This document shows positions 1 to 64,000 of a stretch of DNA of 64,000 nt, in pieces; positions within the stretch are counted from its first letter, which is position 1; every line of letters starts with the position of its first letter. The translations under genes were made by a program, and so were the position numbers. The DNA comes from Bombilactobacillus thymidiniphilus (GTDB lineage: Bacteria > Bacillota > Bacilli > Lactobacillales > Lactobacillaceae). The stretch is from the NCBI RefSeq assembly GCF_023380245.1, contig NZ_CP093365.1:806001-870000 (forward strand). Reading direction: 5' to 3'. Below the pieces are notes generated by a model. The model ran no database searches, was not told where the DNA came from, and saw nothing but the letters and a program-made list of their open reading frames with translations.

Positions 1-222
1 TGCTACACCTCAACTAAATTACTAATAAGTTCAGCAACCTCTTCTTTGATTTATTACTAGAAATTAATTTTAAATTAATTTTGCCAAAAGTCAACTATCT
101 TATGACGATTACCAGTATAATTTAGGAAAATTAATTGACGTATGCTAAGAAAGTGCATTAGACTTATTATTGTATAGTATATAATATTCGTGGCTGTGTT
201 GTAATAAAGGGGGAACCATATT
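1..222. other. Window edge and upstream region without a recognisable gene
   Basis: No supported gene. A plus-strand frame is open from base 1 to a TAG at 58-60 and could be the last codons of a gene outside the window, but about 19 codons cannot be judged. A TATAAT hexamer at 180-185 is a plausible -10 box for the following small gene; no convincing -35 lies 16-18 bases before it. A G-rich ribosome binding site (AAAGGGGGAA) precedes the ATG at 223. Confidence 0.4.
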
Positions 223-420
223 ATGGATAAAATGGAAATTTCTGCTGCTGTTCAAAAGGCAATTAGTGAAGAATACGATGTGATGGCGCAGAATTTGGCT
301 GAACGCTTATCTGAAGCTGTTTCGGTTAATTTCAACGACTTAAATGAAAATTTAGTGGCGACAATGTATAGCGAATTAGAACAAACTTTGAAACCAGCTA
401 TTTTGCGACAATTATACTGA
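223..420 (+). CDS. Small helical protein of unknown function
   Basis: A 65-residue acidic, probably all-helical protein with no signal peptide, membrane segment or recognised family. The ATG is preceded by a GGGGG-type ribosome binding site followed by an ATATT spacer. This closely resembles the leader of the type VII partner gene at 3213 and the leader at 41450, so a small WXG-like or type VII-associated helical protein is possible. There is no WxG motif and no LXG toxin directly beside it, so this is only a suggestion. The gene is free-standing, 100 bases ahead of the ECF transporter gene. Confidence 0.55.
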   Translation: MDKMEISAAVQKAISEEYDVMAQNLAERLSEAVSVNFNDLNENLVATMYSELEQTLKPAILRQLY

Positions 421-521
421 TTTTTTGTGTAATTTTATAAAGAGCGGTTACATACGTAACTCGTTGTTGTTGTCGTGGATTAGTATAATAGTTTGTACAT
501 TGTAAACGAGAGGTGAATAAG

Positions 522-1115
522 GTGAACAAAGGTAAAGCTTATAAAATAGCTATTCGAGCAATTTTAATTGCAATCATTATCATTCAAACTATGACGCCTT
601 TTTTAGGTTTTATACCTTTAGGCATTATTAATATCACAATTGTGCATATTACAGTTATTGTCGCGGCAATTGTTTTGAGCCCAGCAGATGGGGCTTTAAT
701 TGGCTTAATTTGGGGACTGGGAACAATGTTGCGAGCCTATACCGCGCCAACATCTCCGCTGGATACATTAGTATTTACTAATCCCATTATCGCAGTTTTG
801 CCTCGTGTTTTAGTAGGCTATTTTGCAGGGATTACTTATCGATTTTTCAAAAATAAATTTCATAAAGCAGTTTTAAGCATGACGATTGCGTCCGTCGTAG
901 GGACGTTGACGAATACAGTATTTGTTTTAGGCTTGATGCGAATTATGTATGCTTCAGCTATGGCTTCTTCTTATGGTACTAGCGTTAGTTTGTTGAATAA
1001 AACAATTATGGGAGTCGTAGCTTCTAACGGCATACCAGAATTAATTGCAGCAGTAATCATCGTACCAATTATCTGTAGTGCACTGTTCAAAGCTAATAAA
1101 TTTTTACGAACGTAA
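522..1115 (+). CDS. ECF transporter S component (substrate-binding membrane subunit)
   Basis: About 197 residues with five or six hydrophobic segments, a basic amphipathic N-terminus (KAYKIAIRAI) and a loop rich in small residues, the usual plan of ECF-type S components of the ECF_trnsprt family (PF12822). Such subunits bind a vitamin or other micronutrient and dock on a shared EcfA/A'/T energising module, which is not in this window. The substrate cannot be read from sequence; a PanT- or riboflavin-type subunit is possible. A GTG also exists at 513, but AGAGGTG at 509-515 is properly spaced only for the GTG at 522, so that start is preferred. A TATAAT at 484-489 may be the -10 box. Confidence 0.8.
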   Translation: MNKGKAYKIAIRAILIAIIIIQTMTPFLGFIPLGIINITIVHITVIVAAIVLSPADGALIGLIWGLGTMLRAYTAPTSPLDTLVFTNPIIAVLPRVLVGYFAGITYRFFKNKFHKAVLSMTIASVVGTLTNTVFVLGLMRIMYASAMASSYGTSVSLLNKTIMGVVASNGIPELIAAVIIVPIICSALFKANKFLRT

Positions 1116-1136
1116 TCTTAATAAGGAAGGTTAGAT

Positions 1137-3107
1137 TTGTCACTTTTTTTCACCGTATTATTAATGATCATTGCAACAGTTGTTGCTAATATTTTATATT
1201 CACTGTATTCCAAAATTCCACTAGCTTTTTACCAAATTGGCTTGGGGTTTGCTATTTCGTGGTTTCCGCAATTTTCCCATTTTCAATTGAAATCGGAAAT
1301 TTTTTTTCTAGTAATTATAGCGCCATTGATGTTTCAAGAAGGCAAGAATACTGACTATAAAGTACTTAAAAAGAATTTGAAGAATGTTATTTCGTTGGCT
1401 GTTGTTTTAGCACTTGTGACAATCATTGTCGGCGGTGCTTTAGTGCATTTTTTGTGGGCAGCATTACCCTTGTCTTTGGCTTTTGTTTTATTGTCAATTT
1501 TGGCACCAACTGATGCTGTTGCAGTGTCATCGATTACTTCTAACGTCGAAGTTCCTGAACCGGTTATGAATACACTGGAAAATGAATCCCTATTCAATGA
1601 TGCTTCTGGTTTAGTAGTAATGAACTTAGCTTTGCTATCTTTTGCAACTGGCAAGTTTCATTTGTGGAGCAGTATTGGGAATTTTTTGTTTGTTTTTATT
1701 GGCGGTGTTGTTGTTGGAGCTTTACTAGGATTTATATTTGTTTCTCTACAAATAATCTGTCAACGTCATTTGTTTGATTCAACTTCGATAATGGTTCCCT
1801 TAAATGTCATGACCCCCTTTTTAGTTTATTTGATGGCAGAAGAACTACATATGTCTGGTATTTTGGCAGTAGTAGCTGCGGGTGTTGTGCAGGGCATTTA
1901 TCGCAAGCGTTTGTTATTGACGTCTTCATCACATCAAATGATATTGTCCTCTACATGGGATATAATTACTAATTTATTAAACGGTTTTGTATTTGTCTTA
2001 TTGGGGACAACTTTGCCCCGTAATTTGCTATCCTTGGCAGAATATAGTAATTTGCATTTTACTTCTCTTTTGTTATTAGCAGTAATTCTTTATTTATTAA
2101 TGTTGTTATTACGCTATGCTTGGAGTCAGTGGGACTTGGTCAAATTGCCAATTCCAGCGACCGAGAAGAAACGGAATAGCTGGGTAATTGCCTTAAGCGG
2201 AGTTCATGGGACAATTACTTTGGCGATGGCATTCTCATTGCCAGTCATGACGCATCGCCAGTTAGTGCCTTTGCGCGTAGATTTAATTTTTATTGCGGAA
2301 ATTGTGATTTTATTGAGCTTGTTAGTACCGACTATTTTATTACCCCATTTGTTACCCAGCAAAATGGACCAATTTTCTATGGCAGAGTTTAATAATTTGT
2401 TAGATAGAATGGTTAATTATGCTATCCAGGAGTTACGAGAGAATGATGATCAAGATGCAGTTATTTTGCAACGTGTTATTACGTTGTTAAATAGCCAGAA
2501 AATGCACCGTGATCGGATTGATGTTAAGACTGTACGGCAGATTTTTGAAAAAACTGGCGCAGTGGAGTTTGAGAAGATTGATCAATTAGCGCAAGACGGG
2601 CAAATTAAATATCGTTTTGCATCGCAATATAATCGCCATCAATTAATTCATTTGCAGAGAATGTCCAATAATCCATGGTTACGCGTGAAATTATGGTTGA
2701 AATGGCTCCAGTTGCGCTGGCGTTTTAAAAAGTTGAGCCATAAATATCATTTTAAGTATGATCCTGAACATAGTCGGTTTGGTGGCGGAAATCGCAAGCA
2801 ACTATGGCAGCGGCTTGAAAATCAAGGCTATTTAGCGGTGATGAATTATCTAAATGATTTCCAATCGACAGATAACCTCATTGAGGTACAATGGGTACGC
2901 CATTATTATGAGAATCGTCATCAGAAGTATAATCAGTCAGAGTTGGATTCCGACCAAGAACAACAATTGATTATTCAAGCTTTTCAGTATGAATATTATT
3001 TTGTGCAACAAGAAATGAAAAAACATAAATTGACGGCAGATTTGGTTTCTGCTTTAAATGAGAAAATTTCAGCTGATCAATTTGTTTATATGACATCAGA
3101 TGATTAA
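1137..3107 (+). CDS. Na+(K+)/H+ antiporter, CPA1/NhaP family
   Basis: A 656-residue membrane protein. Residues 1 to about 415 form the antiporter core with about 12 hydrophobic segments. Typical CPA1 motifs are visible: an APTDAVAV stretch near residue 125, ESLFNDASGLV near 145 containing the ND pair that binds the cation, and a GVHGTITLA segment near 355. A hydrophilic C-terminal region of about 240 residues is probably cytoplasmic and regulatory. The family exchanges cytoplasmic Na+ or K+ for external protons in pH and salt homeostasis. The start is TTG, supported by AAGGAAGG nine bases upstream. The gene lies 21 bases after the ECF S component and may be cotranscribed with it. A weak terminator follows. 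Confidence 0.9.
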   Translation: MSLFFTVLLMIIATVVANILYSLYSKIPLAFYQIGLGFAISWFPQFSHFQLKSEIFFLVIIAPLMFQEGKNTDYKVLKKNLKNVISLAVVLALVTIIVGGALVHFLWAALPLSLAFVLLSILAPTDAVAVSSITSNVEVPEPVMNTLENESLFNDASGLVVMNLALLSFATGKFHLWSSIGNFLFVFIGGVVVGALLGFIFVSLQIICQRHLFDSTSIMVPLNVMTPFLVYLMAEELHMSGILAVVAAGVVQGIYRKRLLLTSSSHQMILSSTWDIITNLLNGFVFVLLGTTLPRNLLSLAEYSNLHFTSLLLLAVILYLLMLLLRYAWSQWDLVKLPIPATEKKRNSWVIALSGVHGTITLAMAFSLPVMTHRQLVPLRVDLIFIAEIVILLSLLVPTILLPHLLPSKMDQFSMAEFNNLLDRMVNYAIQELRENDDQDAVILQRVITLLNSQKMHRDRIDVKTVRQIFEKTGAVEFEKIDQLAQDGQIKYRFASQYNRHQLIHLQRMSNNPWLRVKLWLKWLQLRWRFKKLSHKYHFKYDPEHSRFGGGNRKQLWQRLENQGYLAVMNYLNDFQSTDNLIEVQWVRHYYENRHQKYNQSELDSDQEQQLIIQAFQYEYYFVQQEMKKHKLTADLVSALNEKISADQFVYMTSDD

Positions 3108-3141
3108 AAAGCAGTTGCTAATTTAAGATAACTGTTTTTAT
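3106..3141 (+). terminator. Weak intrinsic terminator after the antiporter
   Basis: CAGTT at 3112-3116 pairs with AACTG at 3130-3134. A-rich sequence lies before the stem and a T-rich run after it. The stem is short, so confidence is moderate. Confidence 0.5.
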
Positions 3142-3159
3142 TTTATTTAAAATTAAGGC

Positions 3160-3188
3160 TTGCCTAATAAATAATACTTTTTTATAAT
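3160..3188 (+). promoter_or_regulatory. Promoter of LXG locus 1
   Basis: TTGCCT at 3160-3165 and TATAAT at 3183-3188 with a 17-base spacer form a good sigma-A-type promoter about 25 bases before the first partner gene. A GGGGGG ribosome binding site follows at about 3199-3204. Confidence 0.6.
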
Positions 3189-3212
3189 CGAATTATAAGG
3201 GGGGTACATATT

Positions 3213-3476
3213 TTGGTTAAAATAAAATCCGATCAAGCCGTTGCTCAACAACACGCGACTAACTTAAAAGTCCAAACTAACAAAGTGACACCTGCTAATG
3301 CGGGTGCCACTAATTTAAGTGGCGTGAAAGATATGGTCAAAGTTCAGACTAAATTAGGTGCTAACGCGACCAAGTTGCAACAGGCCAGTCAAACTTTGAG
3401 CACCAAATTGAATCGTGTGGCCAGTGGTTTAAGTAAACAAGATCAGCAGGTGAGTCAATTATGGAATCAAAAATAA
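3213..3476 (+). CDS. Type VII LXG-associated small helical protein (Lap1 / SACOL2603-like)
   Basis: An 87-residue protein, predicted helical apart from an N-terminal Ala/Thr-rich stretch, with no signal peptide or membrane segment. Size, position and a Q-D-Q pattern near the C-terminus fit the WXG100-like partners encoded first in LXG operons (DUF3130 or TIGR04197 type). In characterised LXG systems these bind the LXG domain and present it to the type VII secretion ATPase. The start is TTG after GGGGGG with a seven- to nine-base spacer. Its end overlaps the next gene by 16 bases, so translation is probably coupled. Family assignment rests on gene order and general character; a profile search was not possible. 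Confidence 0.7.
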   Translation: MVKIKSDQAVAQQHATNLKVQTNKVTPANAGATNLSGVKDMVKVQTKLGANATKLQQASQTLSTKLNRVASGLSKQDQQVSQLWNQK

Positions 3477-3784
3477 AAGAACTCCAAGCAAAGGCGCGCC
3501 AAGTCGAAGAACAGTTAGCCGAGCAGCGTCATGAATTTCAGCGCCAAAACGAACAAGAACAATCAGTAAATAATTTTTTGCGCCAACAATTCAATCGAGT
3601 GGCCGATCGGGCACAAGCACAAGGTGATCGCCAATTGTTGGCTAACTTAAGTTCAGTACAGCAAGATGTTATCCAACGCCAACAACAGTATTTAACACAA
3701 TTAAGCGATCAACAACAACAAAAGCAACATGAATTTAATGCACAATTAGACGATCTACAAGCAACTATTCAAACCCAACGATGA
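3461..3784 (+). CDS. Type VII LXG-associated coiled-coil protein (Lap2 / DUF3958-like)
   Basis: A 107-residue, extremely Gln/Glu/Arg-rich coiled coil without hydrophobic segments. It is the second gene of the partner-partner-toxin order seen in LXG operons, where a DUF3958-type protein joins the first partner and the LXG domain in one targeting complex. The ATG lies inside the end of the preceding gene and has AGGTGAG upstream. The stop TGA overlaps an ATG of the toxin gene. The equivalent protein in LXG locus 3 (48805-49140) has the same length and character but little obvious identity, which suggests each partner is matched to its own toxin. Confidence 0.7.
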   Translation: MESKIKELQAKARQVEEQLAEQRHEFQRQNEQEQSVNNFLRQQFNRVADRAQAQGDRQLLANLSSVQQDVIQRQQQYLTQLSDQQQQKQHEFNAQLDDLQATIQTQR

Positions 3785-3798
3785 AAGGCAGAGCAATA

Positions 3799-5514
3799 AT
3801 GGGCGGACTGCACTGGGGACAAAGTGATACGCAACAAGTTATCAACAGTTTAAAACAACAAATCAAGGCGATCGAGCCGGCAATTGCCGACTTAAAGCAA
3901 GCCATCTCAGCGCTCCAAAGTGATATTGGCACCGGGCAAGCCTTGTCCGGCACGGCTTACAGTAAAGTCAGTCAATCGCTAGAAAGCACCGTAATGCCAG
4001 TGATCACGGCTTTTTCAGATCTAAATGACAGTGTGCAAGGCAAAGTTTCGGTATTTCAACAAACCGATGCTACATTGCAAGGCTATGGCAATGTTTTGGA
4101 TGAAGCCGAATTAGAAGCTAACATTCAATCTTTTCAGAAAATGACGAGTGCGCTCAGTTCCCTCAAACGCGCCACACCCATCGGCAAAAGCTTAGTGCAG
4201 CAAGCCATGGCGCCACTGCAAGCGATGACAAAAAATGAACAAAAGCGCTTGCAGGCACTCAAAGAAGCGCAACAAAAAACTAAATCCTTATTTGATGCGG
4301 AAGATGACGTTATTGCCCAGATTGCCCGAGGTTTGGCAGCCATTAATGACAGCACCATGAATCCCGACGGTTCGCTAAATATTAGTGCCGACTCCGACTG
4401 GCTGAAAAGTGTTGAACATTATTCGGATCATAAGTTAGACTATATTTTGGCAACGATCAGTTATCCAGCAGGATTAGATGCTGCGGGGCGCAAAGAATAT
4501 CGTGCCGCAGTCAAAAAACAATTAAAGAAGCTAAGTAAAGAAGGCTGGCCGGCTAGTAGCCAGTTAGCTTATGTAAAATATTTGAATAAGCATCAACAAA
4601 AAGCCAGTCTCAAAACGGTCGACATGCAGCACTTGAATCACATTTACAAGCAAAGCCAAACCGTGGGTTCCAAAGTCTTCATGGACATGTGGAATGTTTG
4701 GCAGCTAGATAAGAGTCCGGCAATCGCTAAGCAAAAATTGACCACTTTGACTAAAGTACTGCAAGTTCCGGGCAATTTACCAGAAGATGCCGAATCCACC
4801 CGGAAACTGTTGGCGCACTTTGATAAAAAGTTAGCGCCAAATAATAAATTCTGGGATAGTTTGGCTAAAACCGTCCAAACCGCATTCCCAACGGAAAATG
4901 GACTCAACGACGGTTCCAATTTGGGACAAAAAATCCATAATTTGCGCTATATCATTTCTGCTCAGCAGGCGCAGTATATCCGCGATAATTACCCGGGAAA
5001 AACAGACGCAGAAAAGCTAGCCAATTACATGAAGGATTGTGGCAAGGGGTCTTATGAGCTGGAAGGTTCCCGATTGCATCAGAAAATGAATCGGTCTACA
5101 GGCGAATATCCCCAAGGCTATGGCAAAGGTGATTACAAGGTTACGCAAAATTTTCATACAGAGTTTCTTTTAAACAGCGAAGGGAAGTTCCAAAATGAAA
5201 TTGATCCCGATGGCATTAATTCTAACGGGCAAATCAATGGCGCTAGTTTTAATTACGGTAATAAAAAAGGCAACACGCATAAATATTTAGATATTAATGT
5301 AGTTAAAAAATTAGATCCACAATGGCGGCATGACAAATCAGGAAATTATATATCACCAATCTTAGGATCACAAGCACCAAAAGGTTCAGATAAATATCCA
5401 GATAGCTATACTAATTCTCATGGTCATTATGCCATTAATGGCATGTCGTCTAAAGATAATGCGACACAACTAGGACATGAATTTGATCAGATGGTTAAGG
5501 GACAAAAAAAATGA
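3799..5514 (+). CDS. LXG-family type VII secreted toxin with DUF3114-like C-terminal domain
   Basis: A 571-residue polymorphic toxin. Residues 1 to about 200 are a helical LXG-type domain used for export through the type VII system. A linker follows, and from about residue 334 a domain resembles DUF3114 as remembered, with HNLRYIISAQQAQYIR, FHTEFLL, INGASFNYG and DPQWRH stretches. Its activity is unknown. The start at 3799 is chosen over the ATG at 3781 because AAAGG is spaced for it and its first residues align with the LXG protein at 49137. The stop overlaps the ATG of the first immunity gene (ATGA). The DNA from about 4798 onwards, the whole C-terminal module, recurs as displaced copies at 6780, 7773 and 9174 and as scars near 10481 and 10648. 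Confidence 0.85.
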   Translation: MGGLHWGQSDTQQVINSLKQQIKAIEPAIADLKQAISALQSDIGTGQALSGTAYSKVSQSLESTVMPVITAFSDLNDSVQGKVSVFQQTDATLQGYGNVLDEAELEANIQSFQKMTSALSSLKRATPIGKSLVQQAMAPLQAMTKNEQKRLQALKEAQQKTKSLFDAEDDVIAQIARGLAAINDSTMNPDGSLNISADSDWLKSVEHYSDHKLDYILATISYPAGLDAAGRKEYRAAVKKQLKKLSKEGWPASSQLAYVKYLNKHQQKASLKTVDMQHLNHIYKQSQTVGSKVFMDMWNVWQLDKSPAIAKQKLTTLTKVLQVPGNLPEDAESTRKLLAHFDKKLAPNNKFWDSLAKTVQTAFPTENGLNDGSNLGQKIHNLRYIISAQQAQYIRDNYPGKTDAEKLANYMKDCGKGSYELEGSRLHQKMNRSTGEYPQGYGKGDYKVTQNFHTEFLLNSEGKFQNEIDPDGINSNGQINGASFNYGNKKGNTHKYLDINVVKKLDPQWRHDKSGNYISPILGSQAPKGSDKYPDSYTNSHGHYAINGMSSKDNATQLGHEFDQMVKGQKK

Positions 5515-6131
5515 AAACGCAAAAATTACGTAATTTCATAATGATTGTTTTTTTATTTATTCCTACTTTTACAGAAACAATAACTATTCCAAACACTAAT
5601 GTAGTTCAAGCTAAAACCATTAAACATAAAAGAAAGTCTCATAAAGCTAAATCAGCTAAAAAAATTGAAATTGGGCAAGTTTATTGGAATGACAAGAGTT
5701 ACAGTTGTATCAAATTATTAGATAAAGAAAATTATGCGGTTATAAAATTAGATAGTGCTCCACAGCAGGCTTTTAAAGATGGCGATTTTTCTCAAACGTA
5801 TTTTTATACTGGTAAATATGTTCGTAATGGTAGCACTTATATATTACATGGCCAAACTAATGATGTTGCTTCTGTGTCTTTTATGGACATGCATCAGGTC
5901 AATAAAAAAGAATATTCTTATAGTTACGGACCTCAGCGAGGTAAACAAAGCAATATAAATATATATCAAAAAAGGGGGATATACTACAGCACAATATATC
6001 AAGATGGTAAGAAAAATGTTGGGGCACCTTTGATAAAACAAAGTAATTCTATTAAGTACGTAAAAGGGAGTATTTTTCCTAATAATTATCAGGAGTTTTT
6101 TCAACAGTTTACGTATGTTCCAGATAAGTAA
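5511..6131 (+). CDS. Exported immunity protein for the LXG1 toxin (copy A)
   Basis: A 206-residue protein with a clear Sec-type signal peptide: a basic N-terminus (KTQKLR), a hydrophobic core (MIVFLFIPTF) and an Ala-X-Ala-like site after NVVQA. A very basic segment and a beta-rich mature domain follow, with conserved KKIEIGQVYW, ISFMDM-like (VSFMDM) and FPNNYQEFFQQFTY motifs. No known family is recognised. It overlaps the toxin stop by four bases and takes its ribosome binding site (AAGGGACA) from the toxin 3' end. By position it is the cognate immunity gene. Four intact paralogues follow downstream. Export implies that protection happens outside the cytoplasmic membrane. Confidence 0.75.
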   Translation: MKTQKLRNFIMIVFLFIPTFTETITIPNTNVVQAKTIKHKRKSHKAKSAKKIEIGQVYWNDKSYSCIKLLDKENYAVIKLDSAPQQAFKDGDFSQTYFYTGKYVRNGSTYILHGQTNDVASVSFMDMHQVNKKEYSYSYGPQRGKQSNINIYQKRGIYYSTIYQDGKKNVGAPLIKQSNSIKYVKGSIFPNNYQEFFQQFTYVPDK

Positions 6132-6152
6132 ATTATTGATAATTGTCTAAAA

Positions 6153-6779
6153 ATGAAGAACAAAAAATTATATATTTCAATAGTTGTATCTTTATTGTTG
6201 ACCTTAGTTATGGTGGAAAATCCATGTCATGACGGTAATAATGTTATTCAAGCTCAAATCAAAACATCTAAAAATCAGCGTAAACAACAATATCAAGTTA
6301 AAAAAATTAAAATTGGACAGGTGTATTATTTTGTCCATAGATATAATGATGAAAAATTGTACATCAAATTACTTGATCAGCAACGTTATTCAGTAATTAT
6401 ATTGAATAGCAATCCTAGTAGAAGCTTTAAAAACGGCGATTTTTATAAAATAGATTTTTATACGGGACAATATTTTATTAAAAATAATGATTATATATTG
6501 AACAGTCCAACTAATGATTTTTCTTCTGTTTATTTTACGAACAATAAAAAATTAAAGCGCAAACAATATTCATTTATTAGTGGTCCCGAATATGTAAAAG
6601 TTGATGCAATGAATATGCATTTAAAGAAAGACAAATACGTCATTGGATTGAGTAAGATAGAAATAGATCCGTCTTACCCGTTGTTTAAACACAATAATAC
6701 CATTCAAGGATTCAAGGATAGTATTTTCCCCAATAATTCTGATGAGTTTTTCCAGCAATTTAGTTATGTTCCAGAATGA
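6153..6779 (+). CDS. Exported immunity-like protein (copy B)
   Basis: A 208-residue paralogue of the preceding gene. It has a signal peptide ending NVIQA, the KKIKIGQVYYF entry motif, a FKNGDFYKIDFYTGQYF segment matching copy A, and the C-terminal FPNNSDEFFQQFSYVPE motif. It lies 21 bases after copy A without a toxin module between them and has no strong ribosome binding site, so it may depend on readthrough from copy A. Its last codons run directly into a toxin fragment at a short stretch of shared sequence (TTCCAGAATGA). It could be immunity to a variant of the toxin that is no longer encoded intact. Confidence 0.7.
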   Translation: MKNKKLYISIVVSLLLTLVMVENPCHDGNNVIQAQIKTSKNQRKQQYQVKKIKIGQVYYFVHRYNDEKLYIKLLDQQRYSVIILNSNPSRSFKNGDFYKIDFYTGQYFIKNNDYILNSPTNDFSSVYFTNNKKLKRKQYSFISGPEYVKVDAMNMHLKKDKYVIGLSKIEIDPSYPLFKHNNTIQGFKDSIFPNNSDEFFQQFSYVPE

Positions 6780-7078
6780 ATTGATCCAGAAGGGGCCAAA
6801 CCCAACGGTGTGATCAACGGGGCTAGTTTCAATTACGCTAATGAAAATGATGATATGCACAAACATCTGGATATTAATGTGGTGAAAAATTGGACCCTAA
6901 ATGGAGAACGAATATATCGAATGGATACAAATCTCCAGTTAGAAATGATCAAGTGAAAAATTTGAGCGATCGTAAAAATAGTTACAGTAACAAAGATGGC
7001 AACTATGCAATAAATGGACTATCATCTAAGGACAATACTGAACATCTAGCTAATAAATTTGATCAAATGGTGAAATAA
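6780..7078 (+). pseudogene. Displaced toxin C-terminal fragment (last ~100 codons), frameshifted
   Basis: This DNA encodes the end of a DUF3114-like toxin module, recognisable by INGASFNYA, KHLDINVVK, DPKWRTN, YAINGLSSKDN and FDQMVK. It is more diverged than the other copies (for example EGAKPNG in place of DGINSNG), so it comes from another toxin variant. One base is missing in an A-run near 6885, so the first part and the last part (from 6890) lie in different frames. There is no LXG region and no ribosome binding site. It ends 5 bases before immunity copy C, just as the intact toxin ends at copy A. Confidence 0.8.
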
Positions 7079-7083
7079 GCTGA

Positions 7084-7746
7084 ATGAAAAATAAAATATT
7101 ACGTAATTTAATTATTATTATTATTTTATTTGTACCTATACGTACAGAGATAATCATACCAGCCAGCAATATAGTATCTGCTGGTGCATCTCATCATTTC
7201 AAAACTAAAAAATCTTCAAGACCAGTCAAAAAAATAAAAATAGGTCAAGTTTATTGGAATTATGGTTATGGATATGGTATTAAATTTGTTGATCAAACTC
7301 ATTATGCAATAGTTAGAGTAGATAGTTCACCACAAAGGATATTTGCCGATAATGATAATGCTGTTATTGACTTTTACTATGGGATATATTCTCGTAAAGC
7401 AAATCATTACTTATTATCTAAACGAGTTAGTAGTGTTATTTCTATTTCCTTTATGGATATGAAGAGATGGCGGGAGAAACAATATACCTTTATTGATGAA
7501 TCTTATAATCAAAAATCTAATAGGTCCGAACTATATTTAAAAAATGGTCGATATTATATAGCCAGTGTTAGTAAAAAAAATAAATTAGAAGATGCCTATG
7601 CTCTAAGCAAATATACAAATAAAATAAAAGGGGTGAAAAACACCACCTTCCCCAATAACTCTCAAGAATTTTTACAACAATTTCATTATCTATCATTAGA
7701 TAATTGGAAAAATAAAGTAAATCACTTTTCCAAGCAAAAAAAATAG
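7084..7746 (+). CDS. Exported immunity-like protein (copy C)
   Basis: A 220-residue member of the same family. Its signal peptide has an Ile-rich core (LIIIIILFVP) and a cleavage site after IVSA. The mature protein shows KKIKIGQVYW, SISFMDMKRW, and TFPNNSQEFLQQFHY before a lysine-rich tail. It follows a decayed toxin fragment with six bases between them, and the fragment's 3' end supplies a GGTGA ribosome binding site. It is the likely cognate immunity of the toxin variant whose fragment precedes it. It is AT-rich like its paralogues. Function is inferred from position and homology only. Confidence 0.7.
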   Translation: MKNKILRNLIIIIILFVPIRTEIIIPASNIVSAGASHHFKTKKSSRPVKKIKIGQVYWNYGYGYGIKFVDQTHYAIVRVDSSPQRIFADNDNAVIDFYYGIYSRKANHYLLSKRVSSVISISFMDMKRWREKQYTFIDESYNQKSNRSELYLKNGRYYIASVSKKNKLEDAYALSKYTNKIKGVKNTTFPNNSQEFLQQFHYLSLDNWKNKVNHFSKQKK

Positions 7747-7772
7747 CCAAGACGAAATAGCAATCTCATAGT

Positions 7773-8494
7773 CTACCCGGAAACTGTTGGCGCACTTTGA
7801 TAAAAAGTTAGCCCCAAATAATAAATTTTGGGATAGTTTGGCTAAAACCGTCCAAACCGCATTCCCAACGAAAAAAGGACTCAACGATGGTTCCAATTTG
7901 GGACAAAAAATCCATAATTTGCGCTATATCATTTCCGCTCAGCAAGCGCAGTATATCCGCGATAATTACCCGGGAAAAACAGACGCAGAAAAGCTGGCTA
8001 ACTATATGAAAGAATGCGGCAAGGGGTCTTACGAGCTGGAGGGCTCTCGATTGCATCAGAAAATGAATCTGTCTACGGGGGAATATCCCCAAGGCTATGG
8101 CAAAGGTGATTACAAGGTTACACAAAATTTTCATACAGAGTTCCTTTTAAATAGCGAAGGTAAGTTTCAAAATGAAATTGATCCCGATGGCATTAATCTC
8201 AATGGACAAATCAATGGTGCTAGTTTTAATTATGGTAATAAAAAAGTCAACACGCATAAATATTTAGATATTAATGTGGTTCATGATTTGGATCCGCAAT
8301 GGCGACACAATAATTCGAATGGATATAAATCGCCATATTTAGACAGTGATGCACCCAAAGGTTCATCTAAATATCCAGATAGCTATACTAATAGCCATGG
8401 TCACTATGCCATTAATGGAATGTTATCAAAAGATAATGCCACACAACTGGGGCATAAATTTGATCAGATGGTTAAAAAAAGTACTGGACAATAA
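7773..8494 (+). pseudogene. Orphan toxin C-terminal module (displaced copy 2)
   Basis: From about 7773 the sequence is nearly identical to the 3' part of the full toxin gene (from about 4798 to its end). It covers the whole DUF3114-like module, including HNLRYIISAQQAQYIR, FHTEFLL and INGASFNYG, and shows no frameshift. An in-frame TTG at 7787 would allow a 235-residue product, but no ribosome binding site precedes it and the LXG and partner-binding parts are absent. It is most simply a silent cassette. The last third differs from the full toxin (HDLDPQWRHNNSNG), so it is a distinct variant. It stops two bases before immunity copy D. Confidence 0.8.
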
Positions 8495-8496
8495 AA

Positions 8497-9168
8497 ATGA
8501 AAATGCAAAAATTACGTAATTCCATAATAATTATGTTTTTATTAGTACCTATATATTCAGAATTAGCTCTTCCTTCAAATAATAATGTGTGTCAAGCTAG
8601 AACTCATAGTATTAAGCCTAAGCAGACACAGAAAAAGTCTGTGAGTAAAATTAAAATAGGAAAAATTTATTCCGATCCATATGGTTTTTCATGTATCAAA
8701 TTCATAGATAAATGTAATTATGTAGTGTTACTTTTGAATGGCAATCCTGAGAGCTTTTTTCGAGATGGCGAGTCATATCCACTAGAATTTTATATAGGAA
8801 AATATACCCGAAAAGGAAGTAAGTATATCCTTCACAAGGATACTAATCAACATACTAGTATTTACTTTCTGGATATGAAACGCTTTAGAAAAAAACAATA
8901 TTCAGATATCGATGGTCCAGGATCCAATTATACCAATCCTAAAGACAAATCATATAGCATGATTATGTATTTAAAAAATGGTAAATACTATGTAAGAAAT
9001 TACTACGATAGTAAAAGATCCATGGGTTCTTATCAATTGAGACACTATCCCAATCATATTGGTGGTGTTAAAAACAGTACCTTTCCCAATAATGCTCAAG
9101 AATTTTTGAGCAATTTTACGTACATTTCTAGAGACAGAGTACGTGATCTCAGTAGCAAAGGTAAATAA
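8497..9168 (+). CDS. Exported immunity-like protein (copy D)
   Basis: A 223-residue paralogue with a basic N-terminus (KMQKLR), hydrophobic core and a signal peptidase site near NVCQA. The mature part has SKIKIGKIY, a DGESYPLEFYIGKYTRKG segment, IYFLDMKRFRKKQYS, and NSTFPNNAQEFLSNFTY. It is most similar to copy E (the YTxPxDxSxSMIMY stretch is shared). It starts two bases after orphan toxin module 2 and would be the immunity for that variant. The single cysteine before the cleavage site is not in a proper lipobox, so it is predicted to be secreted or surface-associated rather than a lipoprotein. Confidence 0.7.
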   Translation: MKMQKLRNSIIIMFLLVPIYSELALPSNNNVCQARTHSIKPKQTQKKSVSKIKIGKIYSDPYGFSCIKFIDKCNYVVLLLNGNPESFFRDGESYPLEFYIGKYTRKGSKYILHKDTNQHTSIYFLDMKRFRKKQYSDIDGPGSNYTNPKDKSYSMIMYLKNGKYYVRNYYDSKRSMGSYQLRHYPNHIGGVKNSTFPNNAQEFLSNFTYISRDRVRDLSSKGK

Positions 9169-9173
9169 TTTTT

Positions 9174-9812
9174 AAAAACCGCATTTCCAACAAAAAAGGA
9201 CTGGACGACGGTTCCAATTTGGGACAAAAAATCCATAATTTGCGCTATATCATTTCCGCTCAGCAGGCGCAGTATATCCGCGATAATTACCCGGGAAAAA
9301 CAGACGCAGAAAAGCTAGCTAACTATATGAAAGAATGTGGCAAGGGGTCTTATGAGCTAGAAGGCTCCCGATTGCATCAGAAACAGAAAAAAGGAAAACA
9401 TAATGAACTAATTTACCCTGAAGGCTATGGCAAAGGTGACTATAAGGTTACACAAAATTTCCATACAGAGTTTCTTTTAAATAGTGAAGGCAAATTCCAG
9501 AATGAAATTGATCCCGATGGCATTAATTCTAACGAGCAAATCAATGGCGCTAGTTTTAATTACGGTAATAAAAAAGTCAACACGCATAAATATTTAGATA
9601 TTAATGTGGTAAAGAGATTAGATCCGCAATGGCGTCATGATAAATCTAGTGGATATAAATCGCCACTTTTGGAGGAAGAAGCTAAAAAGCTTGGTAAATT
9701 AAATGATAGCTATACTAATTCTCATGGTCGTTATGCCATTAATGGTATGTCGTCTAAAGACAATGCGACACAACTTGGACATGAATTTGATCAGATGGTT
9801 AAGGGACAATAA
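9174..9812 (+). pseudogene. Orphan toxin C-terminal module (displaced copy 3), frameshifted near its start
   Basis: The sequence matches the full toxin from about codon 360 to the end. Relative to the other copies, one base is missing in the A-run at about 9192-9197, so the first few codons are out of frame with the rest. From a TTG at 9219 a 197-residue frame is open, but without a ribosome binding site. A local variant replaces the MNRSTGEYPQ region by an insert with QKKGKHNELIYPE, and LLEEEAKKLGK differs near the end, marking a third specificity variant. The 3' end (AAGGGACAATAA) provides the ribosome binding site for immunity copy E. Confidence 0.8.
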
Positions 9813-9814
9813 AA

Positions 9815-10480
9815 ATGAAAAAATTACGTAATTTGATGGTGATCGTGTTTTTATTGATTCCTACCTTTATAGAAACAATAATTATTCCAAATAATAATGT
9901 AGTTCAAGCTAAAGTCAGGAAGCATAAAAGCAAGACGCGTAAAGCTAAACCAGTCAAAAAAATTGAAATTGGTCAAGTTTATTTAGATGTTTATAGTTCC
10001 TCTTGTATCAAGCTTTTAGATCAAGACAACTATGCATTACTAGACTTCAATGATCGACCCAAGCCTTACTTTGATGACGGTGAATTATACATGTTGGAAT
10101 TTAATATGGGTAAATATACCAAAAAGGGTGATCAGTATATATTCCATATGGAAACTAATCAATTTACCAGAATTTCATTCATGGATATGAAACGTTGGAA
10201 AGCAAAGCAATATTCCTATAGTGATGGTCCTGCTGCAGATTATACAAGTCCCAATGACACTTCTCACAGTATGATTATGTATCCTAAAAAGGGGCGGTAT
10301 TATGTAAAAAGTTACTTTAAGGGTAAACGTTATATGGGAACTGATAAATTAGAATATTATTCTAATAGTATTAAAGGTGTCAAACATAGCACCTTTCCCA
10401 ACAATGCCCAAGAATTTTTACAGCAATTCACGTATATTTCTGAAAAAGAAGTGAATAAGTTATATTTAAAAGGTAAATAG
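9815..10480 (+). CDS. Exported immunity-like protein (copy E)
   Basis: A 221-residue family member with the signal peptide pattern of copy A (LIPTFIETIIIPNNNVVQA). The mature domain carries KKIEIGQVYLDV, DDGELYMLEFNMGKYTKKG, RISFMDMKRW and STFPNNAQEFLQQFTY. It starts two bases after toxin fragment 3 with AAGGGACAATAAAA as its ribosome binding site and spacer. It is the last intact immunity gene of the array and is followed by a 60-base toxin scar and a truncated immunity gene. The biochemical role is unknown. Immunity is inferred from alternation with toxin modules. Confidence 0.7.
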   Translation: MKKLRNLMVIVFLLIPTFIETIIIPNNNVVQAKVRKHKSKTRKAKPVKKIEIGQVYLDVYSSSCIKLLDQDNYALLDFNDRPKPYFDDGELYMLEFNMGKYTKKGDQYIFHMETNQFTRISFMDMKRWKAKQYSYSDGPAADYTSPNDTSHSMIMYPKKGRYYVKSYFKGKRYMGTDKLEYYSNSIKGVKHSTFPNNAQEFLQQFTYISEKEVNKLYLKGK

Positions 10481-10540
10481 TCGTCTAAATAGTTATTCAA
10501 CGAGGCGCATAAATTTAATCAAATGGTCAAGGGACAATAA
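10481..10540 (+). repeat. Residual 3' end of a toxin gene (scar)
   Basis: These 60 bases align with the last 63 bases of the toxin modules. They begin TCGTCTAAA as in the SSKDN codons and end ATGGTCAAGGGACAATAA, but an internal TAG and a short deletion destroy the frame. What remains includes the AAGGGACAATAAAA that forms the ribosome binding site and spacer for the next immunity start. Confidence 0.75.
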
Positions 10541-10542
10541 AA

Positions 10543-10692
10543 ATGAAAACGAAAAAATTACGTAATTTCATAATGATCGTATTTTTATTGCTTCCTGCTT
10601 TTACAAGCACAATAACTATTTCAAATACTAATGTGGTTCAAGCTAAAGCTAGCAGGCGCAATATACTCGCGATAATTACCCGGAAAATAAAA
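10543..10692 (+). pseudogene. Truncated immunity gene fused to an out-of-frame toxin piece
   Basis: The first about 36 codons are a nearly exact copy of the signal peptide of immunity copy A (KLRNFIMIVF, NVVQAKA). At about 10648 the sequence switches to DNA matching the toxin codons for QQAQYIRDNYPGK (GCAGGCGCA...GATAATTACCCGG), read in another frame. The combined frame stays open to 10773 across the terminator and into the 3' end of the oppositely oriented pyruvate oxidase gene, which shows it is not a functional gene. It is the distal end of the toxin/immunity array. Confidence 0.75.
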
Positions 10693-10715
10693 TTTGTTTC
10701 AATTAATAGTATGTA

Positions 10716-10746
10716 CGAAAAACAAGTTCATAGAAGAACTTGTCTT
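10716..10746 (-). terminator. Terminator of the pyruvate oxidase gene
   Basis: ACAAGTTC at 10722-10729 pairs with GAACTTGT at 10736-10743. On the minus strand the stem is followed by TTTTTCG, so it terminates spxB. On the plus strand the T-run is weaker (CTTTTAG), but it could also stop transcripts from the immunity array. Confidence 0.7.
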
Positions 10747-10750
10747 TTAG

Positions 10751-12508
10751 CTATTTGTCTAAATCTGCCATAATTTTTTGCAATGATGGCTGACTATCAG
10801 CTGGCAAAGCATAATGTTGACGATATTCTGCAATTGTTTTTTGATCAAATACATCTTCATTTAATGGCATAGAACTCGTATCAATCGGATCGATGTTTTG
10901 AATTTTAGCGTCTAAAACAATTGGCAATGTATCGCCTTGTTTTTGCAATTCCATAATTTGTTTCATGGCTTGTTGTAATTCTGCTAAATTGTGTACGCTA
11001 AAACCGTGAGCACCCATTCCTTCAGCTACTTTAGCCCAATCAGCACCGATTAAATCAATACCATATAGTGACTGATTATCTTGCAATTTTTCATGTTCGA
11101 TATAACCAAAAGAATTATTTTCCAGCACTACATTGACGACTGGCAAATGATATTTGACCTCAGTCAGTAAATCAGGCATTACCATCGCAAACCCACCATC
11201 ACCGGAAATACTCCAAACTTGTCGATTAGGATAATTTAACTGGGCAGCCATCCCTGCAGGCAAACCAAACCCCATTGTGCCGTACCATGGTGACATTGTG
11301 AATTTTTGTTCTTGATCAAATGGTAATTGGCGAATCGACCATTCTGTGTTATTTCCTACGTCTAAACCAAAAACTGCATTATGACTACTATTTTCTTTGA
11401 TGGCCTGGATAACGCCTTCGGCTCGCAAACCATTTTGATCATCTTTAGCGGCTTGCAATAACCATTGATCCCAGTTTTTCTTGTCTTGCACTGCAGCTTT
11501 AAAGAAAGTTGTTGATTCACGCTCGTAATCTAGCTCGGTTAAAGCTTGCAAAAAGGCCTTAGCATCAGCCAAAACTGTTATCTTAGCATCGTGTTGTTTA
11601 CCTAAATCAGCTAAATTATTATTGACTTGGATAAATTCAATATTATTTGGCAAGAAACGGGCAAATGGATAATTTGTGCCTATGAATAATACTAAATCAC
11701 TCGCACTAGCGACCTCAAAGCCGGCTTTAGTACCCAATCGACCCTTGGAACCCATAAAATTTGGATGATCAGTTGGAAATACACCTGTTGCAGGTACTGT
11801 ACTTAACACCGGTAAATGGAATTTTTCAGAAACTTGCACCGCTAAATCGCGTGCACCACTAGCACCGCGACCTAGCCACATAATAGGACGTTGGGCTTTT
11901 TGCAAAGCTTCTTTAACTTGTTGCATCTCCGCAGCATTAGGTTGCAAAATATTACTTGGTTTCGTTGCAATCTTAGCTGTTTGAAATCCATCAAATTCAA
12001 TTTCTTGCCCAGCCAAATCGTCCGGAATAATTACGACAGAAACGGAACGTGTCGCGTAAGCTGAACGAATCGCTTCATCCACAACATGGGGAATTTGCTC
12101 AGCAGTTGTCACTTGCTTATGAAATTGAGCAACGTCGGCAAAAACAGGATCTTCATTCATTTCTTGGAAAAAATTAGTATTCATAATGTTGGTTGCAGAT
12201 TGACCCACTAAAGCGAGTACTGGCGTATGATCCATTTTGGCATCATACAAACCGTTTAACAAATGTACGCCTCCCGGTCCAGCGGAAGCAAAGCTAACAC
12301 CAATTGTACCTGTTAATTTTGCGTCGGCAGTTGCTGCTAAAGCGCCAATCTCTTCATGACGCACTTGAATATATTTGATATTGCGTCGTTCTTTATACAG
12401 TCCTTCTACCGTGTTATTAATTGAAGCAGCTGGAATACCATAAAGATGGTCAATTTTCCAGCCAACTAGTACTTGGGCAAGTGCACGCCCTGCAGTCATT
12501 TTTGGCAT
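10751..12508 (-). CDS. spxB: Pyruvate oxidase (thiamine diphosphate- and FAD-dependent)
   Basis: A 585-residue member of the ThDP enzyme family. It converts pyruvate, phosphate and O2 to acetyl phosphate, CO2 and hydrogen peroxide in the cytoplasm. Visible features are the N-terminal ThDP-binding domain with the catalytic glutamate in VRHEEIGALAA, a central FAD-domain segment (LGRGASGARD) and the C-terminal ThDP/Mg motif GDGGFAM...NNSFGYIEHEK. The start at 12508 is chosen because AAGGAG precedes it; the longer frame from 12568 lacks a site and reads through the upstream terminator. In lactobacilli this enzyme supports aerobic acetate and ATP formation, and the peroxide can inhibit competitors. 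Acetolactate synthase is less likely given overall similarity to POX. Confidence 0.92.
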   Translation of the reverse strand: MPKMTAGRALAQVLVGWKIDHLYGIPAASINNTVEGLYKERRNIKYIQVRHEEIGALAATADAKLTGTIGVSFASAGPGGVHLLNGLYDAKMDHTPVLALVGQSATNIMNTNFFQEMNEDPVFADVAQFHKQVTTAEQIPHVVDEAIRSAYATRSVSVVIIPDDLAGQEIEFDGFQTAKIATKPSNILQPNAAEMQQVKEALQKAQRPIMWLGRGASGARDLAVQVSEKFHLPVLSTVPATGVFPTDHPNFMGSKGRLGTKAGFEVASASDLVLFIGTNYPFARFLPNNIEFIQVNNNLADLGKQHDAKITVLADAKAFLQALTELDYERESTTFFKAAVQDKKNWDQWLLQAAKDDQNGLRAEGVIQAIKENSSHNAVFGLDVGNNTEWSIRQLPFDQEQKFTMSPWYGTMGFGLPAGMAAQLNYPNRQVWSISGDGGFAMVMPDLLTEVKYHLPVVNVVLENNSFGYIEHEKLQDNQSLYGIDLIGADWAKVAEGMGAHGFSVHNLAELQQAMKQIMELQKQGDTLPIVLDAKIQNIDPIDTSSMPLNEDVFDQKTIAEYRQHYALPADSQPSLQKIMADLDK

Positions 12509-12555
12509 ATTACCACACTCCTTAAAAACACATATTAAATCATTTTGTATATTTA

Positions 12556-12586
12556 AACAAAAAAACATTCTTGACAGAATGTTTTA
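12556..12586 (-). terminator. Terminator of gatD
   Basis: On the minus strand ACATTCT-GTCA-AGAATGT is followed by a run of seven T bases. The stem begins directly at the gatD stop codon, so gatD and spxB are probably separate transcription units. Confidence 0.7.
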
Positions 12587-13240
12587 AACACGATATTTTA
12601 GGTAATTTGCAATCATTTTATCAGCTAACACCATGGCGACGTTTGTATTTTTGAGTAGCGGACCATGTGAATAGCTACATATTACCGATTTGTAAGCCAC
12701 GCCATCTACGCCGTCTTCTGGATTGTTACCGTACCCTTCGATCATTTTGCCAAAAGGCTGTAAATTATTATCATCAAAGAATGTTTGACCACTATGATTT
12801 TCAAAAGCTTTCACTTCACCATAAGCGGTGGTACAGCGTGTGTCGCCAATCATGCGCTTTTGTGGGTTGAAAATGGTGTGAAAAGGTAAAATGTTTAAAC
12901 ATTCAATTCGATCATTCTTACTAGTCTGATAATAACTACCCAAGAATTGATAGCCGCCACAAATGCCCAAATACAAACGATCATCTTCAATATAATCAGT
13001 CAAGGTTTGGCGATGTCGCAAGAAATCTTTAGCTACCACCGTCTGTTCAAAATCTTGTCCGCCACCGCAAAAAACTAAATCATAGTCAAAGGCATTAAAG
13101 TCGTCGCCCAAACTCACATTTTGTACGGAACAAGCATAATTTTTCTGCTTTAAAAAGTGCCGTAAAATCTTCACGTCACCGGCATCACCGTACGTATTCA
13201 TTAAATCTTCATATAGATAAGCAATTTTGATTGTGGGCAT
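12584..13240 (-). CDS. gatD: GatD-like lipid II isoglutaminyl synthase glutaminase subunit
   Basis: A 218-residue class I glutamine amidotransferase of the CobB/CobQ-like group. The nucleophile cysteine lies in LGICGGYQFLG and the histidine in CSYSHGPLL. With MurT, GatD releases ammonia from glutamine to amidate the D-Glu of lipid II, a step needed for peptidoglycan cross-linking in Gram-positive bacteria. The ATG at 13240 has GAGGT at good spacing; the TTG at 13255 does not. The usual partner gene murT is not adjacent: upstream is a GNAT gene after a 90-base gap, downstream spxB. Assignment to GatD rather than another CobQ-like amidotransferase rests on size and the motif set. Confidence 0.85.
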   Translation of the reverse strand: MPTIKIAYLYEDLMNTYGDAGDVKILRHFLKQKNYACSVQNVSLGDDFNAFDYDLVFCGGGQDFEQTVVAKDFLRHRQTLTDYIEDDRLYLGICGGYQFLGSYYQTSKNDRIECLNILPFHTIFNPQKRMIGDTRCTTAYGEVKAFENHSGQTFFDDNNLQPFGKMIEGYGNNPEDGVDGVAYKSVICSYSHGPLLKNTNVAMVLADKMIANYLKYRV

Positions 13241-13330
13241 GCATAATAACCTCAATTATTTGTTGTAAAACTAAACATCAATAGTTTAAACTGTCCGCTG
13301 GTAAATGTCTACCAGAACCGGATTATACCG

Positions 13331-13849
13331 CTATAAATTCAATTCATAAGCCACGCGCACACCACCTTGCTGGTATTGTAACTCAATCATGCCACGTTTT
13401 TGAAAGCCCCAATTGTTCAAAATGTGTTGCATCCGTAAATTATCTTGATGCGTGTCAATGCGCACATTGGCCAAATCGTGCTGGATTGCTAAAGTAAGTA
13501 AATTAGACATTAAGTAATTGGTCAAGTGCTGCCCACGAAATTCTGGATTCACAGCTAAGCGATGAAAAGTTGCATACGGACCATTTTGTTGCCAATGACC
13601 TTGCCGCAAGGTTTGATAACTAGGGTCAGGTTGCGTTAAAAAAGTTGCCATTGCCCCAATTTGCTGGTTCACCATTAATACATAAGCTTGCTTGTTTTCA
13701 ACATCTGCCCGTGATTGTGCTAAATTAGGATAGCCGTCTTGCCATTGATCAATATTGTCATTTTTTAATAACTCTTTAGCAGACTGGATAATTGCTGACA
13801 TAGTAGGCAAATCTCCCAGGGTCGCTGATCGTAAATAAATTGGGTTCAT
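13331..13849 (-). CDS. GNAT family N-acetyltransferase
   Basis: A 172-residue protein with the GNAT fold signature: FHRLAVNPEFRGQHLTNYLM holds the R/Q-x-x-G-x-G/A-like acetyl-CoA loop, followed by a C-terminal NNWGFQKRG strand typical of the family. The substrate is unknown; small-molecule or protein N-termini are possible. AGGAGG is spaced eight bases from the ATG at 13849 and too close to the TTG at 13855, so the shorter start is used. It is monocistronic, divergent from the rsmG operon. Confidence 0.85.
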   Translation of the reverse strand: MNPIYLRSATLGDLPTMSAIIQSAKELLKNDNIDQWQDGYPNLAQSRADVENKQAYVLMVNQQIGAMATFLTQPDPSYQTLRQGHWQQNGPYATFHRLAVNPEFRGQHLTNYLMSNLLTLAIQHDLANVRIDTHQDNLRMQHILNNWGFQKRGMIELQYQQGGVRVAYELNL

Positions 13850-13942
13850 CACCAAAACCTCCTATATAAATATCATCATTCTAGCAAGATAATTATTCGG
13901 TTACAAATTAGACTTCAGTTTCTTTTCAGTTTGAAAAACATG

Positions 13943-13948
13943 TATAAT
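13943..13948 (+). promoter_or_regulatory. -10 box of the rsmG operon
   Basis: A perfect TATAAT, preceded directly by TG, about 83 bases before rsmG. No good -35 hexamer is seen 16-18 bases upstream, so this may be a weakly anchored promoter. Confidence 0.4.
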
Positions 13949-13995
13949 TAGCATTGATTAATTGCGTTTAAATAGAAACTAAATTAGGATTTACC

Positions 13996-14016
13996 GTGAA
14001 ACAAAGTTCGTTTCAC
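13996..14016 (+). promoter_or_regulatory. Inverted repeat in the rsmG-noc-parAB leader, parS-like half-sites
   Basis: GTGAAAC (13996-14002) and GTTTCAC (14010-14016) form a seven-base-pair inverted repeat with a seven-base spacer, immediately ahead of the ribosome binding site of rsmG. The half-sites equal those of parS (TGTTTCACGTGAAACA) but in the opposite order and separated, so this is not a canonical parS. It could be an RNA hairpin or a ParB/Noc-related regulatory site. Confidence 0.4.
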
Positions 14017-14030
14017 ATAAGGAGTTAACC

Positions 14031-14750
14031 ATGAGTCCCACTCAATTACAACGAAGTTTACAGCAATATGATATTGAATTGACTGCACAACAAATGCAGC
14101 AATTGCAACAATATTTTCAGTTATTAGTTGAAACAAATAGAGTTATGAATTTAACCAATATAACTAGTGAAGCTGATGTTTATCTGAAACATTTTTATGA
14201 TTCTTTGATGCCCATGTTTGTTGAACCAGCTTTAAAACAAGCAGTTACTTTAGCTGACATTGGTTCTGGCGCAGGTTTTCCTGGTTTAGTATTGAAAATT
14301 GTCAATCCTAATTTGCAATTGACAATTGTGGATTCTTTGCAGAAACGGATTAATTTTTTGGCGCAAGTGGTGCAAACTTTAGGCTTGCAAAATGTTACTT
14401 TAATTCATGCGCGAGCTGAAGAATTTGGGCGCCAGAAAAAGTATCGCGAACAGTTTGATTATGTCACTGCCCGTGCTGTAGCCAATTTACCTGTATTATT
14501 AGAGCTATGCTTACCCGTTGTCAAAAATGGTGGAACTTTCATTGCTTTGAAGGGTGCTAAAGCGCAAGCAGAATTACAGCAATCGCAGCATGCCTTGACT
14601 ATTTTAGGCGGTCAAGTACAAAAAGTTGAAACCATGGAGCTGCCAGAACAAGCTGGTCAAAGAGAATTGCTTTTCATTGAGAAAGTAAAATCCACGCCTA
14701 ATAAATATCCCCGTAAAGCGGGAACACCAGCTAAAGAACCTTTGCTTTGA
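14031..14750 (+). CDS. rsmG: 16S rRNA (guanine-N7)-methyltransferase RsmG (GidB)
   Basis: A 239-residue cytoplasmic methyltransferase that makes m7G at position 527 of 16S rRNA. The SAM-binding motif is ADIGSGAGFPGLVL near residue 80, preceded by MNLTNIT and HFYDSL, all typical of the family. The ATG has AAGGAG seven bases upstream. It heads the operon with noc, parA and parB, the arrangement found close to the replication origin in Firmicutes. The basic C-terminal tail (about 15 residues, KYPRKAGTPAK) is also a family feature. Confidence 0.95.
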   Translation: MSPTQLQRSLQQYDIELTAQQMQQLQQYFQLLVETNRVMNLTNITSEADVYLKHFYDSLMPMFVEPALKQAVTLADIGSGAGFPGLVLKIVNPNLQLTIVDSLQKRINFLAQVVQTLGLQNVTLIHARAEEFGRQKKYREQFDYVTARAVANLPVLLELCLPVVKNGGTFIALKGAKAQAELQQSQHALTILGGQVQKVETMELPEQAGQRELLFIEKVKSTPNKYPRKAGTPAKEPLL

Positions 14751-14776
14751 CAGTATTACAAGGAGGATGACGCTAA

Positions 14777-15595
14777 ATGTCCATTTTTGATAAAATTTTA
14801 GACAAAAATACCGCTAAAATCCAAGAGATTGCTGTGAATCAGATTGTGCCAAATACGTATCAGCCACGTCAAGAATTTGATAGTCAGCAAATTGCAGAAT
14901 TAGCACAATCTATTCACACTAATGGGCTGTTGCAGCCAATTGTGGTACGTCCGAGTGCTGAACAAAAATATGAATTGATCGCAGGTGAACGTCGTTTTCG
15001 GGCCGTCAGTTCCCTAAAATGGACGAAGATACCAGCCATTGTGCGTAATTACGATGATGAACAGTCAGCAGCGCTGGCTTTAATCGAAAATTTGCAGCGT
15101 CAAGATTTGAATCCGATTGAAGAAGCACAAGCCTACTCTAATTTGGCGCAATTAAATGGTTTTAAGCAACAAGATTTGGCAAAAAGTTTAGGCAAAAGTC
15201 AGTCTTATGTTGCTAATAAAATCCGATTGCTTAAGCTGGATCCTCAAGTACAAACAGCTATTGGTCAAGGCTTGATTTCTCAACGTCATGGGCGTGCTTT
15301 ACTAGCGCTAGATATGAAGCAGCAACAAGAAAGTTTGCAAGAAATTATCAAAGCTAATTTGAATGTTGTCCAAACTGAGCAACTAGTTAAAAAGTTGTTA
15401 CAACCTGCTAAAACAAAAGAGCATAATAAGATTCGTGCTTTGAAGTCCACTAACACTAAGTTGGCGATAAATACAATTCGAGACTCTGTAAAATTGGCGC
15501 AGAAGAATGGTGCGCAGTTTACTTATGATGAAATAAATAATGATACAGAATACCAGATGATAATCACAGTTAAAAAGGAGCGCAAGAATGGTTAA
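14777..15595 (+). CDS. noc: Nucleoid occlusion factor Noc (ParB paralogue)
   Basis: A 272-residue ParB-family protein: ParB/sulfiredoxin domain with GERRFRAV near residue 72, then a helix-turn-helix (QDLAKSLGKSQSYVANKIRL) near residue 130-150. Noc binds specific chromosomal sites and the membrane to keep the division septum off the nucleoid. It lies directly upstream of parA-parB after rsmG, the position of noc in Bacilli, and is distinct from the second ParB at 16345. The N-terminal segment MSIFDKIL is hydrophobic and basic enough for an amphipathic membrane anchor. It overlaps parA by eight bases. Confidence 0.9.
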   Translation: MSIFDKILDKNTAKIQEIAVNQIVPNTYQPRQEFDSQQIAELAQSIHTNGLLQPIVVRPSAEQKYELIAGERRFRAVSSLKWTKIPAIVRNYDDEQSAALALIENLQRQDLNPIEEAQAYSNLAQLNGFKQQDLAKSLGKSQSYVANKIRLLKLDPQVQTAIGQGLISQRHGRALLALDMKQQQESLQEIIKANLNVVQTEQLVKKLLQPAKTKEHNKIRALKSTNTKLAINTIRDSVKLAQKNGAQFTYDEINNDTEYQMIITVKKERKNG

Positions 15596-16352
15596 AGTTA
15601 TATCCTTAGCTAATCAAAAAGGTGGTGTTGGCAAAACCACAACTACCATTAATTTAGGTGCTTGTTTATCTGAATTACAGCAACGCGTCCTAGTAATTGA
15701 CATTGATCCGCAAGGGAATGCTACTAGTGGTTTAGGTATTAAAAAAGTCGATGTCACACAAGATATTTATGATGTTATTATTAATGAAATGCCTCTGCAT
15801 GATACGATTATGCATACGCAACGTCAGAATTTAGATATTGTACCCGCAACGATTCAACTGGCGGGTGCCGAAATGGAACTAACTTCCATGATGGCACGCG
15901 AGACGCGTTTGAAGGAAGCAATTGGTTCTATTGCAGCTGACTATGATTATATTTTGATCGATTGTCCGCCATCTTTAGGACAGCTATCAATCAATGCTTT
16001 CACTGCCAGCAATTCCATTATTATTCCGGTACAAAGTGAATATTACGCTTTAGAAGGTTTGAGCCAATTGTTGAACACGATTCGCTTAGTACAAAAGCAT
16101 TTTAATCCTGATTTAACTATTGAGGGTGTCTTATTGACAATGTTTGATGCGCGCACTAATTTAGGTACGCAAGTGGTCACGGAAGTGCAAAGTTATTTTG
16201 GTGATCACGTCTATGAAACGATCATTCCGCGTAATACGCGTTTGGCAGAAGCACCAAGTTACGGCTTGCCAATTATTGATTTTGACCGCAAATCGCGCGG
16301 TGCAGAAGTATATTTGCAATTAGCTGAGGAGGTTATGAGACACGATGACTGA
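15588..16352 (+). CDS. parA: Chromosome partitioning ATPase ParA (Soj)
   Basis: A 254-residue MinD/ParA-type ATPase with the deviant Walker A motif QKGGVGKTTTTINLG at residues 10-24, the Walker A' region VIDIDPQGNAT and Walker B LIDCPPSLG. It acts with ParB-parS complexes in origin segregation and in controlling DnaA. It overlaps noc and parB by eight bases each, so the three genes are translationally coupled. Length and motifs are standard. Confidence 0.95.
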   Translation: MVKVISLANQKGGVGKTTTTINLGACLSELQQRVLVIDIDPQGNATSGLGIKKVDVTQDIYDVIINEMPLHDTIMHTQRQNLDIVPATIQLAGAEMELTSMMARETRLKEAIGSIAADYDYILIDCPPSLGQLSINAFTASNSIIIPVQSEYYALEGLSQLLNTIRLVQKHFNPDLTIEGVLLTMFDARTNLGTQVVTEVQSYFGDHVYETIIPRNTRLAEAPSYGLPIIDFDRKSRGAEVYLQLAEEVMRHDD

Positions 16353-17205
16353 TAAAAAACGTAGTGGTTTGGGTCGCGGCATTGATGCGATTTTTTCAGA
16401 CTTTGAAAAAGATGAAATCACTTCTGAAAATGTTGTCGAAATCGGACTTGATGATATCCGTCCCAATCCTTATCAACCACGTAAAACATTTGAGGAAAAG
16501 CCTTTAGAGGATTTAGCTCAATCAATTCGTGAAAATGGTGTTTTTCAACCCATTGTGGTGCGTAAAAGTGTTAATGGTTACCAAATTGTGGCCGGTGAGC
16601 GTCGTTTTCGTGCTAGCAAAATTGCTAAGCAAAGGACGATTCCAGCCATTATTCGTGATCTTGACGAAAGTCAGATGATGGAAATTGGTGTCTTAGAAAA
16701 CTTACAACGCGAAGACTTAAATCCGATCGAAGAAGCGCAAGCTTACCAAACTCTAATTGAAAAATTGCATTTAACACAAGAACAGGTTTCCGAAAAATTG
16801 GGCAAAAGTCGCCCATACATTGCTAATTATTTGCGTTTATTGAGTTTGCCGGAAAAAGCTACTAAATTGTTGATATCAGGCGATTTGACGATGGCTCAAG
16901 CACGGACTTTATTGACGCTCAAGGATCCACAAAAAATTGACCAGATGGCCCAATTAGTTGTCGATCAAAAAGTAACCGTGCGCCAATTAGAGGCAATGGT
17001 TGCTAAACGACAGAAACATACTAAAAAAGAAACCGGCAGTCGTTCACCGTTTATTAAAGAAACTGAAGGTCAGTTAGTTGATAAATTCGGCACGAATGTG
17101 CATGTTTCTGAAAGTAAGAACGGCAAAGGCAAGATCCAAATTGATTTTGCATCTATCAAAGATTTAAATCGAATTTTGGATATTTTGCACATTTCGTTGG
17201 ATTAG
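16345..17205 (+). CDS. parB: Chromosome partitioning protein ParB (Spo0J)
   Basis: A 286-residue protein opening with SGLGRGIDAIF, the N-terminal box that stimulates ParA. It continues with the CTPase/ParB domain (GERRFRAS near residue 88, ENLQREDLNPIEEA) and a helix-turn-helix (QVSEKLGKSRPYIANYLRL), and ends with a dimerisation domain. It loads on parS sites and recruits SMC. No canonical parS is seen in this window, although several would be expected near the origin. Confidence 0.95.
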   Translation: MTDKKRSGLGRGIDAIFSDFEKDEITSENVVEIGLDDIRPNPYQPRKTFEEKPLEDLAQSIRENGVFQPIVVRKSVNGYQIVAGERRFRASKIAKQRTIPAIIRDLDESQMMEIGVLENLQREDLNPIEEAQAYQTLIEKLHLTQEQVSEKLGKSRPYIANYLRLLSLPEKATKLLISGDLTMAQARTLLTLKDPQKIDQMAQLVVDQKVTVRQLEAMVAKRQKHTKKETGSRSPFIKETEGQLVDKFGTNVHVSESKNGKGKIQIDFASIKDLNRILDILHISLD

Positions 17206-17214
17206 GAGGTCGCT

Positions 17215-17487
17215 ATGTATAATCTGGGTGACATTATTATGATGAAAAAGCCACATGCTTGCCAGAATAATCGCTGGGAAGTGTTACGCTTAGGTGCTGA
17301 TATCAAGATTCGTTGTTTAGGCTGCGGTCACCAAATTATGATGGCGCGCGCGGAATTTAACAAAAAATATAAAAAAATTATTACTCAGCAAAATGAAGTT
17401 CATCGTGATCAAGAAACTTTTTATATTGATCCTCGAAATATCAAATCACCGAATCAATTACAACAAGGAGTTAACTTATGGCATTAA
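17215..17487 (+). CDS. DUF951 family protein
   Basis: A 90-residue protein. Residues 1-65 match the small DUF951 family: YNLGDIIMMKKPHAC, then WEVLRLGADIKIRCLGCGHQIMM. Conserved cysteines (H-x-C near residue 15 and C-x-x-C near 38) suggest metal binding. The gene typically sits between parB and ychF in lactobacilli, as here. The extra C-terminal 25 residues are not part of the usual family. The end overlaps the ychF start by ten bases. Function is unknown; nucleic-acid binding is a guess from its basic character. Confidence 0.88.
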   Translation: MYNLGDIIMMKKPHACQNNRWEVLRLGADIKIRCLGCGHQIMMARAEFNKKYKKIITQQNEVHRDQETFYIDPRNIKSPNQLQQGVNLWH

Positions 17488-18578
17488 CAGCAGGAATTGT
17501 CGGTTTACCTAATGTCGGTAAATCAACATTGTTTAACGCAATTACTAAAGCAGGCGCGGAAATGGCTAATTATCCGTTTGCTACAATCGATCCTAATGTT
17601 GGCATGGTAGAAGTACCGGATACTCGTTTGGCACGCATTGATCAGATTTTACCTGCCAAAAAAATTGTGCATACAACTTTTGAATTTACTGATATTGCAG
17701 GGATTGTGAAAGGTGCCAGTAAAGGTGAAGGCTTAGGCAATAAATTCTTAGAAAATATTCGCCAAGTTGATGCGATTGTGCATGTTGTACGCGCTTTTGA
17801 TGATGACAATATTACGCACGTGAATGGGCACATTGATCCACTAGATGATGTCGAAACGATTAATTTGGAGTTGAGCATTGCTGATTTAGATAGCATCAAT
17901 AAACGTTATGCCAAAGTTGAAAAAGTAGCACGTACCAAAGATAAAGAAGCGCAAGCTGAATTGGCTGTTTTACAAAAAATTAAACCTGTTTTGGAACAAG
18001 GCGGTGCAGTGCGCAGCATCGAATTCACTAAAGAAGAGCAACGCATTGTCAAGGGATTGTTCTTGCTGACTTCTAAACCAGTTTTGTATGTGGCAAATAT
18101 TGCTGAAGATGATATGGCTGCACCACAGGATTCTAAATATTATCAACAAATTAAAGAATATGCTGCTAAAGAAAATGCTGAAGTCATTGGAATTTCTGCC
18201 AAAACCGAAGAAGAAATTGCAGAACTAGATGATGAAGAACGCCAGGTTTTCTTAGAAGCTGAGGGCGTTAGTGAATCAGGGTTAGATCGCTTAATTCGTG
18301 CTAGCTATCATTTGTTAGGTTTAGCGACCTTTTTCACTGCTGGTGGCACGGAAACTAGAGCTTGGACATTTAAGCAAGGTATGAAAGCACCGCAAGTAGC
18401 TGGTGTGATTCATTCTGATTTTGAACGCGGTTTTATTCGGGCTGAGACTGTCTCTTTTGCTGATTTAGATCAATATGGCAGTATGCAAGCTGCTAAAGAA
18501 GCGGGACGTTTACGCTTAGAAGGTAAGGATTACGAAGTTCAAGATGGCGATATTATTGAATTTCGTTTCAACGTTTAG
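17478..18578 (+). CDS. ychF: Ribosome-binding ATPase YchF (Obg-family)
   Basis: A 366-residue P-loop protein of the Obg family. GLPNVGKSTLFNA near residue 8 is the G1 motif and DIAGIVKGA the G3 motif. In place of NKxD, the base-recognition loop reads NIAED, as expected for YchF, which prefers ATP. A coiled-coil insert is followed by a C-terminal TGS domain (ARTFTFKQG-like, GDIIEFRFNV). It binds ribosomes and is involved in translation and oxidative stress responses. The start is supported by AAGGAG. Confidence 0.95.
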   Translation: MALTAGIVGLPNVGKSTLFNAITKAGAEMANYPFATIDPNVGMVEVPDTRLARIDQILPAKKIVHTTFEFTDIAGIVKGASKGEGLGNKFLENIRQVDAIVHVVRAFDDDNITHVNGHIDPLDDVETINLELSIADLDSINKRYAKVEKVARTKDKEAQAELAVLQKIKPVLEQGGAVRSIEFTKEEQRIVKGLFLLTSKPVLYVANIAEDDMAAPQDSKYYQQIKEYAAKENAEVIGISAKTEEEIAELDDEERQVFLEAEGVSESGLDRLIRASYHLLGLATFFTAGGTETRAWTFKQGMKAPQVAGVIHSDFERGFIRAETVSFADLDQYGSMQAAKEAGRLRLEGKDYEVQDGDIIEFRFNV

Positions 18579-18586
18579 GAGGAAGT

Positions 18587-19342
18587 ATGGATTCGCGAGA
18601 AAAAAATGCCAAGGCTCAAGTTAATCAACAAGAACGCCATGAAAAAAAGCAACAGCAAGAAGTGGTACAAGAGCAGATTCAAAGTACGGATGTTGATAAT
18701 TTACGGACTAAATTAAGTAATAAAAACGCAGATTACTTGTTTAAATTGCGCCGACAATTATTGCAAAAGGGCCAAACTGAAGAAAAAGCGCAAGAATTGA
18801 CCGATAGTTTGTTAGTAGAAGTGATCAATAATCAAATCAAAGGTATTCCAGCACGTCAACTTTATGGCACAGTAGAACAACAAGCACAAGTTCTAGTGCA
18901 ACCACCCAAAAAATCTCAAAATGTTGCTGATGAAAAATTATGGAAATTAGCGGTGGATAATTCCTTGTTATTTGCGTCATTATTCTTAGTTATGTATGGC
19001 TTTATTGGTTTATTCAGCAAGCAAGCCAAGAATACTACGCAAAGCGGTTTGAGTACGATTATTTTAATCTCCATATTGTGGGGTGTGCTCTTCAGTTGGT
19101 TCAATCAAAAAATGGCTGCTGCTAAACAAAAGCGCGAACCGATTTGGAAAGTGGCTTTAACTTTAGTTTTAGGCATGGTAATTATGTATTTAGTGGTTGC
19201 CTTGACTATGATTTTACCACCATTCTTGAATCCAGTGTTCTCACCGACAGTTTATGTTATTTTGGCAATATTGGCGTTTGGTGGACGATGGCTATTTAGA
19301 AATTATTACGATATTCATTATAATACCTTTAGTGGTAGATAA
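18587..19342 (+). CDS. DUF1129 family membrane protein
   Basis: A 251-residue protein whose N-terminal 120 residues are hydrophilic and charged (a helical LRTKLSNKNADYLFKLRRQL and IKGIPARQLYG region typical of DUF1129) and whose C-terminal half has four hydrophobic segments (LFASLFLVMYGFIGLF, IILISILWGVLF, LVLGMVIMYLVVALTMIL, YVILAILAF). It lies nine bases after ychF with GGAGG, and the gene pair is conserved in lactobacilli. Function is unknown. It is the last gene of the operon, followed by a bidirectional terminator. Confidence 0.88.
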   Translation: MDSREKNAKAQVNQQERHEKKQQQEVVQEQIQSTDVDNLRTKLSNKNADYLFKLRRQLLQKGQTEEKAQELTDSLLVEVINNQIKGIPARQLYGTVEQQAQVLVQPPKKSQNVADEKLWKLAVDNSLLFASLFLVMYGFIGLFSKQAKNTTQSGLSTIILISILWGVLFSWFNQKMAAAKQKREPIWKVALTLVLGMVIMYLVVALTMILPPFLNPVFSPTVYVILAILAFGGRWLFRNYYDIHYNTFSGR

Positions 19343-19370
19343 AAAAAGCCGCCTTATGGTGGTTTTTTTT
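19341..19370. terminator. Bidirectional intrinsic terminator
   Basis: AAAAAAAGCCGCC-TTAT-GGTGGTTTTTTTT lies between convergent genes. It has T-runs on both strands and ends both the ychF operon and the alarmone synthetase gene. Confidence 0.85.
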
Positions 19371-20052
19371 ATTGCTGAATATCGCGGGCAATTTGTTGCA
19401 TACCAATTTCAATATCGTTAATTTTTTGCGAATATTCTTGTAATTTTTGGATGTGTTCTGTCGTTTTTTTTGAACTATTTTTATAGTGCAGTCGATGCTC
19501 TAAACTAGCCCACAATTCCATGCCACTAGTTCGTAACTGAACTTCAACGGGTACAGCTTTATGGGTTTGATTAGCTAAAAATACAGGCACGGTCACGACT
19601 AAATGAATGCCACGATAACCGTTTGATTTGGGATGATTTAAGTAATCTTTGGCTTTTATTAATGTTACATCATCTTGACTCACCAAAGTATTTTTGATGC
19701 GCAAAATATCGTCTAAGTAATTGGTTACCACACGGATACCCGCAATATCCAAAATTTCGGTGTTGATACTTTCTAGCGAATAATCAAGGTGCTTACGTTT
19801 AATTTTTTCAAATAGGCTAGCTGGACTTTTTAGCCGTTCTTCAATTAAATTAATCGGATTGTGGTTGTGAATAGTAGAATACTCATCATCTAAATTTTCT
19901 AATTTAGTGCCAATTTCTTTAATTGCCGCTCGACGCAGCACATACAAATTCATTAATTGCTTAATATTAGGGACAACTGAATTGGCTGACAGATGATTTA
20001 ATTTGTTCTCAATTTGTCCCATAGACATAAAGTTATTTCGTTCTAAAATCAT
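19369..20052 (-). CDS. Small alarmone synthetase ((p)ppGpp synthetase, RelQ/RelP type)
   Basis: A 227-residue single-domain RelA/SpoT-type synthetase with no hydrolase, TGS or ACT domain. Motifs include IEERLKSPASLFEKIKRK (substrate-binding basic loop), DIAGIRVVT, SNGYRGIHLVV and VEVQLRTSGMELWASLEHR. It would make pppGpp/ppGpp from ATP and GTP/GDP in stress responses. The start at 20052 is chosen because GGAGG is six bases upstream; the longer frame from 20076 has that site inside it. It is monocistronic. RelQ versus RelP cannot be decided by eye. Confidence 0.9.
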   Translation of the reverse strand: MILERNNFMSMGQIENKLNHLSANSVVPNIKQLMNLYVLRRAAIKEIGTKLENLDDEYSTIHNHNPINLIEERLKSPASLFEKIKRKHLDYSLESINTEILDIAGIRVVTNYLDDILRIKNTLVSQDDVTLIKAKDYLNHPKSNGYRGIHLVVTVPVFLANQTHKAVPVEVQLRTSGMELWASLEHRLHYKNSSKKTTEHIQKLQEYSQKINDIEIGMQQIARDIQQ

Positions 20053-20112
20053 AGAAACCTCCGAGATTGGATACATAATAGCACTTTTTCAAAAGATCAC
20101 AATAATTATTAC

Positions 20113-20141
20113 TTGGCAAAAAGAGTAAATTGTATTAAAAT
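20113..20141 (+). promoter_or_regulatory. Promoter of the TetR/YhgE operon
   Basis: TTGGCA (20113-20118) and TAAAAT (20136-20141) with a 17-base spacer each match consensus at five of six positions. Transcription would begin near 20148, so an apparent TTG start at 20113 is excluded. Confidence 0.7.
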
Positions 20142-20147
20142 TACAAC

Positions 20148-20167
20148 TTGTAGCTTTGATTCTACAA
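20148..20167 (+). promoter_or_regulatory. Probable TetR operator (palindrome at the transcription start)
   Basis: TTGTAG and CTACAA flank an eight-base spacer directly after the -10 box. A second overlapping repeat, TACAA-C-TTGTA, is at 20142-20152. The position at +1 fits autorepression by the regulator encoded just downstream. Confidence 0.6.
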
Positions 20168-20760
20168 TGACAAGGGAAGTGTCTTTCATCAGTAATCAAC
20201 GTATAAATAAAGAGCAAATCATTCGAACGGCGCAACAACTTATTTTTGATAATGGTGTGCAAGCTTTGACTTTTCCTCGGTTAGCGTCAGAATTGAATAT
20301 TCGTTCGCAATCCTTATATAATTATTTCAGAAATGCTAGCGATTTGATTGGGCATTTAGGCACAATTTTTATGCAAGATCTTTACAAATTGGTAATGGAA
20401 GGTCTAATTGGATTGTCGGGGAGGGCTGCTTTTAAGCGTTATGCAGAAGTAGCGCATGAATATTTAGAAAATCAGGGACGTTTGGTAGAATTAATCTATT
20501 ATGTGCATGATTTTCCAATTGATAGTGCATTCTATCAAGCTACAGCTCAAGTGATAGACTTATTGCATAAATTAGTTGCTAGTACCAAATTGAAACACAT
20601 GGGTAATGATTCTTATGCCCAAACACTAATCAGTGCAGTATTAGGTTTTACATTGATTGAAATGATGGGCTTTTTACCCACTGATCAAAAATTACGACAA
20701 CATCAATTTACTCAATTGCTAGATTTTCAATTGAGTGAAATCGATGAATCCACAAATTAG
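20167..20760 (+). CDS. TetR/AcrR family transcriptional regulator
   Basis: About 197 residues. The N-terminal helix-turn-helix is clear (KEQIIRTAQQLIFDNGVQALTFPRLASELNIRSQ and SLYNYFRN, split here), followed by an all-helical ligand domain of the TetR_C type. The start is uncertain: ATG 20167 sits at the end of the palindromic operator and lacks a ribosome binding site, while GTG 20179 lies directly after AAGGGA. It is 15 bases upstream of the YhgE/Pip gene, which it probably represses together with itself through the operator at 20148. Confidence 0.85.
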   Translation: MTREVSFISNQRINKEQIIRTAQQLIFDNGVQALTFPRLASELNIRSQSLYNYFRNASDLIGHLGTIFMQDLYKLVMEGLIGLSGRAAFKRYAEVAHEYLENQGRLVELIYYVHDFPIDSAFYQATAQVIDLLHKLVASTKLKHMGNDSYAQTLISAVLGFTLIEMMGFLPTDQKLRQHQFTQLLDFQLSEIDESTN

Positions 20761-20775
20761 GAGTAGCTACAACTG

Positions 20776-23172
20776 ATGATTAAAAAAGAATGGAAATTTA
20801 TCGGGCATAATCGCTTAATACTGGTATCACTTTGTGCTATCATGTTGATTCCTTTCCTATATTCAATCTTCTTCTTGCGTTCGGTTTGGGATCCTTATGG
20901 TGAAACTCAGCATCTGCCAGTGGCGGTAGTCAATGAAGATAAACCAGTGGTCTATGAAGGTAAGAAATTGAACGTTGGTAAACAAACGGTTGCGAAGCTG
21001 AAAAAAAATGACAAGCTTGATTGGCATTTTGTAGATGCAAAAAAAGCTAAGCAAGGTTTGAAAAATCGTAAGTATTATACAGTAGTAACTATCCCCAAGA
21101 ATTTCTCTAAAAATGCTGCAACAGTGTTAGACAAGCACCCTAAGAAAATGATTTTGCATTATGAGACTAATTCATCTTTAAATTATTTAGCAGAAGTTTT
21201 GAGTGGAATGGGTGTTAGTACTTTAAATTCTGAAATTCGTTCTTCGGTCACTAAAGCTTATTCTAGTGCAATGTTTGCTGGGTTACATTTGATGAATGGT
21301 CAAATAAAGCAAGCTGCGCAAGGTGCTGGGCAATTAAATGATGGTTCTGTAGTTTTGAATGATGGGCTTAATCAATATGTTGCTGCAGTGTCGCAAGTAA
21401 ATGATGGTGTGCAAACCTTGAATGTTAGTGTGCAGCCTTTAGTAGGCGGTTTAGAGCAATTACAGCAAAAAGTTGCCCCCCTATCTTCTAGTGTCAGTCA
21501 ATTGTCAAACGGTGCTAATCAATTAAATGCCGGTTTGCAACAATTGCAAAGTGCTGTGGGATCTAGTACCAGCGGTTCACAACAAGCACAATTAAATTCA
21601 GTTTTAGCGGCACTACCGCAAATTAATAACGGTTTGCAGCAATTGAATTATACTTTGCAAAATGGTACGAATACTAGTGCTTTAGCTGGTTTAACTGCTT
21701 CTTTGAATGGTATTGGTGCGCAATCTATGACGATTGGCAGTAATTTACAACAAGCTGAACAAACTTTAGCCGGCATGCAAGCTAATGGTGGCGAAGGTAC
21801 ATCTTCTGCCCCATCAGCTAGCACAGTGATTGCCCAAAGTAACCAAATTTTAGCTAATGCTGGTTTGGATCCGCTAACTGCACAACAACAAGATGCGATT
21901 GCACAGGCTTTGGCAAGTAATTCAAGTGAAGGTAGCGGTACTGCCGATTTACAAAATAATTTAGCCACAGTGGCTGCTAATTTACGAGCTGCAGGTGCTG
22001 CTAATGTAGCAATTGGTTCTTATTTGCAACAAACTCAACAAGTACAACCACAACTGCAACAATTAAGTGGTCAATTAGCACAATTACAAGGTAGTATTCA
22101 ACAATTGGCAGGTGCCTCTAACCTAGCTTTGCCTGGTGCTACTCAAGCGATTACGCAATTGAATTCTGGCTTGCAGAGTATTCAAGGTGCTTTAAGTGGC
22201 AATGGTAGTCAATTAGGATTAACTTCTGGTGCTAATCAATTGGCAGGTGGACTCAATCAGTTGAACCAAGCTGTGCCAACATTAGTTACTGGCGTTCAAC
22301 AATTAAGTTCAGGTGGTCAACAATTAGGTAATGGTGTACAAACTTTGGCAGCCGGAACACAGGCTTTAGATAGTAATGGTGCTGCTTTGACTTCTGGTAG
22401 TCAAGAACTGTCTACAGGGACTAATCAGTTGCATCAAGCATTAGGTCAAGGTGCAGATACCTTAAATAAGGTCAAACCAACGTCTAAAACTGCAGATATG
22501 ATTGCCGCTCCTTCTAAAACAAAGCAGCATAATTATAGTTATGTGCCTAATTATGGTCACGCTCTAGCACCTTATGTATTGTCCTTAGCACTTTATGTCG
22601 GTGCTTTAGTATTCAATTTCATCTATCCAATTCGTAAAGTGGCGCAAAAAGGTCAGCCGGCTTGGAAATGGTATTTAAGTAAAATTAGTGTCGGTGCTGT
22701 TGTCGCAGTTGGCATGGCAGTAGTGGAAGCCGGTTTAATGCTAGTCGGTGGATTGCGACCTGATCATCTTGGTGAGTATTTCACAGTGGCGATTGTTTTC
22801 TCCTTGTGTTCGATGTATCTCGTGATGTTCTTAGCGATGGCATTGGATAATCCGGGACGATTCTTAGCAATGATTTTATTGATGCTCCAATTAGGTGGAT
22901 CAGGTGGAACGTTCCCAATGCAACTGACGAATCATTTTTATAATGTGATTCATCCATATTTGCCAATGACTTACTCTAATGATGCGTTTCGGGAGGCTTT
23001 GACCTCAGGATTAGGATCTCATTTCTTCTTGCAAGCAGTAATTGTCCTAGCTTGCATAGCAATTGTTAGTTTAGCATTGCTGTATATTAGCATGGACTTA
23101 TTGCAAAGAAAGCATTTAGAAGGCAAATCACAGTTAGATAATAATCAAGAATTACAAGCTGTCGAAAAATAA
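20776..23172 (+). CDS. YhgE/Pip family membrane protein
   Basis: A 798-residue protein with one N-terminal membrane segment (residues about 12-30), a long extracellular region of about 560 residues and six C-terminal membrane segments related to ABC-2 permeases. The extracellular part contains many degenerate repeats of the QLNDGxxxLxxG type, typical of YhgE/Pip (phage infection protein) and also of the T7SS component EsaA. Relatives serve as phage receptors or export factors; the role here is unknown. Being under a TetR repressor is common for this family. Because LXG toxins are present in the window, an EsaA-like role was considered, but overall length and the operon with tetR fit YhgE/Pip better. 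Confidence 0.88.
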   Translation: MIKKEWKFIGHNRLILVSLCAIMLIPFLYSIFFLRSVWDPYGETQHLPVAVVNEDKPVVYEGKKLNVGKQTVAKLKKNDKLDWHFVDAKKAKQGLKNRKYYTVVTIPKNFSKNAATVLDKHPKKMILHYETNSSLNYLAEVLSGMGVSTLNSEIRSSVTKAYSSAMFAGLHLMNGQIKQAAQGAGQLNDGSVVLNDGLNQYVAAVSQVNDGVQTLNVSVQPLVGGLEQLQQKVAPLSSSVSQLSNGANQLNAGLQQLQSAVGSSTSGSQQAQLNSVLAALPQINNGLQQLNYTLQNGTNTSALAGLTASLNGIGAQSMTIGSNLQQAEQTLAGMQANGGEGTSSAPSASTVIAQSNQILANAGLDPLTAQQQDAIAQALASNSSEGSGTADLQNNLATVAANLRAAGAANVAIGSYLQQTQQVQPQLQQLSGQLAQLQGSIQQLAGASNLALPGATQAITQLNSGLQSIQGALSGNGSQLGLTSGANQLAGGLNQLNQAVPTLVTGVQQLSSGGQQLGNGVQTLAAGTQALDSNGAALTSGSQELSTGTNQLHQALGQGADTLNKVKPTSKTADMIAAPSKTKQHNYSYVPNYGHALAPYVLSLALYVGALVFNFIYPIRKVAQKGQPAWKWYLSKISVGAVVAVGMAVVEAGLMLVGGLRPDHLGEYFTVAIVFSLCSMYLVMFLAMALDNPGRFLAMILLMLQLGGSGGTFPMQLTNHFYNVIHPYLPMTYSNDAFREALTSGLGSHFFLQAVIVLACIAIVSLALLYISMDLLQRKHLEGKSQLDNNQELQAVEK

Positions 23173-23200
23173 AAAAACCACCCCTTAGGGTGGTTTTTTT
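23171..23200. terminator. Bidirectional intrinsic terminator
   Basis: AAAAAAACCACCC-CTTA-GGGTGGTTTTTTT between the convergent YhgE/Pip and SMR genes. Confidence 0.9.
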
Positions 23201-23205
23201 ATTAA

Positions 23206-23529
23206 CTAATGGTTGCTACCAAACAAATTAACAATGACAATTCCAATCAAAATAAGTAATAAACCTAAAACAGTTAATAAATTAAGATTTTCGTGCCAAA
23301 TAAAATAACTAACACCAGTGGTTGCGACAATGCCTAAGCCTGACCATAGTGCGTAAGCTACGCTTAAATCAATGGTTCTCAGTGATAACGATAAAAAATA
23401 AAAACATAAGCCATAAGATATTAAGGCACCAATACTAGCTCCCAAATTAGTAAAACCATTAGAGGCTTTGAGTAATGATGTGCCAAAAATTTCGCCCACG
23501 ACAGCAATTAATAAATATAAATAGCTCAT
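23206..23529 (-). CDS. SMR family multidrug/quaternary ammonium transporter
   Basis: A 107-residue protein with four membrane helices. The essential membrane glutamate is in the first helix (AVVGEIFGTSLLKAS, residue 13), and helix 3 has the YALWSGLGIV signature of small multidrug resistance proteins. It probably works as a dual-topology dimer exchanging protons for cationic compounds such as guanidinium or quaternary ammonium. The start at 23529 has AGGTG upstream; the longer frame from 23589 adds an atypical extension. It is a single gene, so a homodimer rather than a paired SMR is expected. Confidence 0.9.
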   Translation of the reverse strand: MSYLYLLIAVVGEIFGTSLLKASNGFTNLGASIGALISYGLCFYFLSLSLRTIDLSVAYALWSGLGIVATTGVSYFIWHENLNLLTVLGLLLILIGIVIVNLFGSNH

Positions 23530-23604
23530 AAAACACCTGCACAAAAATATTTTACTATTTACGATAAAGATTGTTACGCTGAAAAGCAAGTTAGAGCTTG
23601 CTGT

Positions 23605-24114
23605 TTAATTAGTGGCGTGACTGTCGGCGACCGCTTTTAGTTTGTTGAGTGCGGCTGTTAATTTTTGGTTACTAGTATTAATATTTAAATCTTTGCGCAG
23701 TTGCAAGTCATCTTGGTTAAAAGCAGCCTGTTTCTTTTTTAAATCGGTAAAATTATTATTAGCATAGCAAGCAATGACTTCTTTTAGTGCGTTATTCATT
23801 TTGATGAAATTATTGCTAATGTTTTTGTTTAATGTGCTTTTTTGCAGTTTAGTGTTAATACGATCAATTGTTTGGTTGGCTTGCTGGGTAGGCTTTTGTG
23901 TTTCTATTTGGTTATCGCGCAAGCTATCGGCGTAACTGCCAATCACTGTCGCATATTTATCGATTATTTGATTATAATCTTGAATCATAGTTGTTTTACT
24001 TACCACGTTCATATTTTGTTGATTAGTTTGGGTAGTGGATTTTTGTGTTTGACAACCTGCCAAACAAATTGTCGCTAAAATACTTGTTATAATGCTTATA
24101 AAATATTTTTTCAT
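23605..24114 (-). CDS. Putative lipoprotein, helical
   Basis: A 169-residue protein with a lipoprotein signal peptide: MKKYF, a hydrophobic core and the lipobox LAGC at residues 18-21. The mature part is Gln/Asn-rich and predicted helical without a known domain. It should be anchored on the outer face of the membrane. GGAGGA precedes the ATG. It resembles in style, but not clearly in sequence, the two lipoproteins at 36163 and 36686. Function is unknown. Confidence 0.8.
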   Translation of the reverse strand: MKKYFISIITSILATICLAGCQTQKSTTQTNQQNMNVVSKTTMIQDYNQIIDKYATVIGSYADSLRDNQIETQKPTQQANQTIDRINTKLQKSTLNKNISNNFIKMNNALKEVIACYANNNFTDLKKKQAAFNQDDLQLRKDLNINTSNQKLTAALNKLKAVADSHATN

Positions 24115-24247
24115 AGCTACTTGTCCTCCGAGCTAGTTACTAAGTTACATTGTAACTCTAAGGTGGTTATACAAAGGCAAAAAAGTTTATGAAAAATCCA
24201 GCTACAATAACAAATATTAATTTTTTGAGGAAAGTAGGTTTTGCAAT

Positions 24248-25372
24248 ATGCGTTTTTTGCATACCGCTGATTGGCATATTGGTCGCCGATTACATGGCTT
24301 TGATTTACGAGAAGAACAGCAATTTGCTTTTCAACAAATTGAACAAATTGCTTTGCAAGAAAAAGTTGACGGAATCATTGTGGCTGGTGATCTGTATGAT
24401 CGTAGCTTGCCATCTGAAGAATCGGTCGCTACTTTGAATCAAATGTTGCGCCAATTAAATTTACAGGATAAGTTGCCACTTTATGTGATTTCAGGCAATC
24501 ATGATAGTGCTACACGTTTAGGAACCGGTCAAGAATGGTACACGACAACGCAATTTTATTTGCATACTGATTTACAGCAAGCTTTAACGCCAATTGAATT
24601 GACAGATACGCAGATTTTTTTGGTGCCTTATTTTGAGCCATTTGCTGCTCGGCAATTATTTAAAGATGATTCTTTGCATAATTTGCAATCTACTATGCAT
24701 TTGTTAATTACTAAAATGAAGCAGCAATTTGTACCACATAAAAAACATATTTTAGTGGCACATTTTTTTGTATCAGGAAGTACTAAAAGTGATTCCGAAA
24801 CAGCATTAACTATCGGTGGTTTAGCGCCTATTAGCGCTGATTTATTACAAGATTTTGATTATGTTGCTCTAGGGCATTTGCACAATGAGGCAGCTTTACA
24901 TTTACCCAACGCTCGTTATAGTGGCTCGCCAGTTAAATTTTCTTTGTCTGAAGCTGAGCAACAAAAAGGTGTATGGATCGTGGATACGGATCCTCTGCAA
25001 TTGACTTTTAAGCCGTTAAAAATGTTGCATGATGTTCACCAATTAATTGGTGATTTTGAGACTTTATTATCAGAATCTTTTTACCATAACTTAAATTTAC
25101 AAGATTTTTTTGGGATTACGTTGACTGATAAACAACCAATTCCTAATGTTTTGGCCCGTTTGCGAGAAATTTATCCTAATATAATTTCTTTAGAAAGAAG
25201 TCAAAATTACTTGATGCCGACAAAACAAATAACTGATGCGCAAATTCGCCAGCGAGATCCTTTGACGTTATTGACACAAGTTTACCAAGATGCTACGGAC
25301 AGTAATTTAACTGAGCAACAACGTAAATGGGCAATCAAAGCACTAAAACAAGCACAAAATGAGGTGAAATAA
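24248..25372 (+). CDS. sbcD: DNA repair exonuclease SbcD (Mre11-type nuclease)
   Basis: A 374-residue calcineurin-like phosphoesterase. The metal-binding motifs are in order: FLHTADWHIG at residues 3-12, VAGDLYDRS, ISGNHDSATR, VAHFFVSG and ALGHLHNEA. With SbcC it forms the SbcCD complex, which opens hairpins and trims DNA ends during recombination and palindrome repair. Its TAA overlaps the sbcC ATG by one base, indicating coupling. Confidence 0.95.
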   Translation: MRFLHTADWHIGRRLHGFDLREEQQFAFQQIEQIALQEKVDGIIVAGDLYDRSLPSEESVATLNQMLRQLNLQDKLPLYVISGNHDSATRLGTGQEWYTTTQFYLHTDLQQALTPIELTDTQIFLVPYFEPFAARQLFKDDSLHNLQSTMHLLITKMKQQFVPHKKHILVAHFFVSGSTKSDSETALTIGGLAPISADLLQDFDYVALGHLHNEAALHLPNARYSGSPVKFSLSEAEQQKGVWIVDTDPLQLTFKPLKMLHDVHQLIGDFETLLSESFYHNLNLQDFFGITLTDKQPIPNVLARLREIYPNIISLERSQNYLMPTKQITDAQIRQRDPLTLLTQVYQDATDSNLTEQQRKWAIKALKQAQNEVK

Positions 25373-28300
25373 TGCAGCCGCTAAAACTTAGTTTGAAGAA
25401 TTTTGGACCATATGCTAATGAGGAGATTGATTTTTCTCGTTTTAAAAGTGCCGGTTTATTTTTAATTTCTGGGAAGACTGGGAGTGGTAAGACGACTATT
25501 TTTGAAGCGTTAACTTTTGCTTTATATGGTGGTGGGACGAGTGATGACCGCCCGCCGGATAGCTTGCGTTCTGATTTTGCGGCGGCAACCAGCAAAACAG
25601 AAGTTAAATTAGAATTTACGCATCAAAATAAGCGCTATATTGTTACAAGGTCGCCAAAGCAAACTTTGCAAAAAAAGCGTGGTGCTGGTTTGAAAGAGTA
25701 TAAAAGTAGTGGATCTTTGCGAATTTTTCAAGGTGATCGACAAATAGCTGAGTTGAATAAATTGCAAGATATCAATTTAAAATTGGGGGATGTTTTACAA
25801 TTGAATCGCGAGCAATTTATACAGATTGTTTTATTGCCACAAGGTGATTTTCAGCACTTTTTGCTAGCTCCTAGTTCGCAAAAAGAAGGTGTGCTCCGCA
25901 AAATTTTTAGAACTCAACTGTATCAAAAATGGGGACAAATTTTAAATGAAAAGCTAAAAAAGCAAAAAAGTATCAATGCTAATTTACAACAATCTTTAAA
26001 AGCGGATTTACAAAAAGTTGATTGGATCAAAAAGCCTGCTGAATTAGGTTCTGTGAAGAAACAAGTAGCAGCCTTGTCGACGCAACAACAACAAGAGCGA
26101 TCGTATTTGGATAATTTGGCACAACAACGTGATCGAGCTCAAGATACCTATCACTTAGCACAACAACATTTAGCGCAAGCCCAGCAGTTAAATAACCAGA
26201 TTGCCATTTTGGAAGATAAACAACATCGGCAACACCAATTACACCAGCAATTACCGCACATTACACGACTGGAAGAAAAAGTGGAGCAGTTGATGTGGGT
26301 TCGTGATCGTCATTCAACATTGCAACAAATTACGCAGTTGCAGAAACAAGCAGAGTCAAGTAAGCAAGAGTTGCAGCATTTAAATGGTGAAGCGCAACAA
26401 ACGCAACAAGCGCTAGAAGTTCAACAAGATCTGCAAGAAAAATTGACTATACAAGAGCAGAGCAATGCTGATAAACAACAAGAATTAACGTTATTGCGCA
26501 GTAAGGTACCATTGTTTGAACAATTGCAAGATGTTCAACATATGCAGCAAAATGTTCAACAAAAGCTTGTTGATTTGCATGTTGATTATGAACGGCAAAA
26601 AGCGATATTACAGCAAGTATCACTTGATTATCAACAAGCCCAAAAAGCACAACAAAATCAAGAATTAGCAACAGTTAAATTACGTACGCAACAAGAAAAA
26701 GTTCAACAATTACATGATTTGCAGAAAAATATTAAAGAAGTAGATGATTTAAGCAAGCAATTGCAGCAACTTACGACTAATGAGACCCAAGCTCAGCAAA
26801 TTTACGATCACCTCAAAAATCAAGCGTTGCAACAACAAATTGCTGTTTTGGCAGCACAATTAACGCCTGATGCACCGTGTCCGGTATGTGGCAGTGTTGA
26901 CCATCCCAAACCAGCGACTGCAACAGAACCTTTTATTTCTGATCAAGCTTTATCTGATGCTGAACGCAATCTGTCAAAAATTCAACAGCAAAAAGCCAGC
27001 TTAAAAGCTAAAATAGCTGTCAATAGACAAACAGTTCTTCACCAACAAAAAACGCTCGATTTGCAGCGAGTCGATGCACAATTGCTGATGCAGCAAAGCG
27101 ATTTAGTGGCGCAATACCAGCAAGCTTTAATGACACTAACAAAGCAGGCGGCACAGCTACCTAACTTAAAATTAAAGCAACACCAACAGCAAGGATTTGT
27201 AGAAAAGTTAGAACAACAACTCACACAGTTACAGCGACAAAAGCAAACTTTAGATATTCAATTGACTAATGTTCAGGAAAATTTGCCTACACAATGGTCA
27301 ACAGTCACCGATTTTAAACAGCATTTGCAAGAGTTAAAACAGGAATTGGACGAGTATCAAGCAGCTCAAACGAGCAATCAGCAGGCTTTGCAGGCTTTAA
27401 AGCAGGATCAAATTGCTCAAAAGACACAACAACAAAATTTGCGTACACAAATTCAACAAGAGCAAGCCCAGCATGATCAAATGCAGCAGGAGTTAACAGC
27501 GACGATCCAAAATTATTTTGGCGGTGCTGATGCGGACGCACAATTTAGGCAATTGATAACAGAACAGGATCAATTAGAACAGTTACAAGGACAAGTTCAA
27601 AATTATTATGATGAATTGACGACTTTAACGACTGAAATTGCAACATATCAGCAAATTATTGGTACACAAAAAGCGGTTGATATTCCTGTTTTACAAGCGA
27701 ATGTTCAAACTAAACAACAAAAATTAGCGAAGTTAAAGCAGCAATTTGATAATTTGTCACGAAGAACTTTGAGTAATGATGTGTTGCTGGAACGTCTGCA
27801 AACGACCCTGCATAATTTAGGCAACCAGCAGCAAGAAGTTGATCAAATGCAGTCTTTAGTGGAAGCAATTAATGGAGGTTCGACTACTAAATTAGGTTTG
27901 GAGCGTTTTGTCTTGCGGGCGCAGTTAACTGAGATTTTGACAGTTGCTAATCAGCATTTGCAACAATTGAGTTCGGGACGTTATTATTTGCAACTCAGTC
28001 AAGAAACAGGTCAATATCAGAAAAATACTGGCTTAGAAATTGATGTATATGATGATAATGTAGGTCATGTGCGCAGTGTGCATACGTTATCAGGCGGTGA
28101 AAGTTTTATTGCAGCTTTGAGTTTAGCATTAGCTTTAGGTGAAGTGATTCAAAATGAATCTGGTGGAGTAAGTATTGATGCACTCTTTATTGATGAAGGT
28201 TTTGGCTCGCTGGATCAAGATTCGCTAACTGTAGCGTTAGATGCGTTGGAGCAGGTAGAAAGTAAGCATCGGCTGGTGGGCATTATTAGTCATGTGGCTT

Positions 28301-28386
28301 TGTTACAAGAACGAATTCCTAATCAAATTCAGGTACAAACTAGTGGTCAAGGTCAAAGCACGACGAAGATTATTGCGTCCACATAG
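25372..28386 (+). CDS. sbcC: DNA repair ATPase SbcC (Rad50-type)
   Basis: A 1004-residue SMC-like ATPase. Walker A (SGKTGSGKTTIFEAL) is near residue 33. Two very Gln-rich coiled coils flank the zinc hook CPVCG (C503 and C506), and the ABC signature LSGGESF near residue 906 is followed by Walker B with DEGFGSLD. It partners SbcD encoded immediately upstream. The coiled-coil arms are remarkably rich in CAA/CAG codons, giving many spurious open frames on both strands. Confidence 0.95.
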   Translation: MQPLKLSLKNFGPYANEEIDFSRFKSAGLFLISGKTGSGKTTIFEALTFALYGGGTSDDRPPDSLRSDFAAATSKTEVKLEFTHQNKRYIVTRSPKQTLQKKRGAGLKEYKSSGSLRIFQGDRQIAELNKLQDINLKLGDVLQLNREQFIQIVLLPQGDFQHFLLAPSSQKEGVLRKIFRTQLYQKWGQILNEKLKKQKSINANLQQSLKADLQKVDWIKKPAELGSVKKQVAALSTQQQQERSYLDNLAQQRDRAQDTYHLAQQHLAQAQQLNNQIAILEDKQHRQHQLHQQLPHITRLEEKVEQLMWVRDRHSTLQQITQLQKQAESSKQELQHLNGEAQQTQQALEVQQDLQEKLTIQEQSNADKQQELTLLRSKVPLFEQLQDVQHMQQNVQQKLVDLHVDYERQKAILQQVSLDYQQAQKAQQNQELATVKLRTQQEKVQQLHDLQKNIKEVDDLSKQLQQLTTNETQAQQIYDHLKNQALQQQIAVLAAQLTPDAPCPVCGSVDHPKPATATEPFISDQALSDAERNLSKIQQQKASLKAKIAVNRQTVLHQQKTLDLQRVDAQLLMQQSDLVAQYQQALMTLTKQAAQLPNLKLKQHQQQGFVEKLEQQLTQLQRQKQTLDIQLTNVQENLPTQWSTVTDFKQHLQELKQELDEYQAAQTSNQQALQALKQDQIAQKTQQQNLRTQIQQEQAQHDQMQQELTATIQNYFGGADADAQFRQLITEQDQLEQLQGQVQNYYDELTTLTTEIATYQQIIGTQKAVDIPVLQANVQTKQQKLAKLKQQFDNLSRRTLSNDVLLERLQTTLHNLGNQQQEVDQMQSLVEAINGGSTTKLGLERFVLRAQLTEILTVANQHLQQLSSGRYYLQLSQETGQYQKNTGLEIDVYDDNVGHVRSVHTLSGGESFIAALSLALALGEVIQNESGGVSIDALFIDEGFGSLDQDSLTVALDALEQVESKHRLVGIISHVALLQERIPNQIQVQTSGQGQSTTKIIAST

Positions 28387-28404
28387 TTAAATACGTATTT
28401 TTAG

Positions 28405-28432
28405 CGGAGTATTTTTAAAATACTCTTTTTTA
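28405..28432 (+). terminator. Terminator of sbcDC
   Basis: GAGTATTTTTAAAATACTC forms a stable stem followed by TTTTTT. Confidence 0.85.
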
Positions 28433-28446
28433 TTTATGACAACCGG

Positions 28447-28475
28447 TTGACATATGGAAACGAATACATAATAAT
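28447..28475 (+). promoter_or_regulatory. Promoter of the sucrose-use operon
   Basis: A perfect TTGACA (28447-28452) and a TAATAAT-like -10 (28469-28475) about 16-17 bases later. The cre-like site follows directly, so repressor binding would block initiation or early elongation. Confidence 0.65.
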
Positions 28476-28481
28476 ATTAAT

Positions 28482-28495
28482 TGTAAGCGCTTGAA
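28482..28495 (+). promoter_or_regulatory. cre / LacI-type operator upstream of the sugar symporter
   Basis: TGTAAGCGCTTGAA matches the catabolite-response consensus TGWNANCGNTNWCA at 12 of 14 positions and has the AAGCGCTT core palindrome. It lies just after the -10 box. CcpA, the LacI regulator at 31290, or both could bind. Confidence 0.6.
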
Positions 28496-28541
28496 AGTGC
28501 TACATATTAATTGATTCATTCTAGAAAGGGTGGAAAATAAG

Positions 28542-29813
28542 ATGGAGAATATAAAGAAAAATATAAAAAATCCGTCATATCTACAAAGTTCATTCACATT
28601 ATTGATGTTTTTTGCCGCTTGGGGCATTTGGTGGTCATTTTTCCAACTTTGGTTAACTAAAAGCGGAGGGCTACACTTATCCGGAGCACAGGTCGGCACA
28701 GTATATTCAGCAAACTCTTTGACCACCTTGATATTAATGTTCTTATATGGATCGCTACAAGATAAATTAGTCATTAAACGATATTTATTGATTTTTTGTG
28801 CCATTTTAGCAGCATTAGTAGGACCATTTTTTGTTTGGGTTTATGCACCGCTATTGCAAAATTATTTTTGGTTAGGCATTGTGGTTGGTTCTATTTTCTT
28901 ATCTGCGGGATTTTTGTCAGCTTCAGGAATTTATGAAGCCGTTGCGGAAAAATTAAGTCGTCGCTTTGACTTTGAATATGGTCAAGCACGTGCTTGGGGT
29001 TCCTTTGGTTATGCGATTGTCGCTTTTATTGCTGGCCAATCCTTCACTATCAATCCACAAATTAATTTCTGGTTGGGTTCTGCTTTCGGGATTGTGTTGT
29101 TGTTAGAATTATTATTCTGGGTTCCCAAAGCTGAGCGAGAGGCTGATAATAAGATTGTTTTGCGAGGCGAAGGCAGTGATACGCCATCTGTGAAAGAAAT
29201 GTTTGGCTTGCTCAAGATCAAGGAACTTTGGTTTATTATCATTTTAATCATGTTTACGTATACTTTTTATACCGTTTTTGATCAACAGATGTTCCCAGAT
29301 TTTTATACTGGATTATTCTCTACATCAGCAGCCGGTGAAAGAATGTATGGCATACTAAACTCCGTACAAGTCTTTGGTGAAGCTTTAATGATGGCAATTG
29401 TACCGATTTTGATGAATAAAATTGGTGTTCGCAATGCATTATTATTAGGTGTTTTAGTAATGTTTGTACGGATCGGCGGTTGTGGTTTAGCACATGATCC
29501 GATTACAGTTTCATGCATCAAAATGTTGCATTCATTAGAAGTTCCTTTATTCACGTTGCCTATTTTCCGCTATTTCACATTGCATTTTGATACGAAATTG
29601 TCAGCGACTTTATATATGATTGGTTTTCAAGTGGCTGCCCAAATCGGACAAGTTATTTTATCGCAGCCTTTAGGTAAACTACGTGATATTATTGGTTATA
29701 ATCATACCTTTTTAATTATTTCTTCCATCGTTTTTGTTGCAGCAATTTATGGTTTCTTCGTTCTTAAAAAAGATAATGAAGATGTGAACGGCGATCCTTT
29801 CATCAGATCCTAA
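28542..29813 (+). CDS. MFS sugar:H+ symporter, LacY/CscB (oligosaccharide) type
   Basis: A 423-residue membrane protein with 12 hydrophobic segments. The N-terminal FAAWGIWWSFFQLWL and the overall plan resemble the oligosaccharide:H+ symporter family (LacY, RafB, CscB). Its operon position, followed by a GH32 sucrose hydrolase and a LacI regulator, makes sucrose or short fructo-oligosaccharides the likely substrate. Uptake would therefore be as free sugar, not by a PTS. The ATG at 28542 is used because AAAGGGTGG is well spaced for it; the GTG at 28530 overlaps that site. Confidence 0.85.
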   Translation: MENIKKNIKNPSYLQSSFTLLMFFAAWGIWWSFFQLWLTKSGGLHLSGAQVGTVYSANSLTTLILMFLYGSLQDKLVIKRYLLIFCAILAALVGPFFVWVYAPLLQNYFWLGIVVGSIFLSAGFLSASGIYEAVAEKLSRRFDFEYGQARAWGSFGYAIVAFIAGQSFTINPQINFWLGSAFGIVLLLELLFWVPKAEREADNKIVLRGEGSDTPSVKEMFGLLKIKELWFIIILIMFTYTFYTVFDQQMFPDFYTGLFSTSAAGERMYGILNSVQVFGEALMMAIVPILMNKIGVRNALLLGVLVMFVRIGGCGLAHDPITVSCIKMLHSLEVPLFTLPIFRYFTLHFDTKLSATLYMIGFQVAAQIGQVILSQPLGKLRDIIGYNHTFLIISSIVFVAAIYGFFVLKKDNEDVNGDPFIRS

Positions 29814-29840
29814 AACAAATTTATTCAGTGAGGTATAAAC

Positions 29841-31274
29841 ATGGCAGATTTAACACCGATCAAATTAACGAATGAGCGTTACCGCTTAGATTATCATTTG
29901 CAGGCACCTTCGGGGTGGATTAATGATCCAAATGGCTTTTGTTATTTTAAAGGTTACTATCATATGTTTTATCAATATTATCCTTATGGGGCGCAGTGGG
30001 GACCGATGCACTGGGGACATGCACGCAGTAAAGATTTAATTAATTGGCAAACTTTGCCGATTGCTTTGACACCTGGTGACGCAGAAGATCGTAGTGGCTG
30101 TTTTTCTGGTAGCGCAATTGTAAAAGATGATACATTATATTTAATTTATACTGGGCATAATTGTTATGATGATAGCGATCCAGATCGTTATTGGCAAAAT
30201 CAAAATTTAGCTTATAGTACGGATGGAATTCATTTCACTAAGTATGAACACAACCCTATTATTGCTACACCACCAACCGATAATACACAAGAATTTCGCG
30301 ATCCGAAAGTTTGGGAGCATGATGGTGCTTATTATGTGGTCTTGGGTAGCCAAACTAAAGAACATTTAGGTCGTGTTTTGCTTTATAAATCAACTGATCT
30401 ACGTTCATGGGATTATTTAGGTCCGCTCACACAATCAAAGCAAGCTGATTTAGAAGGTTATATGTGGGAATGTCCAGATATTTTCCGCTTAAATGGACAG
30501 GATATCTTATTAACTTCACCGCAAGGTATTGTTGCCCAAAAAGAACAATATTTGAATTTACATCAAACAGGCTATTTTGTTGGTCAATTAGATTATCAAA
30601 CACCTAAATTAATGCGCAGCGATTTTCATGAATTAGATGCTGGCCATGATTTTTATGCACCCCAAACGATGCTTGCACCAGATGGTCGGCGGATTATGAT
30701 TGGTTGGTTGGCAATGTGGGAAAGTGAAATGCCTGAACAAGCTGATGGTTGGGCAGGAGCTTTGACGATTCCCCGTGAACTAGTTTGGCGCAATAATCAG
30801 ATATACATGCAACCAATCCAAGAAATGAAACAGTTGCGACAAAAGCAATTAGCTAAGCAAACTTGGGATTTAGCAGATACGCCGTTTATTTGCCAAGGAC
30901 AGTCTACGGCAGAAGTTAATCTGACGCTAGATTTAAAACAGTTTGCTGGTCAAGAATTTACAATTCAATTGCAAGATGATCAAAGTACAGCACAAGTAGA
31001 ATTAACTTACACACGAGCAGATAATAAGTTAGTTTTGCGCCGCTCTGATCGCCCAGATGTACGTTTTGCGTCGCTTCATGAACAAGATCTATTACAATTG
31101 CAAATTTTTATTGATAAAAGTTCATTAGAGATTTTTATCAATGAAGGAGCAGTCGTCTTTACTGAGCGCTATTATTTTAAAGGACAGCCTTCAGTTCAAT
31201 TAAAAAGTGATGCAGTGGGGCAGATTGATGGAACAGTCTATCAATTAGCTAATGATGTTGTACAATATCATTAG
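29841..31274 (+). CDS. Cytoplasmic GH32 sucrose/fructo-oligosaccharide hydrolase
   Basis: A 477-residue GH32 enzyme without a signal peptide. The catalytic motifs are WINDPNG near residue 27 (nucleophile Asp), FRDPKVW near 155 (transition-state Asp) and WECPDIF near 212 (acid/base Glu). It also has the C-terminal beta-sandwich domain with SLEIFINEGAVVFTERYY. It cleaves beta-fructosides such as sucrose or sucrose-6-phosphate (ScrB/SacA type). Because the neighbouring transporter is a symporter, free sucrose is the more likely substrate here. It lies 27 bases after the transporter and 15 before the regulator, so one operon is likely. Confidence 0.92.
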   Translation: MADLTPIKLTNERYRLDYHLQAPSGWINDPNGFCYFKGYYHMFYQYYPYGAQWGPMHWGHARSKDLINWQTLPIALTPGDAEDRSGCFSGSAIVKDDTLYLIYTGHNCYDDSDPDRYWQNQNLAYSTDGIHFTKYEHNPIIATPPTDNTQEFRDPKVWEHDGAYYVVLGSQTKEHLGRVLLYKSTDLRSWDYLGPLTQSKQADLEGYMWECPDIFRLNGQDILLTSPQGIVAQKEQYLNLHQTGYFVGQLDYQTPKLMRSDFHELDAGHDFYAPQTMLAPDGRRIMIGWLAMWESEMPEQADGWAGALTIPRELVWRNNQIYMQPIQEMKQLRQKQLAKQTWDLADTPFICQGQSTAEVNLTLDLKQFAGQEFTIQLQDDQSTAQVELTYTRADNKLVLRRSDRPDVRFASLHEQDLLQLQIFIDKSSLEIFINEGAVVFTERYYFKGQPSVQLKSDAVGQIDGTVYQLANDVVQYH

Positions 31275-31289
31275 AATGGAGTGATGAGT

Positions 31290-32264
31290 GTGCCAAAACT
31301 TGAGGATGTTGCTAAACTAGCGCAAGTTTCCAAAACGACTGTTTCACGGGTTTTAAATAGACGTGGTTATTTAAGCAAAGAAACTATTGACAAAGTGAAT
31401 CAAGCAGTGAAGGAACTGAACTATCATCCTAATGTGGTGGCACGACAGCTCTATAATAATAAAACGGATTTAATTGGACTTTTATTTCCAACTGTCGCCA
31501 ACCCTTTTTTTGGTGAATTGACGGCTAATTTAGAGCATTATCTTTATCAAAAGGGTTATAAAGTGCTAATCGGCAATTCAATAAATGATCCGCAAAAAGA
31601 AGCCGATTATTTGGATCAATTATTGGTTAAGCAAGTGGATGGACTAATTGTGGGAACGCATAATCAAGGAATCTCACAATATCATAATGATAATTTACCG
31701 ATTGTGGCGATTGATCGGGTTATGAATCAAGATATCCCTATCATTGCTTCTGATAATTATGCTGGCGGAAAGTTGGCTGTTGAGCATTTGTTAGTGCAAG
31801 GTGCACGCAAAATTATTCATATTAATGGACCGCAAGAGCTAGCTACGCCAGCGCAAAAAAGACGTGCAGCTTATGAAGATGTCATGCACGATCATCATTT
31901 GCAGCCGATTACGTATGAGGTTGATTTTAATATTTCCAATACCGACAAATTAAAAGTTTTTCGACAAATTTTTGTGGAACATCCTGATGTGGAAGCAATT
32001 TTTGCGTCGAATGATTTAGATGCTGCACTGATTATGCAAATTGCCCGCGAACGTCGTTTAAGAGTACCGCGTGATTTGTTATTGGTCGGCTATGATGGCA
32101 CGCAAACGGTGCAAAGTGTTTGGCCACAATTGACGACTGTTATCCAACCAATCGAATTTATGGCACAAAAAGCAGTCACAGTTTTGCAGAATCGTTTACA
32201 CAATCAGGCAACACAATCCGAATATTTACTACCTGTCCAATTACATGTTGGAACAACTTGTTAA
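31290..32264 (+). CDS. LacI family sucrose/fructan operon regulator
   Basis: A 324-residue LacI/GalR protein. The N-terminal helix-turn-helix LEDVAKLAQVSKTTVSRVLN is followed by the hinge and a periplasmic-binding-protein-like sugar domain (LIGLLFPTVANPFFGEL, VAIDRVM, FASNDLDAALIM). The GTG at 31290 is preferred because GGAG lies eight bases before it. It likely represses both the operon starting at 28542 and the secreted fructanase gene downstream, through the CG-centred palindromes at 28482 and 32329. It ends in a terminator. Confidence 0.9.
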   Translation: MPKLEDVAKLAQVSKTTVSRVLNRRGYLSKETIDKVNQAVKELNYHPNVVARQLYNNKTDLIGLLFPTVANPFFGELTANLEHYLYQKGYKVLIGNSINDPQKEADYLDQLLVKQVDGLIVGTHNQGISQYHNDNLPIVAIDRVMNQDIPIIASDNYAGGKLAVEHLLVQGARKIIHINGPQELATPAQKRRAAYEDVMHDHHLQPITYEVDFNISNTDKLKVFRQIFVEHPDVEAIFASNDLDAALIMQIARERRLRVPRDLLLVGYDGTQTVQSVWPQLTTVIQPIEFMAQKAVTVLQNRLHNQATQSEYLLPVQLHVGTTC

Positions 32265-32265
32265 A

Positions 32266-32296
32266 AAATAGCATCCGTAATGGATGCTACTTTTTG
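32266..32296 (+). terminator. Terminator of the regulator gene
   Basis: TAGCATCC-GTAAT-GGATGCTA stem followed by CTTTTT. Its T-run overlaps the -35 of the next promoter. Confidence 0.85.
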
Positions 32297-32322
32297 TATA
32301 TTTTAAAGAAATCTTTTAAAAT
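32294..32322 (+). promoter_or_regulatory. Promoter of the secreted fructanase gene
   Basis: TTGTAT (32294-32299) and TAAAAT (32317-32322), spacer 17 bases. The -35 is weak, the -10 good. Confidence 0.55.
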
Positions 32323-32328
32323 AGTTTG

Positions 32329-32342
32329 TGTAATCGTTTACA
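32329..32342 (+). promoter_or_regulatory. Perfect cre / LacI-type operator before the fructanase
   Basis: TGTAATCGTTTACA matches TGWNANCGNTNWCA at all 14 positions and is centred on CG, as LacI-family operators are. It lies six bases after the -10 box, at the transcription start, so binding should repress. Confidence 0.75.
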
Positions 32343-32357
32343 ACTGGGGGAGAAATT

Positions 32358-34148
32358 GTGAAAAATATACAAAAAATTTTAAAAAGAATAATTTTTGCTA
32401 GCTTATCAATCTTTGCGGCGATAGGCTTGTTGTCCGTGAGAAATGTACAAGCTACAACTTATCATGAACAGTATCGCAATCAATTTCATTATTCACCACA
32501 AAAAAATTGGCTTAATGATCCTAATGGATTATACTATGACGATCAAACTAAAGAATATAATATGTATTATCAATATAATCCCAAAGGCGCACAATGGGGC
32601 AATATGTCGTGGGGACATGCTATTAGCAAGGATTTGATCCATTGGCAAGAGCAGCAGGTGGCAATTCCAATGTTACAAAATCAAGCTTGGGAAGATTTTA
32701 CTTATACTAACCAAACTGGCGCACAAGCTAATCAGCGCGTGCGTTATGTCGGTAATCCTACTGCTGATTGGGGCGAGACTCCCAATAGTAAAGCAATTTT
32801 TAGCGGCTCAATAATTGTCGACCACAACAATTTAAGTGGTTTGGGCAAAAATGCTGTCTTGGCTTTTTACACTAGCAGTTACCAATTGCCTGAACGAATT
32901 GATGATCATTTGGATGATGGCTGGGGCACTTGGGTTGGCTTGTCGGATATTCAAGAGCAGCATTTGGCTTATAGTTTAGATCATGGCAAAACTTTCAAGC
33001 AATATTCACCAGATGGTAATTCTCAGCAACCGCAACCAATTGTTCCTGTTACAGCTAATCCAGCTGGTGATGCGGCTAATTTTCGCGATCCTAATATTGT
33101 ATATGATCAGCAACATCAACAATATATTATGACGGTAGTTTCTGGGCAGCAAGCGTTGCTTTATAAAAGCAAGGACTTGTTGCATTGGGATTACACATCT
33201 AACATTAAGCGCCAAAAAGATGTTGGTTTGGGTGTTTGGGAATGTTCGTCTTTGGTACCTATGCAAGTTAAGGGTACTGCTACGCAAAAATGGGTTTTGT
33301 TCATTAGCGTGCAGCAAGGCGCCCATGCAACTGGTTCGGGCATGCAATATTTTGTGGGTAATTTAGATGCTAAGGGTACTTGGCACCCAGATAGTGGGCA
33401 AACGTTGGCTAATCCGCACACATTGGATTATGGTGAAGATTTTTATGCGGGAATTCCGTTTGCTAATTTGCCCAACAATCAAACTATTATGATGGCTTGG
33501 GCCAATAATTGGTCATATGATTCTGACAGTCCTACCACGCAATGGAATGGTAATATGACATTGCCACGTGATTTACAATTAATCAATGATGCTAAAGCAA
33601 CTGACGGTTATACTGTGCAAAATAATGTGATTGCACAAACGCAAAAAATTATACAACCTAATTCTTTGACCAAAGATCAACAAAATTTGTATTTAACTAA
33701 TACGCAACAAAAATTACCATTTACGGGCAAACACTATAAGCTGGCAGCGACGCTAAAATGGGATCCGACTAAAAAACCACAAAGTGTGGGCTTTAATGTA
33801 CGGCAAACGCCCGATCAAAAATATTGGTTCACGATTGGCTATGATGTTAGTCAAAATAAAGTTTATGCACAACGTTTCAACACGGGTGAACCTCAGATGG
33901 GTGCGCCACGCGATCAAATGAATGCGACTGTCAAAGCGGACAATAGTCAGGTCAAAATTACGGCATATATTGATGAAACGATGGCTGAAGTGTTTGCCAA
34001 TGATGGCGCAGTATCGATTACCCAGAATTTCTATTTCCAACCTAACTTGATTAATCAGCAAGACACGCCTGGTATCAGTGCTTTTGTTAATGGTGGATCA
34101 GCGCAAATTACAGATTTAAAGCTACAACCAATGCAAAGTATCTGGTAA
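32358..34148 (+). CDS. Secreted GH32 beta-fructosidase (levanase/inulinase-like)
   Basis: A 596-residue enzyme with a signal peptide (KNIQKILKR, hydrophobic core, cleavage after NVQA). GH32 motifs are NWLNDPNG near residue 51, FRDPNIVYD near 240, WECSSL near 290, and a C-terminal sandwich domain with VFANDGAVSITQNF. No LPXTG or other anchor is present, so it should be released. It hydrolyses extracellular sucrose, levan or inulin-type fructans, and the products would feed the symporter and cytoplasmic GH32 encoded upstream. GTG start with GGGGGAG. Activity on sucrose versus polymer cannot be told from sequence. Confidence 0.9.
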   Translation: MKNIQKILKRIIFASLSIFAAIGLLSVRNVQATTYHEQYRNQFHYSPQKNWLNDPNGLYYDDQTKEYNMYYQYNPKGAQWGNMSWGHAISKDLIHWQEQQVAIPMLQNQAWEDFTYTNQTGAQANQRVRYVGNPTADWGETPNSKAIFSGSIIVDHNNLSGLGKNAVLAFYTSSYQLPERIDDHLDDGWGTWVGLSDIQEQHLAYSLDHGKTFKQYSPDGNSQQPQPIVPVTANPAGDAANFRDPNIVYDQQHQQYIMTVVSGQQALLYKSKDLLHWDYTSNIKRQKDVGLGVWECSSLVPMQVKGTATQKWVLFISVQQGAHATGSGMQYFVGNLDAKGTWHPDSGQTLANPHTLDYGEDFYAGIPFANLPNNQTIMMAWANNWSYDSDSPTTQWNGNMTLPRDLQLINDAKATDGYTVQNNVIAQTQKIIQPNSLTKDQQNLYLTNTQQKLPFTGKHYKLAATLKWDPTKKPQSVGFNVRQTPDQKYWFTIGYDVSQNKVYAQRFNTGEPQMGAPRDQMNATVKADNSQVKITAYIDETMAEVFANDGAVSITQNFYFQPNLINQQDTPGISAFVNGGSAQITDLKLQPMQSIW

Positions 34149-34153
34149 AAAAT

Positions 34154-34191
34154 AAAAGCATAGCTAACTTGAAAGTTAACTATGCTTTTTT
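34154..34191. terminator. Bidirectional intrinsic terminator
   Basis: AAAAGCATAG-TAACT stem pairing with AGTTA-CTATGCTTTTTT between convergent genes. It is long and stable, and overlaps the stop of the phosphatase gene. Confidence 0.88.
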
Positions 34192-34944
34192 GCATGGTTC
34201 AGTATAAATGTCGCGCAAATGTTGCTGTTGTTTAGGAGTTAGGCGCAGCACGCTACTTTGAAATTTAGATAAACTACCATAAATACGCTCAATGGCAACT
34301 TTAATAGCTAGCACGGCAGCTTTATCGGCTTTCGTGAAATTAATAGTTTGCTGGTGTTCATTATCAGCATTATCCAAATAAGTTAAATCTTGGGCATTCT
34401 GATACATGAGATTGGTTAATAAATAGTCTTGGGCAATATATTCCACTGGAACCTGTAAAATTAATAACAACAAAATTGCCAAAATGCCGGTCCGGTCTTT
34501 GCCAGCTGTACAATGGAAAACTACTGCTTCTTGTTCTTGGTCATTTTGCAGTAATAGTTGGAAAAACTGGCGGAAAACGCGTTGTGCACTATGATCTAAA
34601 ACGACACGTTGATAAATACCTGGTAGGCCGTTGAATTGGTCAGTCTGCGGTAAAGTTTGATAAACTAAATCGCCAATAGGCGTTTCTTGCACCAGTTGAC
34701 AGGCAATTACTTTTAAAAATGGCACATCCGGGTCTGGCCAATTTTTTCTTTCATAAGGTGATCGTAAATCAAATGAATAACGCAAACCATATTTTTGCAA
34801 AAACTGCAGTTCTTCAGTTGTTAAATTAGTTAAATATCCAGCGCGCAATAGCCTATGCCAACGGATTTGACGCTGATCGCTGGTCGGATAACCACCAAGC
34901 TCTCGAAAATTGGGTGTATTAGCAAAAGGGAAAATTCTAGTCAT
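34180..34944 (-). CDS. Tyrosine/dual-specificity-type protein phosphatase (PF13350-like)
   Basis: A 254-residue protein. The signature loop VVFHCTAGKDRTG near residue 143 has the catalytic Cys and Arg. The N-terminal FANTPNFRELGGYPT and RWHRLLRAGYL stretches are typical of the Y_phosphatase3 family. Relatives dephosphorylate phosphotyrosine, phosphoinositides or other substrates; the physiological target here is unknown. GAGGT precedes the ATG. It is monocistronic. Confidence 0.9.
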   Translation of the reverse strand: MTRIFPFANTPNFRELGGYPTSDQRQIRWHRLLRAGYLTNLTTEELQFLQKYGLRYSFDLRSPYERKNWPDPDVPFLKVIACQLVQETPIGDLVYQTLPQTDQFNGLPGIYQRVVLDHSAQRVFRQFFQLLLQNDQEQEAVVFHCTAGKDRTGILAILLLLILQVPVEYIAQDYLLTNLMYQNAQDLTYLDNADNEHQQTINFTKADKAAVLAIKVAIERIYGSLSKFQSSVLRLTPKQQQHLRDIYTEPCKKA

Positions 34945-35000
34945 TGAGAAACCTCGCTGAAATTAATACAATAGTATAGAATAATAATTGAGGTGTAGAT

Positions 35001-35735
35001 ATGACAAAGCTGTCCTTGGTGATGCCTCTTTACAATGAAGCACGACTTTTGCCTAGAAGTTTGGCATCGATTGTTAGACAAACTAATCAAGATTTTGAAT
35101 TAATCATGGTTAATGATGCTTCAACTGATGCAACTTTAGAATTGGCACAGCAATTTGTAAAGCAGCACACTAATTTTAAGGTTGTGAGCCAGCCATATAA
35201 TCAAGGTATTTCCAATGCTCGTAACCGTGGTATTGAAGAAGCTAGTGGTGAGTTGATTACTTTTATTGATGGTGATGATTGGTTGGATCCCAATTACGTA
35301 GATTATTTTTTAAAAGCTTTTGCAGATCCTAAATTAGATTTGGCAGTTTGTGGTTTCTACAAGGAATCACCTACATTAGTGGCTAAAAAACAGCGACAAC
35401 AGCAATATAAGATCATCAAGCGCTCAGAAATGTTGTACCAGTTGACTAAAATCACGGGTAAAGTCATGGGTTACACATGGAACAAAGTGTATCGTTTAGC
35501 GGTGATTCAGCAAAACCATTTGCGGTTTTATCCTGATTTACCATTGATGGAAGATCAAGTGTTTAATGTACAATATTGTACATTAGTAAATCGTTTTGGG
35601 ATTGGCACGCAGCAACTTTATCATTATTGGCAACACAATGAGAGTGTTACCCATACTTATAATTTACAAAATGTCAAAAGTATAGGGCAAGCTAATTATC
35701 GTATTGTTAAAACTATTCTAACACAGAAAAGCTGA
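35001..35735 (+). CDS. Glycosyltransferase family 2
   Basis: A 244-residue GT-A glycosyltransferase. LSLVMPLYNEARLLPRSL at the N-terminus, VNDASTDAT near residue 37 and the DXD motif FIDGDDWLD near 92 are diagnostic. The C-terminal half has MEDQVFN, typical of enzymes making cell-wall or exopolysaccharide sugars. No membrane segment. The acceptor is unknown; it does not lie in a polysaccharide cluster. GAGGTG precedes the ATG. YueI follows five to eight bases later, so cotranscription is likely. Confidence 0.9.
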   Translation: MTKLSLVMPLYNEARLLPRSLASIVRQTNQDFELIMVNDASTDATLELAQQFVKQHTNFKVVSQPYNQGISNARNRGIEEASGELITFIDGDDWLDPNYVDYFLKAFADPKLDLAVCGFYKESPTLVAKKQRQQQYKIIKRSEMLYQLTKITGKVMGYTWNKVYRLAVIQQNHLRFYPDLPLMEDQVFNVQYCTLVNRFGIGTQQLYHYWQHNESVTHTYNLQNVKSIGQANYRIVKTILTQKS

Positions 35736-35743
35736 GGTTCATG

Positions 35744-36124
35744 ATGACAAGTGTAGAAGATTATTTGAAGCAAAATGTTTTTGGAAAACCCCAATTAAAG
35801 CCTGATGAACGTAAAAAATTTTTAGGTAATTTTCAAGAGCGTGTAGCATTAGCATTGACAGTTGCGCAAACTAATAATTTGGCTAATTTACCGATGGTTG
35901 AAAAAGTCATGCAGCGAAATCCGCAATATCATTTATATTTGAATGGTCGTTTGAATGATAAGGCGCGCCAAGCAGTGATTAAATTAGCTGTGCAAAATAA
36001 TTTTGCTTTTACGATTATGGAGCAAGCCAATATGCGTACAGCAACCAAAGATCTGTCCGATCAGGATATGGGCTTAGTAATTGCTGATGATCATCAAGCC
36101 ATCAAAAAACCAGTATTGTTGTAA
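35744..36124 (+). CDS. yueI: YueI family protein (DUF1694)
   Basis: A 126-residue soluble protein matching the YueI/DUF1694 family: VEDYLKQNVFGKPQLKPDERKKF split over the start, YLGNF-like FLGNFQERV, and a conserved ending with DMGLVIADDHQAI. Function is unknown; some relatives are thought to be tRNA- or ribosome-associated, but this is not established. Two ATG codons occur in tandem (35741 and 35744); GAGG is better spaced for the second. A strong terminator follows. Confidence 0.85.
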   Translation: MTSVEDYLKQNVFGKPQLKPDERKKFLGNFQERVALALTVAQTNNLANLPMVEKVMQRNPQYHLYLNGRLNDKARQAVIKLAVQNNFAFTIMEQANMRTATKDLSDQDMGLVIADDHQAIKKPVLL

Positions 36125-36125
36125 G

Positions 36126-36155
36126 AAAAAAGCCACGAATTATCGTGGCTTTTTT
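36126..36155. terminator. Bidirectional intrinsic terminator
   Basis: AAAAAAGCCACGA-ATTA-TCGTGGCTTTTTT between yueI and the convergent lipoprotein gene. Confidence 0.9.
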
Positions 36156-36162
36156 ACTATTC

Positions 36163-36663
36163 TTATGAGTTTATATAATCAATAACCTTTTTCTGAGATT
36201 TTGGTTCTTTCCAGTGATGATCTTGATTGATCTTTTTCTCGTCAGACAAGGCGGTTAATACAGACATTCCTGTATTCATTTCAAATTCTTTTTCGTCAAA
36301 TTTCTTGCCCTTAATCTTGTTTTTCACAGCATCTGTAAAGACATTGATAGAATCTTTGGAGTCTTTACCAAAGGCGATAATTTGGCGATTTAATTTTTTG
36401 TTTTTCTTATTGTGCTTCAATTTACTAATGGAACTGTTAATACTTTTAGAGGAATCTTTGGCTTTCTTTTCTAGCGAGATTAGATCAGAAAGTTTGCTAG
36501 ACTGTGATTCTTGCCACATAAAGGAATAGTATTGGTTTTCCATAGAATGGAGTTCTTTTTGCAAATCAGCAGTCGACATTTCTTGTTGCTTTGCTTTACC
36601 ACATCCAACTAACACAAAAAGTGCAAAAAATGATACTACTATGGTAATTAATTTTTTCTTCAT
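36163..36663 (-). CDS. Putative lipoprotein (tandem copy 2)
   Basis: A 166-residue protein with lipoprotein signal MKKKLITIVVSFFALFV and lipobox LVGC at residues 18-21, then a lysine-rich helical domain without a recognised family. The start at 36663 has AGGGGA upstream; a longer frame from 36729 overlaps the neighbouring gene. The signal-peptide DNA is almost identical to that of the upstream copy at 36686-37267, while the mature parts are only distantly similar. It follows the other copy by 22 bases and is probably cotranscribed with it. Confidence 0.8.
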   Translation of the reverse strand: MKKKLITIVVSFFALFVLVGCGKAKQQEMSTADLQKELHSMENQYYSFMWQESQSSKLSDLISLEKKAKDSSKSINSSISKLKHNKKNKKLNRQIIAFGKDSKDSINVFTDAVKNKIKGKKFDEKEFEMNTGMSVLTALSDEKKINQDHHWKEPKSQKKVIDYINS

Positions 36664-36685
36664 TAACATTCCCCTAATAATATTA

Positions 36686-37267
36686 TTAATCGGCGTCGCT
36701 ATCATTATTTTGATCAGTGTTAGAATCACTGTCGTCCATACTTTTTTCTAATAATTGAGTAGCTTGTTTAGTGAATTTCTTTTTGCTTTGAGCTTCATGC
36801 CAAGAGTGTTTTTTGTGTAAACTAGTTTCTAATTCGGCAGCTTGTTCGGCAGCATAAAAATTATCTTTGCTTGCTTTTGAGTCATCAAAGTCTTTACCCT
36901 TAAGAGCTTTTTTAAATGCTGTGGACAAAACGTTCAAAGACTTATTGGCTTTATGACCGTATTGAATAACTTTCTTTTTTGTGTCGCTATCTGCCTTGCT
37001 TTTTTTAACTACTTTGATAGTTTTATTGATATTTTTTTCAGACTTATCCATTTTCTTAATAGAATTTTGGACATCGTCGATGCTTTTAACCTTAGTCGTT
37101 GATAGTAAAGCTGGATAATATTGATCTTCCATGTAGTTAAGCTTATTTTTCAAGTCATTCATGGATAATTTTGGTGGTTGATCGGCAGCCTGCTTTGCTT
37201 TACCACATCCAACTAACACAAAAAGTGCAAAAAATGATACTACTATGGCAATTAATTTTTTCTTCAT
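36686..37267 (-). CDS. Putative lipoprotein (tandem copy 1)
   Basis: A 193-residue lipoprotein with the same signal peptide as its neighbour (MKKKLIAIVVSFFALFV, lipobox LVGC). The mature helical part has conserved elements shared with copy 2 (a Leu-x-Met-x-Asp-Gln-Tyr-Tyr stretch, KxxKGKxFD). It ends in an Asp/Ser/Asn-rich tail (DDSDSNTDQNNDSDAD) that copy 2 lacks. GGGGGGAAT precedes the ATG, and TATAAT on the minus strand at 37288-37293 may be the -10 box. Role unknown; it is expected on the outer membrane face. Confidence 0.8.
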   Translation of the reverse strand: MKKKLIAIVVSFFALFVLVGCGKAKQAADQPPKLSMNDLKNKLNYMEDQYYPALLSTTKVKSIDDVQNSIKKMDKSEKNINKTIKVVKKSKADSDTKKKVIQYGHKANKSLNVLSTAFKKALKGKDFDDSKASKDNFYAAEQAAELETSLHKKHSWHEAQSKKKFTKQATQLLEKSMDDSDSNTDQNNDSDAD

Positions 37268-37409
37268 TAATATTCCCCCCGGAACAAATTATATTTGTGG
37301 CTTAATAATTAAACACACTAAATCATAATATCATAAAATGAAGTTTTTCTGACTATTAAGTTCAAAAAAATAAATAGCAACTAAAAAATAATAATTTGGT
37401 TGCTAGGAG

Positions 37410-39737
37410 CTAATTTTTAAAGCAATAACGTACGAGGATTTCTCTTATTAAATTGAATAAAGGATAGAAGATAATTAACAAGGCGATTGTCACTAGTAGG
37501 ACAGGTGAGTGGAAAATGTTAAACAACTTAAATGGTGCACCCCAAATAGTGAAAAAGAGCATACTTAAAATGAAAAAACCAATGAAAATAATAATTATTC
37601 CGCGATTAATCGGTCGAGCGATTGTCCATAACGCGGCAAATCCCACAAGGCAAGTTACTAGCACACTTAAAGTAGAAGTATGCACATAAGTGAGACCAAA
37701 GCGCGTGCCACCAGAGTTAATTATTAGTATCAAAGCGGTGATTTCTAGGGCTGCTGGCAATGCTACTTGCATAACATTGCGATAAAATCTGCCTTCTGGT
37801 GCGCGAAAATCCGGTCGCAATGTGAGCACGAAAGTAGGAATTCCAATAGTTAAAGCATTAAAAGGCGTCATTTGCGCTGGGTAAAAAGGATAATTGCGGC
37901 CAATACAAATAAAAATCAGCGTCAATAATACAGAATACATGGTTTTCAATAAATAAAGTGAAGCCACACGCTCAATATTATTGATAACGCGGCGCCCTTC
38001 GTTGAGAACATAGATTAAAGAATCAAAATTTTTATTTAGTAAAACAAAATCGGCGGCGCTTTCGGCAGCCTCACTATTGCCGGCGATTGCAATCGCACAA
38101 TCGGATTGGCGCATCGCTAAGACATCGTTAACACCATCACCTGCCATGGCAACTTGATGCTTTTTGGCTTGCAAACCTTGAATTAATTTTTGCTTTTGTT
38201 CTGGTAAAGTGCGTCCAAAAACAGTATATTGGTCGGCAATTTGTTCAAAAGTAGCTAAATCAGCTTCTGGATCTACGGTAGACATATCAATGGCTTGTGC
38301 ACAGTCTTGGATTTCAACTTGTTGGGCAATCGTTTGAACAGTTGTGGGATCATCGCCCGAAATTATCTTAATTTGGACGCCTTGTTCTCGTAAATATTCA
38401 AAAGTCGTTTTGGCAGTGGTGCGCACTTCATCTTGAATTAACAAGAAGCCTAAAAACTGTGGTTGCACGATCTGCTCGACTATTTCGGCGCTGGTTTGCA
38501 CGACTGCTAAGACACGTAAGCCTTGTTGACCATAATGATGCGCTGTTTTGATTAATTGGGGGTCTTGTAAAATGAAATTTGGCGCACCGATCGCATAGTG
38601 ACGACCGTCACTGAAATTAGCAGCGGACCATTTGCGCTCAGACGAAAAAGCAACGACACTTTGAATTTGTTCAGAGGTTAATTTGCTTTGGCAATCTGCT
38701 AAAATTGCTTGTGCTGTTTCATTATTCTCATTATTAGCTAGCATAATTTGTTGGGCAATCTGTAATAATTCATTTTCGCTAATTTGTTCAGAAATAATGT
38801 GGCTTAATTTAAGGTTACCAGTAGTAATTGTACCTGTTTTATCTAAACATAAAGTGTCTACACGAGCTAATGATTCTAACGAAGTCATTGACTTAACAAG
38901 AACCTTCTTGCGACTTAAATGTAGTGCACCCACTGCTAAAGCCACAGAAGTTAATAATACTAAACCTTGCGGAATCATGCCAATAATGGAAGCTGAGGTG
39001 CCTAAAATAGCTTGATTAAATTGATGATTATGCAGCCAAGAAGTTGTGAACATTAAGATGCCCAAAGGCACAATAATATAGGTAAGTATTTTAATAATCC
39101 GGTTGATTAAATTAAGTAACTGAGAAACATTGTGACTTTGTTTGCGAGCTGAATGTGCCAAACGATTGGCAAAACTATCTTCGCCCACCGACGTCAGCTT
39201 AACCAAAGCCTGTCCGCTTGTTACTAAACTGCCAGACAAGAGTTGATCATTATTAGCTTTGACGACAGCGACAGATTCACCAGTAATATTAGATTCATCG
39301 ACTTCCAAATGAGCAGTTTGCAAAATCGTGCCATCAGCTGGCACTTGTTGGCCGCGCTGCAACATAATTAAATCATGTAAGACTAATTCATCTTGGAAAA
39401 TAGTTTGTTTCTGACCATCGCGCAACACAGTGACACGTTGGCGATTAAGTAAAGTAAGCTTGTCGAGCTGTTTTTTAGCGTAAATTTCTTGGCATGAACC
39501 GATGACAAAATTACCGATGACCGGTCCCAGAAAAAACAAATTTGCATAGCTGTGAGTACAAAAAATCAAAATTGCAATAACTAAATTTACCAAATTAAAC
39601 AAAGTGAAAAGATTTTTTGATAAAATTTTAGTTACCGATGTTGTGTTTTTGGTACGAACTAGGTTAATATTGCCTTTTTGTTGCTGTTCTTGAGCTTGTC
39701 GAGCCGACAGCCCAGTTTGGCTATTAATTGGTTCCAT
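37410..39737 (-). CDS. Cation-transporting P-type ATPase (CtpE/Exp7-like)
   Basis: A 775-residue P-type ATPase. The actuator motif NITGESVAV lies near residue 153, the phosphorylation motif CLDKTGTIT near 297 and the hinge motif MAGDGVNDVLAMR near 537. There are about ten hydrophobic segments, including a C-terminal set of six. The SIIGMIPQGLVLLTSVALAVG stretch before the phosphorylation site is typical of the CtpE/Exp7 group, for which Ca2+ transport has been reported in mycobacteria. The transported ion here is not provable from sequence. There is no N-terminal metal-binding domain. GAGGTG precedes the ATG; monocistronic. Confidence 0.88.
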   Translation of the reverse strand: MEPINSQTGLSARQAQEQQQKGNINLVRTKNTTSVTKILSKNLFTLFNLVNLVIAILIFCTHSYANLFFLGPVIGNFVIGSCQEIYAKKQLDKLTLLNRQRVTVLRDGQKQTIFQDELVLHDLIMLQRGQQVPADGTILQTAHLEVDESNITGESVAVVKANNDQLLSGSLVTSGQALVKLTSVGEDSFANRLAHSARKQSHNVSQLLNLINRIIKILTYIIVPLGILMFTTSWLHNHQFNQAILGTSASIIGMIPQGLVLLTSVALAVGALHLSRKKVLVKSMTSLESLARVDTLCLDKTGTITTGNLKLSHIISEQISENELLQIAQQIMLANNENNETAQAILADCQSKLTSEQIQSVVAFSSERKWSAANFSDGRHYAIGAPNFILQDPQLIKTAHHYGQQGLRVLAVVQTSAEIVEQIVQPQFLGFLLIQDEVRTTAKTTFEYLREQGVQIKIISGDDPTTVQTIAQQVEIQDCAQAIDMSTVDPEADLATFEQIADQYTVFGRTLPEQKQKLIQGLQAKKHQVAMAGDGVNDVLAMRQSDCAIAIAGNSEAAESAADFVLLNKNFDSLIYVLNEGRRVINNIERVASLYLLKTMYSVLLTLIFICIGRNYPFYPAQMTPFNALTIGIPTFVLTLRPDFRAPEGRFYRNVMQVALPAALEITALILIINSGGTRFGLTYVHTSTLSVLVTCLVGFAALWTIARPINRGIIIIFIGFFILSMLFFTIWGAPFKLFNIFHSPVLLVTIALLIIFYPLFNLIREILVRYCFKN

Positions 39738-39808
39738 GCAGCACCTCGGATATTTTATATAGTTATCTTAAGCTTAAGATGTAAATTTTTTGTGAAGAAG
39801 GTTAAAAA

Positions 39809-40456
39809 TTGCCAAAAAATATTTTTTTTGATCTAGATGGAACTATTATTAATAGTGGTACAGGGATCACTAATGCCTTAAAATATGCCTTTAATAGGGA
39901 AGATTTAACGATTCCGCCTGATTATGTGTTAAAAAAATACATTGGACCACCCTTGTTAGAAAGTTTTGCTAAGTATAATGATATCGCGATTGGTAGTGAT
40001 TTGTCGCGTAATTTATTGGTTGATTTTCAAGAATATTATGGGCAAACTGGTTGGCGCGAGATGGAACTGTATCCGCAAATTACCACTACTTTAAAGAAAC
40101 TAAAAGCTAATAATAAGCGCTTGTTTATTGCTACGGCTAAACCACAAAGTTTTGCCGTTAAAATTATTGATTACTTAAATTTACAAAAGCTATTTACTAG
40201 GATTTATGGCTCTGATTTGAGTGAAACGATGTCTAAAGCAGATGTGATTGAACATGCTTTAGAAGAAGAAAACTTACATCCAGAAAATGTTGTAATGGTC
40301 GGCGATCGTTCGACGGATGTTTTAGGTGCTAAAGCTAATAATGTAGATACGATTGGCGTGTTGTATGGCTTTGGCGATCGGCAAGAGTTAATGGAGGCTG
40401 GAGCAATAGCCACAGTAGCACAGCCCCGCGATTTAGTGAAACAGGTGAACTTGTAA
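39809..40456 (+). CDS. HAD-family hydrolase (phosphoglycolate phosphatase-like)
   Basis: A 215-residue HAD enzyme. Motif I FFDLDGTIINS carries the nucleophile Asp, motif II/III region is LFIATAKPQSFAVKII, and motif IV VMVGDRSTDVLGAK supplies the Mg-binding acids. The cap is the small helical C1 type seen in Gph/PpaX. The substrate is unknown. The start is TTG with AAGAAGG upstream. Its TAA is two bases before the ATG of the alpha/beta hydrolase gene, so the two form an operon. Confidence 0.9.
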   Translation: MPKNIFFDLDGTIINSGTGITNALKYAFNREDLTIPPDYVLKKYIGPPLLESFAKYNDIAIGSDLSRNLLVDFQEYYGQTGWREMELYPQITTTLKKLKANNKRLFIATAKPQSFAVKIIDYLNLQKLFTRIYGSDLSETMSKADVIEHALEEENLHPENVVMVGDRSTDVLGAKANNVDTIGVLYGFGDRQELMEAGAIATVAQPRDLVKQVNL

Positions 40457-40458
40457 AA

Positions 40459-41379
40459 ATGAAGAAACATTGGAAAGGTATTATAATCAGCCTTGTTGTT
40501 ATTTTGGTAGTGGCTGATTTAGGCGGCGCTTATTATTTATTCAATTTTGCTTTTAAAAAAGGCGGTTACAGTGCACGCAATGCAGGCAAACCGTTGACAA
40601 CTGCCGAATTATGGGCCAAAAAGCAACCACAAGAAACTTGGCAGCAGACTTCTAAAGATCAAGCTGCATTGAAATTAAAAGCCCGCTATTATCCTGCTAC
40701 TAAAAAGACTGCGAAAACCATGGTGCTCGTGCACGGTTATGGTGACAACAGTCTCACTTTGGGACCTTATATCAAGATGTATCATCAAGCTGGTTATAAT
40801 GTTTTGGCGCCAGATAATCGTTCCTTTGGGCGTAGTGAAGGGCAATATATCGGTTATGGTTGGCAAGACCGCAATGATCTGCAAACTTGGATTCAGCAGG
40901 TTATTCAGCACAATGGTAAAAATAGTCAAATCGGTTTGTTCGGCGTTAGCATGGGAGCTTCGACGGTGATGTATTATCTTGGGTTAAAGGTACCTAAGCA
41001 AGTGCAGTTTGCTGTAGCAGATTGTGGCTATGCCTCGATTAAGGGAGAATTGCAACATGAATTGCAGGTGCTCTTTAATCTGCCGAGTTTCCCATTGATT
41101 CCGACGGCTAATTTGTTTACGCAAGCGATCGCGCACTACAGTTTTTATGATGCCGACACGAAAACGACTTTGCGGCATAATAAGGTGCCATTGTTCATCA
41201 TTCATGGTACTAAAGATAATTTCGTGCCGACAAAAAATGCAAGAATTAATTATAATAATGATCATGGTCCTAAAAAATTATGGCTCGTTCCCGATGCTAG
41301 TCATGCGCGCTCTTATTTTGTCCAGCCTAAACAATATACGCAAAAAGTGCTGAATTGGAGCCAACATTATTTTAATTAG
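40459..41379 (+). CDS. Alpha/beta hydrolase with N-terminal membrane anchor
   Basis: A 306-residue protein. Residues 7-30 form a signal anchor (GIIISLVVILVVADLGGAYYLF). The hydrolase domain follows, with VLVHGYGDNS, the oxyanion-hole motif, the nucleophile elbow GVSMGAST near residue 163, the acid in IIHGTKDNFVP and the His in DASHARSY. The domain should face outward. The family is common in lactobacilli; substrates (esters, peptidoglycan or lipid) are unknown. It is translationally close to the preceding HAD gene. Confidence 0.88.
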   Translation: MKKHWKGIIISLVVILVVADLGGAYYLFNFAFKKGGYSARNAGKPLTTAELWAKKQPQETWQQTSKDQAALKLKARYYPATKKTAKTMVLVHGYGDNSLTLGPYIKMYHQAGYNVLAPDNRSFGRSEGQYIGYGWQDRNDLQTWIQQVIQHNGKNSQIGLFGVSMGASTVMYYLGLKVPKQVQFAVADCGYASIKGELQHELQVLFNLPSFPLIPTANLFTQAIAHYSFYDADTKTTLRHNKVPLFIIHGTKDNFVPTKNARINYNNDHGPKKLWLVPDASHARSYFVQPKQYTQKVLNWSQHYFN

Positions 41380-41464
41380 TAATGAAATATAACTTTTTCA
41401 TTTGCTTGAAAAATGGTAAATTAAAATAGCATCGAAATATTTGTTTCTGGGGGGCTATATTTTG

Positions 41465-41494
41465 ATGCTAGCGATTTATCCAATTTTAAAGTGA
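41465..41494 (+). other. Possible leader peptide ORF or decayed gene start before LXG locus 2
   Basis: After a GGGGGG ribosome binding site, TTG (41462) or ATG (41465) opens a nine- to ten-codon frame, MLAIYPILK, ending in TGA two bases before a strong terminator hairpin. The stretch GGGGGGCTATATTTTG closely matches the leader of LXG locus 1 (GGGGGGTACATATTTTG). It may be the remnant of a lost partner gene or a real leader peptide that influences the hairpin. Confidence 0.45.
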
Positions 41495-41496
41495 CC

Positions 41497-41533
41497 ATCC
41501 CCAAACTAATAGATTAGTTTGGGGATTTTTTAT
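41497..41533 (+). terminator. Strong terminator hairpin inside the LXG locus 2 leader
   Basis: ATCCCCAAACTAAT and ATTAGTTTGGGGAT form a perfect 14-base-pair inverted repeat followed by a T-run. Only about 20 bases separate it from the ribosome binding site of the next gene, with no room for a promoter. Transcription of the locus would therefore have to pass this hairpin, which makes attenuation or antitermination possible. Confidence 0.75.
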
Positions 41534-41553
41534 TGGCAAAAGGAGGGAATTAT

Positions 41554-41865
41554 TTGGGTAAAAATGATGCGCAGATTCATGCGCTACAGCAAAAAAAGGA
41601 ACGCTTGCAAATCGCCAAAAATAAAATGGCTAATTTGCAAAGTAGTTTACAACAGCCGATGAAAAAGTTGAACAATGTGGTATCAAGGATTACGCCTAAT
41701 AATTGGCAAGGGCAAAAGTTGAACCAATTTCAGGAGCGCTTTAGTACTGTGGGAACGCAAAATAATGCTATGAATGAAAAGGTCACTACTAATTTAGCAG
41801 CGGTGCAAAGGCGAATGGAGCGAATAAATCATGATATTCAAAGATTGGAGGCGGAAAATAAATGA
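41554..41865 (+). CDS. YwqH-like (DUF5082-like) LXG partner protein
   Basis: A 103-residue coiled-coil protein: ALQQKKERLQIAKNKMANLQ at the start, then a central NWQGQKLNQF motif resembling the W-x-G turn of WXG100-like proteins. It occupies the position of ywqH (DUF5082) in the Bacillus ywqH-ywqI-ywqJ operon. There it is a partner of the LXG toxin for type VII export. The TTG at 41554 is used because AAAAGGAGGG is six bases upstream; a TTG at 41533 lies inside the terminator T-run. The stop overlaps the next start (ATGA). Confidence 0.75.
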   Translation: MGKNDAQIHALQQKKERLQIAKNKMANLQSSLQQPMKKLNNVVSRITPNNWQGQKLNQFQERFSTVGTQNNAMNEKVTTNLAAVQRRMERINHDIQRLEAENK

Positions 41866-42137
41866 GTGCTATTCAAATAGTTACGGGGTCCTTTGATAAC
41901 AATGTTGCTGCAGCCAATCAAGCTGCTGCAACGCTCAAAGCAGCCCCGTTGAATGAACTGCATTTTCACGACACTGAATTAGCGCCGTTTAGATCATTGC
42001 AGAAATTGACTAATGTGATGAAATCCACGATAAATAAGTATAGTGAACTAGCGCATAATGATGCACAGCAATTTGAGAAAGTTAGTAGTGAATTTACTAA
42101 AGCAGATGTTGATGTAGCGCAAAGTTTTTCTAATTAG
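41862..42137 (+). CDS. YwqI-like (DUF5344-like) LXG partner protein
   Basis: A 91-residue helical protein with no membrane segment. An Ala-rich first helix (NNVAAANQAAATLKAAP) and a second helix ending DADVDVAQSF-like (KADVDVAQSF) fit the small DUF5344/YwqI type encoded between YwqH and the LXG toxin. It presumably completes the targeting complex with the preceding protein. Coupled to the upstream gene by a four-base overlap. Assignment rests on order, size and helical pattern. Confidence 0.72.
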   Translation: MSAIQIVTGSFDNNVAAANQAAATLKAAPLNELHFHDTELAPFRSLQKLTNVMKSTINKYSELAHNDAQQFEKVSSEFTKADVDVAQSFSN

Positions 42138-42146
42138 GGGGTCGTT

Positions 42147-43601
42147 ATGAAAATTAAAGTTGAAGAACTGACGGCGATTCGAGAGCACTTAGCTGGGCAA
42201 ATTCAAACAATTAATGAAGATTTGCAAGATGTCAGTGCCAAAATGGTTGCTGTTCCGCAAACTGAGGACTTTAAAGGTACCGCACAGAAAAATATTTTAA
42301 GTTATACCCAGCGAGTGCATCAAAAGGAAACTACTACAATTACGACAGACTTGAATGATTTGTTGCAAGAGTATAATCGCTTGCTAGAGCAGTTTGCGCA
42401 AGGTGTGGATAATAGTCCTACTGCGGTGATCAATACGGATTATTTGCATGACATACAACAGCAATTTCATCAAGCCATGCAACAATTGAATGTTGAGCGC
42501 CAGCAAATGAATCGCGCGATTTCCATGGCTGCCGATGAAGGTGCGAATGTCAGTCCCTTGGATTCTGGTATGGATCGCGCTATTCAAGAAAGTATTCAAT
42601 TTATTAGCCGATTAGTTAATGCTATGGAGCAATTTAATGGCACTGCTGTGTCGAGTAAGGTAGCAGATATTGAACACAGCGCTATTAAAGTGCAATCGGT
42701 GGTTAATAATTTGGATGGCTTTCACGCTAATGGGAAGTCACGTTTTGCTAAATTGCATAGTGTGAAAGATTTTAGTAAGAAAATTCAGACGAAAAAGAAG
42801 CATAAAAGTTCCTCTAAACAAAGTCATTGGTTAGCTTCGCTACTGGGAATTAATATGATTGGGTTCGGCAAAAGCAAAAGTCATAAAAAAGGGTTTATTA
42901 GCGGTAGCTTTGCTGGCGGGGGTATCCATGGAACTTCTAAATTTTCTTTAGATAAATTTGAAAAGTTACTAAACTTTTACTCTTTCTCTAGTTTTTTTAG
43001 TAATCCCATCCTTGGTGTATTATTGACAGAATTCACAGGAACATTACAAAAAAAGTTACATCTCCAGAAATCTGGTAAATTAAAATTAGATTTTGAATCA
43101 GGTGATGGAATCTTTAAAAAGGGTAAAAAAGGGAAATTTTCGGGTTTACTAGCATCTGTGGATACTCATGTGCTTTCAGCAAGTATAGGTGGCGAAAGTA
43201 AAGACCGCTTGGTTTCAGCAGATAGTAATTTGAATGGAGATATTGGTAGTTTTAAGGCTAGATTGGATAATTATAAATCAGGCAACACTTCTAAACACGG
43301 ATTTACATTATCTGCTGATGGTCTTGATGGATCATTTAGAGGTGGCGTAAACATTAATGATGGTAAAAAAGGACAAGTTGGTGGGATTCATTTATCTGGT
43401 TCTGCTGGAGTAAGTGCAGGAGCCACAGCTGAATGGACACATCAACATTTAGGAGATACTAAAGTACCTACTCTCTTTAATCATTTGCAGATAAATGAAT
43501 CTTTCAATGCTGAAACAATAGAATTAGGCGGGAAATTGGGTTTGGGAGCAATATCTGATATTACTTTTCCAGTGGCTATTCCACATTTTAGTTGGAAATA
43601 A
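42147..43601 (+). CDS. LXG-family type VII secreted toxin (locus 2)
   Basis: A 484-residue protein. Residues 1 to about 215 form an LXG-type helical domain (begins KIKVEELTAIREHLAGQIQ). A basic linker (KKHKSSSKQ) follows. The C-terminal domain has one hydrophobic stretch (FYSFSSFFSNPILGVLL near residue 280) and then a glycine/serine-rich region of about 170 residues with repeated beta-like GSFKARLDNY, GFTLSADG, GSFRGGVN, GGIHLSGSAGVSAGATAEW elements. No known toxin family is recognised. The membrane nature of the downstream candidate immunity proteins suggests a membrane target. GGGGG ribosome binding site. Confidence 0.8.
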   Translation: MKIKVEELTAIREHLAGQIQTINEDLQDVSAKMVAVPQTEDFKGTAQKNILSYTQRVHQKETTTITTDLNDLLQEYNRLLEQFAQGVDNSPTAVINTDYLHDIQQQFHQAMQQLNVERQQMNRAISMAADEGANVSPLDSGMDRAIQESIQFISRLVNAMEQFNGTAVSSKVADIEHSAIKVQSVVNNLDGFHANGKSRFAKLHSVKDFSKKIQTKKKHKSSSKQSHWLASLLGINMIGFGKSKSHKKGFISGSFAGGGIHGTSKFSLDKFEKLLNFYSFSSFFSNPILGVLLTEFTGTLQKKLHLQKSGKLKLDFESGDGIFKKGKKGKFSGLLASVDTHVLSASIGGESKDRLVSADSNLNGDIGSFKARLDNYKSGNTSKHGFTLSADGLDGSFRGGVNINDGKKGQVGGIHLSGSAGVSAGATAEWTHQHLGDTKVPTLFNHLQINESFNAETIELGGKLGLGAISDITFPVAIPHFSWK

Positions 43602-43631
43602 AAATTATTTGATTAAGTAATATTGAAAGGG

Positions 43632-43819
43632 TTATTGATATTTCGTTAATTCATTATTTTAAGTGCATATAATATATATCATTGATTTTGAGCACAGCTT
43701 TAACTATTTTTGTTGTTCTGTATCAATTTAAATTTAGCTCTTTTACTTTTGGTGCTACTATTAGTGTTTCTGCAGTTATTTTTATCCTATTATACTTATG
43801 TATCCACTGGATAAATTAA
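43632..43819 (+). pseudogene. Decayed copy of the locus 2 membrane immunity protein family
   Basis: The start (GATATTTCGTTAATTCATTATTTT) is nearly the same as that of the intact gene at 44829. The reading frame gives ISLIHYFKCI, then an in-frame TAA, then YISLILSTALTIF and further hydrophobic residues to a stop near 43819. Only about 60 codons remain, so it is a truncated, interrupted paralogue of the following genes. It lies directly after the LXG toxin, where the original cognate immunity gene would be expected. Confidence 0.65.
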
Positions 43820-43835
43820 TGTGGGGGATAAACAA

Positions 43836-44312
43836 TTGCTTGATTTTTGGTCACACAAATACTATTTGTCTTTATTTATATACGCAGTTATTTTTATTTT
43901 TTTGTTTCTATATCAGATACTAGCAGGCTTTCCCAATGATGGTTCGCCATTTATTATGTTTACAGCTTTACTTGCTACAATAATTAGTTGCCTTTATAAA
44001 TTTTCTTATTATATGTCTTCTATTCAATTTGATTTATATCATGATAAAGATTATAAAAATGTGAAACCAACTGCATTTACGGATCTGAGTAGAAATTGGA
44101 ATTTATTAATTGGCAAATTTTCCACAATATTTATGTGGATATCAATGATTATATTTTTGGCTGTGTTCCACGTAATGTTATTAATTTGGGCTTTTTGGCT
44201 CAATTGGCGATACACTCCTTGGCTATTTTTATATTTTGGTGGATTGTTTTTCTTGATTAATAGTTTGTACGGTTCTGCTAGAGCTTGCATTACAGCTTAT
44301 AAACATAAGTAA
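43836..44312 (+). CDS. Small four-helix membrane protein, candidate immunity (copy 1)
   Basis: About 158 residues with four predicted membrane segments. It shares with its three neighbours an N-terminal F-x-x-K-Y-Y-L-S-L motif and a C-terminal LYGSARACITAYK. No known family is recognised. TTG at 43836 is chosen because the GGGGGAT before it is well spaced and the start aligns with its paralogues; the GTG at 43821 overlaps that site. Located after an LXG toxin in a tandem array, it is a likely membrane immunity protein. Confidence 0.7.
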   Translation: MLDFWSHKYYLSLFIYAVIFIFLFLYQILAGFPNDGSPFIMFTALLATIISCLYKFSYYMSSIQFDLYHDKDYKNVKPTAFTDLSRNWNLLIGKFSTIFMWISMIIFLAVFHVMLLIWAFWLNWRYTPWLFLYFGGLFFLINSLYGSARACITAYKHK

Positions 44313-44326
44313 TAAGGAGATTTTTA

Positions 44327-44824
44327 TTGAAAATAATCCATTTTTTTACTAAAAAGTACTATTTATCATTAATCTTATTTATTTTATTTTCCATTATCAT
44401 GACTATGTATCAATTTTACTTTAGCTCGCACGCTGTAGATATAGAGTCGGATATTTTTGTTGGGATTGTGGGTCCAGGAATGTTTTTTTCTATTTTATTT
44501 GTGCTTACAAAGAATTATACATCCATTCACTTTGATATAGCTAATTCGCCACAGTATAAGTATATGAAGCATACCCCTCAGCTTGAATTTAAGAGACAAC
44601 TTTTTTTGACAGTTCTTCCTTGGTTTTTGATCTTAATGTGGATAGCTTTTATTTTATTTAACGTGATTGATTACTTTAGGGGGATGGTGTTTATTAAGGG
44701 TTTGGGACTCATGTATATCCCATATTTTTGTCTTTTAATTGTTGACTTGTTGTTTTTATTTTTGAGTCTTTATGGCGCTGCCACAGCTGGTTGGCGAGCT
44801 TATAAAGCGCCGATAACACATTAG
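44327..44824 (+). CDS. Small four-helix membrane protein, candidate immunity (copy 2)
   Basis: A 165-residue paralogue: IHFFTKKYYLSLILF at the N-terminus, four hydrophobic segments, and LYGAATAGWRAYKAP at the end. TTG start with AAGGAG seven to eight bases upstream. It follows copy 1 by 14 bases and copy 3 begins five bases after it, consistent with one transcript. The middle of the protein is poorly conserved between copies, while the two ends are conserved. That pattern is expected if the variable middle determines which toxin is neutralised. Confidence 0.7.
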   Translation: MKIIHFFTKKYYLSLILFILFSIIMTMYQFYFSSHAVDIESDIFVGIVGPGMFFSILFVLTKNYTSIHFDIANSPQYKYMKHTPQLEFKRQLFLTVLPWFLILMWIAFILFNVIDYFRGMVFIKGLGLMYIPYFCLLIVDLLFLFLSLYGAATAGWRAYKAPITH

Positions 44825-44828
44825 TGAG

Positions 44829-45377
44829 GTGATTGATATTTCGTTAATCCGTTATTTTACGCGCAGATATAGTTTATCGCTATTTATCTTTTTGCTTATA
44901 AAGTTGCTTGAAAGCATTGTAATGCTAATATTGCTACCTCAAAAAGATTTGGCAATTTCCATGGGCATGGCTACAACATTGTCTGCTTTATTTACATTTG
45001 CATTCTGCAATTTATCTGTGCATTTAACTTCTAATAAGTTGAATAGTCATTTTGAATCTCAGCATCCTTTACCAAGATTTTATGTCAATCAGAGTAAATA
45101 TTATAAACATGCTTTGAAGAGCTGGGAAGGGTATCGCTTGGCGGGCTTAATATTATTTTGGGGCTTGATTGCCGTAGGAAGCTGTTTTCAACCGGTGGCT
45201 AGTTTAATAAGTGGTGTTATTGGAATTTTTCGTAGTGGTAATAATATGATTTTATTTTTGACAAATGTATTGTTCTTGATGATTAGTTTCATAATATATA
45301 GCTTTTTAATAATGGGTCTTTATGGTTCTGCTAAAGCTAGTTGGCTAGCTTATAAGGCACCGATGAAAAGGAGTTGA
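44829..45377 (+). CDS. Small four-helix membrane protein, candidate immunity (copy 3)
   Basis: A 182-residue paralogue with ISLIRYFTRRYSLSLFIF at the start and LYGSAKASWLAYKAP at the end, and four or five hydrophobic segments. The start is uncertain: GTG 44829 lies inside the only G-rich sequence (GAGGTG), whereas the conserved part begins at an ATT codon (44838). The decayed copy at 43632 has the same 5' sequence, so this gene and the remnant are the closest pair. Confidence 0.68.
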   Translation: MIDISLIRYFTRRYSLSLFIFLLIKLLESIVMLILLPQKDLAISMGMATTLSALFTFAFCNLSVHLTSNKLNSHFESQHPLPRFYVNQSKYYKHALKSWEGYRLAGLILFWGLIAVGSCFQPVASLISGVIGIFRSGNNMILFLTNVLFLMISFIIYSFLIMGLYGSAKASWLAYKAPMKRS

Positions 45378-45386
45378 CATAATTTA

Positions 45387-45878
45387 TTGAAATTTTTTAC
45401 TAAAAGATATTATTTAATGGCTTTTTTAGCCGCTCTAGTAGGTTTAGCAATCAATTTTTGTCAGTATAAATTGGGGTGTCAGGGGATTATCTATTGGTCA
45501 CCGTTTGTTTGGCTTTTCATGGTTATTTTTTACAAAGTAGGTATTTGGTTAGCTGCCACTAAATTGAATGGAAAATATATCTCACGGGCTGCACAAAGTG
45601 ATGTTTCGCTGTTGACTTATTGTGCGCGGATGCCTTTACACCAAACTCTAGCAATTACTGTTTGGGTAGATGTGATTTGGCCGATAGTTTTCTTTAGTTC
45701 TTTCATCCTATTATATGGTCGATTACAAGGTTCAACTTTTTGGATAATTATGTATTATTTTTTCGTATTTTTATATGAATTATTGACAATTATTAGTTAT
45801 GTAGTGGCGGGGCAAGCTTGTATTGCTGCTTACCGTCCGTCAAAATTTGATAAATATTGGGAGGATCAGCATGAATAA
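45387..45878 (+). CDS. Small four-helix membrane protein, candidate immunity (copy 4)
   Basis: A 163-residue and the most diverged member. KFFTKRYYLMAFLAAL at the start is conserved, but the end reads GQACIAAYRPSKFDKY instead of the LYG-type motif. TTG start; AAGGAG is 13 bases upstream, longer than usual. Its last eight bases overlap the ATG of the DUF4176 gene, tying the array to the DUF4176 pair. Function is inferred from context only. Confidence 0.66.
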   Translation: MKFFTKRYYLMAFLAALVGLAINFCQYKLGCQGIIYWSPFVWLFMVIFYKVGIWLAATKLNGKYISRAAQSDVSLLTYCARMPLHQTLAITVWVDVIWPIVFFSSFILLYGRLQGSTFWIIMYYFFVFLYELLTIISYVVAGQACIAAYRPSKFDKYWEDQHE

Positions 45879-46167
45879 TTTGCCAGTGGGGAGTGTCGTC
45901 ACATTGGGCAACGCTAAGGATTTGTTGATGGTGGTGTCGCGTTTACCGATTACGACTAAAGATGATGAGGAAGTTTATTTCGATTATGCGGGTGTACCCT
46001 TGCCGATGGGGGTTATTTCAGATGAAGTGTTGTTTTTCAACGATGCTGACATTAACCACGTGCTCAGCTTAGGCTATGTTAATGAGGCTACACTGTCTTT
46101 TCAAGAAAGCGTCGCTGCTTGGAAAAAAGCAGGCACGGTGCAACAAGGAACGGCGTATATTAAATAG
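45871..46167 (+). CDS. DUF4176 family protein, T7SS-associated (copy 1)
   Basis: A 98-residue soluble protein with the DUF4176 pattern: LPVGSVVTLGNAKDLLMVVSR, then VYFDYAGVPLPMGV and LFFNDADINHVLSLGYV. DUF4176 genes are frequent in LXG/type VII loci of Firmicutes; their role is not established. The ATG at 45871 follows GGGAGG and overlaps the end of the preceding gene. The apparent longer frame from 45823 runs inside that gene and is rejected. Confidence 0.85.
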   Translation: MNNLPVGSVVTLGNAKDLLMVVSRLPITTKDDEEVYFDYAGVPLPMGVISDEVLFFNDADINHVLSLGYVNEATLSFQESVAAWKKAGTVQQGTAYIK

Positions 46168-46183
46168 GAAGGAAAAATAAAAA

Positions 46184-46501
46184 ATGCAAGATAAAATTTT
46201 ACCAATCGGTTCGGTAGTAAGTTTACAGGATGGCGACGGTACGCCGTTAGTGATTGTCAGTCGTGCGGCATTATATAAAAAACCTGGCGATAGTGAAATT
46301 AGTGGTTACTTTGATTATTGTGCGGTAGTGCATCCGCAAGGATTGCAAGATCCTAATGATATGCTGTTTTTCAACCATGAAAACATTGATGAAGTCTATA
46401 CATTAGGCTATCGCGATAATGAAGAGTTAGCTTTTGAAGATAATTATGCTGAGCTGGTGGAATCTTCAGGTTATCCAAAATTGTCAGTGGATAATGATTA
46501 A
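46184..46501 (+). CDS. DUF4176 family protein, T7SS-associated (copy 2)
   Basis: A 105-residue paralogue: LPIGSVVSLQDGDGTPLVIVSR, GYFDYCAVVHPQGL, LFFNHENIDEVYTLGYR. It is 16 bases after copy 1, with AGGAAGG upstream. Two adjacent but clearly diverged copies suggest different partners. It closes LXG locus 2 and is followed by a strong terminator. Confidence 0.85.
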   Translation: MQDKILPIGSVVSLQDGDGTPLVIVSRAALYKKPGDSEISGYFDYCAVVHPQGLQDPNDMLFFNHENIDEVYTLGYRDNEELAFEDNYAELVESSGYPKLSVDND

Positions 46502-46526
46502 AAACGCCCTTCGGGACGTTTTTTTA
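46501..46526. terminator. Bidirectional intrinsic terminator
   Basis: AAAACGCCC-TTCG-GGACGTTTTTTT between LXG locus 2 and the convergent aldo/keto reductase gene. Confidence 0.8.
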
Positions 46527-47363
46527 TTTGGTACGTAAAATGGCGTTTACTACTCTGGGATCATGATAGTCAAAAATGTAAGGCTCTTTACGATCTAGTG
46601 CAGTCAATTGCTGCATTTCAGCAATCGTTATTTGGAAGTCCCAAATATCAATATTAGCATGCATAACTTTTGCCTCTGCCACTGGAGTCAAAACGGTCAT
46701 ACCTTGTTGTACTAGGAAACGTAGCGCAATTTGTGTAACAGTTTTATGATATTTTTGTGCCAAATTTTGCAGTAATTGATTATTTAATAATTCAGGATTA
46801 TTTTGCGCCAAGGGCTCCCAAGCTTGAATTCTCGTGTCATAATCTTTTAAATAAGGTGTAATTTGTTGTTGCTGAAATAAAATATGCGTCTCTAATTGAT
46901 CAATTGCAGGCGTTATTTGGCTGAATTTAGCCAAATCTAAATAACGATCTGGTAAAAAATTAGCGACGCCAATGGCGCGAACCAAGCCTTCATGATATAA
47001 ATCTTCTAAAGCATGGTAGGCACCATAGTAATCGTTAAATGGTTGATGCAATAATACTAAATCCAAATAATCAGTTTGCAGCTTGCTTAAGACTTGCTCA
47101 ATGGCTTTTTTAGTACGGTGAAAGCCAAAATTACTTATCCAAACTTTCTCTGTTAAAAATAAATCTTCGCGCTTAACCTTGCTGGAGTGTAAAGCCTGTC
47201 CTACCATGCTTTCATTAGTGTAAATTTGGGCGAGATCAAAACTTCGATAACCGTTTGCCAGAGCATTTTCGATAATTTTCTGGTTAGCTGTTTGTGCCAG
47301 TTCTAAGCCGATTTGGGGCATTTCAACTTGATTATTTAACGTGATTTTTGGTACTTTGATCAT
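46524..47363 (-). CDS. Aldo/keto reductase (AKR5-like)
   Basis: A 279-residue NADPH-dependent reductase. The catalytic tetrad region is recognisable: YRSFDLAQIYTNE (Asp, Tyr), LTEKVWIS (Lys) and VLLHQPFND (His). The cofactor-binding end of the barrel lies near TVLTPVAEAKVMHAN. It resembles the AKR5 (2,5-diketo-D-gluconate reductase-type) enzymes common in lactobacilli, with broad carbonyl substrates. The ATG at 47363 has AAGAAGG eight bases upstream; the longer frame from 47372 would overlap that site. It is divergent from fba. Confidence 0.9.
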   Translation of the reverse strand: MIKVPKITLNNQVEMPQIGLELAQTANQKIIENALANGYRSFDLAQIYTNESMVGQALHSSKVKREDLFLTEKVWISNFGFHRTKKAIEQVLSKLQTDYLDLVLLHQPFNDYYGAYHALEDLYHEGLVRAIGVANFLPDRYLDLAKFSQITPAIDQLETHILFQQQQITPYLKDYDTRIQAWEPLAQNNPELLNNQLLQNLAQKYHKTVTQIALRFLVQQGMTVLTPVAEAKVMHANIDIWDFQITIAEMQQLTALDRKEPYIFDYHDPRVVNAILRTK

Positions 47364-47430
47364 GATTTTCACCTTCTTAAATTTAATTTTACGCGTCTCT
47401 ATAGATCAAGTGTTGTAGAAAGCTATTTCT

Positions 47431-47444
47431 GGAAAACGTTTACA
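47431..47444. promoter_or_regulatory. cre-like site between the aldo/keto reductase and fba
   Basis: GGAAAACGTTTACA matches the catabolite-response consensus at 13 of 14 positions. A second, weaker AAGCGCTT-centred palindrome follows at about 47460-47473. The intergenic region is shared by divergent genes, so either or both may be CcpA-regulated. A TAAAAT at 47481-47486 is a possible -10 for fba. Confidence 0.55.
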
Positions 47445-47529
47445 TATTGTGAAGCGGTGTTCAAGCGCTTTGATTTGCGTTAAAATAACTATGTATGACA
47501 AATAGCAGATTTATTTTAGGAGGACTATC

Positions 47530-48396
47530 ATGGCCTTAGTAAATGGTAAAGAAATGTTTGATAATGCACGTGCCGGTAAATATGCTGTTGGTGCTTTTAA
47601 CACTAACAACTTGGAATGGACACGCGCAATCTTAGGTGCAGCCAAAGAAACGAATACCCCAATCTTGATCCAAACATCAATGGGTGCTGCTAAATATATG
47701 GGCGGTTACAAACTTTGCTTAGATTTAGTTAGTGATACTGTTGATTCCTTAGAAATGACAACACCAGTTGTAATGCATTTGGATCATGGTAACTATGAAG
47801 CAGCTAAAGAATGTATTGAAGTTGGTTACAACTCCGTAATGTTCGATGGACATGATCTTCCATTTGAAGAAAATTTAGCAAAAACTAAAGAAATCGTTGC
47901 TTTAGCACATGCTAAGGGTATTACTGTGGAAGCTGAAGTTGGTTCCATTGGTGGTACAGAAGATGGTATTACTGGTAATGGTGAATTGGCTACAGTTGAA
48001 GAAGCTAAAGCTTTAGCAGCTACAGGTGTTGATTACTTAGCTTGTGGTATTGGTAACATTCACGGTGTTTACCCTGAAAACTGGACTGGTTTGAATTTTG
48101 ACCGTTTGCAAGAAATTGCTGCTGAAGTTAAAACTCCATTAGTATTGCATGGTGGTTCAGGTATTCCTAAGGAACAAATCATGAAAGCTATTTCTATGGG
48201 TGTTTCCAAGGTTAATGTTAATACTGAATGTCAATTAGCTTTTGCTGAAGCTACTCGTAAATATGTTGAAGCTGGCAAAGATCAAGATGTTGATGCTAAA
48301 GGTTACGATCCACGTTACCTTTTGAAGCCAGGTACAGAAGCAATTAAAGAAACTGTTAAAGAACGTATCGAATGGTTTGGTACACCTTCAGTTTAA
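47530..48396 (+). CDS. fba: Class II fructose-1,6-bisphosphate aldolase
   Basis: A 288-residue zinc-dependent aldolase that splits fructose-1,6-bisphosphate to glyceraldehyde-3-phosphate and dihydroxyacetone phosphate. Visible are the metal and catalytic motifs VVMHLDHGNYE near residue 80, GTEDGITGN in the mobile loop, and VLHGGSGIP near 210, with a full-length TIM barrel. It follows AGGAGG. Codon use is more biased toward preferred codons than in its neighbours, as for highly expressed genes. A terminator follows. Presence of this enzyme is compatible with homofermentative metabolism. Confidence 0.97.
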   Translation: MALVNGKEMFDNARAGKYAVGAFNTNNLEWTRAILGAAKETNTPILIQTSMGAAKYMGGYKLCLDLVSDTVDSLEMTTPVVMHLDHGNYEAAKECIEVGYNSVMFDGHDLPFEENLAKTKEIVALAHAKGITVEAEVGSIGGTEDGITGNGELATVEEAKALAATGVDYLACGIGNIHGVYPENWTGLNFDRLQEIAAEVKTPLVLHGGSGIPKEQIMKAISMGVSKVNVNTECQLAFAEATRKYVEAGKDQDVDAKGYDPRYLLKPGTEAIKETVKERIEWFGTPSV

Positions 48397-48417
48397 TTTT
48401 TAAATAATTATTAGATT

Positions 48418-48453
48418 AAAGTGTTGTGGGAGTTGCCGCAACGCTTTTTTATT
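48418..48453 (+). terminator. Terminator of fba
   Basis: AAAGTGTTGTGG and CCGCAACGCTTT form a 12-base-pair stem with GU pairs, followed by a T-run. Confidence 0.85.
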
Positions 48454-48463
48454 TTGTCCAATA

Positions 48464-48493
48464 TTGACTTTAATTGTGCGGTAATCTTATGTT
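48464..48493 (+). promoter_or_regulatory. Promoter of LXG locus 3
   Basis: TTGACT (48464-48469) and TATGTT (48488-48493) with an 18-base spacer, just after the fba terminator and about 40 bases before the first partner gene. Confidence 0.5.
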
Positions 48494-48534
48494 AACATTA
48501 AAAGGTATTTTTAAATTAAATGGGGGTTAATTTA

Positions 48535-48789
48535 ATGAGCGGATCAATTGCATCTAATCAAGCGACGGCGGGAGCAGCAGTTACTAAGTTATCAGGAGTA
48601 AGTGTGGTCAATGAAGGTAAAATTGACGTGCCTACAAGTACTATCGAAAGTATAGTTGATGGAACGCAAGTTAATAACGAAATGATATCAACTTTAAGCG
48701 ATTTGGTGGAATATGTACAAATACAAGGCAACAAATTTCCACAAATTGATAAGCTGTTAGCCGAAGTTGATAATAGTATTAAATTTTAA
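48535..48789 (+). CDS. Type VII LXG-associated small helical protein (Lap1 / SACOL2603-like, locus 3)
   Basis: An 84-residue protein beginning SGSIASNQATAGAAVTKL, with the Ser/Ala/Asn-rich first helix and the late F-x-x-I-D turn (KFPQIDKLL) seen in the TIGR04197/DUF3130-type partners. It is the first gene of the locus. The ATG at 48535 is used because GGGGG is nine bases upstream; the ATG at 48520 precedes that site. It lacks membrane segments and a signal peptide. It corresponds in position to the 3213 protein of locus 1. Confidence 0.75.
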   Translation: MSGSIASNQATAGAAVTKLSGVSVVNEGKIDVPTSTIESIVDGTQVNNEMISTLSDLVEYVQIQGNKFPQIDKLLAEVDNSIKF

Positions 48790-48804
48790 CTGGGGGAAAT
48801 AAAA

Positions 48805-49140
48805 ATGTCTGATAGCGAGCAAGATGAACAGCGCCAAGAATATAATCGTTTGATTATGAATAATGAAGAGCGAACTGATGATTTAAAGCTTGAGCAGAAT
48901 AAAGTAGAAACGGCTTTAGATGAAGTACAACAATACTTACATCATGATTTTCAACAGTTGAATCAGTCGGATCTACATCTAAATGTTGATGAACAACGTG
49001 AAAATGATCAGTTGCAGTTAAAGTTTCAGCATTATTTTCATGATTTCCATGAACAAGTTAGTCATGATAGTCATACCCAGTTACGTAATCTGGATGATGA
49101 ACGAGAAGAACTTTATCAAAAGCGAGGACATTTATCATGA
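48805..49140 (+). CDS. Type VII LXG-associated coiled-coil protein (Lap2 / DUF3958-like, locus 3)
   Basis: A 111-residue acidic, Gln/Glu/Asp/His-rich coiled coil (EERTDDLKLEQNKVETALDE). It is second in the partner-partner-toxin order. GGGGGAA precedes its ATG, and its TGA overlaps the toxin ATG (ATGA). It matches the 3461 protein of locus 1 in size and role but is more acidic. Family name inferred from gene order and composition. Confidence 0.72.
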   Translation: MSDSEQDEQRQEYNRLIMNNEERTDDLKLEQNKVETALDEVQQYLHHDFQQLNQSDLHLNVDEQRENDQLQLKFQHYFHDFHEQVSHDSHTQLRNLDDEREELYQKRGHLS

Positions 49141-50411
49141 GTTTGATTTATTACAGTTCTGAATCAGCTAAATTAATCAAAAGTTTAAAAAGTAATTTAC
49201 AAGCATCAAAAAAGACAGTTGCAAGCGTCAAAGATGGTATTCGCAATATCATTGCGGCCGTTGATGGTAAAAAATTATCGGGAAAGTCTTATACGGCAGC
49301 TAAAAATGTTTTTGGCGATTTAATTTTGCCAACTATGGCACAAGTAACTAATGGTTTTGATGATATTCAAACAGAATTGAAAAAATATGAAAGTGCCAAT
49401 AAAGAAATTGAAAATGAAGGGGACTTGAATGAAGATAAACTACTGCGGCAGATTAATTTAAAGAAAAATATGCGTTCTTCGCTTGAGGATGCTGCTAATC
49501 TGCTCAAAAAAGCTCAAAATAAATTAGATACTTCCGGTATTCAAAAAACAATGGGGAATATGATGCAGGATCTAACTAATGATATCCATAAGTTGGAGAA
49601 GAAATTAGATAAATTACGGACATTTTCCTCTACGACCAAGGGACTGTTTAGTGATAGTTTGCATAATTTAGACCAAGCCGTTAAAAAGTTGGCTGCCTTG
49701 AAAAAAACAGTTATTTCGAGTGATGGTCATTATGAAGATAATAAATCTCTGGGAAAATTGTTTAGTGATGATGAGATAAAAGAGATTAATAGTGAATTTT
49801 TAGATCATGGTTCTGAAGCTTTAGAAAAATTGTCTGAATTTAGTAAAAAGAAAAATATTGGACTAGCATTAGGCGCCAGACTCCAGCCACGTAAAAATGG
49901 ATCATTTGTGAAGAGTAAAAGTAAGGCTAGGAATAAAGCAATTAGTTTTTCTAAATCTTCTATAAGAAAATATAATAACCCTATAAGCATTGCATCTAAC
50001 ATAGGAAGTAATTTTTTTGGTGTATTGGGTAAAATATTGGATTTTATGGATATGGCTGATGATTTCAATAAATTCAATAATAGGCATCATAATGTTGGGC
50101 GAGGAATGGTTTATGCTGCTGGATCCAAATTGCATGGTGATAAGGGATTGGCAGACGGTGCTTTTGAAGCATCTGGAACTACTCCTGGTAGTGCTAATTT
50201 TTCTCAAAGTGCTCATAATTCGTCTGGACTATTTGATAATATGATAAATAAGTCTAACGATTCCACTGCATGGTATCAAAGTCGATATGGTAAGGATAAA
50301 GCTATTACGGACCATATAAATCATTTAGGGGATGCTATAGATATGTTATATACAAATCCGTATAATCCTGGTGATACTTTTATTCAAAAGCCGATTCACT
50401 ATGATAAGTAA
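49137..50411 (+). CDS. LXG-family type VII secreted toxin (locus 3)
   Basis: A 424-residue protein. An LXG domain of about 210 residues begins SLIYYSSESAKLIKSLKSNLQ (aligning with the start of the locus 1 toxin). A basic linker (RKNGSFVKSKSKARNKA) and a C-terminal domain of about 150 residues follow, containing SIASNIGSNFFGVLGKILDFMDMADDF (split) and a Gly/Ala-rich AAGSKLHGDKGLADGAF segment. No catalytic motif is recognised. It is followed by a DUF4176 gene and seven DUF443-like membrane proteins. DUF443 proteins give immunity to the membrane-damaging TspA toxin of Staphylococcus aureus, so membrane damage is a reasonable but unproven guess. Confidence 0.8.
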   Translation: MSLIYYSSESAKLIKSLKSNLQASKKTVASVKDGIRNIIAAVDGKKLSGKSYTAAKNVFGDLILPTMAQVTNGFDDIQTELKKYESANKEIENEGDLNEDKLLRQINLKKNMRSSLEDAANLLKKAQNKLDTSGIQKTMGNMMQDLTNDIHKLEKKLDKLRTFSSTTKGLFSDSLHNLDQAVKKLAALKKTVISSDGHYEDNKSLGKLFSDDEIKEINSEFLDHGSEALEKLSEFSKKKNIGLALGARLQPRKNGSFVKSKSKARNKAISFSKSSIRKYNNPISIASNIGSNFFGVLGKILDFMDMADDFNKFNNRHHNVGRGMVYAAGSKLHGDKGLADGAFEASGTTPGSANFSQSAHNSSGLFDNMINKSNDSTAWYQSRYGKDKAITDHINHLGDAIDMLYTNPYNPGDTFIQKPIHYDK

Positions 50412-50453
50412 CTTGGATGTCAAAAATAATGTGATGATGAGGAGTTTAAAAAT

Positions 50454-50765
50454 ATGTTACCAATTGGTAGTGTTGTAACTTTAGTAAATGGTTCACAAAA
50501 ATTGATGATTTTAAATATTGGACAAATTATTAAGCAGAATGAAAAAGATGTATATTTTGATTATAGTGCTGCACCATATCCAGTGGGCTTAGATACTCAA
50601 GAGCAGGTTTATTATTTCAATCGTGACAATGTTTCAGAAGTTGTTTTTCAGGGATTTCAAGATGAAGATGGTAAGCACTTTGGTGATCTTTATGAGCAAT
50701 GGATTGAAGAAACAAAAGACGAGATTCAACGCGGTAAAGTCAAGAATGACACCGACATTTTTTAA
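50454..50765 (+). CDS. DUF4176 family protein, T7SS-associated (copy 3)
   Basis: A 103-residue paralogue of the two locus 2 proteins: LPIGSVVTLVNGSQKLMILN, VYFDYSAAPYPVGL and YYFNRDNVSEVVFQGFQ. It lies between the locus 3 toxin and the first DUF443-like gene. GAGGAG precedes the ATG. The repeated association with LXG toxins in this window supports a function in toxin handling or immunity rather than chance. Confidence 0.85.
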   Translation: MLPIGSVVTLVNGSQKLMILNIGQIIKQNEKDVYFDYSAAPYPVGLDTQEQVYYFNRDNVSEVVFQGFQDEDGKHFGDLYEQWIEETKDEIQRGKVKNDTDIF

Positions 50766-50777
50766 AGGAGTTGGAGT

Positions 50778-51455
50778 ATGCCAGAAACTGCTCATCGGAT
50801 TAAGCTAGTTGGTCGAATCAACATGCAATATTATTTAATCAAGTACTGTGATCGGCATTATTTATTGGATTATAGTGATCCCAGCAAAATTAGTAATTAT
50901 GGTCCGTTATGCTTATTAAGTGGTGATCGAGAATTAACCATTTATGATGTTGAGGAAGAAAGAGAACAATATTTACAAAATCTGACGTTTAATTATTTTA
51001 GTCACAGATTTTCCATTTTTTGTTTGTTTTTATTTTTAGTAGTTTTAATTAACTTAGGTTCAAAAATTAACAGTAATTTGACCGACTTTTGGTATATATA
51101 TGAGCTGGCTATGCCCATTGTGATTTTCACAAGTTTTATTTTATTGACGATGGTAGTTTTCAAAATTGCCGCTCATAAGCCGATCGATGTTTCATCTTAT
51201 GATTCAGTAACGTTGGAATTAATTGATTTAGAAGATGAACTTTTTTCACCGACTTTCAAGAGGATATTTTTAATTGCCAGTAGCTGTTTTTTGTTGTGGA
51301 TGAGTTTATGGGTTGGGATTAGCTCATTGAATTTTGCTTTATCAATCATTTTTGGGCTGTTGTATCCTTGCTTTATTGTTTTTTATCGTTTTATCGTCTG
51401 TGGATTTAGTTTACCTGATAATAATAGCTACAAAAAACTTTATAAAATTAAATAA
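50778..51455 (+). CDS. DUF443-like membrane immunity protein, type A (copy 1 of 7)
   Basis: A 225-residue protein. A soluble N-terminal part of about 80 residues carries GRINMQYYLIKYCDRHYLLDYSDP and YDVEEE (split), a pattern like the Y-x-I-I-K-Y...YLMID start of DUF443. Four to five membrane segments follow, with a cytoplasmic loop (DVSSYDSVTLELIDLED) between pairs, and FYRFIVCGFSLPD ends it. AAGGAG before the ATG. It starts a tandem array of seven related genes behind an LXG toxin. Arrays of DUF443 immunity genes are known in S. aureus type VII loci. Confidence 0.72.
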   Translation: MPETAHRIKLVGRINMQYYLIKYCDRHYLLDYSDPSKISNYGPLCLLSGDRELTIYDVEEEREQYLQNLTFNYFSHRFSIFCLFLFLVVLINLGSKINSNLTDFWYIYELAMPIVIFTSFILLTMVVFKIAAHKPIDVSSYDSVTLELIDLEDELFSPTFKRIFLIASSCFLLWMSLWVGISSLNFALSIIFGLLYPCFIVFYRFIVCGFSLPDNNSYKKLYKIK

Positions 51456-51477
51456 AAAAAGTATATAGGAGTTATTT

Positions 51478-52137
51478 ATGTCAGAAACTGATTACAGGAT
51501 TCATATAGTGGGGCGCGTTAATCTGCAATATTATTTAGTTAAGTATTGCAATCGGCATTATTTGTTGGATTATGGCGATCCGCGTCAGTTTGCCAATTAT
51601 GGCCCGTTATTTTTCTTTAATAGTAATGAGCAGTTTACGGTTTATGATGTGGAGGCTGATAAAGAACAATTTCTGCGTCGAGCTAAACACAAGTATTTTA
51701 ATTTTAAACAAGCGATTATCAGTTTATTGTTATTTTTGATATCTTTACTTGTCTTGTTTCCCCTTCTTTATAATGATAATGCTTTGAAATGGTATATGTA
51801 TATTTTTGTTATACCATCTGTAACTATAGGAAGTGTTATCTTATTAATTGCCATGCTCTTGAAAAGAACCAATAAGCAGTTAATGGATATGCCACGTTAT
51901 CCATCCATGCAATTAGAATTAGTAAGTTTCAAAAAAACGTCTATTCTTAAAAAAGTTTCTGTAGTCTACGGAAATTATTTCTTGTTGTGGTTAAGCTTAA
52001 ATATTTATATTTATTCTTGTAGTAATGTTTTACTAATCATTTTTGGCTTTTTGTATCCGTATTTTATAATTTTCAATCGTTTCATTGTGTGCAGTTTAGA
52101 TAGAGTGGGTGGCAAAAAGAGTTATCAAATAAAGTGA
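51478..52137 (+). CDS. DUF443-like membrane immunity protein, type B (copy 2 of 7)
   Basis: A 219-residue paralogue of a second subtype. The N-terminal GRVNLQYYLVKYCNRHYLLDY is shared with type A, but the following FFFNSNEQFTVYDVEADKEQFLRRAKHKYFNF and the ending NRFIVCSLDRVGGKKSYQIK (both longer motifs given in part) mark type B. Four to five membrane segments. AGGAG precedes the ATG. Its N-terminal YCNRHY is closer to type A than the other B copies are, which suggests exchange between subtypes. Confidence 0.72.
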   Translation: MSETDYRIHIVGRVNLQYYLVKYCNRHYLLDYGDPRQFANYGPLFFFNSNEQFTVYDVEADKEQFLRRAKHKYFNFKQAIISLLLFLISLLVLFPLLYNDNALKWYMYIFVIPSVTIGSVILLIAMLLKRTNKQLMDMPRYPSMQLELVSFKKTSILKKVSVVYGNYFLLWLSLNIYIYSCSNVLLIIFGFLYPYFIIFNRFIVCSLDRVGGKKSYQIK

Positions 52138-52151
52138 AGAGGAGAGATTAG

Positions 52152-52832
52152 TTGTCCAAAGTAGGCCATAAAATTCAGGTTATTGGACGGATCAACATGC
52201 AATATTATCTAATTAAATATTGTGATCGGCATTATTTATTGGATTATAGTGATCCCAGCAAAATTAGTAATTATGGTCCATTATGCTTATTAAGTGGTGA
52301 TCGGGAGTTAACCATTTATGATGTTGAGGAAGAAAAAGAACGATATTTACAAAATCTGACGTTTAACTATTTTAGTCACAGATTTTCCATTTTTTGTTTG
52401 TTTTTATTTTTAGTAGTTTTATTTGCACTGGGTTCCAAAATTAATGGCAGTAATTTGACCGACTTTTGGTATATATATGAGCTGGCTATGCCCATTGTGG
52501 TTTTCGCAAGTTTTATTTTAGTGACGGTGGTTGTTTTCAAAATTTCTTCCCATAAGACGATCGATGTTTCATCTTATGGTTCAGTGACGCTAGAATTAAT
52601 TGATTTAGAAGATGAGCTTTTTTCACCGACTTTCAAGAGGATATTTTTAATTGCCAGTAGTTATTTTTCACTATGGTTTAGCTTGGGAGTTGCTTTTTAT
52701 ACAGCCAGTGTGGGTTTATCAATCATTTTTGGCTTTTTATATCCTTTTTTTATTATTTTTTATCGTTTTATTGTCTGTGGACTTAGCTTGCCTGATAAAG
52801 ACAGTTACAGGAGAGTCTATAAGATTAAGTAG
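52152..52832 (+). CDS. DUF443-like membrane immunity protein, type A (copy 3 of 7)
   Basis: A 226-residue type A protein nearly identical to copy 1 through residue 85 (ISNYGPLCLLSGDRELTIYD is shared) and differing mainly in the last third (SYFSLWFSLGVAFYTASVG). TTG start with AGGAGA seven bases upstream. It is the first gene of a unit that is repeated immediately downstream: the distance from this start to the next type A start is 1385 bases, the same as between type B copies 4 and 6. Confidence 0.72.
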   Translation: MSKVGHKIQVIGRINMQYYLIKYCDRHYLLDYSDPSKISNYGPLCLLSGDRELTIYDVEEEKERYLQNLTFNYFSHRFSIFCLFLFLVVLFALGSKINGSNLTDFWYIYELAMPIVVFASFILVTVVVFKISSHKTIDVSSYGSVTLELIDLEDELFSPTFKRIFLIASSYFSLWFSLGVAFYTASVGLSIIFGFLYPFFIIFYRFIVCGLSLPDKDSYRRVYKIK

Positions 52833-52863
52833 TTTCAAAATTAATAATATTTAGGAGTTATTT

Positions 52864-53556
52864 ATGTCAGAAAATGATCACAGGATTCATATAGTGGGGC
52901 GCGTTAATATGCAATATTATTTGATCAGATATTACGAACACTATTATTTATTAGATTATAGTGATCCACTGCAGATAGAAAATTATGGTCCTTTATTTTT
53001 CTTTAATAGTAATAAGCAGTTTACGGTTTATGATGTGGAGGGTGATAAAGAACAATTTCTGCGACGGGCTAAACACAGGTATTTGAATTTTAAACAAGCA
53101 ATTATTGGTTGGATATTATTTTTATGTGCTTTGGTTATTTTATGTCCTATCATGGATTATGATAATTTGTCAAATCTTGACTGGTATTTACACACTTTTG
53201 TTCGACCATTATTTATTTTGGTTATCTTTATCTTATTAATTGCGCTGAACTTAAAAATAAATATTAAGCATCCCATAGATGTCTCGTCTTATAGGAAATC
53301 CACTTTGGAATTGATGGATGTGAAAGAATCGTCCATTTGGAAAAAAGTATCCATAATTGTTGGCAATTACTTTTTACTGTGGCTCAGTTTAAATATTGGT
53401 ATGTACACAGCAAGTGTAGTTTTACTGATCATTTTAGGCTTTTTATATCCGTACTTTGTAATTTTCAACCGTTTTATTGTGTGCAGTTTGGATAGAGTGG
53501 GTGACAAAAAGAGTTATCAAATAAAGGAGAGATTGGGTGTCCAAAGAAGGCCATAA
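52864..53556 (+). CDS. DUF443-like membrane immunity protein, type B (copy 4 of 7), with extended C-terminus
   Basis: A 230-residue type B protein. The N-terminal part has YYEHYYLLDYSDPLQIENYG, identical to copy 6. After the usual ending SYQIK the stop codon present in copies 2 and 6 is missing, and translation continues for 11 residues (ERLGVQRRP) into the start of the next gene, overlapping it by 20 bases. The extension is best explained by a small deletion at a duplication junction. AGGAG before the ATG. Confidence 0.72.
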   Translation: MSENDHRIHIVGRVNMQYYLIRYYEHYYLLDYSDPLQIENYGPLFFFNSNKQFTVYDVEGDKEQFLRRAKHRYLNFKQAIIGWILFLCALVILCPIMDYDNLSNLDWYLHTFVRPLFILVIFILLIALNLKINIKHPIDVSSYRKSTLELMDVKESSIWKKVSIIVGNYFLLWLSLNIGMYTASVVLLIILGFLYPYFVIFNRFIVCSLDRVGDKKSYQIKERLGVQRRP

Positions 53557-54217
53557 AATCAAGGTTATTGGTCGAGTTAATCTGCAATATTATTTAATTA
53601 AATATTGTGATCGGCATTATTTATTAGATTATAGTAATCCCAGAAAAATTAGTAATTATGGTCCATTATGCTTATTAAGTGGTGATCGAGAATTAACCAT
53701 TTATGATGTTGAGGAAGAAAAAGAACAATATTTACAAAATCTGACGTTTAATTATTTTAGTCACAGATTTTCCATTTTTTGTTTGTTTTTATTTTTGTTG
53801 GCTTTAATCTGTTTGCTACCGCATTTATATAATGATCATTTAAATTATTTTTGGTATATATATGATTATGTGGTACCATTTGCGTTTTTAGCTGTTTTTA
53901 TCGTAGTGACTACTATCACACTTCAAATAGCTTCAAAAAAGCAAGTTGATGTTTCAGATTATCAAGAGATAACTTTGGAATTAGTTGAATCCGATGAAGG
54001 GGTATTGTCACCTATATTTAAGCGAATATGTTTAATTGTAGGTAGTTACTTTTTATTTTGGTTAAGTTCCGACATTGGAGCATATGCGTCAAGCATTGTT
54101 TTATCAATCATTTTTGGCTTTTTATATCCTTTTTTTATTATTTTTTATCGTTTTATTGTCTGTGGATTTAGCTTGCCTGATAAAGACAGTTACAGGAGAG
54201 TCTATAAGATTAAGTAG
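53537..54217 (+). CDS. DUF443-like membrane immunity protein, type A (copy 5 of 7)
   Basis: A 226-residue type A protein. Its first about 90 codons and its last about 40 codons are almost the same DNA as copy 3, while the middle (LLALICLLPHLYNDHLNYFW, VDVSDYQEITLELVE) is different. GTG start with AGGAGA upstream, inside the end of copy 4. The mosaic pattern, conserved ends and a distinct core, points to recombination that swaps the membrane/loop core. Confidence 0.72.
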   Translation: MSKEGHKIKVIGRVNLQYYLIKYCDRHYLLDYSNPRKISNYGPLCLLSGDRELTIYDVEEEKEQYLQNLTFNYFSHRFSIFCLFLFLLALICLLPHLYNDHLNYFWYIYDYVVPFAFLAVFIVVTTITLQIASKKQVDVSDYQEITLELVESDEGVLSPIFKRICLIVGSYFLFWLSSDIGAYASSIVLSIIFGFLYPFFIIFYRFIVCGFSLPDKDSYRRVYKIK

Positions 54218-54248
54218 TTTCAAAATTAATAATATTTAGGAGTTATTT

Positions 54249-54908
54249 ATGTCAGAAACTGATCACAGGATTCATATAGTGGGGCGTGTTAATCTGCAAT
54301 ATTATTTGATCAGATATTACGAACACTATTATTTATTAGATTATAGTGATCCACTGCAGATAGAAAATTATGGTCCTTTATTTTCTTTGGGAATCAATAA
54401 ACAATTCAATATTTACGATATTAACGCTGATAAAGAACAATTTTTGCGCCGGGCTAAACACAAGTATTTGAATTTTAAACAAGCGATTATTGGTTGGATA
54501 ATATTTTTGCTTTCTTTTATAGTCTTAACTCTATTATTGTATAATAACGACTCTTCGTATTTGTATTCACTATTTTTCTTGTTACCCATTGCGCTTATAG
54601 TCTTATTAATTTTATCTATTATGTTACTTTTGAAAAGAAATAGTAAAGAAAAAATAGATGTTTCGCTGTATCAGTCAATGACATTAGAATTGATTGACAA
54701 AAAAGAATTATCTATATTCAAAAAAGTGTCTGTGGTTTCTGGATTTTGTTTTTTGCTCTGGCTCAGTTTAGATATTGGTTTCAATTCAGCCAATATTTTT
54801 TTACTGATCATTTTCGGTTTCTTATATCCTTGTTTTGTAGTTCTCAACCGTTTTATTGTGTGCAGTTTAGATAGAGTTGGTGGCAAAAAGAGTTATCAAA
54901 TAAAGTGA
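54249..54908 (+). CDS. DUF443-like membrane immunity protein, type B (copy 6 of 7)
   Basis: A 219-residue type B protein. The region before it and its first 40 codons are the same as at copy 4. It then diverges (FSLGINKQFNIYDINAD) and rejoins the type B pattern (KEQFLRRAKHKYLNFKQAII) before a unique core, and ends NRFIVCSLDRVGGKKSYQIK with the normal stop. Same four- to five-helix plan. AGGAG before the ATG. Confidence 0.72.
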   Translation: MSETDHRIHIVGRVNLQYYLIRYYEHYYLLDYSDPLQIENYGPLFSLGINKQFNIYDINADKEQFLRRAKHKYLNFKQAIIGWIIFLLSFIVLTLLLYNNDSSYLYSLFFLLPIALIVLLILSIMLLLKRNSKEKIDVSLYQSMTLELIDKKELSIFKKVSVVSGFCFLLWLSLDIGFNSANIFLLIIFGFLYPCFVVLNRFIVCSLDRVGGKKSYQIK

Positions 54909-54922
54909 AAAAGAGGGATTAG

Positions 54923-55609
54923 GTGTCAAAAGAAGAGCACATCATTCATGTTATTGGCCGAGTTAATCTGCAATATTATTTGGTTCAGTATTGTGAGCAT
55001 TATTATTTGGTGGATTACAGTAGTCCAAAGCGCGTTAGTAATTATGGACCGTTTGCATTGATCAATCGCGACCGGGAATTATTCATGTATAATGTGGACG
55101 ATGATCAAGAATTGTTTTTAAAAAAAGCTAAACCGCTTTACTTGAAGCGACCAATAGGAAATATGCTTTTTATTTTATTGTCATTATCATGTTTTATATT
55201 TGCAAGGATCCTGGCTGGATATCACGGAGTTTATGATCATCACGTAATTCATCCTACAATGTTTTTGATGGTATTTTTATGTGGCTTGATCATAATTATG
55301 CTTGCTTTTGGAATATATGATTTGTTAAAAATTGATGTTTCAAAATATCCCAAATATGTTTTAGAATTGACAGATACGACTAGTGTATGCACGACGGTTC
55401 GGCAGGAAGCTGAAATTTTAATCGCGCATTTTCTGTTCATGAAAGGTTTAGCCATAGGTAGGTTTTCTAACAACATAGAGCTGACGATTATTTACGGACT
55501 AGTGTATACGTATTTTATTATTTTTAGTCGATTCATAATATTTAAAATTAGCGACCATCATCGTACTAGAGGTACTAATTTGTATAAACTATTATCAATA
55601 GAAGAATAA
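54923..55609 (+). CDS. DUF443-like membrane immunity protein, diverged type (copy 7 of 7)
   Basis: A 228-residue and the most diverged member. The entry motif IIHVIGRVNLQYYLVQYCEH and YYLVDYSSPKRVSNYGPF are retained, but the membrane region and the ending (SRFIIFKISDHHRTRG) differ from types A and B. GTG start with AAAGAGGG upstream. It closes the array and is followed by a terminator. It may be the oldest copy or come from another locus. Confidence 0.7.
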   Translation: MSKEEHIIHVIGRVNLQYYLVQYCEHYYLVDYSSPKRVSNYGPFALINRDRELFMYNVDDDQELFLKKAKPLYLKRPIGNMLFILLSLSCFIFARILAGYHGVYDHHVIHPTMFLMVFLCGLIIIMLAFGIYDLLKIDVSKYPKYVLELTDTTSVCTTVRQEAEILIAHFLFMKGLAIGRFSNNIELTIIYGLVYTYFIIFSRFIIFKISDHHRTRGTNLYKLLSIEE

Positions 55610-55642
55610 AAGTATTGTGACCAGTTCACGATACTTTTTTTA
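55609..55642. terminator. Bidirectional intrinsic terminator
   Basis: AAAAGTATTGTGA-CCAG-TTCACGATACTTTTTTT between LXG locus 3 and the convergent MFS gene. Confidence 0.85.
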
Positions 55643-56837
55643 CTTGGAGTAAAAGCGCCAGCAAACCATAAATACCAAAACTCCAGTAGCTCAAAGTTAA
55701 ACTATAACCACTAATTAACGGAAAGATCATGCTGGTGAGTGGCGGAGTTAGTGTCAATAACGCATTGGCAATAGTGACGATGCCACCTAAGTTATTTCCC
55801 GGGAAAGTTCTAATAATTTGGGCTGAAAAGCGTGGTGAAATAATACCCAACAAAAAGGCGCTGCCAGCAACATTAATGAGAACTAAATATAAATTGTTGC
55901 GCAACAAGCCCCAAGCGGCCAGCATCATGAATAGATCAGCAATAGTTGCAAGGAATTGAATGGATTGTTGAGTGAAAATTTTGATGCTGTAACTATTGCC
56001 GATAACCATAAAAATTGTGGTGATGACTGATAGTAACGCAATTTTAATAGGCTGTGAAAGTAGCGGTAAGTTGCGGTTGTTTTTGAGAAACATCACAAAA
56101 ATTGGCGTCAGTCCGCCAAAAAAACCATTAATGAAAGCTAACTGTAATAAATTACGGGTAATATCCTTTTTTTGTAATAATAAATGAAAATTATTCCCCG
56201 TTGCCTGCGCCATATTTTCAGGATGATGAAGTGGCATTTGTTGTTCGACGTGCTGTAATTGTGTCTGAATGGCGTGATAGCTGAAACTGACTAATAAAAA
56301 AATACTGGCATTCAAAAAGGCTAGGTAATTAGGTTGCCAAATTGCCAGTAATAGGGAACCTGCCAAAGTTGCCAACACATTGATTAACTGATTGGTTAAG
56401 CTGAGCAGACCTTGCGCTTGCGTGAGATCAGCATCTTTGATCAGGGATTTTGTAAACGGAATTATTAAAGATGACGAGTAATTGCCTAATAAATCCGATA
56501 AAAAATTTAGTCCCGCCATGATCAGTAATAAACGTAAAGTGTGGTGATAGCCCGCTAAAATAGCAATTACACAGTATAACAGGGCACGCAATAAAGAATT
56601 TTGGCTCAATGCGCGCAATTTTTTAGCTTTTTGGTCAGCGAGGGTACCCAACAAAAAACTGGCGATAATTGGTAAAGTTTCTGAAACGGATACAATTGTG
56701 ATCGCCAATTGGCTTTGCGGCAAAGTTGTCGCGATCGTGAGCATCGCAGTATAAAATAGTCGATCTCCCAATTTAGAAAAGAGATTAATGCTAGCTAGCT
56801 TAGTAAATGATAAATTACGGCGTAAGAAATTCAGCAT
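55626..56837 (-). CDS. MFS transporter (drug/peptide exporter type)
   Basis: A 403-residue protein with about 12 hydrophobic segments. The loop after helix 2 reads LLGTLADQKAKKLRAL, the G-x-L-A-D-x-x-x-R/K-like MFS motif A. It belongs to the general MFS_1 efflux type (MdfA/enterobactin exporter-like); the substrate is unknown. AAGGA is 11 bases from the ATG, slightly long. It is transcribed divergently from the Rgg-like regulator with about 96 bases between the starts, which makes control by that regulator plausible. Confidence 0.85.
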   Translation of the reverse strand: MLNFLRRNLSFTKLASINLFSKLGDRLFYTAMLTIATTLPQSQLAITIVSVSETLPIIASFLLGTLADQKAKKLRALSQNSLLRALLYCVIAILAGYHHTLRLLLIMAGLNFLSDLLGNYSSSLIIPFTKSLIKDADLTQAQGLLSLTNQLINVLATLAGSLLLAIWQPNYLAFLNASIFLLVSFSYHAIQTQLQHVEQQMPLHHPENMAQATGNNFHLLLQKKDITRNLLQLAFINGFFGGLTPIFVMFLKNNRNLPLLSQPIKIALLSVITTIFMVIGNSYSIKIFTQQSIQFLATIADLFMMLAAWGLLRNNLYLVLINVAGSAFLLGIISPRFSAQIIRTFPGNNLGGIVTIANALLTLTPPLTSMIFPLISGYSLTLSYWSFGIYGLLALLLQVKKVS

Positions 56838-56933
56838 AATTAATGATATCCTTTGTTTTTGCTAAAAAGATTATGCCGTGCTTTAATGTAATTAAATTAA
56901 AAAGTTAACTATTCTTAACTAGGCGGTGGATTT

Positions 56934-57767
56934 ATGTATGGAATGACAGTTAAACAGATTCGTCAGCAAAAGGATCTGACTTTGAAACAAGTCTACGTGG
57001 ATGTTTGCTCTAAGCCTAATGCTATCGCGTTTGAGAAGGATGAACGTATGCTGGCAGCAGATAAGTTTAGACAAGTTTTGGCTAACTTAATGCTTTCTCT
57101 AGAGGAATTTGAATGGATTGACAATCATTATCAGCCTAGTCTTGCCAATTACTATCATTATGTGACGGGCACTGCTTGGAATAGCGGTCAGTTGCAGTAT
57201 TTTAATAAATATTTACAGCAAATAGAAGCCAATCATACGGGGGTGCAACGTGTGCAGTTGGCGAGTTATCGCTTGTTAGATTGCTATCAGAAAAATAATC
57301 CGTTTGACGAGCAGGAATCACAACTTGTAATTAATTATTTTGCCAATTTAGCGACCTGGACTTTGGCAGATATCAAATTTTTAGCGAATAATTGCTATGT
57401 ATTGCCTTTAGAAATGTTGATTAATTTGTTGCAAGAAGCCTGGAAAGTTCAAAAGCGTTATGCAATGTATCCTCACAGCACGGAAATTTTTGCGACTTTA
57501 TTAATTAATTGTGCTGATCGGTTGATCGAAGAAGAAGCTATTTCGTCAGCCAAAGTGGTTTTGAGGTTGTGTACTCAAGTTACGACGGGGAGTACCTTGG
57601 CGGGATATCAATTATTGTTCCAGTTTGAAAATGCTAAAATCGAATATTTGTTTGGCAATCAAACGTTCGGACGGAAGCAATTAGCGAAAGTTGGGGAGGT
57701 TGCAGAATTTTTGGACATAAAGACTTTAGTGGAAGAGGTTAATATGATATTTTTGAATTCACAATAA
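56934..57767 (+). CDS. Rgg/GadR/MutR-like transcriptional regulator
   Basis: A 277-residue protein. Residues 4-60 form an XRE-type helix-turn-helix (TVKQIRQQKDLTLKQVYVDV), followed by a helical repeat domain of about 210 residues, the layout of Rgg proteins (usual length about 285). Rgg proteins bind short secreted peptides and switch neighbouring genes on. No short hydrophobic peptide gene was found beside it by eye. The expected target is the divergent MFS gene. ATG with GGCGGTGG upstream; a second ATG at 56943 is possible. Confidence 0.78.
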   Translation: MYGMTVKQIRQQKDLTLKQVYVDVCSKPNAIAFEKDERMLAADKFRQVLANLMLSLEEFEWIDNHYQPSLANYYHYVTGTAWNSGQLQYFNKYLQQIEANHTGVQRVQLASYRLLDCYQKNNPFDEQESQLVINYFANLATWTLADIKFLANNCYVLPLEMLINLLQEAWKVQKRYAMYPHSTEIFATLLINCADRLIEEEAISSAKVVLRLCTQVTTGSTLAGYQLLFQFENAKIEYLFGNQTFGRKQLAKVGEVAEFLDIKTLVEEVNMIFLNSQ

Positions 57768-58153
57768 TTGCAAAAATGTACATCATAAAGTTTAATTATT
57801 ATTAAAAGAATAAATTGATTTATTATGTTTTTATTGGTAGTTTATATATGTCAATTGAATTTTAAAAAAATGTATTGTTTACGATTACAAATAAGTTTAG
57901 TTTATATTTTATTTCAAGCAAGATTGAATGTGCATTAGATAAAACAAAGAGACTTTGGGTGCTTAACCCCACTTGTTAATAGTGCTCTGAACTTTTTGGT
58001 GAAGCTGTATTAAACTAAATAATTCATTAAATTTATTGTTTGGGGTGTTTTCTGATCCAATGAGGTATAGAATCATTATAATATTTGTCAATAATTTTTT
58101 ATGTTGATTTTATATAGTATTGTATCCCCCAACTGCTAAATGAGGCTATAAAA
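57768..58153. other. AT-rich intergenic region, 386 bases
   Basis: Very AT-rich, with no supported gene and no RNA gene recognised. No stable terminator was found after the Rgg gene. Near the right end, TTGTCA at about 58086 and several TATA-like hexamers around 58108-58118 could hold the promoter of the next gene, but no pair has ideal spacing. The composition change suggests the left border of an inserted segment. Confidence 0.4.
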
Positions 58154-59011
58154 ATGAATATAAAGATACTATTGAATAAACTATTTACGGTAAACTCATT
58201 AGAAAAAGTTATTTCTGGACAAAATGTTACTGTTTATAAAAATGTTATTAACGAGTTAATTGAACCATCCAGTTCTGTTTCTAATTTACAAGCGCTAAAT
58301 ATTATTTATGATTATATGTCTAAGAAACACCGCAATGAATATTTTTATAAAAATACATTGCTTAACAAAATATTGTTGGGACGGCATAGTATTAATACTT
58401 CAACAGCAATTAGAGAACTTCCTGTTAATAAATGTATTCTGGATTTTCTTATTATCAATGGAGTAGGTCAGGCGTATGAAATTAAAACTGAACTAGATAA
58501 TTTAAAGAGATTAAAAGACCAAATAGAAAATTATTATCATGTTTTTTCCTTTTGTAATATTGTTACGGATATAAGCCACGTAGAACAAATAAAAAATAGT
58601 CTTGATATCCCTGAAGTTGGCATTATTGTTTTAACTAAACGAAATACATTACATGAGGAAAGAAAAGCAATTAAGTATGAAAAAAAATTAGATTATGAAT
58701 CTATGTTTAAAGTTTTGAGAAAATATGAGTTTGAAGCTATTTTGAAAGATAATTTTGGATACTTGCCAAAAACTAAGGATTTTGAATACTATGATGCGTG
58801 TTTTCAAATATTTAAGGAATTGGATGTTCTTAAAGCACAAGAGGAAATGTTGTGGCAATTAAAACAAAGAAGGGGTGTAGACACTGATAATATAGAAAAG
58901 TTTAAAATGGTTCCGCGCGAAATAAAGAGTTTAGTTTATTTTTCAAGTTATAAGAAAGATAATTTTGAAAGATTAGATCGGTTTTTAACTAAAAAAATGG
59001 GGGATGTGTAG
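58154..59011 (+). CDS. sce7726 family protein, putative PD-(D/E)XK-type nuclease
   Basis: A 285-residue protein resembling the uncharacterised sce7726 family as remembered. Residues 95-120 read ILDFLIINGVGQAYEIK followed by TELDNL. D97, E109 and K111 fit the D...(D/E)-x-K core of restriction-like nucleases. The rest is helical, with a charged C-terminus. It is the first of three tightly packed genes (two-base gap to the next). The partners (sce7725-like and RES domain) suggest a defence or toxin module, but no activity is established. Confidence 0.72.
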   Translation: MNIKILLNKLFTVNSLEKVISGQNVTVYKNVINELIEPSSSVSNLQALNIIYDYMSKKHRNEYFYKNTLLNKILLGRHSINTSTAIRELPVNKCILDFLIINGVGQAYEIKTELDNLKRLKDQIENYYHVFSFCNIVTDISHVEQIKNSLDIPEVGIIVLTKRNTLHEERKAIKYEKKLDYESMFKVLRKYEFEAILKDNFGYLPKTKDFEYYDACFQIFKELDVLKAQEEMLWQLKQRRGVDTDNIEKFKMVPREIKSLVYFSSYKKDNFERLDRFLTKKMGDV

Positions 59012-59013
59012 TT

Positions 59014-59946
59014 ATGTATTATCCATTACTCAGGGGAAAGCAAAATGAATTGTTAGCTTTAAGAGAACTTCTTGAAGAGCAGAGACTTAGCGACAAAATT
59101 GTCCCTGTAATTGAACCTACTAATGCTTCATCATCATCAACCTTAAAAAAAACTTTAGAGCAATTTTATAAGATTAATAGATCTATTGCCGTTATTCAAG
59201 ACTCTAAATTGGGTAATTATCAAGGTTTCAAAAACGATGAAGATATAGAGAAAATTAGAAATTCAAGTGAGTTCATTCGTGCCTATTTTTTAAATGATAA
59301 TTTCAGTGAAAAAATTAGTACTAATAATAATCAATATCGCATGTTTATTTTGGATAAAAAATCTGAGATGAATATAGAGAACGTTTATGGTGATAATACA
59401 TTATTGGTTATTGATACTTATAATAGAGACAAAATGCGTGATGCAAAGCGTGTTAATAATTTTAAAATTATTGAACTTAACGATGTATATGATAAAAAAG
59501 ATAGAAATCAAGATTACGCAGAAGATACAGATCAAGTCTTTTCATCCGAGCATTTATTTTATAAGCAAGATGGATTTTATGGTTTTAGCGATTATTCAAT
59601 GATAGGATCCGAATATATGGAAAAGGGTTTTGCTCCTAAGGCTATCGCTATACACATAGTTTATTTTGATAATGATAATAAGTTGCGTATTCATCATTTT
59701 GTATCTGATTCTAATGATGGTATCGGGAATCCAAGTAGAAAATTTAAAGAGGCATTGAACAAACTAATTGAGTGGTATGGGGATCAGAGTGCAAGTTTTA
59801 AGATAAAAAATAATTCTATTGCTATGAATGAATTTCAAGAATTACATCGTACGGGAGATTATCCTGGACTTGGTGTTGTTAAAAGAAAGTCAATCAAACA
59901 TCATCTGGAAATAATGAGCAATTTCTTAGACGGTAAAATTAAATGA
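59014..59946 (+). CDS. sce7725 family protein (beta-protein-like)
   Basis: A 310-residue protein that begins MYYPLLRGKQNELLALREL and continues IVPVIEPTN, the opening of the sce7725 family and similar to the phage-type beta protein family (PF14350), both from memory. A TIM-barrel-like beta/alpha alternation is suggested by IVPVIEP, IAVIQDSKLG, YRMFILDK and LLVIDTYNR. It follows the sce7726-like gene, with which it usually pairs. Its TGA overlaps the ATG of the RES gene, so the three genes are coupled. Function unknown. Confidence 0.72.
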   Translation: MYYPLLRGKQNELLALRELLEEQRLSDKIVPVIEPTNASSSSTLKKTLEQFYKINRSIAVIQDSKLGNYQGFKNDEDIEKIRNSSEFIRAYFLNDNFSEKISTNNNQYRMFILDKKSEMNIENVYGDNTLLVIDTYNRDKMRDAKRVNNFKIIELNDVYDKKDRNQDYAEDTDQVFSSEHLFYKQDGFYGFSDYSMIGSEYMEKGFAPKAIAIHIVYFDNDNKLRIHHFVSDSNDGIGNPSRKFKEALNKLIEWYGDQSASFKIKNNSIAMNEFQELHRTGDYPGLGVVKRKSIKHHLEIMSNFLDGKIK

Positions 59947-61049
59947 AGTGTTGTGTTGAATGTTTTCAAGATAGGGATATTATACAACGTATTAAGTCTT
60001 TAAATAAGAAAGGAACATGCGACTTTTGTAAAAATTCTTATACAAATGTTTTAGATTTAGATAATGCTGAGGATATTGCTTCAGACTTTGAAGGTTTATT
60101 AGATGAATTTACACACGATTTTGATGGACAAGTACTGGAACAAAAGAATTATAAACTATCTACATTATCAGATTATTTAAAGTATCATACTTCCATATTT
60201 TCCGAGACAATGTCATCTAACAAGATTTTGAGATTCTTGCAACATCTTCTTCCAAATAGAATTAAAGAAGATCCCGCTCTTTTTAGTGATGATATTATTC
60301 CAACTTATCTGTTGTATCCGGAGAAAATACAAGATGAAGGAATATTCAAAGGAAAAACTTGGAATGAGTTTAAAGAAGATATTAAATTTAATAATCGATT
60401 TCATTCACAATTAGTTAACGAACAAGTTTTAATTGCTTTTTTCCAGGATTGTGAGGTTCCATTAAAAAATGGAAATGAAGATAAATTATTTAGAGCAAGA
60501 ATAAGTGATGATGGGATTGCTTTGAAGCCTGAAGAATTATGGGCTGCTCCTAGAAGGGTAGCCACTTCAGGCAGATTAAATGCTTCAGGAATTGGATATT
60601 TATATCTCAGTTATGACGAAGATGTGTGCTTAAAAGAGATCAGGGCATCCGTCAATGATGTATGTACGGTAGCAACCTTTCAAGTTACAACTGATGACTT
60701 AAGGGTAGTGGATTTAGGACAAATTGCAAATATTAGTATTTTTACTTCTCCAGTATTAAGCCGCTATCTTATGAATTATGATATTTTGCAAGATATTGAT
60801 GCAGCCATGGTTGAATTTAGTAAAAAGGATAAATCTGAAATAGATCTTGTTCCTACTGAATTTATGAGTGACATAATTAAAGCACAAGATATTGACGGTA
60901 TAATGTATAAGAGTACATTTGATAATAATTTTAAAAATGTTGTTTTATTTGACGGGTCACCAAATAATTCAAAAATACTTCAGATTGAATCAGATATTAA
61001 GACATATCGTATTAAAACAATACATTATGATAAACTAGAAATGAGATAA
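59943..61049 (+). CDS. RES-domain protein with N-terminal zinc ribbon (putative NAD+ phosphorylase)
   Basis: A 368-residue protein. C4-x-x-C7 and C26-x-x-C29 make an N-terminal zinc-ribbon-like knuckle. A helical region spans about 35-160, where a HEPN-like N-terminal domain is found in related RES proteins. The RES domain follows with its three hallmark residues: Arg in LFRARI (R184/R186), Glu in CLKEIR (E232) and Ser in GIMYKS (S324), then NVVLFDG. RES toxins degrade NAD+ by phosphorolysis, and no Xre/antitoxin gene of the usual type is adjacent. It is coupled to the sce7725-like gene by a four-base overlap. Effector role in an abortive-type defence is an inference. Confidence 0.8.
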   Translation: MKCCVECFQDRDIIQRIKSLNKKGTCDFCKNSYTNVLDLDNAEDIASDFEGLLDEFTHDFDGQVLEQKNYKLSTLSDYLKYHTSIFSETMSSNKILRFLQHLLPNRIKEDPALFSDDIIPTYLLYPEKIQDEGIFKGKTWNEFKEDIKFNNRFHSQLVNEQVLIAFFQDCEVPLKNGNEDKLFRARISDDGIALKPEELWAAPRRVATSGRLNASGIGYLYLSYDEDVCLKEIRASVNDVCTVATFQVTTDDLRVVDLGQIANISIFTSPVLSRYLMNYDILQDIDAAMVEFSKKDKSEIDLVPTEFMSDIIKAQDIDGIMYKSTFDNNFKNVVLFDGSPNNSKILQIESDIKTYRIKTIHYDKLEMR

Positions 61050-61299
61050 TGTATTTATATAATCACCTAAATACAGTCATAAGTTATTTTTATGCTACTG
61101 TGTGATCAGAAAAAAAGCATAGTATTGATTAGGGGCGGTATCTCTGTCGTAGGCACTATGTCTTTTCTACTTTTTGGTAATATAATAGGTCTCTGCAAGA
61201 GAAATCTTTTGACTTTCTTAAAAACAAATGATTACATTTTCCTAATCGAAGTCCTTGCATTTCTAATATAATATGTTAAGCTATCGTTAATAAAACTAA
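61050..61299. other. Intergenic region before the asnA leader
   Basis: No gene is supported. GCATAGT near 61109 and ACTATG near 61151 are complementary with a long loop and a T-rich tail and might act as a weak terminator of the RES gene. TATAAT at 61267-61272 is a likely -10 box for the T-box transcript, without a clear -35. Confidence 0.45.
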
Positions 61300-61535
61300 A
61301 GACATTCAAAAAGACAGTAAAATGGTGAAATTTCACAGTGATTGGCGATTAGTGTGAACGCCAAATCCACCATTTGAAGAACACTTTTTGTAATTAGGTG
61401 CCTGAAACTGACAAGCAGTAGGGTATTTCGGTAATCATCCGTTATCATTTTATTATTGAGTTGGCTTTGATAAGCAACTAGGGTGGTACCGCGCGTCCGT
61501 CGTCCCTTTGATTAGGGATGGCGGGCTTTTTTAGT
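61300..61535 (+). ncRNA. T-box riboswitch, asparagine-specific (asnA leader)
   Basis: A full T-box leader. The AGTA of the specifier-loop S-turn is at 61316-61319, facing GAAG before the codon AAC (61380-61382), which reads asparagine. The conserved T-box AGGGTGGTACCGCG is at 61480-61493 with the TGGT that pairs with the uncharged tRNA end. A terminator stem (GTCGTCCCT/AGGGATGGC) followed by TTTTTT ends at 61533. Uncharged tRNA-Asn should stabilise the antiterminator and switch on asnA. Confidence 0.93.
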
Positions 61536-61563
61536 TTTAATAACTTTCGTGGGGGAACCAATT

Positions 61564-62571
61564 ATGACTTTAATTTTACCAGAGCACTATCAAGCAAAAT
61601 TATCCTTGCGCCAAACGCAAATGGCAGTGCAGGAGATTCGTACTACTTTTGCAAAAAAGTTTAGCTCTTCGCTTAATTTGCAGCAAGTAACGGCACCGTT
61701 ATTCGTTCAATCAAAAACTGGTTTAAATGACAATTTAAATGGTGTGGAAACACCAATTAGTTTCACTGCTCCAGCTTTACCTGGACAAAAATTAGAAATC
61801 GTGCACTCATTGGCCAAATGGAAGCGTGTTGCCTTAAAAAAATATAGCTTTGCTGTGCATGAAGGTTTATATACGGATATGAAAGCGATTCGTAAGGACG
61901 AGATATTAGATAATTTTCATTCATTATATGTCGATCAATGGGACTGGGAGCGCGTCATTACGCGTGATGCACGAAATTTAGCGACGCTCCAATACACGGT
62001 ACAGCAGATTTTTCAAGCTATTCAACAAGTTGCTGACTATATTAGGGAACTTTACCCGCAAGCTACGCCAACTTTGCCTGAAGAATTGTACTTTATCACA
62101 ACGCAAGAATTGCTGGAGCGTTATCCTAATCTAACACCAAAGCAACGTGAAATGGAGATTTGCCGACAATGGGGGGCTGTTTTTGTGATGCAGATTGGGG
62201 CTACTCTCAGTGATGGGAAAAAGCATGATGGGCGTGCTCCAGATTATGATGATTGGCAGTTAAATGGTGATTTATTGTTTTGGGATGAGTTGTTGCAAGC
62301 AGTGTTAGAAATTTCCAGTATGGGTATTCGAGTGGATGCCAGCGCCTTACAAAAGCAAATTACAGTTGCTAAAGTGCCAGAACGCCTACAATATCCTTAT
62401 CACCAAGCAATTTTACATGATGAATTACCATTGACCATTGGCGGTGGTATCGGACAATCGCGGCTATGTATGCTGTTATTAGGTAAGGCACACATTGGCG
62501 AAGTGCAAGCTAGCATTTGGTCGCAAGAAATGCGCCAACAATGTCAAACAGCACAAATTTCGTTACTTTAA
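61564..62571 (+). CDS. asnA: Aspartate-ammonia ligase (asparagine synthetase A)
   Basis: A 335-residue cytoplasmic enzyme that makes asparagine from aspartate, ammonia and ATP. It is related in fold to class II aminoacyl-tRNA synthetases. Recognisable family stretches are VTAPLFVQSKTGLNDNLNG (split), EIVHSLAKWKR, GLYTDMKAIR and the C-terminal GGGIGQSRLCMLLL. The ATG at 61564 has GGGGGA eight bases upstream; the GTG at 61549 is part of that site. The Asn-specific T-box in front confirms the assignment. Its end overlaps the convergent protease gene by nine bases. Confidence 0.96.
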   Translation: MTLILPEHYQAKLSLRQTQMAVQEIRTTFAKKFSSSLNLQQVTAPLFVQSKTGLNDNLNGVETPISFTAPALPGQKLEIVHSLAKWKRVALKKYSFAVHEGLYTDMKAIRKDEILDNFHSLYVDQWDWERVITRDARNLATLQYTVQQIFQAIQQVADYIRELYPQATPTLPEELYFITTQELLERYPNLTPKQREMEICRQWGAVFVMQIGATLSDGKKHDGRAPDYDDWQLNGDLLFWDELLQAVLEISSMGIRVDASALQKQITVAKVPERLQYPYHQAILHDELPLTIGGGIGQSRLCMLLLGKAHIGEVQASIWSQEMRQQCQTAQISLL

Positions 62572-63219
62572 TTGTCTTTGTACGAAATGCCAATTTGCTC
62601 CGCGCAAAAGACAAAAATTAGTTTGTTGATTATCTTCGTTTAGGCTGACCAAAATACCGCAAACATGTTGTTGATTGGTTAAAGCAGCGCCAGACTCGCC
62701 AGGCTTAGATTCAACTTTAGTCCAGGCACTACCCACGTAATCATTTGTCCCGTTGGTGACAAGGCCTTGATTTTTGACGGCTAGTGTTTGCCTGATTTGT
62801 GGATGATGCGCGTTTTGCACTGGATAACTAGTCCAGTCAGCCAAAAAGGTGTTGGCAGTAGGGTTACTAAGTTGATAATAATGAGAATTATAAGTATTGG
62901 GTAGTTTGATTACTGCAATATCATAATTATCCGAATGAGCAGAATATTTCGGATTAAGAACAGTGTTTTGTTTGCTTACAGTATAGCGTTTTCCTTGACC
63001 GTCTAAAGTGAAAATAGGTTGGTTTTTTAGACCAGTGATTACATGCGCTGCTGTTAAAATCACGTTAGGTGCAATATATGTTCCCGTTCCCCAACTGGTG
63101 CCGTCTTGACTAAAAATAGGCACAACTGCAGTATTTTGTGTTGTTGCTATAGCTGTAAAAGTATTTGTTAAACTGAAAAAGCAAATGCTCAAGATGATCC
63201 AATTTCGTAAATGGTGCAT
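62563..63219 (-). CDS. Secreted trypsin-like serine protease (V8/glutamyl endopeptidase-like)
   Basis: A 218-residue protein with a signal peptide (residues 1 to about 25, LRNWIILSICFFSL core, site near AIA). The chymotrypsin-fold triad is visible: His in VILTAAHV, Asp in NYDIAVIKL and Ser in KPGESGAAL. The serine motif has GESG instead of GDSG, as occurs in V8-type enzymes. It should act outside the cell; substrates are unknown. GGGGGG lies upstream of the ATG. No propeptide of usual length is evident. It is the only obvious exoprotease in the window. Confidence 0.85.
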   Translation of the reverse strand: MHHLRNWIILSICFFSLTNTFTAIATTQNTAVVPIFSQDGTSWGTGTYIAPNVILTAAHVITGLKNQPIFTLDGQGKRYTVSKQNTVLNPKYSAHSDNYDIAVIKLPNTYNSHYYQLSNPTANTFLADWTSYPVQNAHHPQIRQTLAVKNQGLVTNGTNDYVGSAWTKVESKPGESGAALTNQQHVCGILVSLNEDNQQTNFCLLRGANWHFVQRQLK

Positions 63220-63280
63220 GTACTTCGCCCCCCATTAGGCTAATGGTAAAAACATTCACGAACTTTGTCACGTAATGTGA

Positions 63281-64000
63281 TTAGTAATGTTTAGCATGAT
63301 CAATTTTTCGCCAATGCATGAACCCATAAATTGGTATGGCAACGATTAGTGCGCCTAAACCGAGAATTAGTTGTTGCCATTTGACTTGGATTAAGAGCCA
63401 TAAACTTACTCCAATGGCTAGTAATGGTATTATTGGACCACCTTTTAAATGAAATTGCTTTGGTGATAATTTTTTGGTGTGCGCAAAAACTAAAACCGCT
63501 AAACAGGTCGGTAGATATTGCGCAAAACGCGAAATGGCACTAATTTGAACGAGAAACTTAAATGATCCCGACCAAACTAGAATTAAAGTCAGACTTAAAC
63601 TAATGATGATGGTGACCCACGGTGCGTTAGCTTGATTTCTTTTGGCAAACCAACGTGGCAAACTACCGCCTTCGCCTAGAGCAACGCCAGCGCGCGGAGT
63701 TATAAAACTAGAGGTCACCATCAATCCACCAGTTGACAACAAAGTACCGGCAGCCACAATGTCGTTACCCACTGGACCTGTAATTTTTTGAAAAGCAGCT
63801 TGAATGGGAACATTATTGTGAGCCAGTTGTTGACCCAAGATGCCGGTCGTTGTAATTTGGATCAGCGCATAAATCAGAGCGACACAACTAATTACTAGCG
63901 TGATAGCTTTAGGTAGGTTGTGAGTAGCATCTTTCATGTCACCTGCTGCTAATACCATGCCTTCAAAACCGGTAAAGGCGTAGAACATTGTAATAGCCGC
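63281..64000 (-). CDS. APC-family amino acid permease, C-terminal part (cut by window end)
   Basis: The frame is open to the edge of the window, so only the last about 240 residues are present; full-length relatives have about 450 or more. The segment begins AAITMFYAFTGFEGMVLAAGDMKD, where the FxGFE motif of helix 6 and a following acidic/polar loop are typical of the amino acid-polyamine-organocation family. It includes five to six membrane helices and the conserved FITPRAGVALGEGG loop. The substrate is not determinable. The start lies beyond 64000. Confidence 0.88.
   Translation of the reverse strand, partial: AAITMFYAFTGFEGMVLAAGDMKDATHNLPKAITLVISCVALIYALIQITTTGILGQQLAHNNVPIQAAFQKITGPVGNDIVAAGTLLSTGGLMVTSSFITPRAGVALGEGGSLPRWFAKRNQANAPWVTIIISLSLTLILVWSGSFKFLVQISAISRFAQYLPTCLAVLVFAHTKKLSPKQFHLKGGPIIPLLAIGVSLWLLIQVKWQQLILGLGALIVAIPIYGFMHWRKIDHAKHY

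Follow-up and report, generated by a model that had tools for sequence, protein, structure and literature searches.

In a 64,000-nucleotide stretch of contig NZ_CP093365.1 of Bombilactobacillus thymidiniphilus (the window), two Lap-like genes, an LXG protein gene, a DUF4176 (Ltc chaperone) gene and seven co-directional plus-strand paralogues form one tight run (Table 1). According to the ORF list of the window, the paralogues occupy positions 50778-55609 in the order A-B-A-B-A-B-C. The first-pass annotation had described seven tandem copies in this order with type-specific motifs, and the ORFs and the alignment bear out all of this: ISNYGPLCLLSGDRELTIYD and FYRFIVCG are present in all three A proteins, KEQFLRRAKH and NRFIVCSLDRVG in all three B proteins.

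Table 1. Genes, signals and homology blocks of the gene run, in window positions
Feature	Position	Strand	Description	Basis
Promoter-like site TTGACT-18-TATGTT	48464..48493	+	upstream of gene run	consensus match
LapT1-like small protein	48520..48789	+	89 aa	position; by-eye likeness to L040:11715-11966 and L041:11773-12024
Lap2-like small protein	48805..49140	+	111 aa	position only
LXG protein	49137..50411	+	LXG-domain putative T7SSb toxin, 424 aa	PF04740 27.8 bits, cut-off 26.5
DUF4176 protein	50454..50765	+	Ltc-type LXG chaperone	PF13780 E 1.7e-24
A1	50778-51455	+	DUF443-like membrane protein, type A	ORF and alignment
Homology block	50847..51047	+	A1 5' part, common to A2 and A3	
B1	51478-52137	+	DUF443-like membrane protein, type B	ORF and alignment
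A2	52152-52832	+	type A; 81% identity with A1	ORF and alignment
Homology block	52715..52999	+	A2 3' end, spacer and B2 5' part; copy at 54100-54384 (A3 3' end, spacer, B3 5' part)	
B2	52864-53556	+	type B	PF04276 E 3.1e-4, 21.0 bits, below cut-off 26.2
A3	53537-54217	+	type A	PF04276 E 0.017, 15.3 bits; TIGR01218 E 0.054
B3	54249-54908	+	type B	PF04276 E 5.1e-5, 23.6 bits, below cut-off 26.2; TIGR01218 E 5.8e-7, 29.5 bits, below cut-off 35
C	54923-55609	+	divergent copy, candidate fourth A slot	PF04276 E 0.34, 11.1 bits
Terminator-like stem	55608..55638	+	13 pairs with T run; directly 3' of C, at gene-run end	

Protein identity is 63-81% among the A copies, 63-67% among the B copies, 39-46% between A and B, and 31-36% between C and any other copy. 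The two types are most distinct in residues 43-77 (32% identity between types, 87% within) and in the C-terminal tail (50% and 90%). Some type signal persists in the membrane core, with 52% identity within and 30% between types in TM1-TM2 and 65% and 50% in TM3-TM4, and it almost vanishes in the middle loop of the core (49% within, 43% between). A1 is unlike A2 and A3 in its first 60 nt (67-68%) and in its last bin (67%). By read-through, B2 is nine codons longer at its end than B1 and B3, and it overlaps A3 by 20 nt. Promoter-like sites occur in the region at chance level (38 found, 39.6 expected), and four terminator-like sites were found with 2.9 expected.

The LapT1-like protein carries an FxxxD motif at residue 73. 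The TIGR04197 cut-off of 26 bits is passed by the L041 homologue (27.2 bits), the L040 homologue falls short of it (16.6), and the window copy gives no match. For the Lap2-like protein, no significant Pfam or NCBIfam match was obtained. The LXG protein shares 43% identity with a paralogue from its own genome (residues 1-339) and 36% with a protein of G131 (residues 1-402). An LXG domain above the cut-off, upstream Lap-like genes, assigned via position and homologues, and a genomic T7SSb EssC (1525 bits) together identify the gene as that of a putative T7SSb LXG toxin. A chaperone role of DUF4176 proteins is described in PMC13355648 and PMC11322744. An LXG protein, one or more DUF443 or DUF443-like genes and DUF4176 are also found together at L040, L041, L043, L046, L047, L051, L052 and L053.

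The window LXG protein has no strongly hydrophobic C-terminal segment: its highest 19-residue hydropathy is 1.19, at residue 283, and none of its three top windows lies after residue 300. Eight other LXG proteins linked to DUF443 or DUF443-like genes reach 1.46-2.35 after residue 330. Outside the DUF443-linked set, the protein of G388 reaches 1.42 at residue 333 and that encoded at 42147-43601 of the window 1.23 at residue 460; the comparison covers 11 LXG proteins and scores hydropathy, not zipper spacing. By this measure, the window protein lacks the hydrophobic, glycine-rich C-terminal segment of TspA/EsxX-type toxins, an observation that counts against the interpretation of the array favoured below. 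A membrane segment hidden in another frame of the gene was considered and rejected, since tblastn with three related proteins against 49137-50470 gave one main-frame match each and otherwise E values of 0.52-7.5.

None of the seven paralogues reaches the curated cut-off of PF04276 or TIGR01218, B3 coming closest. Matches to PF04276 at E <= 1 were obtained for four of them, two at E <= 0.001, and A1, A2 and B1 gave none at E <= 1. An hhalign comparison of the array with 12 proteins from loci that pass the PF04276 cut-off indicates homology along most of the protein (94.7% probability, E 6e-8, 181 columns), and a bridge via the G131 pair, from another genus, gives 97.2% and E 4.3e-11. In each genome, the family search scored up to seven first-look candidates. 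Remote homology and conserved gene context thus support the array proteins as distant DUF443/TsaI-like relatives. The DUF443 likeness claimed in the first-pass annotation, which had pointed to PF04276 as the family to search, holds as distant homology and in gene context, but the family match itself stays sub-threshold in every copy. No relative was found in profile scans of genome contigs (alignments A1 and A6) and viral contigs (alignment A1), or in plasmids by tblastn with the A3 gene product. Alignment A1 contains the A1 gene product minus its first 14 residues and omits Q2 and Q3; for alignments A1, A3 and A7, and for the hot-spot table described below, the read-through tail of B2 was trimmed off.

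Hydropathy predicts four helices in five of the seven copies and three in B1 and C; the same method gives three to six in seven DUF443 proteins of other genomes. For TsaI, five transmembrane helices with N out and C in have been predicted (PMC7456083). In A1, A2, A3, B2 and B3, no more than one K/R falls within the two loops predicted to lie outside. AlphaFold2 models from the seven window proteins are poor (pLDDT 56.9 and 45.9) and display four long helices at low confidence. VIA-align of the model with pLDDT 56.9 returned no Z above 4.2 and is uninformative on the fold.

Only two of the 20 possible orders of three A and three B genes alternate, counting either start, so the order by itself is weak evidence. 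The alternation becomes compelling through a self-alignment with a two-gene period and the recurring A-B junction. A single blastn self-match at an offset of 1374 spans 50799-53739, and with 2966 columns, 78% identity and a reported E of 0.0 it excludes a chance resemblance of the copies. Three stretches of 67, 91 and 90 nt are identical, at an offset of 1385, between the homology block across the A2-B2 junction and its copy across A3-B3. The homology block in A1 has two perfect matches to A2 (59 and 54 nt) and two to A3 (55 and 75 nt). Duplication of an A-B unit of about 1.38 kb explains the alternation. The first-pass annotation took the alternation as a possible sign of an A-B pair; this step is not supported, the order being accounted for by the two-gene block duplication seen in the offset-1374 self-alignment.

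The two-gene-offset self-alignment extends into the start of C, up to 55125. The B3-C spacer has 14 nt, as has the B1-A2 spacer, with which it matches at 11 of the 14 positions; A-B spacers measure 22-31 nt. A 31-nt exact repeat is situated in the 3' end of B1 and B3, finishes one base beyond the stop and hence gives no argument on the place of C. In its first 60 nt, C is closest to A3 (82% identity), followed by A2 and the B copies (72-77%) and then A1 (62%), and in the block tree its first 20 codons cluster with A2/A3 (support 87); its core and tail are like neither A nor B. There is modest evidence that C is, by position, a fourth A rather than a separate third class. An independent third class by position was set aside because C fills the fourth-A place.

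Recombination was judged by the contrast between flanks and core at synonymous sites and by block trees. Copies of one type resemble each other at their 5' and 3' ends even in silent sites, apart from local exceptions, while silent sites of the membrane core are saturated in five of the six within-type pairs. By shuffling, the contrast is significant (p <= 0.001) in five of the six pairs within a type and in none of the seven A-B pairs tested (out of nine); it is also absent from the three C pairs tested (out of six) and from A1/A2 (p 0.80). A circular-shift control is weaker, with ranks from 2/218 to 18/218, i.e. 1-8%. Core identity is 80% for A1/A2 and 51% for B1/B2. At least two conserved nucleotide blocks surround the variable core in the array; A1 is without the 3' block, and silent-site divergence at its 3' end (pS 0.61-0.62) is as high as in a core. 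In the G131 pair, 100 nt at 58-62% identity lie between adjoining flanks of 96-100%. Alike ends around a saturated core would be the pattern expected from in-phase recombination or gene conversion.

The hot-spot table compares 12 chosen, non-independent pairs without multiple-testing correction and omits Q2. Change peaks in TM3-TM4 or its approach in A1/A2, R1/R2, S3/S4, S1/S3 and V1/V2, in TM1-TM2 in A2/A3, B1/B2 and B2/B3, and elsewhere (130-167) in T1/T2 and U1/U2; the peaks of S1/S2 and Q1/Q3 are not significant.

The closest parallel is the TspA/TsaI system of S. aureus (PMC7456083, PMC9484751, PMC11322744), in which an LXG protein is likewise followed by tandem, non-identical polytopic membrane paralogues with a conserved 5' block. 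The helpers, two Lap genes and a DUF4176 gene, are also shared, but lie at another locus in S. aureus, whereas here they belong to the same gene run; in strain SID53, tspA2-tsaI2 is inserted between Lap2 and DUF4176 at the helper locus. In contrast to S. aureus, the copies described here are of two alternating types, with a second conserved block at the 3' end, plus the spacer for A2/A3; curated HMM cut-offs are not reached, and the adjoining LXG protein is without the hydrophobic C-terminal segment. The recombination-like signature is clear here, whereas for tsaI PMC9484751 reports a single block and scant evidence. Tandem EsaG and TipC immunity arrays also have conserved blocks around variable parts, interpreted in PMC9484751 as paralogue recombination, but they are other protein families, and the main text of that paper, which lacks the word stem 'alternat', mentions no A/B alternation. 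ExiC and ExiD, which act against EsxX, are likewise two different polytopic membrane proteins whose genes lie at an LXG toxin locus and also in immunity islands (PMC12744356). They belong to DUF5079 and DUF5080 with six predicted helices each, whereas A and B are paralogues of 39-46% identity with about four. Among the listed titles and abstract beginnings on DUF443, TsaI/TspA, DUF4176 and Lactobacillus LXG proteins, none reports an alternating DUF443 array. The array thus appears to be a known kind of system, LXG-linked DUF443-type immunity, in a variant form with two alternating types.

The array is probably a DUF443/TsaI-like immunity repertoire within an LXG module, made of proteins that act alone and alternate as a by-product of growth. 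The module would comprise the Lap1-like, Lap2-like and LXG proteins, the DUF4176 chaperone and the immunity array. Each array protein may consist of four membrane helices and a cytosolic N-terminal β domain, with the conserved ends as a common scaffold, while the variable helix pairs TM1-TM2 and TM3-TM4 would set which toxin is recognised during its insertion from outside. TsaI protects from the membrane-depolarising TspA (PMC7456083); the array would guard mainly against pore-forming LXG toxins of relatives, every protein working singly. Recombination of A copies with other A copies and of B copies with other B copies may have kept the alternation in place. A and B could instead be two specialised, independent lineages directed against two toxin classes, with selection for both holding the alternation. 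Their strong difference in residues 43-77 and the tail, kept up between adjacent genes, fits this reading, but the middle loop of the core is nearly without type signal and in-phase homology alone could keep the types separate; we consider it unlikely. It is quite unlikely, too, that A and B function as obligate partners and that every A-B pair assembles into a heteromer in the membrane which gives immunity to one toxin variant, the idea of the first-pass annotation. Strict alternation, tight packing including the B2/A3 overlap and the location of type-defining residues in the N domain and C tail, both predicted to be cytosolic, where a common interface could form, would suit such partners. 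So would locus P of the same genome, where P1 and P2 have different 5' types (63% identity, codons 20-60), and the precedent of ExiC and ExiD, both needed against extracellular EsxX (PMC12744356). Against partnership, Q1, Q2 and Q3, which form a sister array in this genome, have a single 5' type over codons 1-40 (Q2 by eye), L043, L046, L047 and L053 have one DUF443 gene at the toxin, and a lone TsaI is described for TspA (PMC12744356). Moreover, no B follows C, and the core identities of A1/A2 and B1/B2 (80% and 51%) argue that the pairs have not diverged jointly (three pairs, no statistics).

A bolder form, in which DUF443-type immunity is split into co-inherited A and B halves that form heteromers via their conserved cytosolic ends and combine interchangeable membrane cores to recognise toxin variants outnumbering the genes, is very improbable. 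Hardly credible is a role of the array proteins as membrane partners for LXG export or anchoring rather than in immunity. Their place in the same gene run after the Lap-like and DUF4176 genes and the missing pore-like segment of the LXG protein would agree with it, but export is known to be assisted by Lap and Ltc proteins (PMC13355648, PMC11322744) and a DUF443 protein neutralises TspA (PMC7456083). Copy number and localised diversification also better suit immunity, and a PF04740 search of the same genome found no LXG gene near P1/P2 (503-520 kb).

PMC9484751 leaves open how S. aureus tsaI arrays grow and change. What appears to be new is the combination of alike ends and a silent-site-saturated core within each type, a pattern that PMC9484751, as far as its text on tsaI goes, does not give for S. 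aureus. In the array and the G131 pair, conserved ends accompany swapped or fast-changing membrane segments, visible at silent sites or at the DNA level. The array also illustrates that paralogues can alternate regularly without this implying a paired function. TM3-TM4 and TM1-TM2 are candidate specificity regions, which makes the toxin-recognising part of a TsaI-like protein testable by a few chimeras.

The alternation of the two sequence types is explained by duplication of an A-B unit. The seven plus-strand ORFs of the array stand in the order A-B-A-B-A-B-C, as the first-pass annotation had claimed, and the motifs that it assigned to A and B copies are present in their protein alignment. 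Protein identity is 63–81% among A copies, 63–67% among B copies and 39–46% between the types, while the divergent copy C reaches 31–36%. Direct repeats across the array alternate in spacing between 700–712 and 673–674 bases, a single blastn self-alignment of 78% identity runs at an offset of 1374, and stretches of 67, 91 and 90 bases across the A2-B2 and A3-B3 junctions are repeated exactly. The self-alignment extends into the 5' start of C. At 14 nt, the B3-C spacer is as long as the B1-A2 spacer and identical to it at 11 of the 14 positions, and over its first 60 nt C is nearest to A3 (82%; A2 and the B copies 72–77%, A1 62%). These similarities provide modest evidence that C occupies the slot of a fourth A. 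Its first 20 codons cluster with A2/A3 (support 87); beyond its start, C clusters with neither type. B2 does not have the stop position of B1/B3, is 9 codons longer and overlaps A3 by 20 bases.

Coordinates of the array and of related features (positions in the window unless a locus or the genome is named)
Feature	Position	Remark
Array, A1 to C	50778-55609	plus strand
Self-alignment, offset 1374	50799-53739 with 52173-55125
B2	52864-53556
A3	53537-54217
Terminator-like stem	55608-55638	directly 3' of C; such sites overall near chance count
Lap1-like gene to C	48520-55609	neighbour gaps -20 to 42 bases
LXG protein beside array	49137-50411
LXG-like/DUF3114 region	3781-10480
LXG C-terminal-part fragments	7787-8494, 9219-9812
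Second LXG region	42147-46501
T7SSb EssC	genome 482149-485952	away from the window
P1, P2	L039:6977-8470
Q2	L040:8524-9284
G131 block	L041:3116-10037	present twice

The DUF443 assignment was broadly right, as a distant relationship, although curated cut-offs are not reached. All copies remain below the PF04276 cut-off of 26.2 bits: B3 scores best (23.6 bits), followed by B2, A3 and C with lower scores, and the Pfam search found no match at E ≤ 1 for A1, A2 and B1. The TIGR01218 model ('tandem five-TM protein') gives 29.5 bits for B3 (cut-off 35) and E 0.054 for A3. Profile-profile comparison links the array to 12 proteins from places above the PF04276 cut-off (E 6e-8, 181 columns) and to R1/R2, the pair of G131, a genome of another genus (E 4.3e-11). 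Given sub-threshold scores and profile similarity, the array proteins are termed DUF443-like here and not counted as curated DUF443 members. A profile built from them matches in 3 of 397 genomes of the family, including the window's genome, and in a smaller sample only in the latter (1/60); PF04276 matches occur in 5/60 and 28/398 genomes, own genome counted (4 and 19 above cut-off). Hydropathy and two low-confidence models indicate N-terminal β strands, two helix pairs with short predicted outer loops (0–1 K/R) and a positively charged tail. They suggest that both termini are inside, whereas the published prediction for the S. aureus DUF443 protein TsaI has five helices with the N terminus outside (PMC7456083).

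The array is preceded by genes for Lap1-like, Lap2-like, LXG (PF04740 27.8 bits, cut-off 26.5) and DUF4176 proteins (Pfam E 1.7e-24). In S. aureus, membrane-depolarising TspA is neutralised by TsaI (PMC7456083), and two Lap proteins and one DUF4176 protein support its secretion (DUF4176 proteins are now named Ltc chaperones, PMC13355648); strain SID53 carries a second tspA-tsaI pair between the Lap2 and DUF4176 genes (PMC11322744). By analogy with TsaI/TspA, the array is probably an immunity repertoire. The adjacent LXG protein shares 43% identity with that of locus Q (residues 1–339) and 36% with that of G131 (1–402). It has no hydrophobic C-terminal segment (top 19-residue hydropathy 1.19 at residue 283; none of the top three windows beyond residue 300); in contrast, a segment of this kind (1.46–2.35 beyond residue 330) is present in eight other DUF443-linked LXG proteins. 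Such a variant may act in another way or no longer insert into membranes, in which case the array may be aimed mainly at toxins of others.

The LXG-like protein of the DUF3114 region has a sub-cut-off PF04740 match (18.8 bits) and a C-terminal DUF3114 domain (E 1.4e-60). It is followed by genes for five proteins of 206–223 aa, paralogous-looking by eye and interspersed with LXG C-terminal-part fragments, a putative series of orphan toxin/immunity cassettes. Downstream of the second LXG protein (PF04740 41.8 bits) come genes for four tandem small membrane proteins (163–182 aa), for which no Pfam match above cut-off was found, and two for DUF4176 proteins (E 5.4e-20 and 6.3e-23).

The window's genome contains two further DUF443-like loci, P and Q. 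No LXG gene was found near the two genes of P in a genome-wide PF04740 search. Locus Q (L040) encodes Lap-like proteins, an LXG protein, Q1–Q3 and DUF4176; a frameshift splits Q2, the middle gene of its array, into two frames. P1 shares 92–95% DNA identity with Q1/Q3 over codons 20–40 despite about 80 kb between the loci, which suggests exchange between them. An LXG protein with adjoining DUF443 or DUF443-like genes and DUF4176 beyond is found at L040, L043, L046, L047, L051, L052 and L053. At L041, the G131 locus, one DUF443-like copy adjoins the LXG gene and the second lies 3.5 kb away, followed by DUF4176. A block of a DUF443-like gene and several 205/129-aa genes recurs there, a further case of multi-gene block duplication. 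Over the 1.9 kb compared, its two copies are mostly 92–100% identical, with differences in stretches some 50, 100 and 300 bases long.

Binned per 60 nt, DNA identity within a type is mostly 86–100% over the first ~80 and last ~30 codons. Exceptions are the first 20 codons of A1 (67–68%) and of A2/A3 (82%), codons 20–40 of B1 (65%), codons 40–60 of B3 (63–67%) and, at the other end, A1 in its last bin (67%). Over codons 80–200, identity is 44–77% in all within-type pairs except A1/A2. Core synonymous sites are saturated in five of six within-type pairs (pS 0.62–0.72, no lower than the 0.58–0.71 of seven A-B pairs), while within-type pS is 0.22–0.50 in the N block and 0.00–0.27 in the C block (0.61–0.62 for pairs involving A1). 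A shuffled-codon test detected this contrast in the five saturated-core pairs (p ≤ 0.001), but not in A1/A2 (p 0.80) or the seven A-B pairs (p ≥ 0.56); three pairs with C gave p 0.14–0.46. A circular-shift control was weaker, with ranks of 2/218 to 18/218 for the five pairs. Such a silent-site contrast lies beyond what purifying selection on the proteins alone can produce, but can be explained by recombination or conversion of A with A and B with B. The copies look maintained because dN in the cores is well under dS (0.38 versus 1.3–1.9 for A1/A3 and A2/A3).

That A and B form a heteromer, as the alternation had been taken to hint, has a precedent in ExiC/ExiD (PMC12744356) and some support from P1 and P2, whose 5' types differ, but is disfavoured by the Q array of the same genome, by the loci with a single DUF443 gene (L043, L046, L047 and L053) and by an A1/A2 divergence that B1/B2 do not mirror.

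The 30-residue window richest in changes was determined for 12 chosen pairs, some genes occurring in more than one (uncorrected p). This peak lies at TM3-TM4 or its approach in A1/A2 (p 0.007), R1/R2 (0.0002) and, among pairs from other loci, S3/S4 (0.003), S1/S3 (0.044) and V1/V2 (0.015), at residues 130–167 in T1/T2 (0.0008) and U1/U2 (0.0016), and at TM1-loop-TM2 in A2/A3 (0.0004), B1/B2 (0.0046) and B2/B3 (0.0002); S1/S2 (0.75) and Q1/Q3 (0.057) were not significant. In the G131 pair, 100 bases at 58–62% identity lie inside immediate flanks of 96–100%, with an additional 50-base window of 80% upstream; these stretches look like swapped segments. The recombination-like pattern, together with change peaks that represent candidate specificity regions, is what is new and useful here.
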